A DNA stretch of 40,800 nucleotides from Lachnospiraceae bacterium. Its GTDB lineage: Bacteria > Bacillota > Clostridia > Lachnospirales > Lachnospiraceae. Below the pieces are notes generated by a model. It did no database searches, was not told the origin of the DNA, and saw nothing but the letters and a program-made list of their open reading frames with translations. The position numbers and the translations under genes are program-made. This document shows, one piece after another, positions 1-40,800 of this stretch; positions within the stretch are counted from its first letter, which is position 1; every line of letters begins with the position of its first letter. The stretch covers positions 1 to 40,800 of the forward strand of contig JAGAQI010000101.1 of assembly GCA_017622795.1 (NCBI GenBank), in the 5' to 3' direction.

Positions 1-643
1 CCCACCCCGCAGTTGGCATACCTGTCGGGTCTAAAAACCAAACCTTTCCATGGTCGTGTCTGTTTATTAAATACTCAAACTGGTCTTCTTTGCTCTCACA
101 TCCTGCATTGACTCTTGATTCAATCCCTAAAGGTTTAAAAAGATATTCGTTTGCAAAATCAAGCACATTCATACCGCTTGTAATTCTGATAATTCCCAAA
201 AGGATTTGAATCCCAAGAGTGTGATATCTGAATTCATTAGTGATACCTTTGCGACCACCCAAAACATCCAATGTTGTCAGTGTCCAATCTTCCGATGTGC
301 AAACCTTTGTCCAAGGTTCGCTCTTTCCCTTATAGGGTGCTGTCATTGTAAGCAAATGTTTAATTGTAACTTTAAATATAGTTTGCTCTCCTCTTTTGGG
401 AGTGTAGATTCCCTTGTAATAGTCCATTACAAAGTCGTCTACACTTTTTACCAAACCTTGATCAATAGCAATACCTACTAACAATGATGTTACAGATTTT
501 GTTACACTCATTACATTCATTGTATCGTCTTTTTTAAAACCATCTCTATGCTCTTCAATTTCAAGGATGTTATCTTTATAGGCTACAATCTGTTTTATAT
601 TACTATCGTTTTTACTTGAATAAGTATCTAAAACTTTCTTCAT
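1..643 (-). CDS. Serine hydrolase, beta-lactamase/PBP4*-like family (3' end cut by window)
   Basis: About 214 codons are visible, from an ATG at 643 preceded by AGGAGG (spacing about 8) and running off the left edge. The translation carries the SxxK motif of the class C beta-lactamase/esterase family (SVTK, Ser46 nucleophile and Lys49). At about residue 140 there is a Tyr-His-Thr in the place of the usual Tyr-x-Asn motif. There is no signal peptide, so it is probably cytosolic. Members of this family include esterases, D-amino peptidases and beta-lactamase-like proteins, and the substrate cannot be told from sequence. It stands alone, next to the toxin locus and transcribed away from it. The family assignment is firm; the function is not. 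Confidence 0.8.
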   Translation of the reverse strand, partial: MKKVLDTYSSKNDSNIKQIVAYKDNILEIEEHRDGFKKDDTMNVMSVTKSVTSLLVGIAIDQGLVKSVDDFVMDYYKGIYTPKRGEQTIFKVTIKHLLTMTAPYKGKSEPWTKVCTSEDWTLTTLDVLGGRKGITNEFRYHTLGIQILLGIIRITSGMNVLDFANEYLFKPLGIESRVNAGCESKEDQFEYLINRHDHGKVWFLDPTGMPTAGW

Positions 644-786
644 CAAAACTTCCTCCTATAAAGCAGTAAAAATTAGATTATTTGGACGTCCTGTAATAAG
701 CCTAAGTGAATTAAAAATTAATTTCAACAGTTTTTTTGAAAAAGTTTTCTTTTAAATATCTTTATTTTGTAGCAAGATATTTCCGG

Positions 787-815
787 TTGTCATTTCACGC
801 ATTGTGTGTTATATT
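787..815 (+). promoter_or_regulatory. Promoter of the small toxin mRNA
   Basis: The -35 box TTGTCA (787-792) and -10 box TATATT (810-815) are separated by 17 bp, and each matches five of six consensus bases. The predicted start is near 822, just before the GGGAAACC that opens the structured 5' leader. Confidence 0.7.
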
Positions 816-823
816 TTGTGTAA

Positions 824-896
824 GGGAAACCAAAGCGAGGCGGCTCGCCCTCCAAGGGAGGGAATAAAAAGGCCCTCCGGACAAAAGAAAGGAGGG
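824..896 (+). promoter_or_regulatory. Structured toxin-mRNA leader with switchable ribosome-binding site
   Basis: Four short segments can pair in alternative ways: CCCTCC (848-853), GGGAGG (857-862), CCCTCC (873-878) and GGAGGG (891-896). The last is the Shine-Dalgarno of the toxin. If segment 3 pairs with segment 4 the ribosome-binding site is hidden; if segment 2 captures segment 3 it is free; segments 1 and 2 form a tight hairpin that competes. The leader also opens with GGGAAACC...GGCTCGCCC (824-850), which is nearly complementary to GGGCGAACC...GGTTTCCC at 1049-1071, so a full-length transcript could fold its 3' end onto its 5' end. The pairings are visible in the sequence; regulation is inferred. 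Confidence 0.6.
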
Positions 897-902
897 TTGC
901 CA

Positions 903-998
903 ATGTTTGTTACATATGCAGATTTAATCCAATTTGTGATATTATTGGTTGCCCTTGTCGGTTTGTGTAAACAAATCTTCAAGGACAAAAAAGATTAG
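903..998 (+). CDS. Small holin-like membrane toxin of a type I toxin-antitoxin system, 31 aa
   Basis: The peptide begins MFVTYADLIQF, has one hydrophobic helix (about residues 6-24) and ends in a Lys-rich tail (QIFKDKKD). This is the pattern of the short 'putative holin-like toxin' peptides of Firmicutes (TxpA/BsrG-like), which insert into the membrane. The start at 903 is chosen because GGAGGG ends six bases upstream. A longer reading frame from 804 would begin upstream of the predicted transcript start (about 822) and translate the structured leader. An antisense promoter and terminator lie over its 3' end, as expected for an RNA antitoxin. Toxicity is inferred from family and layout. Confidence 0.8.
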   Translation: MFVTYADLIQFVILLVALVGLCKQIFKDKKD

Positions 999-1024
999 CC
1001 GCCATTGTCCTACCAATGACGGCT
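987..1024 (-). terminator. Terminator of the antisense RNA
   Basis: Arms AGCCGCCATTG (997-1007) and CAATGACGGCT (1014-1024) form an 11-bp stem with one mismatch. On the minus strand it is followed, after AATC, by six Ts (positions 992-987). On the plus strand no T-run follows, so it acts on the antisense strand only. Confidence 0.75.
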
Positions 1025-1076
1025 GATACAAAATAAGCTATTAAAGTTGGGCGAACCGCTTCGGGTTTCCCTCTTT
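987..1076 (-). ncRNA. Antisense RNA antitoxin (predicted)
   Basis: A minus-strand transcript of about 90 nt is bounded by a near-consensus promoter (1083-1111) and a terminator (987-1024). It overlaps the last codons and the 3' untranslated part of the toxin mRNA, so it is fully complementary to that end. It begins with GGGAAACCCGAAGCGG, which resembles the first bases of the toxin mRNA itself, so the locus is flanked by inverted copies. This is the arrangement of txpA/RatA-type systems, where the RNA duplex is degraded by RNase III. The existence of the RNA is predicted from its signals only. Confidence 0.7.
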
Positions 1077-1082
1077 ATCTTT

Positions 1083-1111
1083 AATATAAATGATGCAATG
1101 TAACTTGTCAA
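1083..1111 (-). promoter_or_regulatory. Strong sigma-A promoter of the antisense RNA, inside a palindrome
   Basis: On the minus strand, TTGACA (1111-1106), a 17-bp spacer and TATATT (1088-1083) form a nearly perfect housekeeping promoter, stronger than that of the toxin. The -35 hexamer lies within a perfect palindrome with 11-bp arms (1097-1119, centred at 1108). Confidence 0.8.
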
Positions 1112-1126
1112 GTTACATTTACAGAA

Positions 1127-1564
1127 TCAACAGGTCCATTTCATCTCTTCCATCCCGTCTTCAACAAGTCCGGTTTCCGCGAAACCTAAAGACTTATACA
1201 CATGCTTCGCCTGCTCATTTCCGACGGAAACCCCTGTGTAAATTTCTTTTGCGTGGAACGTGTTTTGTAAATACTGAATTCCCTTTTTTAGTGCTTCTTT
1301 GCCATAGCCTTTGTTTTGATACTTCTTGTCTATCAGAAACTTCCATAAAGTATATTGGTTTCTTGCCTCGTAATAACCGAGCATAATAAAGCCAACCAAA
1401 GTATTACCTGCGTACACTGCAAAAGGGAAGGCTGTGTCACGATATACGTAGGCTTGGGCTAGAGAAGCTGCTATGGAAGACACATAGCCTTTTTGATGCT
1501 CAGAAATATCCAATGCTAAAACCTCTTCCAAATTCTCTTTTGTTATTTCGCATAGGTAAATCAT
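1127..1564 (-). CDS. GNAT-family N-acetyltransferase, 145 aa
   Basis: A single-domain GNAT protein that would transfer an acetyl group from acetyl-CoA to an unknown amine. The CoA pyrophosphate-binding motif A is visible as YQNKGYGKEAL (the Q/R-x-x-G-x-G/A pattern), followed by the family's C-terminal NEQAKHVYKSLGF segment. The length is normal for a one-domain GNAT. The start is supported by GAGGA about 8 nt upstream. It is the last gene of a minus-strand run, 12 bp after another GNAT gene. The two GNATs share only the fold motifs. The substrate is unknown. Confidence 0.88.
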   Translation of the reverse strand: MIYLCEITKENLEEVLALDISEHQKGYVSSIAASLAQAYVYRDTAFPFAVYAGNTLVGFIMLGYYEARNQYTLWKFLIDKKYQNKGYGKEALKKGIQYLQNTFHAKEIYTGVSVGNEQAKHVYKSLGFAETGLVEDGMEEMKWTC

Positions 1565-1576
1565 GTTCTTTTCCTC

Positions 1577-2125
1577 TTACAGCACCTTAATCATAATGTA
1601 CTCATCCCGATAGGTACCATCATCATATTTCAGCGCCCGTACATGCTTTCCGGTTTCCACAAAGCCGCACTTTTCATAAAGCCTCTTTGCGGTATCATTA
1701 CCTTCCACCACTTCCAACTCTATCTGCTCGTAGCCAATTTGCCGTGCCAGTTCTTCCAGATACCGCATCATGGCGGTGCCGATGCCGAGGTTCCAGAACT
1801 CTTTCTTGAGGGCAATGGCAAGTCCGCACCGATGTAAGACCCTGCGTTTATTGCCCATGCCGTTGATGCTGCAGTTTCCGGCAACCTTACCGTCCACCAG
1901 CGCAAGCATCATAACACCGGTTTCATTTTCCAAAAGGTGCCCAAGAATTTCTTTCTCACCTTCCAGAGTATAATTTACTTCGTCCGGATAGCGGAGAAGA
2001 AACGGAGTTTCCGCTGCCGTAATTTTTAAATATTCAATCATATCCGCCGCATACTCCGGGTAGGTTGGACAAAGAACGCAGGTACGACCGTCTTTTAGAG
2101 TAACTGTTCTTTCTTCAAATTTCAT
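1577..2125 (-). CDS. GNAT-family N-acetyltransferase, 182 aa
   Basis: A GNAT acetyltransferase with acetyl-CoA-binding motif A (NLGIGTAMMRYLEELA) and the motif B segment EGNDTAKRLYEKCGF. The N-terminal half, with acidic and aromatic residues such as ETPFLLRYPDE, resembles the RimJ/RimL-like or spermidine-type acetyltransferases. The ATG at 2125 is preceded by GAGGAG at a spacing of about 8. It lies 15 bp after the aldo/keto reductase and 12 bp before the next GNAT, so the three are probably co-transcribed. The substrate is unknown. Confidence 0.88.
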   Translation of the reverse strand: MKFEERTVTLKDGRTCVLCPTYPEYAADMIEYLKITAAETPFLLRYPDEVNYTLEGEKEILGHLLENETGVMMLALVDGKVAGNCSINGMGNKRRVLHRCGLAIALKKEFWNLGIGTAMMRYLEELARQIGYEQIELEVVEGNDTAKRLYEKCGFVETGKHVRALKYDDGTYRDEYIMIKVL

Positions 2126-2140
2126 TTGATATTCTCCTCT

Positions 2141-3013
2141 CTATTGTTCAAAATTGCTCTTTGCCTTTGGAATCGCAAAATCCGGGTGCTCCTTCTGCCA
2201 CATATCCTGCGGCATATATTCCAGGATGGAAATATCCTCGGCGCTGATTTCAAAATCAAAGATATCCATATTTTCTTTCATACGTTCTAAGGAAGACGCT
2301 TTTACCAACGGAATAATCTGCTTTTGTAACAGGAACCGCAGGCACAGCTGCGCCACACTCTTTTGATATTTTGCTGCCATATCGCGCAATATCGGATGCT
2401 GTAATACATTGCTTCTGCCAAGAGGACTCCATGCCTGCACACAAATATTTTTGCTCTTACAATAGGCCGTTACTGCCTCCTGGGAATATCCCGGATGCAC
2501 TTCCAACTGATTGACTATTGGTCTTACCTTACAGTTTTCCAAAATATTGTCTAAATGATGGGGCAGAAAGTTGCTAAGACCAATGCCTTTTATTTTACCT
2601 TCTGCATAAAGTTCTTCCATGGCACGCCAGGTTTCCCGATCAACTTCTTTCCAGTCGGTATCCCCTTCTGTTCTTCTTGGCCAATGAATCAGATACAAAT
2701 CCAAATAGTCCGTCTGAAGCCTGTCAAGCGTCCTCGCAAAGGCCTGCTTTGTTTCAGCATAGCCCATTTCATCTATCCACACTTTGGAAGCAATAAAAAA
2801 CTTTTCTCTCGCCAGACCGCTTACCTTTATTGCCTGACCGAGGGCCCGCTCTGTTCCGTAAATGGAGGCTGTATCAAAATAGCGGTATCCGGCGTCAATT
2901 GCCGATTGGATCAGTTTACCGTTATCTTCCCCATTTGGATTAAAGGTTCCAAACCCAAGGCAAGGGATTTGCAAACCGCCTGATAATGTATAGGTATCAT
3001 GGATTGATTTCAT
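2141..3013 (-). CDS. Aldo/keto reductase, 290 aa
   Basis: An NAD(P)H-dependent oxidoreductase of the AKR superfamily, full length for the family. The catalytic tetrad can be placed: Asp47 and Tyr52 (FDTASIYG), Lys77 (IASKVW) and His110 (YLIHWPR). The C-terminal cofactor part includes IIPLVKASSLERMKENMDIF, the site equivalent to the IPKS loop. AAGGAGG precedes the start. It follows the Nudix-methyltransferase gene by 50 bp on the same strand and probably belongs to one operon with the two GNAT genes. The usual substrates of this subgroup are small aldehydes and ketones such as methylglyoxal or 2,5-diketogluconate; none can be assigned here. Confidence 0.93.
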   Translation of the reverse strand: MKSIHDTYTLSGGLQIPCLGFGTFNPNGEDNGKLIQSAIDAGYRYFDTASIYGTERALGQAIKVSGLAREKFFIASKVWIDEMGYAETKQAFARTLDRLQTDYLDLYLIHWPRRTEGDTDWKEVDRETWRAMEELYAEGKIKGIGLSNFLPHHLDNILENCKVRPIVNQLEVHPGYSQEAVTAYCKSKNICVQAWSPLGRSNVLQHPILRDMAAKYQKSVAQLCLRFLLQKQIIPLVKASSLERMKENMDIFDFEISAEDISILEYMPQDMWQKEHPDFAIPKAKSNFEQ

Positions 3014-3063
3014 AACAACCTCCTTAGCTCTAAAGCTTTCATTTGCATACGATCTTTGTAAAT

Positions 3064-4338
3064 CTATTTTCTTGCCACAATCAGGTAGCGGTGTGTCGTT
3101 CCTGCAACCTCTCCGGCTTCTTCTATGGTTTTCTGCATTGCCAACAGTTTTTCAAAGCAGTTATCCACGGAAAAGCCCGGGAACTCCCACTCAATAATAC
3201 GTGCAAACCACACAAAGGCACCCACATCATAGAATTTAATCGGAAGGAAGGCTTCCTCCGCCTGTAAAATTTCAAAACCGGCTTCTTCAAATACCCTTTT
3301 CTGCTTCGTTAAATTCAAGTCCGGAAACTGCTTTGGCGTTCCCGGTAGCACCAATTCCACCAGTTCCCGGTCATTTTCACTGCCTACCTGCTGAGTGATG
3401 AAAAGACCACCTTTCTTCAGCAGACGGTACAATTCCTTTGCATTAAAATCCCCATGCCGATTGATGATAATGTCAAAGGATTCGTCTGCAAACGGAATGT
3501 TTGTTGCATCACTGCACTCCTTAAAATCAATGCCCAGCGGAAGCAATTTTTCTTTGCACAGCTGTACGTTTGGCGGAAAGCCTTCCGTGGCTGCCGTTTT
3601 GTTATACGGATGATTCAAAGATAGCAAAAATTCGCCACCACCGGTGTCAAAATCCAAAATTTTTGCTTCTTCGATTAAGTACTGATGTATGACTTCTTCA
3701 TAATTCCACGGAATATCATTGCCTTCTTCGTAGCGACCATGAATATGGGAAAAATCCCAGCCATGAATATGGGCAATGGATTCTTCGGATTGCCAGGTGG
3801 ATTTTAGCTCCTGCCTTCTTAAATATTCCGTTATTGCTGCCAAATCCCTGGCCTGCAAAAACTTTCTTTGGGTTGTTCCATGCTCCGCATCTCTGATTCG
3901 ATGCATGGTTTCATTTAATGAAAACCATTGTACGGATGTTCCGTTTTCCATTTCCGTATCCGTTAAATGTGCATGTCCTGTTTTTGTTTTCGTATGTACA
4001 ACAAAATAATAGGAAAGCGTTGTATAATCCTGATGGTTTCTGTTTTCTGACACCATACCCAACTGTTCAATAGAGTCACAGGTGCATCCGGTTTCTTCAT
4101 CAATTTCTCTGATAAGCGCAGAAACTTCATTCTCCCCTTCTTCTATTCCCCCACCGGGCAGCGAATATAAATTAAATTTTTCCGCATACATCACCGCACA
4201 GTTTCCTTCTTCATTTATCACAATAGCACGGGAAGTCTTTCGAGGCGCTTTGTTGCTCATTCCCTCAAGACCTAACACGGTTTTATCCGTTAGTTCTGCG
4301 ATAAGAGACCATGGTTTTAATATAGCATTAGCATTCAT
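3064..4338 (-). CDS. Nudix hydrolase fused to a class I SAM-dependent methyltransferase, 424 aa
   Basis: Two domains lie in one frame. Residues about 30-150 form a Nudix hydrolase with a complete Nudix box (Gly63 to Cys85, GGIEEG...REIDEETGC), which would bind Mg and cleave a nucleoside-diphosphate-linked compound. Residues about 205-424 form a Rossmann methyltransferase with SAM motif I (ILDFDTGGGEF, 228-237) and the later NIPFADESFDIIINRHGDF and LLKKGGLFITQQ segments. The start at 4338 is chosen over an upstream ATG at 4377 because AGGAGT is well spaced and the upstream codons overlap the promoter's -10 box. It is first in the operon with the reductase and GNATs. The joint role is unknown; modification or sanitising of a nucleotide or antibiotic is possible. 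Confidence 0.88.
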   Translation of the reverse strand: MNANAILKPWSLIAELTDKTVLGLEGMSNKAPRKTSRAIVINEEGNCAVMYAEKFNLYSLPGGGIEEGENEVSALIREIDEETGCTCDSIEQLGMVSENRNHQDYTTLSYYFVVHTKTKTGHAHLTDTEMENGTSVQWFSLNETMHRIRDAEHGTTQRKFLQARDLAAITEYLRRQELKSTWQSEESIAHIHGWDFSHIHGRYEEGNDIPWNYEEVIHQYLIEEAKILDFDTGGGEFLLSLNHPYNKTAATEGFPPNVQLCKEKLLPLGIDFKECSDATNIPFADESFDIIINRHGDFNAKELYRLLKKGGLFITQQVGSENDRELVELVLPGTPKQFPDLNLTKQKRVFEEAGFEILQAEEAFLPIKFYDVGAFVWFARIIEWEFPGFSVDNCFEKLLAMQKTIEEAGEVAGTTHRYLIVARK

Positions 4339-4366
4339 ACTTATGACTCCTAACATCCTTTTCTGT

Positions 4367-4396
4367 ATTATACACAACTTTTTATATCCACGTCAA
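4367..4396 (-). promoter_or_regulatory. Promoter of the Nudix-methyltransferase / AKR / GNAT operon
   Basis: On the minus strand TTGACG (4396-4391) and TATAAT (4372-4367) are separated by 18 bp. Transcription would begin near 4360, about 22 nt before the chosen start codon. Confidence 0.75.
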
Positions 4397-4433
4397 ATAG
4401 TTAAAATAAACGCAACTTCGTTTACCGAATCTA

Positions 4434-4462
4434 TTGCTTTGTTACCGCTTATGTGTTATTCT
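4434..4462 (+). promoter_or_regulatory. Likely promoter of the DeoR-type regulator operon
   Basis: TTGCTT (4434-4439), a 17-bp spacer and TATTCT (4457-4462) with an extended -10 TGT directly before it. The match is moderate. It lies back-to-back with the promoter of the Nudix operon, 38 bp apart, so one protein bound between them could control both. Confidence 0.45.
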
Positions 4463-4526
4463 TGCGATAGTAGCTACATAAAACTCACAAATTCATTCAT
4501 AAACGGTAAAGCAAGGAGGAATGTTT

Positions 4527-5387
4527 ATGTTAATGGAAGAAAGACAAATAAAAATAGCAGAACTCATTGAGCAAAAAGGAAGAATCACCATTGGAGAAAT
4601 CACAGAGTTGTTTGATATCTCCCACGAATCTGCCAGAAGAGACTTGCGTATCTTAGAGAGCAAAGGACTTTGCAAGCGGGCCCATGGCGGTGCCATTAAA
4701 CCAATGCCGGCGGGATTCATGCCGCCCCGCAACCGCAACTTTGATGAAATGCCGATATTTGAAAACTACGAACAAATCGCAAAACAAGCAGTAACCCATA
4801 TCAAAGAACATCAAATCATTTACCTTACCGGCGGTTCCTTCGGTTTTCATATGTGCCACTATCTGCCGCGGGATATTCACTACACGTTGGTGGTAAACTC
4901 CATCGACCTGGCTAACCGCCTGCGCCACCTGACTAACGCAGACCTTTATGTGGTTGGCGGCAAGATGCGCCAGAGCACCAGCGTAGTAGACAGCATGGCA
5001 ACCGACTTTGTCAGCCGGATGCACTTTGACCTGTGCTTCATCACCGGCGGAGGACTCACTTCCGAATTTGGGCTTTCCAACGGCACTGATGAAACAGCCG
5101 CTTTCCAACGAAAGGTCATTGAAAACAGCCGCAAGAAAATCCTGTTACTACCAAGTCAGAAAATCGGCACTGATGCCTTTATTAAAGTTTGTAATGCAGA
5201 TAAATTTGACCTTCTGATTACCGATTGGGACTGTGTAGAGGATGAAATTACAAAGCTTGAAGAAAAAGGCGTGGAAGTAACTATCGTAGAGCCAAATCCA
5301 AACCGGACAGAACAACGTCCAAGAGAACGAAAGGATGATGCAAATGAATCAAACCAGAGAACAGAAGCTACGGAATCTGATTCTTGA
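4527..5387 (+). CDS. DeoR-family transcriptional regulator, 286 aa
   Basis: The N-terminal winged helix-turn-helix (residues about 3-58: ERQIKIAELIEQKGRI, then ITELFDISHESARRDL) and the linker motif KRAHGGAI are typical of DeoR regulators. The C-terminal sugar-phosphate-sensing domain is also typical (VVNSIDLANRL, YVVGGKMRQ, FITGGGL, KILLLPSQKIG). Such proteins usually repress sugar catabolic genes and are released by a phosphorylated sugar. ATG 4527 is chosen because AGGAGG ends seven bases before it; ATG 4521 would be only one base away. The C-terminal tail is unusually polar and is overlapped by the next gene. The target is unknown, but the mannan operon begins nearby. Confidence 0.92.
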   Translation: MLMEERQIKIAELIEQKGRITIGEITELFDISHESARRDLRILESKGLCKRAHGGAIKPMPAGFMPPRNRNFDEMPIFENYEQIAKQAVTHIKEHQIIYLTGGSFGFHMCHYLPRDIHYTLVVNSIDLANRLRHLTNADLYVVGGKMRQSTSVVDSMATDFVSRMHFDLCFITGGGLTSEFGLSNGTDETAAFQRKVIENSRKKILLLPSQKIGTDAFIKVCNADKFDLLITDWDCVEDEITKLEEKGVEVTIVEPNPNRTEQRPRERKDDANESNQRTEATESDS

Positions 5388-5538
5388 TAACTACGTAAGT
5401 TTACGGCAGTTTGCCATTGCCGCAGACATTCCCTACAGTTCGCTAACCACGGGGCTGACTCGCGGTATCGCCGGTATGCAGTTCGATACTGTCATCAAAA
5501 TCTGCAAGACCCTTGGCATCGAACCTCTGGAAATATAG
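5344..5538 (+). CDS. Small Cro/C1-type helix-turn-helix protein, 64 aa
   Basis: A single XRE-like HTH domain: SLRQFAIAADIPYSSLTTGL forms the two helices, followed by FDTVIKICKTLGIEPLEI, as in YozG/XRE mini-regulators. The gene overlaps the 3' end of the DeoR gene by about 44 bp in another frame, so the two are translationally linked. ATG 5344 is preferred over 5335 and 5338 because AAAGGA has better spacing to it. A strong hairpin follows at 5568. It is probably a DNA-binding partner or modulator; its target is unknown. Confidence 0.8.
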   Translation: MNQTREQKLRNLILDNYVSLRQFAIAADIPYSSLTTGLTRGIAGMQFDTVIKICKTLGIEPLEI

Positions 5539-5567
5539 AGAAGGACGTTTCTATTCCTTAATGTCAC

Positions 5568-5596
5568 AAAGGCTGCCGCTTATGCGACAGCCTTTT
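5568..5596 (+). terminator. Terminator of the DeoR / mini-HTH operon
   Basis: AAAGGCTG (5568-5575) pairs with CAGCCTTT (5588-5595) around a 12-nt loop that itself contains CGC/GCG, followed by TCTTCGC. It lies between convergent genes, and the reverse strand also shows a short T-run, so it may serve both. Confidence 0.75.
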
Positions 5597-5604
5597 CTTC
5601 GCTA

Positions 5605-6426
5605 TTACTGAAAAACCATCCTTAAATAATTGTATAAATGCGGCTTTACACTGGTATGGTCATGCCAGGTATCTTCCAGCAGATGCCAAATATGTGCGGT
5701 GCCGTTCTTTGTCATCATATCGATGTAGCTCTTCGGTGCCGGACCAACCACACCGTCTGCCAGGGAAGAAGTCACAAATACAACCTCTGGCTTCATATCC
5801 TCCGGATATGCCAGCTCTTCTTCCTTAATCTGACCCGGATGCAGGCTTGAGCCCGGAATTTCTACGAGACCCGGTGCAGGACATGCTGCACCCACATAGC
5901 CGAATAAGTCCGGACGGGCAAAGCTGATAAACAGCGCCTCTTTACCACCCATAGAAAAACCGGTAACTGCGGTGTTTTCCCTTCCGGGTGCTACGGAAAA
6001 TGTCTTTTCTACAAAAGGCTTTACATCAAGAACCAAATCGTTAATGAAATTATCGTAACTGTTTGCATTCACTAAATCCATGCCGGTGCAATGCTCCAGC
6101 TCCTTGTTACAGAAAATGTACGGAAGCACAATAATCATTTCCTTAGCAAGTCCCTGTGCCTGCAAATTAGCCAGCATAATGTTTAAGCTTACTTCCGGAC
6201 GGGCCATCCATTCTTCACTGTCCCAGAAGCCATGCAGGATATAAAGTACCGGATATTTCTTTTCTTCGGTATAATCCACCGGTAACAATACATTCATATT
6301 GGTGTCGCGTTCTGCTGTTCTGGAGTAGTAGGTGTACTTTTTAAACTCTGCATATGTTACACCATCCTGCTTCTCGTAGATGGAGTCCTGTGGTTTTAAT
6401 TCCACTAATTCTTCAAAACGTTTCAT
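5605..6426 (-). CDS. Alpha/beta-hydrolase esterase (CE1/esterase D-like), 273 aa
   Basis: An esterase of the alpha/beta fold, related to feruloyl and acetyl-xylan esterases. The nucleophile elbow is GFSMGG (Ser158). The oxyanion side is YPVLYILHGFWDS (59-70). The probable catalytic Asp is in SLADGV (about 224) and the catalytic His in DTWHDHTSV (255 or 257). It has no signal peptide, so it would act in the cytosol on imported esterified oligosaccharides. The start at 6426 is chosen because AAAGGGG lies 7 bases upstream. It follows the truncated CE17-like lipoprotein gene on the same strand, separated by a hairpin, and is the last gene of the mannan operon. Hydrolysis of acetyl or feruloyl groups is inferred. 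Confidence 0.85.
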   Translation of the reverse strand: MKRFEELVELKPQDSIYEKQDGVTYAEFKKYTYYSRTAERDTNMNVLLPVDYTEEKKYPVLYILHGFWDSEEWMARPEVSLNIMLANLQAQGLAKEMIIVLPYIFCNKELEHCTGMDLVNANSYDNFINDLVLDVKPFVEKTFSVAPGRENTAVTGFSMGGKEALFISFARPDLFGYVGAACPAPGLVEIPGSSLHPGQIKEEELAYPEDMKPEVVFVTSSLADGVVGPAPKSYIDMMTKNGTAHIWHLLEDTWHDHTSVKPHLYNYLRMVFQ

Positions 6427-6469
6427 AATGTTTCCCCTTTCCATTACATAGATTTCTGCCTTCCTATAG

Positions 6470-6503
6470 AAAAGGAGCCGCCGGACAGCCCGACAGTTCC
6501 TCC
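6470..6503 (-). terminator. Possible partial terminator before the esterase gene
   Basis: On the minus strand GGAG...GTCGG / CCGGC...CTCC forms an interrupted stem (6503-6474) followed by TTTT. It lies just after the CE17-like gene stop. The short T-run suggests attenuation rather than a full stop, as the esterase has no clear promoter of its own. Confidence 0.45.
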
Positions 6504-6515
6504 ATTAATTCTATT

Positions 6516-7628
6516 TTACTCCACACAGTATCCAATGGCAAGCAAATAAAATAATTTATCTTCGTCGCCTTCCTGCATGCGGATTTCTACCTTCCTTGTT
6601 TTGCATTCCGAGTCGCGGAAAATCCGCACAGGAACCGGATTATACCAGCCCTCCGCCTTGTTGGAAGTAATGGTCATCATCTTTTCCCCGTCCACATAAA
6701 CTTCCGCAGTACCGAAGGTCGCATTGTTCGCTTCTTTATATACCAAAAACAGGCTTCTGCAATCAATTTCAAATGTGAAAGCTGTATTTTCCTTTGCATC
6801 TGCAGATTTTACCCAGCCATCCGGGAATGCTTCGTGGCCATTTTCCTCGTGGAACGAGCCGGCATCCAGCACATTAACAGAATTCTTATCCGCCCAGTCT
6901 TTCCAAGTCATACGGCCTGCATCAAATTCCGGTTGGATAGCATTCGGTACACTAATCATCGGAAGACCGTAGTTCATGCCGATCAGCTGCATATTGGTCT
7001 GACAGGTGTAGCCGTCCTCTGTTACAGAAAACAACAGTACCACTGCCGGTGCCTGCTCCTGCATCAAAGCTTTTCTAAGCAGACTTTCAAACGCAGCCTT
7101 ATTCTGATTGTCCTGGGCATCGTTTACCGCAAACTCAATAAATACCACATCCGGCTTTGCTTCAAAAATGTCCCGGTCAGAGCGGATTAAGCCGAGCAAA
7201 GAAGGGGTTCCGCTAAGTCCCGCATTCACATAATTCACTTTACCGGTAGTCGCATAGGTTTCCCTGAAATAATCGCAGGAAAGCTTGGCAAAAATTTCGG
7301 TTGTACCTGGCTTATATCCCTGGGTAATGGACCCACCGATATAAGCCAGGGTAACATCTTCACCCTTTCTTGCTTTTTCAATTACCTTTTTCATACGCTC
7401 ATTGTTTCCGGTGGAAATCACGGAGCGCTCCAGCATATCCAGGTGAATCTGTTCTTCTTCCGTTAACGGAACAGGAGTGGCTGTCAGCGCCTCGGTAGGC
7501 ACAGTAGTTATTTCATTTTCCTGATTCTGCATGTTGTTTTCCTCCACAGTCCCCTGTCCGCAGCCCGCAGTCAGACAGAAAGCGGCAAGTAACCCCATCC
7601 GGACTGCTTTATATATCATTTTTTTCAT
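6516..7628 (-). CDS. CE17-like SGNH esterase lipoprotein lacking catalytic block V, 370 aa
   Basis: A surface lipoprotein (lipobox TAGC, Cys23) with a Thr/Pro-rich linker, an SGNH hydrolase domain and a C-terminal beta-sandwich carbohydrate-binding-like domain (about 280-370). Block I is intact (IGGSITQG, Ser100), as are Gly137 and block III (FAVND, Asn169). The expected block V (Asp-x-x-His-Pro) is absent. Aligned by eye with its paralogue at 9286-10593, about 54 residues between KDWAD (244-248) and the VLDAGSF segment (253-259) are missing, in frame. Without the Asp/His pair it is probably inactive or only binds polysaccharide. The start is supported by AGGAGG; it lies 12 bp after the GH26 gene. 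Confidence 0.82.
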   Translation of the reverse strand: MKKMIYKAVRMGLLAAFCLTAGCGQGTVEENNMQNQENEITTVPTEALTATPVPLTEEEQIHLDMLERSVISTGNNERMKKVIEKARKGEDVTLAYIGGSITQGYKPGTTEIFAKLSCDYFRETYATTGKVNYVNAGLSGTPSLLGLIRSDRDIFEAKPDVVFIEFAVNDAQDNQNKAAFESLLRKALMQEQAPAVVLLFSVTEDGYTCQTNMQLIGMNYGLPMISVPNAIQPEFDAGRMTWKDWADKNSVNVLDAGSFHEENGHEAFPDGWVKSADAKENTAFTFEIDCRSLFLVYKEANNATFGTAEVYVDGEKMMTITSNKAEGWYNPVPVRIFRDSECKTRKVEIRMQEGDEDKLFYLLAIGYCVE

Positions 7629-7640
7629 AGCAAAGACCTC

Positions 7641-9248
7641 CTACTTAAACGGAAGCTCATCTAAAGTAATAAAATATTCACTGTTATAAATTTCATTTAA
7701 AGAACTCTTCTTGTTATTTTTTTCATTGGTAATATAGTCGGTATGCCACACCATAAAGAAGGACCATGGTGCACCGGCCTCCATCTGTGCCTCAGTAGGG
7801 ATGGTACCGCATTCATGGAAAACTAACGGCATTCCTTCCGGCGCCAGGGCATCACACTCTTCAAATAAATTTACATTTGCCCCCGGATTATAGCTGTCTG
7901 CACCAAGTAAATCTACATAGGAATCACCCGGATACCAGGCTGCCATATTACCGCCGTTGCCGGAGTAACCAAACACCCAGATTAAATTGCCCAGGCCCCA
8001 GAAATCGGTATAACGGCTGTACATTAACTGCCACAGCTTCACGAAGTTTTCAGCGCCGCCCTTACTCCACCAGAACCAGCCGCCGTCCAGTTCGTGGAAC
8101 GGACGCCAGAGAATCGGTACACCGGCATCCTCTAACTGCTGCAAATAAGGTACCGCCCTATCCATATCTGCCAATAACTCATTGTAAGTTTCTGTTCCCG
8201 GCACAAAAGCTTCGTCCCAGTTTAAGTTGTGGGCTTTACTTTCATCGTAACCGCTGGCGAAATCGGAACCGGTATGCCAGCAGATTGTAGGGATACCACC
8301 CTTTTCCCACCATTCCTGTGCACGCTTTGTAACACCGGCAAAATCGTTGTGCATAAAGTCTAAACCACGGATCGCCGGAAGCTTTCCGGTTTCCCGTTCA
8401 ATATAATTTAACTCATAATCCGGAGTACCCATCCAGGTAGATTCCATCTGACCGGTAAGGCATACATCTCCATACACTTCCTGTAAGTAGTCATATACGA
8501 TTTTTGCATTTTCAATGGCGTTTTCATTGGAAAGCTCGCCGTTATAGGTGTGGATAATCTTTTCTGCTTCTTCCATTTCTGCCAGGAAAGTGTTCAGTTC
8601 TGCTGCCACATCCTTCGGAAGATAGTAAAGTCCCGCAATACGGCCTCCGTTCCATGCCCCCAGCTGAAAGGTTGTAATATCCGCCGGCTTTTCTGCCTTT
8701 GCCATGGAAAGAAGTTCTTCCATGGAATATACTATCAGGCGCTCCTTGTCCGGCTGATCGGAATAAGCTGCAATATCCTTTTGCTTGCTTCCGCCATTGG
8801 CAGATTTCACATTCATGCCAAGAACGCCCCAACCGCCGTGGGTTACATCATCACAGGCAAACACAAGAGCCACGCAGTCATCCATTCCGGCACCGGTCAG
8901 CCAGGAAATATCACTTGGGTAATATCCCTTATTGGTTTTATCAGAGAACAACAGCGTTCCCTTTTCTAAAATGGCATTCTGACGGGCTAACTTATCTGCT
9001 TCGGAAAGGGAGTTACGGATGGCAGGGGCTTCTTCCATTACCCAGACATCCGGTGCCGCCTCCGTTGGCGCTGCCGTTGGAGTCTGCTCCTCTACAGGAG
9101 CCTTAGTTGCTTCCACCGCGCTTTGACCGTTATTTTCAGTCTGCGTTGGTGCAGATGTATTTACAACCCCGTTGTTGTCTTCTGCTTTTCCACAGGCAGA
9201 CAATGCCACTGCTAAAGTTATACACAACATAAATCCCAATTTTCTCAT
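7641..9248 (-). CDS. GH26 endo-beta-1,4-mannanase lipoprotein, 535 aa
   Basis: Cuts the backbone of mannans at the cell surface. It begins with a lipoprotein signal (LSAC, Cys19) and an acidic Thr/Pro linker to about residue 68. An accessory beta-rich domain of unclear family, possibly carbohydrate-binding, follows (about 70-225). The GH26 catalytic barrel covers about 230-535. Family residues are visible: acid/base Glu386 in WRPFHELDGGWFWW and nucleophile Glu479 in LVFHECG. AAGGAGG precedes the start. It sits between two CE17-like lipoprotein genes (37 bp and 12 bp away), which fits a surface complex that removes acetyl groups while the mannanase cuts. Confidence 0.93.
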   Translation of the reverse strand: MRKLGFMLCITLAVALSACGKAEDNNGVVNTSAPTQTENNGQSAVEATKAPVEEQTPTAAPTEAAPDVWVMEEAPAIRNSLSEADKLARQNAILEKGTLLFSDKTNKGYYPSDISWLTGAGMDDCVALVFACDDVTHGGWGVLGMNVKSANGGSKQKDIAAYSDQPDKERLIVYSMEELLSMAKAEKPADITTFQLGAWNGGRIAGLYYLPKDVAAELNTFLAEMEEAEKIIHTYNGELSNENAIENAKIVYDYLQEVYGDVCLTGQMESTWMGTPDYELNYIERETGKLPAIRGLDFMHNDFAGVTKRAQEWWEKGGIPTICWHTGSDFASGYDESKAHNLNWDEAFVPGTETYNELLADMDRAVPYLQQLEDAGVPILWRPFHELDGGWFWWSKGGAENFVKLWQLMYSRYTDFWGLGNLIWVFGYSGNGGNMAAWYPGDSYVDLLGADSYNPGANVNLFEECDALAPEGMPLVFHECGTIPTEAQMEAGAPWSFFMVWHTDYITNEKNNKKSSLNEIYNSEYFITLDELPFK

Positions 9249-9285
9249 AAATAACCTCCTTCAAACAGTATCACTAACTCTTTCA

Positions 9286-10593
9286 CTAATGGGAAATCAT
9301 CAGGCGAAGCACTGTAAAATCATCGCCCTTGGAGTTTTCCGCTTTCTTAATAATTACGGTATGTTCTGCATCTGCATCGGAAGTAAAAACTTCCTGTGAC
9401 TGTGCATAATTTCCCCAACCACCCGGGAATTCTCCCTGAAGGGTTGCCACACTGACGCCGTCTACCCACACTTCGTAATTTCCGTAGGAAGAACTTGTGG
9501 AGCGCCAGAATAAAATGCCAAGATTTTTACACTTTACTTTAAACACCAGGTTGCCGTTGCCGTCGGTGGTTTTCCACACATCGCCCCAGCCGTTAAAGTC
9601 CTTGCCGTTTTCTGTAAAGGATCCCAGGTTTTCCGGTGTGATATCTCCCACGCCGGAAAGCTCTGCGTTCAGATATTTCGCTTTTGTAAAAATCTTCTTA
9701 TCAAGTTTCACCGGTTCACCGTAAGAATCCAGTTCTGCGTAAACCTGATTTAAATATTTCCAAAGAATTTCGCCCACAATGGCATGTCCCAGTGCCGACG
9801 GATGGGTTACATCTCCGGATAAATCCTTTTCCGTGTATCTTCCGGAATCAAACCAGCCGGATAATAAATTTAAATAACTCACCATCGGTAAACCGTAGTT
9901 AAAACCCACCAGCTGATGTACATTCTGGGCAGAGGACAAATTGGTCTGACCCATAAACAGAAGCATCACTGCCGGAGCATCTTCCATGGTAGCCATTTTG
10001 TATACTAAATTGTCATAAGTAATTTTAAAGGTGTTGTTACCCCCGTCATTTACGGAGTATTCCACCAAAACCACGTCCGGATTGTAATCCAGAACATCCT
10101 CCTGCAAACGGTGTACCCCGAGATAAGAGTCGGTAGCACCGATTCCGGCATTCACCACCGTAACCTCCGACTGCGGGAAGGTCTCCTTCCACCAGGAAAA
10201 GAAGATATCCGCATAGCAGGATTTTGCTTTTATCTGACTATCCTTGGCACCGTTCGAAATAGAGCCCTGGGTAATGGAACCACCGATCGTAGCAATCGTT
10301 ACCGGTTCTCCGGCTTCCGCCTTTTTCATCACCGCTGCCAGCGCTGCATTATCACATATCTGCCATGGACTGGCAGTCTGCATATCTTCTTCCGTCAAAT
10401 AGTCCGTATGGGAAGGAACCGTGGTGCGCTTCGGCGCATCCGTCGGCGTTGCAGTTTCCGCATTATCTGTATTTTGGTCCGTAGTTCCGATTGATTCCGA
10501 CGCATTGTTTTCTGCCGGAGTATCCTTCTTTGCCCCACAGGCTGCCAATGACAACACTGCCAGCAAGCAGAAAATCCATCCAATTTTTTTCAT
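9286..10593 (-). CDS. CE17-like SGNH acetyl-mannan esterase lipoprotein, 435 aa
   Basis: Lipoprotein (lipobox LAAC, Cys19) with a polar linker, an SGNH hydrolase domain (about 85-285) and a C-terminal beta-sandwich domain (about 325-435) like the CBM35-type module of CE17 enzymes. All catalytic blocks are present: GGSITQG (Ser106), Gly150, EYSVNDGG (Asn182) and GDVTHPSALGH (Asp261, His264). CE17 enzymes such as RiCE17 of Roseburia intestinalis remove 2-O-acetyl groups from mannose residues. It is the first gene of the operon with GH26, a degenerate paralogue and an esterase, directly behind a promoter. The CE17 assignment comes from domain order and context; another SGNH acetyl-esterase family is possible. 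Confidence 0.85.
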   Translation of the reverse strand: MKKIGWIFCLLAVLSLAACGAKKDTPAENNASESIGTTDQNTDNAETATPTDAPKRTTVPSHTDYLTEEDMQTASPWQICDNAALAAVMKKAEAGEPVTIATIGGSITQGSISNGAKDSQIKAKSCYADIFFSWWKETFPQSEVTVVNAGIGATDSYLGVHRLQEDVLDYNPDVVLVEYSVNDGGNNTFKITYDNLVYKMATMEDAPAVMLLFMGQTNLSSAQNVHQLVGFNYGLPMVSYLNLLSGWFDSGRYTEKDLSGDVTHPSALGHAIVGEILWKYLNQVYAELDSYGEPVKLDKKIFTKAKYLNAELSGVGDITPENLGSFTENGKDFNGWGDVWKTTDGNGNLVFKVKCKNLGILFWRSTSSSYGNYEVWVDGVSVATLQGEFPGGWGNYAQSQEVFTSDADAEHTVIIKKAENSKGDDFTVLRLMISH

Positions 10594-10633
10594 AGGTTAC
10601 CTCTCTTTTACGTAATTTTGTTATAATCACCTA

Positions 10634-10662
10634 ATTATAACCGAATCCGTCTTCCTGCACAA
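10634..10662 (-). promoter_or_regulatory. Promoter of the CE17/GH26 operon
   Basis: On the minus strand TTGTGC (10662-10657), a 17-bp spacer and a perfect TATAAT (10639-10634). It begins five bases after the stop codon of the small zinc-ribbon gene. The weak -35 suggests activator dependence. Confidence 0.6.
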
Positions 10663-10666
10663 TGGC

Positions 10667-10870
10667 TTATCGGAATAACGTACACTCCCCGCTGTCTCTG
10701 TAATACTGAATCAACCTCTCAATATCCTCACGCAGGCAGCCAAGCCTCTTTGCCAGGCAATCGATACAGAAAAATTCCTCTGCATTCCGGAGCACCAGCT
10801 TGCGGTGAATTGCTATATCATCCGCAAGCAGCTCTGCCCCGCACTCTTTGCAGGTTTTGTAATTTGCCAT
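10667..10870 (-). CDS. Small zinc-ribbon-like protein, 67 aa
   Basis: Unrecognised as a named family. Two Cys pairs (CKECG near the N-terminus, CIDC near the middle) and a fifth Cys in CLRED suggest a zinc ribbon. The rest is helical and charged. The ATG at 10870 overlaps the stop codon of the GH27 gene (TAATG), so translation is coupled and the start is well fixed. Small Cys-rich proteins of this kind occur in Lachnospiraceae, but their job is unknown. The coupling suggests a role alongside the alpha-galactosidase or in regulation. Confidence 0.7.
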   Translation of the reverse strand: MANYKTCKECGAELLADDIAIHRKLVLRNAEEFFCIDCLAKRLGCLREDIERLIQYYRDSGECTLFR

Positions 10871-12027
10871 TACTTCTTTACCACCTTGGCACGGAACACG
10901 AAGCAATCGTGAGAAGGAATCTGTGCGGCATAGCGTTCCGTAAATGTTCCGATGGTTTCATGCTTATGGCAGTCATACAGTTCTAAGCCTCTGCCGGAGG
11001 ACGTTGGCAGACCGATATCATAGAACTGCAGGGACATTTCACTGGTTTTATCACTGAAGTTGAACATGCCGATGGCATAATCACCGCCATGTAACGGTTT
11101 TACTAAAGCAAATACCTTTTCCGGATTGTTCCACTGGCGGATGCAGTAAGGTCCGCGGCACTCGATATCCTGATTCAGTGCAATAATATCTGCATTGGTT
11201 AAAATTTCCTTGGTTTCTGCAGACATCTTGCGTACATCACAGCCAATCATCAGCGGAGAATTTTTCATTGCCCACAGAGCAAAGTGGGTTTTGTATTCGG
11301 TATCGGTACAGCCGCCTACCACCTTACCAAGCACTTCCGCGTTATCACCCTTACCGTGCATGCCGACTACCAGCATATCCATATCGTTGTGGCAGTACAC
11401 GCCGCTGTAGGCTTCATGGGTTAACTGGGATTCCACAATACCCTGAATGGACAACCAGTTGTCCTGGATGTCTCCGGTGGAACGGAACAGCTGGGCACCG
11501 GATTCCCTAATCCAGTTCAGAACACCATCGTTGCCCCAGTTACAAGCGGAGAATACAATGTCCCTGCCGCAGTTACGGAGCGCCACGGCCATACGCTTAT
11601 ACAGATTCTCACCGTCTGCGCTTTTTGGCTTATAGCAATAATCATATTTTAAGTAATCCACGCCCCACTCGGCGAAGGTTTCCGCATCCTCAAACTCATG
11701 CTCAAAGCTGCCCGGATGTCCGGCACAGGTGTGGGTTCCGGCGCAGGAATAAATACCAAACTTTAAACCCTTGGAATGGATGTAGTCTGCCACCGGCTTG
11801 ATGCCGTTCGGGAACTTGTTTTTGTCCGGCACCAGTCTGCCGTTTTCGTCACGCTGCTTTTCGCTCCAGCAGTCATCGATAACGATATATTCATAACCGG
11901 CATCCTTTAAACCGGTTTTCACAAAGGCATCTGCTGCGGTTTTAATCAGTTCTTCGTTAATATTCCAGCCAAAGGTATTCCAGGAATTCCAGCCCATCGG
12001 CGGGGTATGTGCTAAAGGTGTGTTCAT
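10870..12027 (-). CDS. GH27 alpha-galactosidase, 385 aa
   Basis: Removes alpha-1,6-galactose side chains from galactomannan-type (or alpha-linked galactose-bearing) oligosaccharides. There is no signal peptide, so it acts in the cytosol. The barrel starts with TPPMGWNSWNTFGW and YIVIDDCW. The nucleophile is Asp129 (LKYDYC) and the acid/base Asp186 (RSTGDI). A C-terminal beta-domain ends at about 385, the normal length for bacterial GH27. The start at 12027 is chosen because GGAAGGAG lies 8 bases upstream; the longer frame from 12126 has no ribosome-binding site and reads through low-complexity AT-rich DNA. It is divergent from an AraC gene, which probably controls it. Confidence 0.93.
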   Translation of the reverse strand: MNTPLAHTPPMGWNSWNTFGWNINEELIKTAADAFVKTGLKDAGYEYIVIDDCWSEKQRDENGRLVPDKNKFPNGIKPVADYIHSKGLKFGIYSCAGTHTCAGHPGSFEHEFEDAETFAEWGVDYLKYDYCYKPKSADGENLYKRMAVALRNCGRDIVFSACNWGNDGVLNWIRESGAQLFRSTGDIQDNWLSIQGIVESQLTHEAYSGVYCHNDMDMLVVGMHGKGDNAEVLGKVVGGCTDTEYKTHFALWAMKNSPLMIGCDVRKMSAETKEILTNADIIALNQDIECRGPYCIRQWNNPEKVFALVKPLHGGDYAIGMFNFSDKTSEMSLQFYDIGLPTSSGRGLELYDCHKHETIGTFTERYAAQIPSHDCFVFRAKVVKK

Positions 12028-12301
12028 AAGGTTTACTCCTTCCCTCGTTTTCACTATTTTTGTTGTTTTCAGAATATCATTTTTGTGCAATATACGCAAT
12101 TTCAAATTCTGAACAATTTGCATCATTTATGTTAAAAATACAAAAGTCATTATTTCAAGATGTCCCTATTTATAATGCTTTTTAGAAAATATTAATGTTC
12201 AGTTTTCAAAAGCCCATAGTCAAATCCTCTTATTTGTGATATACTGTACCCGAATAAGATTTTATTGTTTTTTAAGTACCAGGAAAGGAGCCGTAACAAT
12301 C
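12028..12301. promoter_or_regulatory. Divergent control region between GH27 and AraC genes
   Basis: This 274-bp AT-rich region has no gene. On the plus strand an extended -10 TGATATACT (12237-12245) with a weak -35 would drive the AraC gene, starting near 12252. On the minus strand TTGTTC, a 16-bp spacer and TATATT (near 12090) is a weak candidate for GH27. Weak -35 boxes fit activation by an AraC protein bound between them. No clear direct repeat was identified. Confidence 0.5.
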
Positions 12302-13120
12302 ATGCCGATAAACCAAAGTATTTATCCTTCCAACCCCAACGTCTGGCAACTTCCCGTTCATCTTGCAGGTATCGGCGGTACGGAATACCAGGGACACGTC
12401 CATCGTCCGGAAGGCTACTACTGGAACCAGATTTTACACAGCATCAGCGGACAGGGCTGTCTGAAAACAGGAGACACCATGATTCCCCTGCCGTCCGGCT
12501 GCTTCTTCTTCCTTCCGAACGCAGTTCCCCACGAGTATTTCCCTGTTACGGAAACCTGGGAAGTAAACTGGGTAGTTTTTGACGGGCTCTCCTGTTCCCA
12601 AATAAAAAAAGAGCTGGGACTCACCCAGCCGATATGCTGCACCCCGTCAGACAGCAGTACGTTAGACAAACTCTTCAATAAAATGTTTGTAGCACAAAAA
12701 ACCGACAAAGTATTTGGGGATTACACCTGCTCCGGGCTGATGTACGACTATCTTTTAGAATTTTACCGTCAGACCATTACGAAAAACAGTGAACGGGGTA
12801 CTGACAAAAGCAAACAGCTGATGCCGATTCTAAACTATATTGACGACCATTTTTCCGAAGATTTTTCCATGACGGTTTTAGCTGAGCTGGCAGGTATTTC
12901 CTCCCAGCATTTATGTCGTATTTTCAAAGAAACCATGCACATGCGGCCCATGGAATATGTAACCTACCGGCGCCTCGGCGAAGCAAAAAACCTGCTTCAT
13001 CATACCAAAATTCCGGTTGCCGAAATCGGATGCCGGTGCGGCTTTCCGGATGCCGGCTACTTCAGCACCGTGTTCAAGCGCTATGAAGGAATGTCCCCGG
13101 CAGAATATCGCAAGAATTGA
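12302..13120 (+). CDS. AraC-family transcriptional regulator, 272 aa
   Basis: The N-terminal cupin-like sugar-sensing domain (about 15-150) has the signature GYYWNQILHSISGQG and LPSGCFFFLPNAVPHEY. The C-terminal double HTH (about 170-272) includes MTVLAELAGISSQHLCRIFK and the second HTH IPVAEIGCRCGFPDAGYFSTVFKRYEG, ending with the usual MSPAEYRKN. Such proteins usually activate nearby sugar genes when they bind a sugar. ATG 12302 is chosen because AGGAAAGGAG stands before it; an upstream ATG at 12236 overlaps the -10 box. It lies between GH27 (divergent) and GH95 (124 bp downstream, same strand), both probable targets. Confidence 0.93.
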   Translation: MPINQSIYPSNPNVWQLPVHLAGIGGTEYQGHVHRPEGYYWNQILHSISGQGCLKTGDTMIPLPSGCFFFLPNAVPHEYFPVTETWEVNWVVFDGLSCSQIKKELGLTQPICCTPSDSSTLDKLFNKMFVAQKTDKVFGDYTCSGLMYDYLLEFYRQTITKNSERGTDKSKQLMPILNYIDDHFSEDFSMTVLAELAGISSQHLCRIFKETMHMRPMEYVTYRRLGEAKNLLHHTKIPVAEIGCRCGFPDAGYFSTVFKRYEGMSPAEYRKN

Positions 13121-13244
13121 GGAAATACTGTACAAACTCACTAATAATTACGCTATTCTATTTCTTCCGGATATTGTATACTGATTTTGTTATATAGAAC
13201 TTCATAACATTTACATATCACCTTACAGACAGGAGACAAACACC

Positions 13245-15476
13245 ATGAGAACAATTTGGTTTAACAAACCTGCAGGCATCTGGGAAGAAGCCCTGCCTCT
13301 CGGCAACGGCAAACTGGGCGCCATGATTTACGGCGGCACTGTCCGCGACCAAATCGCATTGAACGAAGAAACCATGTGGTCCGGCGGTTACACAGACCGT
13401 AACAATCCCGACGCAAAGGAAGCCCTGCCAAAGGTCCGCCGGCTTCTTTTAGACGGCAAAATTTCCGAGGCGGAAGAATTAATGCAGCTAGCCTTTGCCG
13501 GCTGTCCGAATGACATGCGGGTATATCAGACCCTGGGCGATTTGATGATTGACCAGAAGGACCCGGGCGAAATTTTAGAATACCGCAGAGAATTAGATTT
13601 AAGTACAGCTGTATGCACTACCTCCTACCGCACCGCAGATACTACCTACGAGAAAGAATATTTTATTTCTGCTCCGGCCAACTTACTGGTTATCCACATG
13701 AAAGCTACCGGCGCCCAAAAACTGAATTTCCAGGCCAAAATGGAGCGTTGGCATTTCTTTGGCGGCACCATGCGTACAAACGATAACGGTGTAGCCTTAT
13801 GGGGCCAGCTGGCCGATGACGGTCTTGCATTCTATACCAAGGTTACAGGCACCTTTAAAGGCGGCAAGCTCTATGCCATGGGTCGCTCTCTGGTTGTTGA
13901 AGATGCAGATGAAGTAACCTTATACTACTGCGCTGCCACCAGCTTTTGGGGCGAAGATCCGGAAGCTTATGTAAATAAAAAATTGACAGATGGTCTGGCA
14001 AAAAATTATGAAGAATTAAAAGAAGAGCATATCGCAGACTATCAGGGTTATTTTAACAGAGTAAACTTAGAACTTTACAATAACGAGGAAATAAACACCT
14101 TTGCCACCAACGCGGCAAAACATGCAAAAGTTTCCGATATTCCAACCGGTGAACTTCTTGCAAGTGTGAAAAACGGTGAAATCCCAAGTGCCCTGGTGGA
14201 AACTTACTTCGACTTTGGCCGTTATCTGTTGATATCCTCCAGCCGTCCGGGCACCTTACCAGCCAATCTGCAAGGTATCTGGTGTAAGGATTTTACTCCG
14301 CCGTGGGGAAGTAAATACACCATCAACATCAACGCCCAGATGAACTACTGGCCGGCAGAAACCTGTAACCTGTCGGAGTGTCATACCGCACTGCTTGACC
14401 ACATCAAGCGCATGGTAGAACATGGCCGCACCACTGCAGAAAAAATGTACGGCTGCCGCGGCTTTGTAGCCCACCACAACACCGACATCTGGGGCGACAC
14501 CGCACCTCAGGATTTATGGATTCCGGGCACTTACTGGGTAATGGGCGCCGCATGGCTTTGTACCCACCAGTGGACCCACTATGTATATACGCAGGATAAA
14601 GCATTCTTACAGGAAGCTTTCCCTATTATGAGGGAAGCCGCGTTGTTCTTCATCGACTTTATGATAGAGCACGAAGGGTATCTCGTTACCTGCCCATCCG
14701 TTTCTCCGGAAAACACCTTTATTCTCCCTAGCGGAGAACGTGGTTGCAACTCCGCCGGTGTTACCATGGACAACCAGATTTTACGCGACCTGTTTACCCA
14801 GTGCATTGAAGCTGCAAAAATCCTCGGTATAGAAGATGAACTGAACGAAAAAATCAAATACCAGCTGTCCCGCCTGCGTCCAACCCAGATTGCATCTAAC
14901 GGAACGCTGATGGAATGGGATAAGGAATACGAAGAAGCAGAACCGGGACACCGCCATATTTCCCATCTGTTTGGCTTATACCCATCCAACCAGATTACCT
15001 TGGAGGGAACACCGGAACTCACCGCTGCTGCAGAAAAAACACTGGAGCGCCGCCTGTCTATGGGTGGCGGACATACCGGCTGGAGTTGTGCATGGATTAT
15101 CAATTTATATGCCCGCCTGCAAAAGAGCGACAAGGTATACGATACGTTAAAGAAGCTCTTTAGTAACTCTACCTTAAGCAACCTTTTTGACAATCATCCG
15201 CCGTTCCAGATTGACGGAAATTTCGGCGCCACCGCTGCCATCATAGAAATGCTGATTCAGGCAAGAAACGGCAAAGTGTTCTTACTTCCTGCCCTGCCAA
15301 AGCAGTGGCCAAACGGCCGCATTGAAGGCGTTAAACTGCCGGGTAATGCGGAAGCAACCCTTGCCTGGAATCATGGTAAGGTAACGGAATTTGTGGTTAC
15401 TACAAGCAACCGGGAATGGTACGCGGAAGTATTTGAAAGCGGAGAAGCATATCCGTTAAAGATTGTGTATAAATAA
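13245..15476 (+). CDS. GH95 alpha-L-fucosidase (or alpha-L-galactosidase), 743 aa
   Basis: Removes alpha-1,2-linked L-fucose (some members L-galactose) from oligosaccharides by inversion. There is no signal peptide, so it is cytosolic. Family residues can be placed by analogy with Bifidobacterium AfcA: the two Asn of NINAQMNYW (361 and 363), the acid Glu489 in CPSVSPEN and Asp657 in PPFQIDGNFG. The N-terminal beta-domain begins WFNKPAGIWEEALPLGNG, and the barrel is complete, so the length is normal. The ribosome-binding site is CAGGAGA. A -10-like TATACT is at 13177. Fucose on xyloglucan galactose fits the nearby GH31 and GH5 genes. Confidence 0.93.
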   Translation: MRTIWFNKPAGIWEEALPLGNGKLGAMIYGGTVRDQIALNEETMWSGGYTDRNNPDAKEALPKVRRLLLDGKISEAEELMQLAFAGCPNDMRVYQTLGDLMIDQKDPGEILEYRRELDLSTAVCTTSYRTADTTYEKEYFISAPANLLVIHMKATGAQKLNFQAKMERWHFFGGTMRTNDNGVALWGQLADDGLAFYTKVTGTFKGGKLYAMGRSLVVEDADEVTLYYCAATSFWGEDPEAYVNKKLTDGLAKNYEELKEEHIADYQGYFNRVNLELYNNEEINTFATNAAKHAKVSDIPTGELLASVKNGEIPSALVETYFDFGRYLLISSSRPGTLPANLQGIWCKDFTPPWGSKYTININAQMNYWPAETCNLSECHTALLDHIKRMVEHGRTTAEKMYGCRGFVAHHNTDIWGDTAPQDLWIPGTYWVMGAAWLCTHQWTHYVYTQDKAFLQEAFPIMREAALFFIDFMIEHEGYLVTCPSVSPENTFILPSGERGCNSAGVTMDNQILRDLFTQCIEAAKILGIEDELNEKIKYQLSRLRPTQIASNGTLMEWDKEYEEAEPGHRHISHLFGLYPSNQITLEGTPELTAAAEKTLERRLSMGGGHTGWSCAWIINLYARLQKSDKVYDTLKKLFSNSTLSNLFDNHPPFQIDGNFGATAAIIEMLIQARNGKVFLLPALPKQWPNGRIEGVKLPGNAEATLAWNHGKVTEFVVTTSNREWYAEVFESGEAYPLKIVYK

Positions 15477-15492
15477 AATATCCCTAAAAAGT

Positions 15493-15526
15493 AAAAGGAG
15501 AATTGCCCCATCGCAATTCTCCTTTT
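15493..15526 (+). terminator. Bidirectional terminator between GH95 and GH31
   Basis: A perfect 14-bp stem, AAAAGGAGAATTGC (15493-15506) and GCAATTCTCCTTTT (15513-15526), with a 6-nt loop and T-runs on both strands. It separates the two convergent genes. Confidence 0.92.
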
Positions 15527-15534
15527 TTAGTCGC

Positions 15535-17514
15535 TTATTCAAACACAGTCAATACTTCACTGCCCTCTTTTACAAAGGCAATGTACTCATTTAATTCCGC
15601 ATGAACCGTTACCCACTGACCGCCGGTGTAAGTCTGCTTATCCTTGGTGAGAATCCAGTTACCCTTTGGAAGGTATACCTTACGTTCCACACTGTCTTTT
15701 TCCATAATCGGCGCAAACAGAATATCTTCACCATACATGTACTGGTCTTCTAAGGTGTAACATACTTCATCCTCATGGAAATCAAAGAACATCGGACGCA
15801 TTACCGGTGCGCCGGTTGCACTTGCGGCATCCATACATTTTATGGTATATGGTTTTAACTTTTCTCTGGTTTCGATTAACTTTTTGATTGTAACATAATT
15901 TTCCTCACCGAAGCACCAGATTTCATTCGGGCCGCCACTGCGCTCAATAATACCCGGATTTGGTTCCGGCTGATTCTTGGTACGGATTCTGGAACCGTGC
16001 AGACGCATAATCGGAGAGAAGAGCCCGAACTGGAACCAACGCACCAGCAATTTACGGAATTCTTCATCGTCCGGATTCCCGTTAAAGAAACCGCCGATGT
16101 CACTGTTCCACCACGGAATGCCGCACATACCCATGGAAAGACCGCTGGTTACGCTCTGACGCAACGCCCGCCAATCAGACTGGATATCTCCGTTCCAAAC
16201 CGCCGCACCATACTTCTGGCTGCCCGGATACGCCGCACGGGTTAAGGAAATAATTTCGGTTTCCCCTGCTTCCTGCAGGCCTTCATACAGCATCTTTACA
16301 TAGTAATACGGGTATAACATGGCAGTCTGGGCACCGTTACCGAGATAGAACTTTAAGTGCCCGAACTGCTGCGGATGCACCTCCGGCTCCGCCTCATCCA
16401 GCCAGAAGCTGTGAATACCGTAGTCGTAATAATTTTTCTTGATTTTCTCCCAGACAAACTTTCTTGTTTCCGGATTCATCGGGTCGATAAAAGTCTGTTG
16501 GCCATAGAAATTAAAGGTACCGAACTGGCCGTTTTCCGTGCGCACCAGCATATTGGCTTCGTTCATTTCGTTATAGTTTTCACTATTTGGATTGATAGTC
16601 GGCCAAATGGATACAATCGGCTTGATACCCAATTCTTTTAATTCATCGCACATTGCTTTTGGATCCGGCCAGTATTTCGGGTCAAACTTCCACTCGCCCT
16701 GCTCGGTCCAATGGAAATAATCTATTACAATGGCATCAATCGGAATACCCCGCTTTTTATATTCTCTTGCCACACTAAGCAGTTCCTCCTGGCTTTCGTA
16801 ACGGAGCTTACACTGCCAAAAGCCCGCTGCCCATGCCGGAAATTTAGAAGCATAACCGGTAAGGTCTGCATAGGTTTTCATAACATCTGCCGGAGTATCA
16901 CCGGTAAATATCAGGTAGTCTGCCTGATACGCGCTGTCACTGCACCAAAGGGTACGGTTGCGTGTGGTCTCACAACGGCCCGGTGCCGGACTATTCCAGA
17001 AAAAGCCATAGCCTAAGGAAGAATACACAAACGGCAGCGTAGACTTTGTATTATAATGCAACAGACTGCAGGTACTGCCCTTCCGGTCAAAGGCATCCTC
17101 ACACTCCTGACCGAGGCCGTAGAAGTGTTCTCCTTCGTTTGCTTCAAAAATGACACGAATAGCATAGTTATCTCCCTCGGTATGGACATAATCGTTAACG
17201 TAATCTGCTTCCTGTTTTCTTTTTAAAATCAACTTGCCTTTTCTATAATAACTGATGACACCGCCATACCATGGAAAGCCTGCTTCAATGACTGCCTTTA
17301 CATCCCCGTTGGTAATACTGGCAACCTTTTCATCTCCTTCTATCTTGCAATCACTTTCCGTCGCCGGAGGAAGCAGCGTCCAATTTTCCTCCGATATTTT
17401 GTTGTTTCTTGTCATACGGCAGCGCAAACAATTCTTGCCGTACGGTTCAATGACTACCAGCTCATCTCTTCTTCGAAAAATAAGCCTGTCTTTTTCCAAT
17501 ACAATTTTGCCCAT
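15535..17514 (-). CDS. GH31 alpha-xylosidase or alpha-glucosidase, 659 aa
   Basis: A retaining exo-glycosidase of family GH31, cytosolic (no signal peptide). The N-terminal beta-domain leads into the barrel, with nucleophile Asp373 in FWLDEAEPEVH and acid/base Asp443 in AAVWNGDIQSDW; WWNSDIGGF is the usual later barrel segment. The DEAEPE nucleophile motif is of the kind seen in alpha-xylosidases that strip xylose from xyloglucan oligosaccharides, but alpha-glucosidase activity is possible. At 659 residues it is compact for GH31 and lacks a long C-terminal extension. GAGAGGTG precedes the start. It is divergent from the second AraC gene and convergent with GH95. Confidence 0.9.
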   Translation of the reverse strand: MGKIVLEKDRLIFRRRDELVVIEPYGKNCLRCRMTRNNKISEENWTLLPPATESDCKIEGDEKVASITNGDVKAVIEAGFPWYGGVISYYRKGKLILKRKQEADYVNDYVHTEGDNYAIRVIFEANEGEHFYGLGQECEDAFDRKGSTCSLLHYNTKSTLPFVYSSLGYGFFWNSPAPGRCETTRNRTLWCSDSAYQADYLIFTGDTPADVMKTYADLTGYASKFPAWAAGFWQCKLRYESQEELLSVAREYKKRGIPIDAIVIDYFHWTEQGEWKFDPKYWPDPKAMCDELKELGIKPIVSIWPTINPNSENYNEMNEANMLVRTENGQFGTFNFYGQQTFIDPMNPETRKFVWEKIKKNYYDYGIHSFWLDEAEPEVHPQQFGHLKFYLGNGAQTAMLYPYYYVKMLYEGLQEAGETEIISLTRAAYPGSQKYGAAVWNGDIQSDWRALRQSVTSGLSMGMCGIPWWNSDIGGFFNGNPDDEEFRKLLVRWFQFGLFSPIMRLHGSRIRTKNQPEPNPGIIERSGGPNEIWCFGEENYVTIKKLIETREKLKPYTIKCMDAASATGAPVMRPMFFDFHEDEVCYTLEDQYMYGEDILFAPIMEKDSVERKVYLPKGNWILTKDKQTYTGGQWVTVHAELNEYIAFVKEGSEVLTVFE

Positions 17515-17569
17515 GATACTACACCTCTCTGAATCGTTACATTACAAGTTTATTTCCTGTTACAATTTA

Positions 17570-17578
17570 AGTATAGCA
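17570..17578 (-). promoter_or_regulatory. Extended -10 promoter of the GH31 gene
   Basis: TGCTATACT on the minus strand with no good -35, about 50 bp before the start codon. The layout suggests activation by the divergent AraC protein. Confidence 0.5.
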
Positions 17579-17703
17579 GTTCTTTTCCCTGATTGCTTTT
17601 CTTTTTCTAACAACAACTAACACTATATTGATGTTTTCTAAAAAACATGTTACTCTCTATTTGGCACTATTTTTGTTTTTACAAAGCCATTTCGGAGGTT
17701 TCT

Positions 17704-18600
17704 ATGAATTTAACAGCAGACACAAAATTGTATGAGCAAATTTCACACACTACCGATTCTGCCCCATATTCCATTCATTTTACCGAAGTTTCTATAGGCG
17801 CAGACCCTGCACTTTATCTTCACTGGCACAAAGAAATGGAATTTCTTCTATTAACAAGCGGAGCATTACTGTTCCAAATGGAAGATACTCCCTTCACTCT
17901 TCAAGCCGGAGATGCCGTCTTTATTCCATCCGGTATCCTGCATTCTGCAAAAAGCCATAGTGACCAGCCTATATCCTTTTATGCCCTTGTTTTCTCTCCG
18001 GAGTTTCTTATTTCCTCCTTCGATACTACTGCATATAATACCTATGTTTTGCCGGTTATGCATAACAATCTGAAATTTGCAACCTCCTTGCAGACTAACC
18101 ACAGTTCCTGGCAGCAGAACATTTTAAGCAACCTGAACAACATTTTCTTTTCCAATATAAAAGAGGAACTTTTTATCCGGAGTCAGCTGCTCCTTCTTTG
18201 GAATACCTTTTATCAAAATCATATTGCAAAGACAAAAGGCACTGACACAAACCATCTAACCTTAAATCGCACTCTTTCAGGTCAACTCCAACCGGTGATA
18301 AACTATATGCAGGAAAACTATCAACAAGCCCTTACGTTAAACGAACTTTCCTCCATTGCCCACTTAAGTGAAGGCCAGTTCTGCCGCTCTTTCAAACACT
18401 TTACCGGCATGACACCTTTTGCTTATCTGGTACGCTACCGCATCCTGCAAAGCTGCCACGACCTGTCATCCACAAATAAAAAAATAACTGATATTGCCAC
18501 AACCCACGGGTTTAACAATATCAGTTACTATAACCGCGCCTTTTTAAAGGTCATGAATCTGACCCCTACCGAGTACCGTAAACAGTTTTTGAAACCGTAA
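17704..18600 (+). CDS. AraC-family transcriptional regulator, 298 aa
   Basis: An N-terminal cupin domain (about 20-110: HWHKEMEFLLLTSGALLFQ, LQAGDAVFIPSGILHSAKS) would bind a sugar. The C-terminal AraC double HTH (about 195-298) includes LTLNELSSIAHLSEGQFCRSFKHFTG and ITDIATTHGFNNISYYNRAF, ending TPTEYRKQF. ATG 17704 follows CGGAGG with good spacing; the frame can be extended to 17647 but without a ribosome-binding site. It is divergent from GH31 and is probably its activator. Its sequence differs clearly from the other AraC protein here, so they likely sense different sugars. Confidence 0.92.
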   Translation: MNLTADTKLYEQISHTTDSAPYSIHFTEVSIGADPALYLHWHKEMEFLLLTSGALLFQMEDTPFTLQAGDAVFIPSGILHSAKSHSDQPISFYALVFSPEFLISSFDTTAYNTYVLPVMHNNLKFATSLQTNHSSWQQNILSNLNNIFFSNIKEELFIRSQLLLLWNTFYQNHIAKTKGTDTNHLTLNRTLSGQLQPVINYMQENYQQALTLNELSSIAHLSEGQFCRSFKHFTGMTPFAYLVRYRILQSCHDLSSTNKKITDIATTHGFNNISYYNRAFLKVMNLTPTEYRKQFLKP

Positions 18601-18617
18601 AGTAAACCTTTGATGAT

Positions 18618-18837
18618 AAAGCCCCTGTGCTTTTTGTGAATTAATTTAACAATCCCCCGGCAGCAATTTTATCCGAAGGAAACGCTGGAGAAACGTCCTC
18701 ACTTAATGAGGTGTTGCAACCGAAGGTTGCACGAATTTAGTGAGGCTACGTTTCGATGCTAGCGAAAGCGGGTTTCCGAAGGATAAAATTGCCGCCGGGG
18801 GATATTAAATTTAACCTATCACAAAAGCAGGGGCTTT
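18618..18837. repeat. 220-bp nested palindrome between convergent AraC and pyk genes
   Basis: The outer arms are AAAGCCCCTG (18618-18627) and CAGGGGCTTT (18828-18837). The next arms, CCCCCGGCAGCAATTTTATCC (18654-18674) and GGATAAAATTGCCGCCGGGGG (18781-18801), match at 20 of 21 positions. Inside are GGAAAC/GTTTCC, GAAACGT/ACGTTTC, CCTCACT/AGTGAGG and finally GTTGCAACC-GAA-GGTTGCAC. The whole can fold into one very long cruciform or RNA hairpin. It has no coding frame and no transposase. It could serve as a terminator for both genes, or be a miniature mobile or repeated intergenic element. Confidence 0.8.
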
Positions 18838-18846
18838 TCACCCGAT

Positions 18847-20262
18847 TTACTTCACGGTCTCAATCTTGATGGTGTTGGTATTACCCACCTGGCCATTAAT
18901 CTGTCCGCCGGTTAATACCACATTATCGCCGGACTGAAGCCCCAGCGCCTTCTTGGCCTGGCGAAGTCCGTTGTAAAACATAACTTCAACCGAAGTATAT
19001 TCTTCTGTCAGCATCGGAAGCACACCCCAGCTTAAGTTTAATTTTCTCCAGACACGCTCAGAGGTAGTTAAACCAAGAATCGGCATTGGGCAACGGAAAC
19101 GGCTGACCATACGCGCTGTACGACCGCTGATAGAGCTGGCAACAATACACTTGGCATCTACGTCAATGGCCATGGCACAAGTACCATGGGATACTGCGTC
19201 CAGGTTGTTCTTAATCTTAAAGTCTGCACTACGGAAGCGGCTGATGTAATTGATGTGCTGCTCTGTATATTCTGCAATTTCCGCCATGTTCTTTACCGCA
19301 TCTACCGGGAACTTGCCGGCAGCGGTTTCGCCGGAAAGCATAACTGCAGAGGTTCCGTCATACACCGCATTGGCAACGTCGGAAATTTCCGCTCTGGTCG
19401 GACGAGGATTATGAATCATGGACTCTAACATTTCCGTAGCGGTAATAACTCTGGTACCCATCATACGGCACTTGTTGATTAAGTACTTCTGGATATACGG
19501 CACTTCAATGAACGGAATTTCGACACCCAAATCACCACGGGCAACCATGATACCGTTGGCAATCTGACAGATTTCCTCAATATTGTCGATACCGGAACGG
19601 TTTTCAATCTTCGCAATAACGTCAATGTCTGCGCCGCCGTTTTCATCTAAGAAGGTACGAAGGTCAATCATATCCTGCTTCGTGGAAACAAAGGAAGCCG
19701 CAACAAAGTCCACGCCATTCTTGATACCGAATAATAAGTCCTTCTTATCCTGCTCACTTAAATAGTCCTGCTTTAATACATGATTTGGGAAATTCATACT
19801 CTTACGGTCGGACATTTCCCCACCATGGATAACGGTACAAATGGCATCATTCTTCACAATTTCATCGACGCGGAAGGAAACCAGGCCATTACATACTAAA
19901 ATGGTGTCACCCGGATTTAACTCTTTCATAAGGTTTTTGTAAGAAACCGCAACACGGGTTTCATCCCCGACAATGTCATCAGTAGTGAAGGTGAACTTGT
20001 CACCGTCGTTAACTACTACTTTTTTATCCTTAAAGGTCTTGATTCTGTATTCCGGACCCTTGGTGTCGAGCATAATAGCGATTGGCAGATTCATTTTTTC
20101 ACGAACCTTTTTGATCAGGTCAATCTTTGCCTGCTGCTCTGCATGATCACCGTGGGAAAAGTTAATGCGGGCAACGTTCATGCCTGCTTCGAACATTTTT
20201 GTTAAAGTTTCTTCATTGGTACTTGCCGGACCAATGGTACAAATAATTTTTGTTTTACGCAT
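18847..20262 (-). CDS. pyk: Pyruvate kinase, 471 aa
   Basis: Converts phosphoenolpyruvate and ADP to pyruvate and ATP, the last step of glycolysis, in the cytosol. The N-terminus TKIICTIGPAS, the substrate segment MLDTKGPEYRI, the catalytic Lys region IDVIAKIENRSGI, the K/Mg segment IMVARGDLGVEIPF and the signature TATEMLESMIHNPRPTRAE are all present, followed by the allosteric C-terminal domain. The length matches the short E. coli PykF-type form without the extra PEP-utiliser-like domain found in Bacillus. The start at 20262 is chosen because AAAGGA stands before it; a start at 20283 would place translation on the ribosome-binding site. Confidence 0.97.
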   Translation of the reverse strand: MRKTKIICTIGPASTNEETLTKMFEAGMNVARINFSHGDHAEQQAKIDLIKKVREKMNLPIAIMLDTKGPEYRIKTFKDKKVVVNDGDKFTFTTDDIVGDETRVAVSYKNLMKELNPGDTILVCNGLVSFRVDEIVKNDAICTVIHGGEMSDRKSMNFPNHVLKQDYLSEQDKKDLLFGIKNGVDFVAASFVSTKQDMIDLRTFLDENGGADIDVIAKIENRSGIDNIEEICQIANGIMVARGDLGVEIPFIEVPYIQKYLINKCRMMGTRVITATEMLESMIHNPRPTRAEISDVANAVYDGTSAVMLSGETAAGKFPVDAVKNMAEIAEYTEQHINYISRFRSADFKIKNNLDAVSHGTCAMAIDVDAKCIVASSISGRTARMVSRFRCPMPILGLTTSERVWRKLNLSWGVLPMLTEEYTSVEVMFYNGLRQAKKALGLQSGDNVVLTGGQINGQVGNTNTIKIETVK

Positions 20263-20294
20263 GGGAATTCCTTTCTTTTTCACAAACTTTTTTC

Positions 20295-20323
20295 ATTTTA
20301 ACAAATGAAAGAGCTTTCATCAA
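20295..20323 (-). promoter_or_regulatory. Promoter of pyk
   Basis: On the minus strand TTGATG (20323-20318), a 17-bp spacer and TAAAAT (20300-20295). The spacer contains TGAAAGCTCTTTCA, a perfect 7-bp inverted repeat that could be an operator. Confidence 0.55.
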
Positions 20324-20353
20324 CCTAAATTTATTTTTTAACAAACTGCTACT

Positions 20354-21550
20354 TTAATAATCCTCCAGCAGAAAGTCTATCACATATTTATGAATGATAC
20401 CATCCCGCGAAAAATCCATTTTATCCATTGACAGCACATATTTTGGAAAATTATCTCCAACCTCTTTAAATGCACCAAACTCCCGCTCGATTACAGCTTC
20501 ATCGTACAAATGATATGTCACCTGATAATATTCCCTCTGCTGTCCCTTTACCGCTATAAAATCAATTTCTCCGGTTCTAGTTTTTCCTACATAAACTTCA
20601 TAGCCTCTTACCAGCAATTCATTATAAACAACATTCTCCAGTAATGCACCCATTTCCAATTTAAAGCCGGAATTGCGGATGCGGCCAAGACCCATGTCGG
20701 TCAGGTAATATTTATCCATTTTGGTAAGAGCTCTTTTCCCTCTGATATCGTACCGTGTAGCCTTTGTCATCACCAAAGATGCAACAATATGCTCCAGATA
20801 ATTATAAATGGTTTCTTTTGATACCTTACGGTCGATACTCAAGAAATAATTTATGATAGACGTAATGGAAAATGTCTGGGACGGATTACAGACCAAATAT
20901 TCCAAAATCCGATTAAACAGCTCGATATCCTTAATTCCGGCCCACTGGACAATATCCCGAAGTATAATAGTGTCATACACATCCCGCAAAAAAGTTTTTG
21001 TCTGCTCTTCATCCGTCATCAGGAACCGTTGCGGAAGACCTCCCCAGACCAAATAATCATGCAAAGCTTTTTCGCTGCCTTCTTTATCGACCTTTCTCAT
21101 CTGGCACATTTCTCGAAACGTGAAAGGATAGATAGAAAAGCTTACCGTCCGTCCGGATAAAAACGTGGCCAATTCTCCGGACAGCAGTTTGCCGTTGGAT
21201 CCGGTAATAAAAATACTGGCTCCGTATTTCATTCGCAGAGAATTTATGACCCGTTCAAATTCCGGCACTACCTGAATTTCATCAAAAAACAGATAATATT
21301 TTTTATCGCTTGTTATCTTCTTCTTTATATATTCATGAAATATATCCCCGGTCCGAATAAAAGAAAAATCATAATCTTCAAAATTGATATAAATAATTTG
21401 TTCCTCGGGAATACCCTCTTCTTTCAGTTCTTCCATTATTTGCTGTAGCAATACCGACTTTCCGCATCTTCTGATGCCGGTAATTACTTTAATTAAATCC
21501 ATATGATAAAATTTTCTTATGCGGGCTAAATAATTTTCTCTTTTTACCAT
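20354..21550 (-). CDS. AAA-family ATPase with C-terminal DUF4143-type domain, 398 aa
   Basis: An ATPase of the AAA_14/DUF4143 group, common in bacteria and archaea but of unknown function. Walker A is TGIRRCGKSVLLQQ (about 24-37) and Walker B is YYLFFDEIQVV (about 88-98), with the sensor segment FITGSNGKLLS. A winged-helix part (FSITSIINYFLSIDRKVSKETIYNYLEHI) is followed by a nuclease-like end (LLENVVYNELLVRGYEVYVGKTRTGEIDFIA), whose E...D-x-D/E pattern resembles PD-(D/E)XK folds. The start at 21550 (ATG) is favoured because AAGGTGG is well spaced; two in-frame GTG codons lie inside that site. It has its own strong promoter and seems unrelated to the sugar genes. Confidence 0.88.
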   Translation of the reverse strand: MVKRENYLARIRKFYHMDLIKVITGIRRCGKSVLLQQIMEELKEEGIPEEQIIYINFEDYDFSFIRTGDIFHEYIKKKITSDKKYYLFFDEIQVVPEFERVINSLRMKYGASIFITGSNGKLLSGELATFLSGRTVSFSIYPFTFREMCQMRKVDKEGSEKALHDYLVWGGLPQRFLMTDEEQTKTFLRDVYDTIILRDIVQWAGIKDIELFNRILEYLVCNPSQTFSITSIINYFLSIDRKVSKETIYNYLEHIVASLVMTKATRYDIRGKRALTKMDKYYLTDMGLGRIRNSGFKLEMGALLENVVYNELLVRGYEVYVGKTRTGEIDFIAVKGQQREYYQVTYHLYDEAVIEREFGAFKEVGDNFPKYVLSMDKMDFSRDGIIHKYVIDFLLEDY

Positions 21551-21572
21551 AATCTTCACCACCTTTATTTAT

Positions 21573-21601
21573 ATCATAAGACTTACTTTAAATTTTGTCA
21601 A
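21573..21601 (-). promoter_or_regulatory. Strong promoter of the ATPase gene
   Basis: On the minus strand a perfect TTGACA (21601-21596), a 17-bp spacer and TATGAT (21578-21573). Upstream are two near-identical 12-mers, AGTTCGATACGT (21605-21616) and AGTTCGATATGT (21644-21655), 39 bp apart start to start; these are possible regulator sites. Confidence 0.75.
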
Positions 21602-21675
21602 GTAAGTTCGATACGTCGTACTTATTGTTAAATCCGTTGATTTAGTTCGATATGTACCCCATATTTTCCCACCAC

Positions 21676-21722
21676 AAAAAAAACTGATACAATCAATTTT
21701 CACAAAACTAATTGTATCAGTT
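21676..21722 (-). terminator. Terminator of the secreted GH5 gene
   Basis: A perfect 12-bp stem, AACTGATACAAT (21682-21693) and ATTGTATCAGTT (21711-21722). On the minus strand it runs into eight Ts. It closes the long polysaccharide locus. Confidence 0.9.
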
Positions 21723-21744
21723 ATTATTCACATATTTTACTGTA

Positions 21745-22929
21745 CTAATCCGGATTTGCTACCTTCATCATAGCATCCAGCAGTTCCGGATACGGATATT
21801 CCAATCCTCTGCGGTCTAACAAACCGAAGTTTTCTCCATTGCCGGAAAAAGCACCGTTATCCCACCAGACACAAGGCACTCCGATTTCTTTTGCCTTGGT
21901 CAGATAATAGGTTGCCCATTCCACACGCTCTGCTTCATTATCCTTATTCATGGCACCGAATTCACCAATGATTGCCGGAATTCCTTTACTGATAAACAAA
22001 TCGTTAATGGTTTTCATTAAATAGTCAATGTCACCGGCATCCTTGGATTTATCCCAGGTGGAGGTTCCCTTAGTATTCAACGCAAAATTATATGGAGTAT
22101 ACGCATGTACAGATACGATGAGTTTATCATCCTCCGGCAGCTTTATCTTTGCCAGATTGTCTCTGGAGGAAGAAGCCGCATAACCGGTAATCATCAAATG
22201 ACGTAACGTATTGTTTCCGCCGGTGGAGCGCACCGCTTCCACAAACAACTGCTCCCAATAATTGATTACTTCACTTGCCTTGGCATCACCGGACCATTCC
22301 TTGGAAGTACCACGGAGTCTCGGCTCATTTAATCCTTCAAAAATCAGGTGCTCATCATATTCTTTAAAATACTCTGCAATCTGTGTCCAAAGGGCAACGA
22401 TTTGCTCACCGTTTGCCACTTTATTTTCTTCCGTTGGCATATACCATTCTTCATGGTGGGTATTTAAAATTACATACGCACCTTTACTATATGCATAATC
22501 TACTACTTCTTTTACTCTTTGCAGCCAGATATCATGAATCTTATATTCCGGTGCCTCACCGAAATGCCCGTCCCAGGTTACCGGAAAACGGATTACATTA
22601 AACCCGGCATCTAAGATTTTATCAATCATTTCCTGCTTGGTTTTTGGATTTCCCCAGGCAGTTTCCGACATCAGGCCGATTCCTCCGGTAGCATCCAGGG
22701 TATTGCCCAGATTCCAGCCGATTTTCATCTCTGCCACCAACTCCATTGGGGAAATATCCGCAATGGTAAGCTCCGGTGTTGGTGTGGCCGTCGGCTCCGG
22801 TGTAGCGGTTGGAGTTGCTGTTGCTGCCGGCGTTGGGGTAGCTTCCGGCTCCTTTGCGGAATTACAGCCACAAAGCCCGGCAACGGCAAAAATTCCGCAC
22901 GCAATTATCATTAACAGTCTTTTTCTCAT
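21745..22929 (-). CDS. Secreted GH5 (subfamily 4-like) endo-glucanase/xyloglucanase lipoprotein, 394 aa
   Basis: Lipoprotein (LCGC, Cys22) with a pure Thr/Pro/Ala/Glu linker (about 27-54) that would hold the enzyme off the membrane. The GH5 barrel (about 60-392) begins MELVAEMKIGWNLGNTLDA, typical of subfamily GH5_4. The acid/base is Glu202 in FEGLNEP and the nucleophile Glu323 in IIGEFGA; TTHHEEW-like NTHHEEW (about 156-162) is also present. GH5_4 enzymes act on beta-1,4-glucans, xyloglucan or glucomannan. GAGGAGA precedes the start. A promoter-like TGATATACT is 34-42 bp upstream, so it may be expressed independently of CE2. It is a paralogue of the cytosolic GH5 at 25199-26236. Confidence 0.92.
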   Translation of the reverse strand: MRKRLLMIIACGIFAVAGLCGCNSAKEPEATPTPAATATPTATPEPTATPTPELTIADISPMELVAEMKIGWNLGNTLDATGGIGLMSETAWGNPKTKQEMIDKILDAGFNVIRFPVTWDGHFGEAPEYKIHDIWLQRVKEVVDYAYSKGAYVILNTHHEEWYMPTEENKVANGEQIVALWTQIAEYFKEYDEHLIFEGLNEPRLRGTSKEWSGDAKASEVINYWEQLFVEAVRSTGGNNTLRHLMITGYAASSSRDNLAKIKLPEDDKLIVSVHAYTPYNFALNTKGTSTWDKSKDAGDIDYLMKTINDLFISKGIPAIIGEFGAMNKDNEAERVEWATYYLTKAKEIGVPCVWWDNGAFSGNGENFGLLDRRGLEYPYPELLDAMMKVANPD

Positions 22930-22962
22930 ACGTAGATTCTCCTCAATTCATAAATTGTCTAT

Positions 22963-22971
22963 AGTATATCA
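22963..22971 (-). promoter_or_regulatory. Extended -10 promoter before the secreted GH5 gene
   Basis: TGATATACT on the minus strand, 34 bp before the start codon, with only a poor -35. It lies between the CE2 stop codon and the GH5 gene and is the same motif seen before the AraC gene at 12237. Confidence 0.5.
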
Positions 22972-23005
22972 CATCCCTAAGCTAAAAGATACCTTTTTCT
23001 TTTTT

Positions 23006-24061
23006 CTAAAATACATTCAGTGTTTCAATATAGTCTGCCAGTTCTTCCGCCATCTTTTCCGCCTCGGAAATCCGGATATGTCCATGAGTTCCGCAACCGT
23101 TATTGCTATACAGGAAATGATGTATCTTATCATCTGTTTTTTGCAGCTGGCGGCAAACCTCGTCAATGGCCTCATCCCAGATTGCTTCGTGGTTTAAAAT
23201 AGTGGTGGATAAAATAATATGTGCCTCCGGATAACGCTTTCTCAGCTTTCCGATAAAATCCTTATAAGCCAGACGCCAGTACAGAGACTGCTCGGAATTA
23301 TAATCAGCTTTCATGTAGTCATATGGGTCTTTATCATTCTGACCAATGGCTACAATCACAATGTCAGGAGTATACTTGCTGAAGTCCCAGCGCTTCTGTA
23401 CGCCTAAATCCGGATGATACTGAATTTTGTCATACATGGAAAACATGCCCTTGCATGCGGTTGGTCCCGCGAACCAGCCGGCATCATCCAAAAGGCAGAT
23501 ACCGCCCTGGGCAATGTCATGCAGCTGGGCATTTAACTTTCTTGCCAGCGTCCAGGAATAAGAATAATAGCTGTTGGACAGTTCCCCGTTGGTCTGTGGA
23601 TCCGGCTGGCCTTCATAACCTACCGCCTCACTGACTTCTCCGGCAGATACAGAATCCCCGTACACCTCCATACGGCGCTCCGGCAACGGGGGTAATTCCA
23701 GGACTTCGGCATTCCCATTTAAAATAAAGCCGTGAAATTGCACGGTATGACAGGAGTCCTGGCGCTTAAACAGCATCAGCTCATGCTCTGCATCCTCTAA
23801 ATCTTCGCCCAGCACATACTCATGCCTGCCCCAGTCTTCCAACTTAAACTTTGTCTGAACTCCATCCAGAATAACTCCCATAAAATTATCCCAACAGTTT
23901 TTTGTGTTGGTAAGAATCACCCGGATATGAGTGCCCTTAAATTTAATTTTTACAAAAGTACACGGAAATACAAACTCAGGACCGCCTTCTTTGGCAAAAT
24001 CAATACGTCCCATGTACTGTAATTTTTCATTGTCTGGTGCTACCAGATATCTATTGTCCAT
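23006..24061 (-). CDS. CE2-type acetyl esterase, 351 aa
   Basis: Two domains in the order typical of CE2: an N-terminal jelly-roll (about 1-125, including GTHIRVILTNT and GVILDG) and a C-terminal SGNH esterase domain. Catalytic features are Ser137 in VYGDSVSAGE, Gly188 in AQGGICL, block III IGQND (240-243) and His328 in GCGTHGHIR. CE2 enzymes can use a Ser-His dyad. They remove 3-O-, 4-O- or 6-O-acetyl groups from mannose or xylose units. There is no signal peptide, so it acts in the cytosol on imported oligosaccharides. It lies 11 bp after the CE17-like gene; the two together match the CE2/CE17 pair of Roseburia intestinalis, which clears acetyls from all positions on mannan. Confidence 0.9.
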   Translation of the reverse strand: MDNRYLVAPDNEKLQYMGRIDFAKEGGPEFVFPCTFVKIKFKGTHIRVILTNTKNCWDNFMGVILDGVQTKFKLEDWGRHEYVLGEDLEDAEHELMLFKRQDSCHTVQFHGFILNGNAEVLELPPLPERRMEVYGDSVSAGEVSEAVGYEGQPDPQTNGELSNSYYSYSWTLARKLNAQLHDIAQGGICLLDDAGWFAGPTACKGMFSMYDKIQYHPDLGVQKRWDFSKYTPDIVIVAIGQNDKDPYDYMKADYNSEQSLYWRLAYKDFIGKLRKRYPEAHIILSTTILNHEAIWDEAIDEVCRQLQKTDDKIHHFLYSNNGCGTHGHIRISEAEKMAEELADYIETLNVF

Positions 24062-24072
24062 ATCATAACCTC

Positions 24073-25197
24073 CTATCTGGAACCGATAACCGATACTAAA
24101 TAAAACGGTACCATGGATTCGTCGCCTTCCGTAACAGTAATTTCCACGGTGTGCTTTTTATCTTCGATATGCTTTGCTACGGTTGTTATGTATAAGCAGT
24201 CGCCCCAGGTTTCATCAAAGTTACCGTCCAGCGTCATGGCAGAAGCCTCGTCACCATCCAATACCACCTTTGCTACACAGGCCGGATGCTTCACCGATTT
24301 ACGGTACTGTACCGCAATACCGGTTCCTTCTATTTCGAAACAGATGGCATCGCCCTTCTTTGCCCCGATAAAGCCGCGGCGGAAGGTTTCGGTAATGTGC
24401 TTCTGTTCCTGTGTATCTGCCACAAAACCTTTCAATTCCGGTTTGCAATTGTAAGTCTGATAACGGACCGAATTCTGGTATGCATTGGCAGTAATTGGCT
24501 TTGGAAGCTCTTCTGCCGCACGGTTTGTATCCGTAACTGCGGGTACATCTTCCTGCTGCACTTTTGCAAGGAAGTTGGTAATCAGATTGGAAAGCAACGC
24601 ATGACCGGCATCATTTGGATGTAAATCATCCGGTGTTACGTCGCGTACCCCGATTTTTCCGTGGGCAATTGCCTGATACACACTGGTTTTCATGCTTAAG
24701 CACGGCAGATTATAGTAACGTCCCACTGTTTCATGCTGGTCCTGCGCATTTCTTCCGTCTTCATAAAAAATATTGTGGACCAGAAGTACTGCCGGTGCTG
24801 TCTTAGAGGTATATACCTTACGTACCAGTCCCTCGTAGGTTTCCCGGAAAAACAGACTGTTATCATCGTTTACACTGAATTCTATTACCACAAAATCCGG
24901 CTCATATGCCAGAATATCACTGTCTGCACGGGCTGCACCAAACTGGGAGGTAGTACCGCCGATACCGCCGTTTACATAAGTGATTTCTGTTTGCGGATAC
25001 TGCTCACGCCACCATTTGGTCGTCAAGGCAGCGTAGCAGGTATCCGGCGTGGAGGACAGGGAACCCTGGGTGATGGAACCGCCAAGATATCCCAATGTGA
25101 TCGGATTTCCGTTCTCTGCTTTCTTTAATACTTTTGCAATACGCTCTGTGTTGCCGTGAAATGCTATACCATCATTAAAATTTACTAACTGTTTCAT
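24073..25197 (-). CDS. CE17-like SGNH acetyl esterase, cytosolic, 374 aa
   Basis: SGNH domain (about 15-215) plus a C-terminal beta-sandwich domain (about 240-374) as in CE17. The catalytic blocks are complete: LGGSITQGS (Ser41), Gly78 and Gly80-81 in NGGIGGT, FSVND (Asn110) and PDDLHPNDAGH (Asp190, His193). Unlike the two paralogues at 6516 and 9286 it has no signal peptide, so it would deacetylate imported manno-oligosaccharides in the cytosol. It starts two bases after the stop codon of the GH5 gene, so translation is coupled, and 11 bp separate it from CE2. CE17 membership is by domain order and context. Confidence 0.88.
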   Translation of the reverse strand: MKQLVNFNDGIAFHGNTERIAKVLKKAENGNPITLGYLGGSITQGSLSSTPDTCYAALTTKWWREQYPQTEITYVNGGIGGTTSQFGAARADSDILAYEPDFVVIEFSVNDDNSLFFRETYEGLVRKVYTSKTAPAVLLVHNIFYEDGRNAQDQHETVGRYYNLPCLSMKTSVYQAIAHGKIGVRDVTPDDLHPNDAGHALLSNLITNFLAKVQQEDVPAVTDTNRAAEELPKPITANAYQNSVRYQTYNCKPELKGFVADTQEQKHITETFRRGFIGAKKGDAICFEIEGTGIAVQYRKSVKHPACVAKVVLDGDEASAMTLDGNFDETWGDCLYITTVAKHIEDKKHTVEITVTEGDESMVPFYLVSVIGSR

Positions 25198-25198
25198 T

Positions 25199-26236
25199 TT
25201 ATTGTAATCCCTTTCTGATTCCTTCTAAAAGTAACGGGAAATTCCATTCCAGTGTTCTCCGGTCTATCAAGCCAAAGAGCTCACCGCGGCCTTCCACATA
25301 ACCATTGTCCCACCAGACACAAGGCACTCCGATGGACTTGGTTTTTCCAAAAAAATACTCAGCCCATTCTGCGCGGGAGGCTTCATTTCCTTCGTCCTTC
25401 TTATGCATGGCACCACATTCTCCGATGATTACCGGAACCCCCTTGGATAAAAACAGGTCCTGTAAGTCAACGACCAATTGGTCAATTACCTTGGTATCCC
25501 TGTTCCACAGAGCCCGACCTTCTACCGTCAGGGCGAAGTCGGTTGGCTCATAGGCATGTACCGATGCGATGATATGATTGTCGCCCTTCGGAATTTCCAG
25601 ATGACGGATGCCTACGGTACAGTTTGCTGCATAGCCCGGAATCATCAGGCTGCGGATGGCATTGTTTCCTCCGGTACCGCGGACTGTTTCTACAAACACC
25701 TTGTTTAAAGCATTTACCACAGCCCGGCCTTCTTCATCACCGCCGGTCCATTCCACCGGTGTGCCACGTTTTCTCGGCTCATTCATTCCCTCAAAAATCA
25801 GGTGTTCATCGTATGCTTCAAAACGCTCGGCGATTTGCTGCCAAACCTTTTTCAGCTGTTCGGAAGCCGGTGTCAGATTGTCATAATACGGGTCATGCCA
25901 GCCCTCATGGTGTATATTTAAAATCACAAAGGCACCCTTGTGATATGCCCAGTCCACCAGCTCCTGCACCCGGTCCATCCATTTAGTGTCTATCGTATAA
26001 TCCGGGGCTTCCCCTAAGTGATTTCTCCAGCTGACCGGATAGCGGATTACATTAAAGCCCTCGTCAATTATTTTCTCAATTAATGCTTTGGAAGTTACCG
26101 GATTCCCCCAGGCGGTTTCCCAGGCTGCCGGCTCCATCGTTTTATCAATTCTGTCATTTACGGAATCCATGGTGTTTCCCAGATTCCATCCGAGTTTCAT
26201 TTCTTTTACCAGTTCTTTTGCGGATATTGTTCTCAT
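25199..26236 (-). CDS. Cytosolic GH5 (subfamily 4-like) glycosidase, 345 aa
   Basis: A GH5 barrel close in sequence to the secreted enzyme at 21745, with EMKLGWNLGNTMDS, acid/base Glu153 (FEGMNEPRKRG) and nucleophile Glu273 (IIGECGAMH). It lacks a signal peptide. The start at 26236 is chosen because GAGGAAC lies before it; an upstream ATG at 26302 would read through the terminator hairpin. A cytosolic endo-type enzyme would shorten imported long oligosaccharides. It lies behind a terminator-like hairpin, and no clear promoter is seen in the 107 bp after GH130, so it is probably read through from there. The nucleophile Glu is followed by Cys instead of the Phe in its paralogue. Confidence 0.9.
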   Translation of the reverse strand: MRTISAKELVKEMKLGWNLGNTMDSVNDRIDKTMEPAAWETAWGNPVTSKALIEKIIDEGFNVIRYPVSWRNHLGEAPDYTIDTKWMDRVQELVDWAYHKGAFVILNIHHEGWHDPYYDNLTPASEQLKKVWQQIAERFEAYDEHLIFEGMNEPRKRGTPVEWTGGDEEGRAVVNALNKVFVETVRGTGGNNAIRSLMIPGYAANCTVGIRHLEIPKGDNHIIASVHAYEPTDFALTVEGRALWNRDTKVIDQLVVDLQDLFLSKGVPVIIGECGAMHKKDEGNEASRAEWAEYFFGKTKSIGVPCVWWDNGYVEGRGELFGLIDRRTLEWNFPLLLEGIRKGLQ

Positions 26237-26279
26237 TCTTTGTTCCTCAGGGCTTTTGCCCTCGAATACTCGTTTTACT

Positions 26280-26318
26280 AAAAAGCCGCAGGGCAGGCGC
26301 AAACACCCGCCTTGCGGC
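26280..26318 (-). terminator. Terminator-like hairpin after GH130
   Basis: On the minus strand GCCGCAAGGCGGG (26318-26306) pairs with GCCTGCCCTGCGGC (26298-26285), with one mismatch and one wobble, followed by TTTTT. It lies 24 bp after the GH130 stop codon and 44 bp before the GH5 start, with no obvious promoter between, so it may attenuate rather than end transcription. Confidence 0.7.
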
Positions 26319-26342
26319 TTTCTATGGATAATTGTGATTAGA

Positions 26343-27365
26343 TTATCTTCTTCCTAAATCGGTATCATCCCATCTGGTTACGCTGTGCTTCTTGATGTAA
26401 TCAACGATTTCATCAAACTGACAGAACGCAAGGCCGACATAGCTGTCTGCCGCACCATAGTAGATAGCGATTCTTCCTGTGTCAGGATCATGAAGAGTTG
26501 CACATGGGAAGCATACGTTCGGAACGAAGCCTCTCTCTTCATACCACTCTTCCGGTGTGAGAAGGAAGGTCTCACAACGGTATAATACCTTAGACGGATC
26601 CTCTAAGTCTAAAATTGCACCACCGATGGAATATACGTAACCGTTACAGGTTCCGCTTACACCGTGATAGAACATTAACCAGCCTTCGGAAGTCTCGATA
26701 GGAGCTGCACCGCCACCAATCTTTAAGGACTCCCACCACTCACTGCTGCGGCCCATTACATGTCTGTGCTTGCCCCAGTACTTGAGGTCAGGGCTTTCGC
26801 TTAGGAAAATGTCACCGAATGGTGTGTGACCGGAATCGGATGGTCTGCTTAACATTACGTAGTTGCCATTAATCTTTCTAGGGAAAAGAACTGCGTTACG
26901 GTTGAATGGCAGGAATGGATTTTCCAGACGGGTAAATGTCTTGAAATCTGTTGTCTTTGCCAGACCGATTGCAGCGCCGTAGAAATCCTGACACCACATG
27001 ATGTAATAAGTATCCTCCACCTTTACCAGTCTTGGGTCATATGCGTAAATAGGCTGGAACGGATTACCGTCTTCGTCTACGAACTGAATCTTGTTTGGTT
27101 CGAATTCCCAATGGATAGCATCCTTACTGTGTCCGAGATAAATATGGGAAACACCGTCGGTCTGCTCACCACGGAATACACCGATGAATTCATCACCGTA
27201 AGGCATAACCGCACTGTTGAAAATACGTGCAACACCTTCTACCGGATTTCTGCCGATAATCGGGTTTTCTGTATATCTCCAAACCGGTGCGTTCTTTAAG
27301 CCTGCCGGCTTCTCCTGCCAAGGTACTTTATGGAATTCAGGAGCAATCATCTTAATATCACTCAT
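26343..27365 (-). CDS. GH130 beta-mannoside phosphorylase, 340 aa
   Basis: Cytosolic phosphorylase that splits a beta-mannosyl bond with phosphate and releases mannose 1-phosphate. The five-bladed propeller fold of GH130 is shown by ENPIIGRNPVEGVARIFNSA, the catalytic Asp110 (YAYDPRL) and probable phosphate-binding residues Arg156 and Asn157 (FNRNAVLFP), Lys215 (SLKIGGGA) and His234 (FYHG). The length of 340 suggests the manno-oligosaccharide phosphorylase group (GH130_2) more than the longer mannosyl-glucose phosphorylases (GH130_1), but this is not certain. GAGGACC precedes the start. It is downstream of the solute-binding protein and two structured elements, and fits degradation of mannan imported by the ABC system. 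Confidence 0.92.
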   Translation of the reverse strand: MSDIKMIAPEFHKVPWQEKPAGLKNAPVWRYTENPIIGRNPVEGVARIFNSAVMPYGDEFIGVFRGEQTDGVSHIYLGHSKDAIHWEFEPNKIQFVDEDGNPFQPIYAYDPRLVKVEDTYYIMWCQDFYGAAIGLAKTTDFKTFTRLENPFLPFNRNAVLFPRKINGNYVMLSRPSDSGHTPFGDIFLSESPDLKYWGKHRHVMGRSSEWWESLKIGGGAAPIETSEGWLMFYHGVSGTCNGYVYSIGGAILDLEDPSKVLYRCETFLLTPEEWYEERGFVPNVCFPCATLHDPDTGRIAIYYGAADSYVGLAFCQFDEIVDYIKKHSVTRWDDTDLGRR

Positions 27366-27404
27366 TATATGGTCCTCATTTCAAAATGTATATTTTTCTA
27401 CATC

Positions 27405-27483
27405 GTAAACCAATTCATAAAACCTGCCGGCTCTACGCCGTCAGTCGCTGCTACGCAGCTACTGTTTTATTCATTGAGTTTAC
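27405..27483 (-). repeat. Structured element B: three-way junction near the GH130 start
   Basis: The outer arms, GTAAACCAATTCATAAAAC (27405-27423) and GTTTTATTCATTGAGTTTAC (27464-27483), pair with few mismatches. They enclose two hairpins, CGGC/GCCG (27428-27440) and AGTcGCTGC/GCAGCtACT (27443-27463). The result is a compact three-way junction about 40 nt before the GH130 start, placed in the mRNA leader or in the spacer after the solute-binding protein. Confidence 0.7.
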
Positions 27484-27493
27484 GGTGATATCC

Positions 27494-27626
27494 ACACATG
27501 CATCGCCTTCGCATAAAAATAAATTTTTATGCGGGCTATCGCCCCGTCCAAAAGCATACGGACTTCTGCGTTGAAAGCAAGCTTTCCGCAGAACTTCCGA
27601 TGCTTTCGTCCGGGCGCTGCATGTGT
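27494..27626 (-). repeat. Structured element A: large three-way junction after the solute-binding protein gene
   Basis: The outer stem, ACACATGCATCGCC (27494-27507) and GGCGCTGCATGTGT (27613-27626), has one mismatch. Inside are a perfect 10-bp hairpin, GCATAAAAAT/ATTTTTATGC (27511-27532), and a long imperfect hairpin (27544-27611) tipped by GAAAGC-AA-GCTTTC (27573-27586). No long reading frame is convincing here. Together with element B it fills the 289-bp gap. It may be a folded RNA that stabilises or separates the parts of the operon mRNA, or a miniature mobile element. Confidence 0.75.
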
Positions 27627-27654
27627 TATTTATGCTGTGTGCATAGTAACACGA

Positions 27655-29178
27655 TTAGTTGCCAAAGTAACTGTCTAACGCATCCTGAACCTGCTGCTTG
27701 TAAGTTTCCTGATACTGAGCAGGAGTCATAGTACCGTTGATGATGGAGTTAAGATCATAACCAACACCGATAGCCTGGAATAAGTCGAAGGTTGTTCTTG
27801 TACCCATGTACTGCATTACGTTGAAGTTTTCTTCCTGTAATTCAGGCTCGAAAGCATTTTCCTGATACCACCAGTTGAGAGCGGACTTATCATCACGAAG
27901 AGATGTGTCGCCATCCATCCAGTTCCAGAAATCATACATTACGTTAAATACCTTTTCAGGCTCCTGAACACCTGCAGGAATAATGAATGCGCCGGATGGA
28001 ACATCATTTTCATGAGCGTTGGTTTCCTGATTACCGGATGGACCAACAGGCCATGGGCAGTATACGGTATCCCATGTAAGGTTTGTTTCAGGGCTTGCTG
28101 CGGAGTAGTCACCGTTAGCGTTCTGAATCCATACAGCGATTGGGAAGAAACCTGCATTACCTTCACGGTAACCGTTTCTCATGGAGTTCCATGGTTCACC
28201 TTCGAAGTCGTATGGAGGACATACGTTGTAAGTTACCCACATATCCTGAATCATCTGAAGAGTTTCACCAACTGCCTTGGAGGACATGCCTTCGGTTGTA
28301 CCCTTAGCGATGTTACCACCATTGGAGAGCATTAACTGTGTGAAGGTTTCTTCTACGTAACCAACGAAACCGAACTGGTCGTTCTGACCGTCACCATCAG
28401 TATCCTGAGTAAGAACCTGACAGTATTCGATGAACTTATCCCAAGTCCATTCGCCACGCTCATAAAGAGCTCTTGGATCTTCTAAGTTGTTGTCTTCTAA
28501 CATCTGCTTGTTGTAAGCTAAAGGATAGGTATTAGCAACAGCACTTTCACCTGTTACCTGGTAGAAGATACAAGCCTTACCGTCACCTAAGTCATAGTAA
28601 CCGGCAATCTTCTGCTCTGTAAAGATGTCGTGGTCAGCAGGAAGAATTGTCTTTAAGTCAATTGCAAGACCGTTAACCTGTGCAGGAACTGCCATACCGG
28701 CATCTACAAGGTAAATATCACAGTCAGGAGCACCTGCAAGGATGGAGGTGTTGATGGAGTCTGTAACACCTTCGTATGTAAGGTTTTCCCACCAGAACTT
28801 TACGCCGTACTTTTCTTCAATCTTCTTAACATTATCCCACTTTAACTGTGCGATATTTCTGTTCTTAGCCTTTGTTTCCTTTGCAGCTTCGTCATCTTCC
28901 GGAGCTTCCTGAGCGCTTACCCAGTCAGGGGAAACAGCCATATCACCGTCTGCTACGTGATTACTGTCATAGTACTGTACCCACCAGGAACCGATAACGA
29001 TTTCTTCATTCTTGCCGGTTGGAGTGGATGGTGTAGATGGCTTATCTGTGCCTTCTGTGCCGCTTGTTGCACCTGTGGTAGGTGTTGGATCATCTGTGCT
29101 GGTCTTATCGCCACAAGCAGCCATGGAGAAAGTTAATGCAGCTGCAAGAACTACAGCCATTACTTTTCTGAATTTCAT
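27655..29178 (-). CDS. Sugar ABC transporter solute-binding lipoprotein, 507 aa
   Basis: Captures oligosaccharides outside the cell and hands them to the permeases. Lipobox MAAC (Cys22) is followed by a Thr/Gly/Pro-rich linker to about residue 55, then a family-1 extracellular solute-binding fold (VIGSWWVQYYDSN, then NVKKIEEKYGVKFWW). Asp-rich and Trp-rich segments such as QDTDGDGQNDQFGFVG and NWWYQENAF are common in oligosaccharide binders. The start is preceded by AAGGAGG. It is separated from the multi-module lipoprotein gene by 98 bp with a stable hairpin. Mannan or glucan oligosaccharides are the likely ligand, because GH130 follows; this is inferred. Confidence 0.93.
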   Translation of the reverse strand: MKFRKVMAVVLAAALTFSMAACGDKTSTDDPTPTTGATSGTEGTDKPSTPSTPTGKNEEIVIGSWWVQYYDSNHVADGDMAVSPDWVSAQEAPEDDEAAKETKAKNRNIAQLKWDNVKKIEEKYGVKFWWENLTYEGVTDSINTSILAGAPDCDIYLVDAGMAVPAQVNGLAIDLKTILPADHDIFTEQKIAGYYDLGDGKACIFYQVTGESAVANTYPLAYNKQMLEDNNLEDPRALYERGEWTWDKFIEYCQVLTQDTDGDGQNDQFGFVGYVEETFTQLMLSNGGNIAKGTTEGMSSKAVGETLQMIQDMWVTYNVCPPYDFEGEPWNSMRNGYREGNAGFFPIAVWIQNANGDYSAASPETNLTWDTVYCPWPVGPSGNQETNAHENDVPSGAFIIPAGVQEPEKVFNVMYDFWNWMDGDTSLRDDKSALNWWYQENAFEPELQEENFNVMQYMGTRTTFDLFQAIGVGYDLNSIINGTMTPAQYQETYKQQVQDALDSYFGN

Positions 29179-29216
29179 GTTTGGAATCCTCCTTGTTTCT
29201 TTTAGGTTAGGTTGCA

Positions 29217-29250
29217 GTTACGGTTCCCACCGCTTTGGCGGAGCCGTAAC
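29217..29250 (-). promoter_or_regulatory. Intercistronic hairpin between the binding lipoprotein and solute-binding protein genes
   Basis: GTTACGG (29217-29223) and CCGTAAC (29244-29250) form the base of a stem, with CCGC/GCGG at the tip. No T-run follows on the minus strand, so it is more likely an mRNA processing or stabilising hairpin than a terminator. Such hairpins can give a solute-binding protein more mRNA than its neighbours. Confidence 0.6.
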
Positions 29251-29276
29251 CGTTTTGTTTTATTCTGTCTCAAAAA

Positions 29277-32200
29277 TTACTTTACAAAGGTAATGCTCTT
29301 GATTGTGAAAGCTGCATTGTCTACGCATGTCATGAAGTTAATCTGAGCAAGATCCTTGTCTGCAAATTCAGCTAAATCAATATAGATAGCTTCAGTAATT
29401 CCCTGATCCTGTGCAGTGTAGTTATCCTTGAAAGGAGTCTTCTGGCTGTACTGGTTTAATTCTGCATTTGGATCAACCAGCTTGATGTCAAGCTGTACGT
29501 TGGAAGTAACATCAACAATCAGAGTCTTGTATGCTGCTAAATCAACAACTTCAGGAAGAATGTACTGGATTTCCTGATACTGGGAAGCAATAGTAACATC
29601 TACTGCATCACCGTTAACGGCAGCTTCGTAACCGTAACCGCCTGCTGTAAGATCAGCAAACTTGATTACTAAATCTTCTGCAGGAGCTTCTGCTGCTGCA
29701 CCGCCATCGGTGTAAACTTCCCAAGTAATGGTGTATTCAACGCCGTCACCCTTGGAGAGTGCTAAACAAACTACAGGATCTTCTGCCTTTTCCTTTACAA
29801 AGTTGATAGCCTTTGCAACATATGTGCTGCTGCTGTCGAACTGATCCCATGCTCCTGTTTCTACGTTAGTGTAACCAAGAACAAAGTTAGTATCAGGACA
29901 GGTAAACTTAATACCCTTAACTACTGCAGGATCTAAATCGCCAATTAAGTCAGCCTGATAAAGATTCATCTGTGTCCACCAAGTAGAGTCAGCAAATGTT
30001 AAGCTGTTTGTGAAAGCTACAGTACCTTCAATCGTATCGTTTGTTGGGTCGATAACCGGTTCTGCAGGCTCTTCAGGAACAATGATATCTGTGCTGCCGC
30101 CGGTGTAAACTTCCCAGTTGATGGTGTATTCTACGCCGTCACCCTTGGAGAGTGCTAAAACTGCTAATGTCTGGCCTTCTTCTTTGTTGAAGTCCATTGT
30201 CTTTACAACGTAAGTGTTGCTGGAATCGAACTGAGCCCAGTCAGCCTTAACGGTATCGGTATAACCGAGAACGAATGTTGTATCACTTGTAAACTTGATT
30301 GCTGTAATTGTTGCAGGATCTACATCACCGATTACTTCAGGAGTAAGAAGATCCTTCTGTGTCCACCAAGCAGAGTCTGCCATGGTGAGTGTACCTGTAT
30401 GAGCTACAGTACCGTCTGCCACCTGGATAGTTGGGTCCGGAGCATCCTTCTTTTCTTCAGCTTCACCGGCTGCTGCGATGAGACCCTGACCTACACGGAT
30501 GCCGAATACTTCCCAGTTAGTAACTGCTTCGAACTGCATTCTTGCGCCCCATGTGGACTTATCTTCGCCACATACTGCTGCAATCTGCTCATAGGTAATG
30601 TATGCCTTACCGTCTGCGATAGATGCTGTACCCTGAGCACATCTGGACCAGCCTGCTGCTGCATCAGGCATTACAATCCACATGGAATTGTCTTCACTCT
30701 GGAAGGAAATTTCAATAACTGCACCAGGAACTAACTTATCGATGAGTTCCTGTGGCATTTCTGCACCGTTCTGTCCCCAGCCGGTACCGGAACATGCAAA
30801 ACCGTCAAATGCGGTTAAACCACTGATAACCGGATACTTCACTGCTGTACCAACTTCGATACCGTAAACTTCCCAGTTGGTAACTGCTTCAAACTGCATT
30901 CTTGCGCCCCATGTGGACTTATCTTCGCCACATACTGCTGCAATCTGCTCATATGTAATATATGCTGTGGAACCGTCGCAAACTGCGGTACCCTGAGCAC
31001 ATCTGGACCAGCCTGCTGCTGCATCAGGCATTACGATCCACATAGAACCGTCTTCACTGGTGTAAGAAATCTTAACAACGGAACCAGGAACTAATGCATC
31101 GATGAGTTCCTGTGGCATTTCTGCACCGTTCTGTCCCCAACCGGAACCGGAACATGCGAAACCGTCAAATGCTACTGCATTGGCAACGCCGATTCTCTCT
31201 GTTGCAGTACCAACCTTGATGCCGTATACTTCCCAGTTAGTCTGTGCTTCGAACTGCATTCTTGCACCCCAGGTAGCCTTATCTTCACCAAGAGCTGCTG
31301 CTAACTGCTCATATGTAATCTGTGCAGTTGTTGCGGAATTGTTGATATAAGCTGCACCCTGAGCTACTCTGGTCCAACCTACGGTAGCATCAGGCATTAC
31401 GATCCACATGGAACCGTCTTCACTGGTATAAGAAATTTCAACTACAGAACCAGGAACTAATGCGTCGATGAGTTCCTGTGGCATTTCTGCACCGTTCTGT
31501 CCCCAACCGGAACCGGAACATGCAAAGCCGTCAAATGCTACTGCGCCGCCTACTGCATACAGGTTGGAAAGGTCAGGACCGTCGCCGCCGGAGAAGCCTG
31601 CAGGCTCGTTGAATGCTACTGTGGTATCTGCTGTAAGAACGTTACCTGCTGCATCCATGAAAGTAATGTCATCAATGTAAAGAGTTGCAGGAGCACCTGT
31701 TTCATCCTTACCGTTATCTGTCTTTAAGTTAATGAGTAAGATATTGGTTGCATCAGCAATCAGTTCATTGCCTGCTGCAACAGTACCTGTAACAACCTTT
31801 GGATTCTTCTTTTCCATGTATACGGACCAGTTACCTAAGTTACCTTCTGCAAGGTCTGTACCGAACCAGGAAAGAATCTGACCGGAAGTTGCGTAAAATT
31901 CGCCGTCATCACGGGAAGTACCAACTACCATGTCTACACTTGCAAGCTTCGCTACGTTTGCGCCGAGAAGGCTGGAAACGTCAATTGCAAGCCAAGGTGT
32001 CTTACCATTTGTGTTTACTACCTTTAATGCTTTGCTTCCGTTGTAATCAACGATGGAAAGCTCAAGGTTTGCGGATGTAGCATGCTGCATATAAGGTGCT
32101 ACGAATCCCATGTTACCGTCTTCGAATGTAACGGATGCACCTGCAATTGTTACATTCTGTGGTGCCGGAACCGGTGTTGCTGTTGGGTCAGCCGGTGCCT

Positions 32201-32324
32201 CTGTTGGTGCTGTTGTCGGCGCTGTTGTTGGTGTTACGTCATTGCCGGTCTGCTCCCCACATGCGACCATGGACAATGTCATGACAGCTGCCATTACTAC
32301 TGCGAAAAATTTTGTTTTTTTCAC
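29277..32324 (-). CDS. Seven-module polysaccharide-binding surface lipoprotein, 1015 aa
   Basis: No catalytic domain is visible. The chain has a lipobox (MVAC, Cys22), a Thr/Pro/Ala linker (about 30-56), a first beta-sandwich module (57-240), three near-identical repeats (261-373, 383-493, 503-613: AFDGFACSGSGWGQNGAEMP ... MWIVMPDA ... TWGARMQFEAVTNWEVYGI), two copies of a second repeat (637-742, 766-872: SAWWTQKDLL ... VEYTINWEVYTGG) and a last beta-sandwich (884-1015). The aromatic-rich repeats resemble carbohydrate-binding modules of ruminal Clostridia. The start codon is GTG, with AGGAGG at good spacing. It lies between the permeases and the solute-binding protein, so it may deliver polysaccharide to them, much as SusE/F do in Bacteroides. 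Function is inferred. Confidence 0.9.
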   Translation of the reverse strand: MKKTKFFAVVMAAVMTLSMVACGEQTGNDVTPTTAPTTAPTEAPADPTATPVPAPQNVTIAGASVTFEDGNMGFVAPYMQHATSANLELSIVDYNGSKALKVVNTNGKTPWLAIDVSSLLGANVAKLASVDMVVGTSRDDGEFYATSGQILSWFGTDLAEGNLGNWSVYMEKKNPKVVTGTVAAGNELIADATNILLINLKTDNGKDETGAPATLYIDDITFMDAAGNVLTADTTVAFNEPAGFSGGDGPDLSNLYAVGGAVAFDGFACSGSGWGQNGAEMPQELIDALVPGSVVEISYTSEDGSMWIVMPDATVGWTRVAQGAAYINNSATTAQITYEQLAAALGEDKATWGARMQFEAQTNWEVYGIKVGTATERIGVANAVAFDGFACSGSGWGQNGAEMPQELIDALVPGSVVKISYTSEDGSMWIVMPDAAAGWSRCAQGTAVCDGSTAYITYEQIAAVCGEDKSTWGARMQFEAVTNWEVYGIEVGTAVKYPVISGLTAFDGFACSGTGWGQNGAEMPQELIDKLVPGAVIEISFQSEDNSMWIVMPDAAAGWSRCAQGTASIADGKAYITYEQIAAVCGEDKSTWGARMQFEAVTNWEVFGIRVGQGLIAAAGEAEEKKDAPDPTIQVADGTVAHTGTLTMADSAWWTQKDLLTPEVIGDVDPATITAIKFTSDTTFVLGYTDTVKADWAQFDSSNTYVVKTMDFNKEEGQTLAVLALSKGDGVEYTINWEVYTGGSTDIIVPEEPAEPVIDPTNDTIEGTVAFTNSLTFADSTWWTQMNLYQADLIGDLDPAVVKGIKFTCPDTNFVLGYTNVETGAWDQFDSSSTYVAKAINFVKEKAEDPVVCLALSKGDGVEYTITWEVYTDGGAAAEAPAEDLVIKFADLTAGGYGYEAAVNGDAVDVTIASQYQEIQYILPEVVDLAAYKTLIVDVTSNVQLDIKLVDPNAELNQYSQKTPFKDNYTAQDQGITEAIYIDLAEFADKDLAQINFMTCVDNAAFTIKSITFVK

Positions 32325-32397
32325 TTTTCTCGTCCTCCTTTTTTTTCATTAACCGCCCTCTCACGGGGCAGGTAATTTCATTATAGGGTTGAAGATG

Positions 32398-33372
32398 CTA
32401 ACCTACTATACCACTACGCTCAACACCTTCTATAAAATACCTCTGGAGCAGCAGGTAGATAAGAATAATCGGTAAGAGAACCAGAATGATACCCGCATGC
32501 AGGTACAGCTCCTGCAGGGTGACATTCAAAATCTTGTCTTCGTTTGCAATAACCGAAGCCAGGGTAGATATCTTCTTACTGATTACGATATCCGGGCTGA
32601 CCAGAAATAAATTCGAAAAGAATGAATCATTGAACTGCCATACCAGGGAAAATACGGTTACCGTAATTACCGCAGGTGATGCGTTCTTTAACATAATGTT
32701 AAAATAAGTATACCACATTCCGGCGCCATCTACAAATGCTGCTTCTTCAATTTCTTTCGGAAGTCCTCTAAAGAACTGGTTAAAGATGTAGATATATAAA
32801 CCGGACCGGACACCGCATCCTAACAAGGACATGATGTACATCGGCCATGGCGTACCCATCAGGTTAATTGGCCCTCCTTTAATTGCCGTAATAATGCTTA
32901 ACGGGTCAAAATTTCGGAAGGTTACGTATAACGGAAGCTTGATGGTGTAGGTTGGAATAACAATCATTACTACCACTAAACCGAATAACAGCTTCTTGAA
33001 CGGGAACTCAAATCTGGCAAATCCATAGCCTACCATGGAACAGACAAGAACCTGAATCAGGGTAAGTGTCAGTACATATAATACATTTTTTGTAATGGTT
33101 GGCCAGTAATCCATTCGAAGCATTACCAGTTTATATCTCTCCAGTGTAGGATACTGCGGAAAAATAAATACCATTGGATTGTAAGCATCCTTGTCACCGG
33201 AAATAGAATTTACTACCATACCAATTACCGGAGAGAGAATAACGTAACATACGCCGACAATAATTGCAATCTGCAATATGGTCAGGGCAAATTTCTTAAT
33301 ATCATTACCTAAAAGCATTCTCTGATACGGATCCTGAAATGCTTTTTTGATTCTGCCTTTTTTCATGCTCAT
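32398..33372 (-). CDS. Sugar ABC transporter permease, MalG-type, 324 aa
   Basis: An integral membrane protein with about six transmembrane helices (first about 30-50, ILQIAIIVGVCYVILSPVIG). The EAA loop EEAAFVDGAGMWYTYFNIML (about 218-237) touches the ATPase. It pairs with the permease at 33386 (13 bp upstream gene) and the solute-binding protein at 27655. Ribosome-binding site AAAGGAG. No ATPase gene is in the window, so it probably shares a MsmX-like ATPase coded elsewhere. Confidence 0.94.
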   Translation of the reverse strand: MSMKKGRIKKAFQDPYQRMLLGNDIKKFALTILQIAIIVGVCYVILSPVIGMVVNSISGDKDAYNPMVFIFPQYPTLERYKLVMLRMDYWPTITKNVLYVLTLTLIQVLVCSMVGYGFARFEFPFKKLLFGLVVVMIVIPTYTIKLPLYVTFRNFDPLSIITAIKGGPINLMGTPWPMYIMSLLGCGVRSGLYIYIFNQFFRGLPKEIEEAAFVDGAGMWYTYFNIMLKNASPAVITVTVFSLVWQFNDSFFSNLFLVSPDIVISKKISTLASVIANEDKILNVTLQELYLHAGIILVLLPIILIYLLLQRYFIEGVERSGIVG

Positions 33373-33385
33373 TCTTTCTCCTTTC

Positions 33386-34312
33386 TTAGTTATAGTAGAA
33401 GGTTCGTTTTTGTATGAAGCCTACCACAACAACCAGTATGATACAGGTCACAATGGTGCTGACTAAGCTGAATACGGAACCTAGACCGTAATTCCACATA
33501 TCGAAGGTTGTGGTATCGGCCAGCTTTAAGATTTCACTCTGTTCAAAGCTGTCCACGATGGTATATACCACGTTGGTAATGATATGAGGCATTACCATTG
33601 GGAAGGTAATCTTCCAGAAGGTTTCATAGCCGGTAGCGCCTTCAATCTTTGCTACCTCGTAAAGGGAGCTAGGAATAGACTGCAGTGCCGCAATAAACAG
33701 GACAATCTGCACACCGGACATGGAAATAATATCGTTGATTCTGCCTACCGCCGAAGTGATATAATCCAACAGCTTCGCCGGAAGACCCAGGTTCATGAAC
33801 ATACTGATTAAGTAGTCGATGTCAAATGCAATTGCCGAAGACGCACTGGCCTCCATTTCCTGCATCTGACCGGACACACCGCCCTGCATCATCATTTCAC
33901 CCATGGCAATGGCATCTACCACGGCACCGGAGGCTAAAATAACCGGCAGGAAGAAGATGGCACGGACAATGGCTCTGCCCGGGAATTTTTTGTTTAAGAT
34001 CATCGCCATGAACAAGCTGAAGAAGGTAATTAACGGAACATCCACCAGCATGTTCATAACGGAAGAGGTCAAGGTCTGCTTAAAGCTTCCGTGTTCCAGG
34101 AATGCATACCGGAAGTTTTCCCAGCCAATCGGAGTCAGGGTATAACCGCCGTTAATGGCATCCATGGACATTTCCGAGAAGGAAAACTGCACCGTCTGGA
34201 AAATGGATCTTATGTAAAATACAAGGAAACCTACTAACCAAGGCAGGATGAACAGATATCCTGCAAACATACGCTTACGCATCAGGGACAATCTTTTCTT
34301 TTTCTTTTTCAT
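33386..34312 (-). CDS. Sugar ABC transporter permease, MalF-type, 308 aa
   Basis: Integral membrane permease with about six helices (first about 13-35: MFAGYLFILPWLVGFLVFYI). The EAA loop is SLYEVAKIEGATGYETFWKI (about 216-235). A Met/Ser-rich insertion (about 135-165, MGEMMMQGGVSGQMQEMEAS) lies before the middle helices and is unusual for this family. Its ATG follows the stop codon of the DUF5696-type gene directly (TAAATG), and its ribosome-binding site lies inside that gene, so the two are translationally coupled. Confidence 0.94.
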   Translation of the reverse strand: MKKKKKRLSLMRKRMFAGYLFILPWLVGFLVFYIRSIFQTVQFSFSEMSMDAINGGYTLTPIGWENFRYAFLEHGSFKQTLTSSVMNMLVDVPLITFFSLFMAMILNKKFPGRAIVRAIFFLPVILASGAVVDAIAMGEMMMQGGVSGQMQEMEASASSAIAFDIDYLISMFMNLGLPAKLLDYITSAVGRINDIISMSGVQIVLFIAALQSIPSSLYEVAKIEGATGYETFWKITFPMVMPHIITNVVYTIVDSFEQSEILKLADTTTFDMWNYGLGSVFSLVSTIVTCIILVVVVGFIQKRTFYYN

Positions 34313-36667
34313 TTAGATTCCCTCCATTTCGTAAGACATTGCAGGAACGGTCTTGCCATCCATGCTTTCTGCTTCATCACTGTAGTTGATATAAATCGTT
34401 ACACCGTTGGAGTAAGAAATCTTTCTTACATCTCCTTCGATTTCATGTCCTACGATTTGTGCACCGCTTACATACTGCAGAGCCTCATTTACACGGTTAT
34501 AAATGTCAACCGCTTCGCCCTTCCATACATCGTAAGTAGTTGCGTAGAACTGATTCATACCGGTGTTCTTCATGCGACTGGACGCCTCTTTGGTAAATAC
34601 ATAATGCGGAGCGGAGCCGGTCTCAATCATCTGAAGCACGGAAAGTGTCATATTCTCGGAGTCGTCATAGTTTAACAGCTCTGTAGAGTAGTTTACACAT
34701 CCGTGAAGAATCATCTGATAAAGCGGAATGTTATCGTCCACAATCGGGTAAGTATTATCACTCATAGGAACGTTGGTCACATGATTGGTATAGCCAAAAG
34801 CGTACGCATTGGCATCATTTAATAAGAGCTTCTTTCCGGTAGTTTCTAATAAATCAAGCTGTGCCAGAACAATCTCCAGCGCTTCTTCTCTGTTAATTAC
34901 TTCCGTACGCTTCTTATCGGATGTTAAATAACATCCCAAATCACGTAAGGATACTCCGGAAATATCATAATTATCAATCTTCTTTGCAAACTTTTCCACA
35001 TATCTCGGCAGGAACTTTGGAGACATTAAGTCGTACTGAGGTTCCATATAACCAAGACCGGAGGTGTTTCGAAGAGTGGTCGGATTTACCAGACCGAAGC
35101 TTGCCACATAACCTGCACCGTAGTAGCGGGAGCCTTCTGCACTCCAGTTATATCCGGTGTCTGCAAAGGTAACTCTCTGGAATTCCACATCGGCATACAT
35201 GGTGCCACCGATACTCTGAAGTGTGTCATCCAAAGCTTCCAGTTCTGACTTAGAGCCCATCTCCCTTACCAGACGGATGTCATGCGGAGCATCGTGGTAA
35301 TAGCCTTCGTTGAACCAGCCCTGTAAGGTTAAAATCTGATTATTGATACCGTTTGCCGCAAATTCCTGTGCCATCTCCTCAATTTCTTCATAGGTGGTCA
35401 TGGCAAAGGTATCCAGACGCTGAACGCCTAAGAAGTGGGAATTTTCCTTTACACCGCCGATAACATCGTAGTAAAAAGGAATATCGCCGCTTTCTGTCAT
35501 CGGAACTAAAGTTCCGTCAGCAATCAGCTTTTCTCTGTAATAGTTGGCAATTCCCGCATAACCGGTATAGTCTTCATTTAAGAAGGTATAACGCACGGAG
35601 GCGTTCATGTCGTATAATTTATCCTCTAATACGAAAACGTCCTGAGAGGAATTACCAAAGTTACGGAGATTATCTACGTTACGGAACACAAAGGTTGCGT
35701 AAGCATAGTTATAATCGTTGTACTTTCCGGAGATTTCTGCGGAAATCATGGATGTGGTTACACCACCTTCAATTTCTGCTAAAAGGCTTCTGTTTTCCCG
35801 GCAGATACCAAAAATCGGAAGTCTTACTCCGTCTAAGTTTTCTGTTGTGGTATAGTTTGCTGTCATCGGATCCATTTCGTACACATACTGGGAATAGGTA
35901 TTGGATGTCAGCTTCCCGTTATTAAAGTTGATAATGGAGCCGGAGCCGTTCGGAACAACCAAGTAGCCGTTTTCCGCTTTGTTACCGGCACCCATGTAAC
36001 GGAGCAGCTGGATACGGTAAAGACTGCCGCCGTTTTCTTTAATTCCCTTGGAAGGAATGGAGACTACCACGCTGTCGTTGTCTAAACGATATTCCAACGG
36101 AATTTCGAAGTAAATCGGAATTGCCTCACCCTTTGCGGTGGTGGAACCTACGGTATACAGAAAACGGATACCGTTTTCAATGGATTCTACCGCTAACTGG
36201 TTTTTCTCAACACACTGTGTGAAAGTATCCAATGTACCGGATTTCACATCTGCATTGTAGTAATACACCATCATCTGGGATTTCAGGTAATTCTTGTTTG
36301 CTTTATTTGCTTTTTCATCCTCATCGGCATTCAACGGATTGGTTGTTGTGATGCTGCCGTCTCTCTTGTCATAAACAGCCACATAGCCGTTAGAGGTATT
36401 GGCATAAAGCTTTAACTTGTCATTCTCTGCCACCAGATCGAAACCGTCCAGTTTTTTATCGGAATCGGCCAGTGCCTTATAAGCAGTTCCGGTTTCATAC
36501 TCATAATCGGTTAAGAAATCTTCGTAACGGTCATAGCCTACAAAGTAGGTGAAGTAGTAAATCAGATATACCGCAAGTGCAGCTGCCGCTACGCTAAGCA
36601 AAGTAATAACAATCTTTTTTGTCAGGCTCATAGGGAGCTTTACTTTTTCTTTTTTTGCTTTTTTCAT
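34313..36667 (-). CDS. DUF5696-like membrane-anchored protein, possibly glycosidase-like, 784 aa
   Basis: One N-terminal transmembrane helix (about 18-40, KIVITLLSVAAAALAVYLIY) after a Lys-rich start holds a large outer domain. Residues about 60-380 are beta-rich. Residues about 400-700 look like a TIM-barrel: LQGWFNEGYYHDAPHDIRLV, MYADVEFQRVTF, ISGVSLRDLGCYL and LLLNDANAYAFGY, each strand ending in acidic residues, as in glycoside hydrolases of the GH36/GH101 kind. I recognise it as DUF5696-type but cannot place a reaction. It sits between YIP1 and a permease gene and is translationally coupled to the latter. It may process the transported glycan or form part of a surface complex. Confidence 0.8.
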   Translation of the reverse strand: MKKAKKEKVKLPMSLTKKIVITLLSVAAAALAVYLIYYFTYFVGYDRYEDFLTDYEYETGTAYKALADSDKKLDGFDLVAENDKLKLYANTSNGYVAVYDKRDGSITTTNPLNADEDEKANKANKNYLKSQMMVYYYNADVKSGTLDTFTQCVEKNQLAVESIENGIRFLYTVGSTTAKGEAIPIYFEIPLEYRLDNDSVVVSIPSKGIKENGGSLYRIQLLRYMGAGNKAENGYLVVPNGSGSIINFNNGKLTSNTYSQYVYEMDPMTANYTTTENLDGVRLPIFGICRENRSLLAEIEGGVTTSMISAEISGKYNDYNYAYATFVFRNVDNLRNFGNSSQDVFVLEDKLYDMNASVRYTFLNEDYTGYAGIANYYREKLIADGTLVPMTESGDIPFYYDVIGGVKENSHFLGVQRLDTFAMTTYEEIEEMAQEFAANGINNQILTLQGWFNEGYYHDAPHDIRLVREMGSKSELEALDDTLQSIGGTMYADVEFQRVTFADTGYNWSAEGSRYYGAGYVASFGLVNPTTLRNTSGLGYMEPQYDLMSPKFLPRYVEKFAKKIDNYDISGVSLRDLGCYLTSDKKRTEVINREEALEIVLAQLDLLETTGKKLLLNDANAYAFGYTNHVTNVPMSDNTYPIVDDNIPLYQMILHGCVNYSTELLNYDDSENMTLSVLQMIETGSAPHYVFTKEASSRMKNTGMNQFYATTYDVWKGEAVDIYNRVNEALQYVSGAQIVGHEIEGDVRKISYSNGVTIYINYSDEAESMDGKTVPAMSYEMEGI

Positions 36668-36680
36668 TGCACGCTACCCC

Positions 36681-37313
36681 CTATACCCTGAATATCAGCT
36701 CTGTGTAAATGCTGTGGAAGAAGTTATAAACCATACCCAGCAGGTTGCTGAGTAACAACAGCAGGAACACAATAATCAGAGCTGCTACGAATGTAAGTAA
36801 TAATGTTAACAGGGTTTTACCCAGAGTGTAGTTATGTACCTGCATAATGCCTACCAGCATCATGATAACACCGTATGCTATACCTACACCGATTAAAATA
36901 CCGTAAAACGCCTGCTCGTCGTCTGCAATCACCTGGCTGATGATGGTGGAAAGCACCATAACCAGGGTCATTGGTACCGTACCGTAACCGACAGCAATGG
37001 CAATATCCTTTAAACGGCCTTCCCCGTTCATTAAACAGGTAATAGACCAGTTGCTGACACAAAGCAGCAGATAGAAGGATAAGACGCCCAAAAGCTCAAA
37101 CAACAAATCAACGCCTCTTGGGTCCAAATCATTTACAACAAAGCTTGCCATCAGACGGTTTGCCGTAAAGCTGAAGGAGAAAAGAATTACCATCAGGATA
37201 GCGAGAGGTACACTGCCATAGTCGCGATGACGAATCCAATAATATCCGTCCATCGGGTGGGTAATGGTGTAAAACATATAAGACCATTTTTCTTTGGAGA
37301 AATATTTACCCAT
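36681..37313 (-). CDS. YIP1-family integral membrane protein, 210 aa
   Basis: A Yip1-type membrane protein with about five hydrophobic helices (VPLAILMVILFSFSFTANRL, LLFELLGVLSFYLLLCVSNW, VPMTLVMVLSTIISQVI, then two more). The N-terminal TITHPMDGYYWIRHRDYGSV is typical of bacterial YIP1 proteins. Their role in bacteria is unknown. The start codon overlaps the stop of the NHL gene (TAATG), and the DUF5696-type gene follows 13 bp later, so the three are coupled. It may be the membrane hub of the cassette. Confidence 0.85.
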   Translation of the reverse strand: MGKYFSKEKWSYMFYTITHPMDGYYWIRHRDYGSVPLAILMVILFSFSFTANRLMASFVVNDLDPRGVDLLFELLGVLSFYLLLCVSNWSITCLMNGEGRLKDIAIAVGYGTVPMTLVMVLSTIISQVIADDEQAFYGILIGVGIAYGVIMMLVGIMQVHNYTLGKTLLTLLLTFVAALIIVFLLLLLSNLLGMVYNFFHSIYTELIFRV

Positions 37314-38794
37314 TAGTCATCCTCTCCTTTCTTTTTCTTCTTATAAGCTTTAAAGCCAAACCAAGCCACTGCCAGAACCATGATACCGGTTAAAATCCAG
37401 CTTAAGTTTTCGGTCAGCACCTGATTACGGAAACGCTTGAAGGCAATGGAATAATAATCTCTTGCCATACCGATTTCTAAGTAATGCATGGCCTTTTCGT
37501 AATCGCCGGCAGTGAGATATGCCTTACCGATACCGGTGTTTGCAAGCTCATTATTTTCATCTAACTCCAGTACTCTTTCCCAAATAGCTACTGCCTCTGC
37601 TTCATCACCATCGTAACGGAGAGAAACTGCCTCGTTAATGAGTCGTCCGTATTCCGTTTCCTCAAAGCAGATGATGTTTGCCTTGGTAGCATCCAGTACT
37701 GCAATTTTTCCGCCGATATCTTCTACTGCCGCAGCCAGGGTAAAGGTACCTTCCTGGGTTCCAAGGCCGCCGAAGATATAAAGCAGATTTCCTTCGTGGT
37801 CATAAGTGAAAATACGGCCACGCTTTCTGTCAAGACAGGAATAAATACCGTTGTCTCTGTAAACAACGTCGGTAAACTGGGAAGCACCGGAGTAATCGCT
37901 GGTGCCGTCAATCAGCAGGTCGCCGCCTACATTGGCATTAGCGCCCTTTTTGATTACGTCCTCACCTCTAGGGTTCAGTCTTCTTACGCCCTGAACACCG
38001 GTGGCGTCAATATTGGAGGCATATACAAAGCCCTCCGGATCGATATCGATACCGGTAAACTCGGTTGGAATGAACAGCTGCTGGTTGGCACGCTCTTCCT
38101 TGGTGGCAAGACGTTTCCAGAACTTATCCCAGGCAGAAATTTCTACGTTAATGGTTCCGAAGAAGTTTGTAAACTGACCGTTGCTTTCAAATACCATGAT
38201 ACCTTCGAACATGTTCTGTGCGATAACGTATACACGGTCTGCATAGTCTACGGTAACCTTCATCGGGCTGAATACGAAGCCATCGTCCAAGCTTTCGGAC
38301 TGCGGATTTTCAATAATCTGCATTACGTTTTCGTTTTCATCTAATACAACAACTCGCTTGTTTTTCATGTCTGCCACGTATAACCAGCCACGCTCGGAAA
38401 CGCAGACACCGTACGGAGAATTAAACTTATCTTCCTCGCCGTTGTTGTTAAAGGTAGTAATTACTTTTTTAACATTTTTCATTGCGTTATCCAGGATAAC
38501 AATACGGTTGTTACCGGTATCTGCAATGTAAATATCTCCGTTTTCTGCCAGACACATATCCTGCGGTGTTTTAAATGCACCAAGAGCTTCCCCGTTGTAG
38601 GTGAAGTCCAGACCGGATACGGTGCGGGACGGAATGTACGGAGCCGGAGTATAATGGATATACTCTCTGTAGTCATAATTGTAAGAATCGTATGGCAGTT
38701 CGTCTGCCATAGCGGTTATACCCTCTGTTGTCAAAAGAACAATCAGTGTCAGACAAAGAGAGATAACTGCTTTGAATTTCGTAAGTTTTCTCAT
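37313..38794 (-). CDS. Extracellular NHL-propeller / TPR protein with C-terminal membrane anchor, 493 aa
   Basis: A signal peptide (cut near AMA-DE, residue 30) leads to NHL/beta-propeller repeats (about 60-390: FKTPQDMCLAENGDIYIADT, FNSPYGVCVSERGWLYVADM). A TPR pair follows (about 395-460: AVAIWERVLELDENNELANT, KAYLTAGDYEKAMHYLEIG), then one transmembrane helix (about 465-485) and a KKKKKGEDD tail inside. So the propeller faces out and may bind glycan or protein. AGGAGGG precedes the start. It is coupled to YIP1 downstream and lies 16 bp after a permease gene. The function is unknown; a scaffold or sensor is likely. Confidence 0.87.
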   Translation of the reverse strand: MRKLTKFKAVISLCLTLIVLLTTEGITAMADELPYDSYNYDYREYIHYTPAPYIPSRTVSGLDFTYNGEALGAFKTPQDMCLAENGDIYIADTGNNRIVILDNAMKNVKKVITTFNNNGEEDKFNSPYGVCVSERGWLYVADMKNKRVVVLDENENVMQIIENPQSESLDDGFVFSPMKVTVDYADRVYVIAQNMFEGIMVFESNGQFTNFFGTINVEISAWDKFWKRLATKEERANQQLFIPTEFTGIDIDPEGFVYASNIDATGVQGVRRLNPRGEDVIKKGANANVGGDLLIDGTSDYSGASQFTDVVYRDNGIYSCLDRKRGRIFTYDHEGNLLYIFGGLGTQEGTFTLAAAVEDIGGKIAVLDATKANIICFEETEYGRLINEAVSLRYDGDEAEAVAIWERVLELDENNELANTGIGKAYLTAGDYEKAMHYLEIGMARDYYSIAFKRFRNQVLTENLSWILTGIMVLAVAWFGFKAYKKKKKGEDD

Positions 38795-38809
38795 GTATTT
38801 GCCCTCCTG

Positions 38810-39697
38810 TTATTCTTTCATACCGGATGATGTCATGGTTTCTAAGACGTTACTCTGACAGATCAGGAAGAAGGTAATCGGCACTGCCGCAATAATAAAG
38901 GTTACGGCTGCACCGGCACCGGCTCTTGCTGCGCCGCCGGCGGAAATCTGATACAACGCATACTGTAACGGCTTTAACTGCTCATCACGAAGGAAGGTAC
39001 CACCGGTGTTACCCCACATCTGCTGGAACTGGAAGATAGCCAGTGTTAACCACGCCGGTTTAACGTTTGGCATTACAATGCTCCAGAAGATTCTGAATTC
39101 GCCGGCACCATCCAGTCTTGCGGATTCCATTAAGGAGTCCGGAAGCTGTTCCATGAACTGCTTCATGAGGTAGAGACCCATACCGAAAGCACAGGCCGGA
39201 AGGATAAGTGCCCAGTAGCTGTTGTTAATTCCCATCCAGGAAATAATCATGTACTGCGGTGTCTGGGTTACGGTCCAGGAGAACATCATGGACAGCTCTA
39301 CCAAAAGGAACAAAATCTTCTTTCCCGGGAAGTTATGCTTTGCCAGCGGATATGCCGCCAGGGAAGCAATAATTACGTGGCCTACCATACCACCGCCGGT
39401 AATAATAATAGTATTTAACATGTATCTGGAGAACGGTACCCAGGTATCATTCATGAGAATGAATAAGTCTGAGAAGTTTTCCAGGGTAGGGTTGCGGACA
39501 AAAATCTTTGGTGGGAACTGGAATAATTCATCCAGTGGCTTTAACGCATTGTTAATAACCATAACAAGCGGAAGCGCCATTGCCACACCGCAAATACCCA
39601 TGAGTACAAACAACAGGGTATTCCCCGCCATAGAGCGGTTTAATTTCTTTTCTCTCTTATAGGAGTGTTTGCGTCTTCTTTTTACTTTTTCAGCCAT
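38810..39697 (-). CDS. Sugar ABC transporter permease, MalG-type, 295 aa
   Basis: Membrane permease with about six helices (first about 25-48, GNTLLFVLMGICGVAMALPL) after a basic N-terminus. The EAA loop is LMESARLDGAGEFRIFWSIV (about 190-209). Its start overlaps the stop codon of the partner permease (TAATG). Together with 39697-40641 and the solute-binding protein at the window's right edge it forms the first of two importers here. Confidence 0.94.
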   Translation of the reverse strand: MAEKVKRRRKHSYKREKKLNRSMAGNTLLFVLMGICGVAMALPLVMVINNALKPLDELFQFPPKIFVRNPTLENFSDLFILMNDTWVPFSRYMLNTIIITGGGMVGHVIIASLAAYPLAKHNFPGKKILFLLVELSMMFSWTVTQTPQYMIISWMGINNSYWALILPACAFGMGLYLMKQFMEQLPDSLMESARLDGAGEFRIFWSIVMPNVKPAWLTLAIFQFQQMWGNTGGTFLRDEQLKPLQYALYQISAGGAARAGAGAAVTFIIAAVPITFFLICQSNVLETMTSSGMKE

Positions 39698-40641
39698 TAT
39701 TCGCCAACCCTCCTTAACAGTTTCTGAATTAACTGGTTACTGCCCACCATGAGCAGGAACAAGATAGTTGCGATTGCGGATGCATAGCCCATTTCGAGAC
39801 GAACGGTACCATAGTCCAGCAAGTGGGTAACTACGGTTGCACCGGCATAGTTTACGGATGGGTTACCTGCTAAGTTCAGGGATACATCGGCAATTGCGAA
39901 AGATGATGTAATCTGCATGACGGCACCGAATCTTAACTGCGGCTTCATTGCAGGCAGAGTTACGTACCATAATTCCTGCCAACGGTTTTTAACGCCGTCC
40001 AGGGCAGCTGCTTCGTACATGCTCTTGTCTACGGTCTGAAGACCTGCGATGAAGGACAGGAAGCCGGTACCCAGGGACAGCCACAGCTGAACCACAATCA
40101 AGAACGGAAGGACATATTTTTCTGTCTGCATCCACTGCACTGCTTCATCCAAAATTCCAAGCTTTAACAGGATACCGTTTAAATAACCGTAACGGTCACC
40201 GGTAAGAATCAGGTTCCATACCATATATGCGTTACCACAAATGGACGGCGCATAGAAGATAAGTGTAAGGAATGCTCTGAGCTTACCCTTGAACTCATTG
40301 ATAATCCAAGCGAAGAGGAGACACAGCATATAGCTGACCGGACCTGTGATAACCGCTAAGATTAAGGTGTTCTTTAAGGACTTCATGAAAATGTCGTCCT
40401 CAAGGAACAGTTTGATATAGTTTTTCCAACCTACAAAAGTAGGCATTTCCAACATGTTGTAGTATGTAAAACTGAATCCGACCGCCATTACTACCGGAAG
40501 CACCGTAAAGAAGAAGAACAGAATGAAATACGGAGCTATCATAAAGTAAGACGCTTTGGATCTTTTAATCTGATACCACAGCTTACCCTGCTTCTTGGCA
40601 ACTTCCAAAGCATGCTCGGATCTGTCGTTTGTATCTGCCAT
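39697..40641 (-). CDS. Sugar ABC transporter permease, MalF-type, 314 aa
   Basis: Membrane permease with about six helices (first about 34-57, FMIAPYFILFFFFTVLPVVM). The EAA loop is MYEAAALDGVKNRWQELWYV (about 213-232). AAAGGAG is nine bases before the start. It follows the solute-binding protein gene by 16 bp and is coupled to the next permease. Confidence 0.94.
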   Translation of the reverse strand: MADTNDRSEHALEVAKKQGKLWYQIKRSKASYFMIAPYFILFFFFTVLPVVMAVGFSFTYYNMLEMPTFVGWKNYIKLFLEDDIFMKSLKNTLILAVITGPVSYMLCLLFAWIINEFKGKLRAFLTLIFYAPSICGNAYMVWNLILTGDRYGYLNGILLKLGILDEAVQWMQTEKYVLPFLIVVQLWLSLGTGFLSFIAGLQTVDKSMYEAAALDGVKNRWQELWYVTLPAMKPQLRFGAVMQITSSFAIADVSLNLAGNPSVNYAGATVVTHLLDYGTVRLEMGYASAIATILFLLMVGSNQLIQKLLRRVGE

Positions 40642-40657
40642 TTTCTTTAGCTCCTTT

Positions 40658-40800
40658 CTACTTGTCTAATTCTAATTCTTCTCTCTTGTAGTTGATTTCG
40701 GCATTGATGTAAATTACCTGGTCCATCAGCTCTTCTCGAGGGAAGGAGGTATCCGGTGTTGTAACTACCGAATAGAATGCGTTGTTTACGTTTCTCCAGG
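40658..40800 (-). CDS. Solute-binding protein, C-terminal end only (cut by window)
   Basis: The last 46 codons end at TAG 40658-40660. The visible residues include NAFYSVVTTPDTSFPREELM and INAEINYKREELELDK. This kind of end is found in large extracellular solute-binding proteins of sugar ABC systems. It would serve the permeases at 38810-40641. The N-terminus and any promoter lie outside the window. Confidence 0.7.
   Translation of the reverse strand, partial: WRNVNNAFYSVVTTPDTSFPREELMDQVIYINAEINYKREELELDK

Follow-up and report, generated by a model that had tools for sequence, protein, structure and literature searches.

Gene content of the locus

A locus in a Lachnospiraceae bacterium (GCA_017622795.1, contig JAGAQI010000101.1) raises the question of whether two pairs of ABC permeases and the three genes lying between them are parts of a single system. 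The window, which is the whole stretch of DNA analyzed here, comprises 40,800 nt (positions 1 to 40,800 of the contig). Its coordinates and Pfam matches confirm the initial annotation in placing genes for an NHL/TPR, a YIP1 and a DUF5696 protein between the permease pairs, which are of MalF/MalG type (Table 1). According to the coordinates, PermA1 and PermB1 overlap by one base, as do the NHL/TPR and YIP1 genes; the gaps are 15 bp between PermB1 and NHL/TPR, 13 bp between YIP1 and DUF5696 and also between PermA2 and PermB2, and 0 bp between DUF5696 and PermA2. The idea that two importers merely enclose a three-gene cassette does not hold: both importers and the binding protein SBPL are themselves members of a module of eight genes in the order SBPL-PermA1-PermB1-NHL-YIP1-DUF5696-PermA2-PermB2.

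The C-terminal SBPL fragment at the window edge had been overlooked in the initial annotation. The rest of the gene is on contig C87, where the terminal 124 bases are identical to those at the window end and overlap them. The protein of about 990 aa has weak CBM35/golvesin-like stretches in its N-terminal part and a C-terminal SBP_bac_1/8 domain.

Table 1. Positions of the module genes and their neighbors in the window
Feature	Position	Strand	Match or remark
Substrate genes: GH130, GH5, GDSL esterase, CE2, GH5	21745-27365	-	
SBP2, separate sugar-binding lipoprotein	27655-29178	-	named after its relatives
Accessory surface lipoprotein, three CBM65 domains	29277-32324	-	Pfam
PermB2, permease, second pair	32398-33372	-	BPD_transp_1
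PermA2, permease, second pair	33386-34312	-	BPD_transp_1
DUF5696 protein, 784 aa	34313-36667	-	Pfam E 9e-184
YIP1 (PF04893), 210 aa	36681-37313	-	Pfam Yip1 E 6e-13
NHL/TPR protein, 493 aa	37313-38794	-	Pfam NHL E 3e-13
PermB1, MalG/UgpE-type permease, first pair	38810-39697	-	BPD_transp_1
PermA1, MalF/UgpA-type permease, first pair	39697-40641	-	BPD_transp_1
SBPL, C-terminal 46 codons only	40658-40798	-	~990-aa binding protein, cut at window edge

Conservation of gene order and co-occurrence

Gene order was surveyed in 111 loci with a full-length DUF5696 gene. Three loci repeating contigs already present (L162, L168 and L169, repeats of L024, L023 and L022) and two whose contigs begin within DUF5696 (L029, L030) are not counted among these, and G002:C64, G002:C8, G003:C56, G003:C78, G003:C150 and two G019 fragments lie outside the locus survey. 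NHL and YIP1 genes stand directly upstream of DUF5696 in 110 of the 111 loci, the remaining contig starting inside DUF5696, and PermA2 follows directly downstream in 109; of the other two loci, one stops at the end of its contig and one has a rotated order. The median spacing between DUF5696 and PermA2 is -4 bp, an approximate figure like all spacing and lipobox figures here, since gene starts were taken from the longest frame. This longest-ORF rule is also the probable origin of the overlong PermA1 and PermA2 frames of L149 (871 and 821 aa), which we doubt to be gene fusions. The same order recurs in paralogues of the window's own genome and in Paenibacillus, and this conservation excludes a chance arrangement. 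Three genes and their transporters had been suggested to form one set, a proposal that would have suffered had the genes often been found apart; they stand together beside permeases in every full-length locus with relevant flanking DNA, so they are not often apart.

Co-occurrence in a phylum sample of 398 genomes was almost all-or-none. DUF5696, NHL-YIP1 and SBPL were all present in 37 genomes from 15 family codes, and no genome of this sample had DUF5696 without NHL-YIP1 or SBPL (phi 0.985 and 0.958). Since at most 2-3 candidates per genome were scored, with strict limits of 1e-40 for NHL-YIP1 and 1e-60 for SBPL, copy numbers and counts of weaker relatives are lower bounds. Four genomes deviate. 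In three of them (G232, G256 and G306), SBPL and PermA1 sit at the end of contigs 3.1-4.3 kb long, and neither DUF5696 nor NHL-YIP1 was found in their assemblies; SBPL-PermA1-PermB1 may therefore stand alone. The fourth, G395, has a lone NHL relative of 284 aa on a contig that continues with unrelated genes, which we counted as a true exception, either a truncated remnant or another protein. A total of three Yip1 genes occur in the window's own genome, and every one falls within its three modules. Matches to PF18952, 43 of 150 and 39 of 398, were rejected as a count of modules because shorter GH129-like proteins also pass the Pfam cut-off; L095 and L096 lie outside any module, and L150-L159 were covered by about 3 kb of DNA.

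These findings make it very probable that all eight genes constitute one functional unit. Distances between modules correlate for every pair of components (r 0.88-0.96, 76 complete modules). Such a correlation is also expected from operon inheritance alone.

A different explanation is that two independent importers are co-regulated with helper proteins in one operon and form no joint complex. All four window permeases exceed the Pfam cut-off for BPD_transp_1, and a regular expression found the ATPase-contact EAA loop in 91/93 PermA1, 87/91 PermB1, 108/112 PermA2 and 104/113 PermB2 sequences; with a separate substrate-binding protein (SBP) near 95 of 113 modules, each pair could act alone, and three genomes hold only the contig-end SBPL-PermA1 pieces. 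However, the three markers occur in all 37 DUF5696 genomes even where the halves lie on separate contigs, no full-length DUF5696 gene with upstream DNA is without NHL-YIP1, and NHL and YIP1 form a single fused ORF in 58 of 110 loci, so we consider independent importers unlikely.

The DUF5696 barrel

Hydropathy of the window DUF5696 protein indicates one N-terminal hydrophobic anchor; the protein further has an N-terminal domain and a degenerate GH129-like barrel. Against the PDB, the DUF5696 profile gave 8rzg, 8rzk and 5opq with E values near 1e-12 and 5wzn, a GH129 entry, with 6e-9, and comparison with 12 GH129-like relatives gave an hhalign E of 5e-35. Judged by this profile similarity, DUF5696 is a distant GH129-type barrel of the GH129/GH101 kind. 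The initial annotation had named GH36 and GH101 folds for comparison; the barrel is of the GH101 kind among these, and close kinship with GH36 or GH13 was rejected. Three weak same-genus matches at L017, L019 and L021, which by eye look like GH13-type proteins, cover profile columns of about 297-423 and lie below the cut-off. The T. maritima and L. lactis controls also gave weak matches.

In the GH129 enzyme NagBb we take Asp435 to be the nucleophile and Glu478 the acid/base. Asp435 is catalytic according to PMC5698469. The window protein keeps an aspartate at the nucleophile position (D576) and has lost the acid/base (N617). Among the 111 module members, the nucleophile position is Asp in 56 and non-acidic in 53, while the acid/base position is Asp or Glu in 45 and non-acidic in 66. 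Both GH129 positions, Asp with Glu, are found in only 5 of 111 module members as opposed to 12 of the 12 shorter relatives.

Surface trimming of glycans, one of the roles originally suggested, is therefore not supported, catalytic positions being lost in most members. It is still conceivable that DUF5696 is an active glycoside hydrolase which trims oligosaccharides at the importer mouth with residues other than those of GH129. The barrel is homologous to active enzymes, and the presence of D576 in 56 of the 111 members together with frequent D584 (86/111) and D644 (93/111) would allow another catalytic set; DagB (5opq), a related protein, retains just one of the two catalytic residues of NagBb and is nevertheless active, according to PMC5698469. 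On the other hand, none of the acidic barrel columns is invariant, and DUF5696 is the least conserved component of the module, with a mean identity of 0.28. Taken with the rarity of the GH129 pair, these properties make an active hydrolase quite unlikely.

NHL/TPR and YIP1 proteins

Simple hydropathy places N-terminal (signal-like) and C-terminal hydrophobic segments in the window NHL/TPR protein and five hydrophobic segments in YIP1, which scores 49.4 bits against a Pfam cut-off of 28.6. The C-terminal segment of the NHL/TPR protein is read as a membrane helix, and YIP1 as a five-helix membrane protein. Two fused NHL-YIP1 examples show several hydrophobic segments in succession after the propeller. 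Since propeller and TPR folds serve in binding, and a histidine kinase and a response regulator are encoded near the module copy of B. fibrisolvens, NHL, YIP1 and DUF5696 could be imagined as a sensor that informs the cell of glycan transport, much as in transporter-coupled signalling. Yet no signalling domain exceeded the Pfam cut-off in the three window proteins, and we regard a sensor as improbable.

Neighboring genes, substrate and energy source

Twenty neighboring proteins were picked by hand, one large ORF per locus. By Pfam, 14 are glycan-active or glycan-binding, counting one GDSL esterase; the other six (at L082, L132, L143, L145, L148 and L149) are not carbohydrate-related or have no match. 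Some genomes have several module copies beside differing glycan-degrading genes. The substrate genes of the window copy, we infer, would be of beta-mannan type. Its CBM65 lipoprotein was found again in some relatives and lies outside the constant core, and SBP2 probably serves the second permease pair. No MalK/MsmX-type ATPase gene lies within the module; four OB_MalK matches occur elsewhere in the genome, and a ugpC gene adjoins the Paenibacillus plasmid copy. Export or handling of cell-surface glycans with no nutrient import is very improbable: S-layer-domain and lectin-domain proteins adjoin single module copies and YknWXYZ, the known pairing of Yip1 with an ABC transporter, works as an exporter (PMC4887032), but the permease type is that of binding-protein-dependent importers, SBPs accompany the permeases, and most sampled neighbors are glycan-related.

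Proposed mechanism

The eight-gene set seems to encode a double machine for sugar uptake that has not been described before; searches for the combination found no literature naming the module or its genes together. Gene content and order, the NHL-YIP1 fusion, co-occurrence, co-variation, barrel ancestry and the pattern in which catalytic residues are lost are observations. We infer the physical complex, glycan binding, transport direction, ATP source and substrate as well as the YIP1 and NHL roles, as follows. In Gram-positive (Bacillota) cells the module would be one composite glycan importer that contains two translocation units of CUT1 type. Its conserved half would be SBPL-PermA1-PermB1, and its variable half NHL-YIP1-DUF5696-PermA2-PermB2, usually with an SBP of its own nearby. 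DUF5696, a membrane-anchored barrel of GH129/GH101-type hydrolase descent, has mostly lost catalysis and would now bind glycan chains; DUF5696, SBPL and the NHL propeller may together form an extracytoplasmic dock that catches chains and passes oligosaccharides to the translocons. YIP1 may be the membrane scaffold of the assembly, like YknW in the YknXYZ exporter, and ATP would be hydrolyzed by shared MalK/MsmX-type ATPases encoded outside the module. This whole mechanism, with two translocons, a mostly non-catalytic docking barrel and a YIP1 scaffold, could equally well prove right or wrong.

The two halves are not adjacent in several genomes, and an obligate stoichiometric complex is therefore not required. 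In some of 15 hand-picked genomes, contig-edge fragments among them, G214 for example, second halves outnumber first halves, which suggests swappable specificity units. One tentative possibility, which we think doubtful, is that a constant SBPL-PermA1-PermB1 is shared in trans by interchangeable NHL-YIP1-DUF5696-PermA2-PermB2 halves, with the dead hydrolase barrel as glycan receptor, giving a Gram-positive Sus counterpart with ECF-like sharing.

Should the module act as a single machine, these Bacillota would have a glycan uptake route whose parts current annotation scatters under the labels "permeases", "YIP1 family protein" and "DUF5696". The proposal would also assign a function both to DUF5696 and to this bacterial YIP1 branch, show how a hydrolase fold can become a transporter subunit, and make testable how Gram-positive cells, having no outer membrane, might capture long glycans at the membrane.

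Comparison with known systems

The module resembles CUT1 importers of the MalEFGK2 and UgpBAEC type in permease family, EAA loops and SBPs; the MalK/MsmX-type ATPase genes elsewhere in the genome might energize it. It differs in locking two permease pairs together with NHL, YIP1 and a degenerate hydrolase barrel, and in its long SBPL with an extra N-terminal part. In Bacillus, the Yip1 protein YknW influences how an ABC transporter is assembled (PMC4887032), and the module likewise has a Yip1 membrane protein which would act with ABC permeases. YknWXYZ, however, is an exporter of MacAB-like type that brings its own ATPase, and NHL, SBP and DUF5696 are absent from the description consulted (PMC4887032). 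Neither an ATPase-bearing permease of MacB-like type nor a membrane fusion protein was among the Pfam matches of the module proteins.

The GH129 alpha-N-acetylgalactosaminidase NagBb (5wzn) and GH129-like DagB (5opq) share profile similarity with DUF5696 over the N-terminal part and the barrel, whereas module DUF5696 proteins are mostly N-terminally anchored, importer-linked and mostly without the catalytic pair. In Bacteroidetes, SusC/SusD couple a surface glycan dock to a transporter inside glycan-utilization loci. The module differs in cell envelope and energy source, and neither a SusC TonB-dependent porin nor SusD was among the Pfam matches of the module or the scanned window neighbors; it would nonetheless work alike in joining a glycan dock to a transporter. 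In group II ECF transporters one shared half serves several specificity units. Although the module has sugar-type permeases with SBPs in place of the ECF protein families, the logic of sharing would be alike.

Gene content and gene order of the module

All seven genes described in the initial annotation, an NHL/TPR-YIP1-DUF5696 cassette between two sugar-importer permease pairs, were found where it had placed them, on the minus strand and with tight or overlapping junctions. Pfam confirmed NHL, TPR (scoring near its cut-offs), Yip1, DUF5696 and four binding-protein-dependent permeases. In relatives of the window, we identified an eighth gene preceding PermA1, an ORF of ~990 aa here named SBPL. 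Its C-terminal ~400 residues form a sugar-binding domain whose best solved relative is 5ysb (Lin1841, E 1e-12); the N-terminal ~560 residues contain weak CBM35/golvesin/GH115_C-like stretches, and the alignment consensus shows a repeated motif in this part. Hydropathy indicates one N-terminal hydrophobic segment in 67 of 82 complete SBPL sequences, and a loose pattern finds a lipobox-like motif in five of 82. The window, which is the entire contig C69 of a 3.23 Mb genome (87% complete) and has Lachnospiraceae MAGs as its nearest named relatives, retains only the last 46 codons of SBPL. The remainder lies on contig C87, whose end falls within this gene as well; because the two contig ends have 124 identical bases in common, they are probably genome neighbours.

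Gene order was compared using 100 stretches of at most 20 kb fetched around DUF5696 matches (47 from the family sample, 53 from the phylum sample), 12 loci from a scan of named genomes, two own-genome paralogues and the window, 115 in total. ORFs were labelled by profiles built from modules, and exclusion of L029 and L030, which begin inside DUF5696, left 113 loci. Full-length DUF5696 was present in 111 of these; what L095 and L096 carry is a shorter GH129-like relative that is not part of a module. Going upstream from DUF5696, the first labelled genes are NHL and YIP1 in 110/111 loci (the contig of L119 begins inside DUF5696), as separate genes in 52 and a single fused ORF in 58. On the downstream side the first labelled gene is PermA2 in 109/111; of the two exceptions, L117 meets a contig end and L094 has its genes in rotated order. 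Canonical order is matched exactly by 46 + 32 loci, with NHL/YIP1 either split or fused. In six loci the second half of the module, NHL+YIP1-DUF5696-PermA2-PermB2, comes before the first, SBPL-PermA1-PermB1. Sixteen have the second half only; three of them break off upstream at a contig end, and in eight the upstream DNA extends for at least 4.6 kb and lacks the first half. Nine of ten further stretches (L161-L169, three repeating counted contigs) hold all eight genes, while L160 holds NHL+YIP1-DUF5696 up to its contig end. All eight components are also present on each of two named plasmids, one from Butyrivibrio fibrisolvens and one from Paenibacillus cellulosilyticus. The latter module (L195) has as neighbours ugpC and several LLM-class flavin oxidoreductases in place of glycoside hydrolases, which hints at a substrate other than plain glycan. 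Two human faecal scaffolds labelled 'UNVERIFIED: Bacteriophage sp.' (L196, MT835600.1; L197, MT835587.1) carry a complete module and are probably mislabelled bacterial DNA.

Positions of individual features in the window and in fetched loci
Sequence	Feature	Position
Window	AAA_14/DUF4143 ATPase	20354-21562
Window	CBM65 lipoprotein, three repeats	29277-32324
Window	Bases identical to the end of C87	40677-40800
L095	Shorter GH129-like protein	8976-10658
L096	Shorter GH129-like protein	8927-10681
L191 (genome G395)	Relative of NHL protein N-terminal half	7682-8536

Co-occurrence and copy number

Among the same 398 phylum genomes, we detected full-length DUF5696 in 37 (two more match weakly over the cut-off), NHL-YIP1 in 38 (limit E 1e-40) and SBPL in 40, setting aside five further genomes that match SBPL only in its SBP domain. 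All three are present in the same 37 genomes, which represent 15 family codes. Three genomes (G232, G256, G306) are candidate exceptions: they have SBPL and PermA1 on contigs of 3.1-4.3 kb ending there, and their assemblies yielded neither DUF5696 nor NHL-YIP1. G395 is a true exception to NHL co-occurrence: its lone 284-aa relative is open at the contig end and has its own stop, and the genes after it, CoA-transferase-like and others, are unrelated (named by eye).

In the window's own genome, the three Yip1 matches are exactly its three modules; SBPL and DUF5696 each have three copies there. Of 15 hand-picked genomes, nine hold as many SBPL as DUF5696 copies (e.g. 3:3 in the own genome, 5:5 in G042). 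In the other six, DUF5696 is the more numerous (SBPL:DUF5696 4:10 in G214, 4:10 in G287, 4:8 in G317, 6:11 in G192, 10:20 in G234, 3:5 in G054), where fragments inflate the counts in G287, G192 and G234, the G054 count takes in a shorter non-module relative, and the matches in G214 and G317 are all long. G234 and G192 are genomes of 2-3 Mb, for which 20 and 11 DUF5696 matches (fragments included) represent an unusual expansion. When the two halves are separated, the genome has SBPL-PermA1-PermB1 triads at other sites (L174, L176, L179, L180, L181), with the second half absent within the 13-14 kb stretch looked at. Across 76 modules, PermA1/PermB1 are most conserved (mean identity 0.51/0.48), followed by PermA2/PermB2 (0.38) and DUF5696 (lowest, 0.28). 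The conservation and copy-number pattern fits a constant half combined with a variable half. Between-module distances correlate at 0.88-0.96 for every pair of components, which simple operon inheritance by itself would likewise yield.

The DUF5696 barrel

The window DUF5696 as a single sequence gave no match in the PDB. A 41-sequence profile matched 8rzg, 8rzk, 5opq (the 3,6-anhydro-D-galactosidase DagB) and 5wzn (GH129 NagBb) with E 1e-12 to 6e-9. Shorter relatives bridge DUF5696 to NagBb (L096 against 5wzn, E 3e-19), and hhalign aligned them with module DUF5696 over 489 columns (E 5e-35). Glu478 of NagBb, presumably the acid/base, aligns with window N617. Window D576 aligns with NagBb Asp435, a catalytic residue according to PMC5698469. 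Among 111 module proteins, position 576 is Asp in 56 and non-acidic in 53, and position 617 is non-acidic in 66; acids occupy both positions in 19, and Asp576 with Glu617 occurs in five. Alignment shift accounts for few of these losses, since an acid is present at most two positions away in only 5/53 and 11/66 cases, respectively. Asp and Glu are found at both positions in 12/12 shorter relatives.

By these comparisons, module DUF5696 is a degenerate hydrolase barrel. A different active site is possible: D584, D644 and E682 are still frequent (86, 93 and 105 of 111), and DagB is a GH129-like fold active with a partly different residue set, according to PMC5698469. The shorter proteins (L095, L096, L150-L159) keep both catalytic residues and several score over the PF18952 cut-off; the Pfam DUF5696 family contains both likely enzymes and the degenerate barrels of the module.

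Function and substrate

Both permease pairs look energised from their sequences, since EAA loops are kept in nearly all permeases. No ATPase gene was found within the module, and MalK-type ATPase genes are located elsewhere in the own genome. A separate SBP lies near 95/113 modules; some of the 18 without one have 6-7 kb of flank. Downstream of the window module are a CBM65 x3 lipoprotein, an SBP, GH130, two GH5, a GDSL esterase and CE2. From this gene set and GH26 in relative L028, we infer that the window copy serves beta-mannan-type glycans. Close relatives carry this CBM65 lipoprotein in different lengths (629 aa in L022 vs 1137 aa in L023), which suggests gain and loss of repeats. The AAA_14/DUF4143 ATPase belongs to the downstream cluster, where it is flanked by pyruvate kinase and a GH5.

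One large neighbour at each of 20 other copies was examined by Pfam. Fourteen are glycan-related: two arabinofuranosidases, three GH3, melibiase, GH35, GH2, GH106, a chondroitinase-B-type lyase, two CBM65, a lectin-domain protein and a GDSL esterase; six are not glycan-related or have no Pfam match. On this basis the module looks generic, with substrate set by its variable parts.

'DUF5696' does not occur in the papers searched, and literature search results gave no description of a Yip1, NHL and ABC transporter combination, both searches lying mostly outside subscription papers; the terms NHL and Yip1 are likewise absent from a Roseburia/E. rectale PUL paper (PMC5320581). The known part of this system is ABC glycan import, and the part that appears new is an undescribed set of constant partners. 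For one of these there is a parallel: YknW, a Yip1 protein, is reported to modulate assembly of the YknXYZ ABC exporter (PMC4887032), which is a precedent, rather than proof, for YIP1 as a scaffold.
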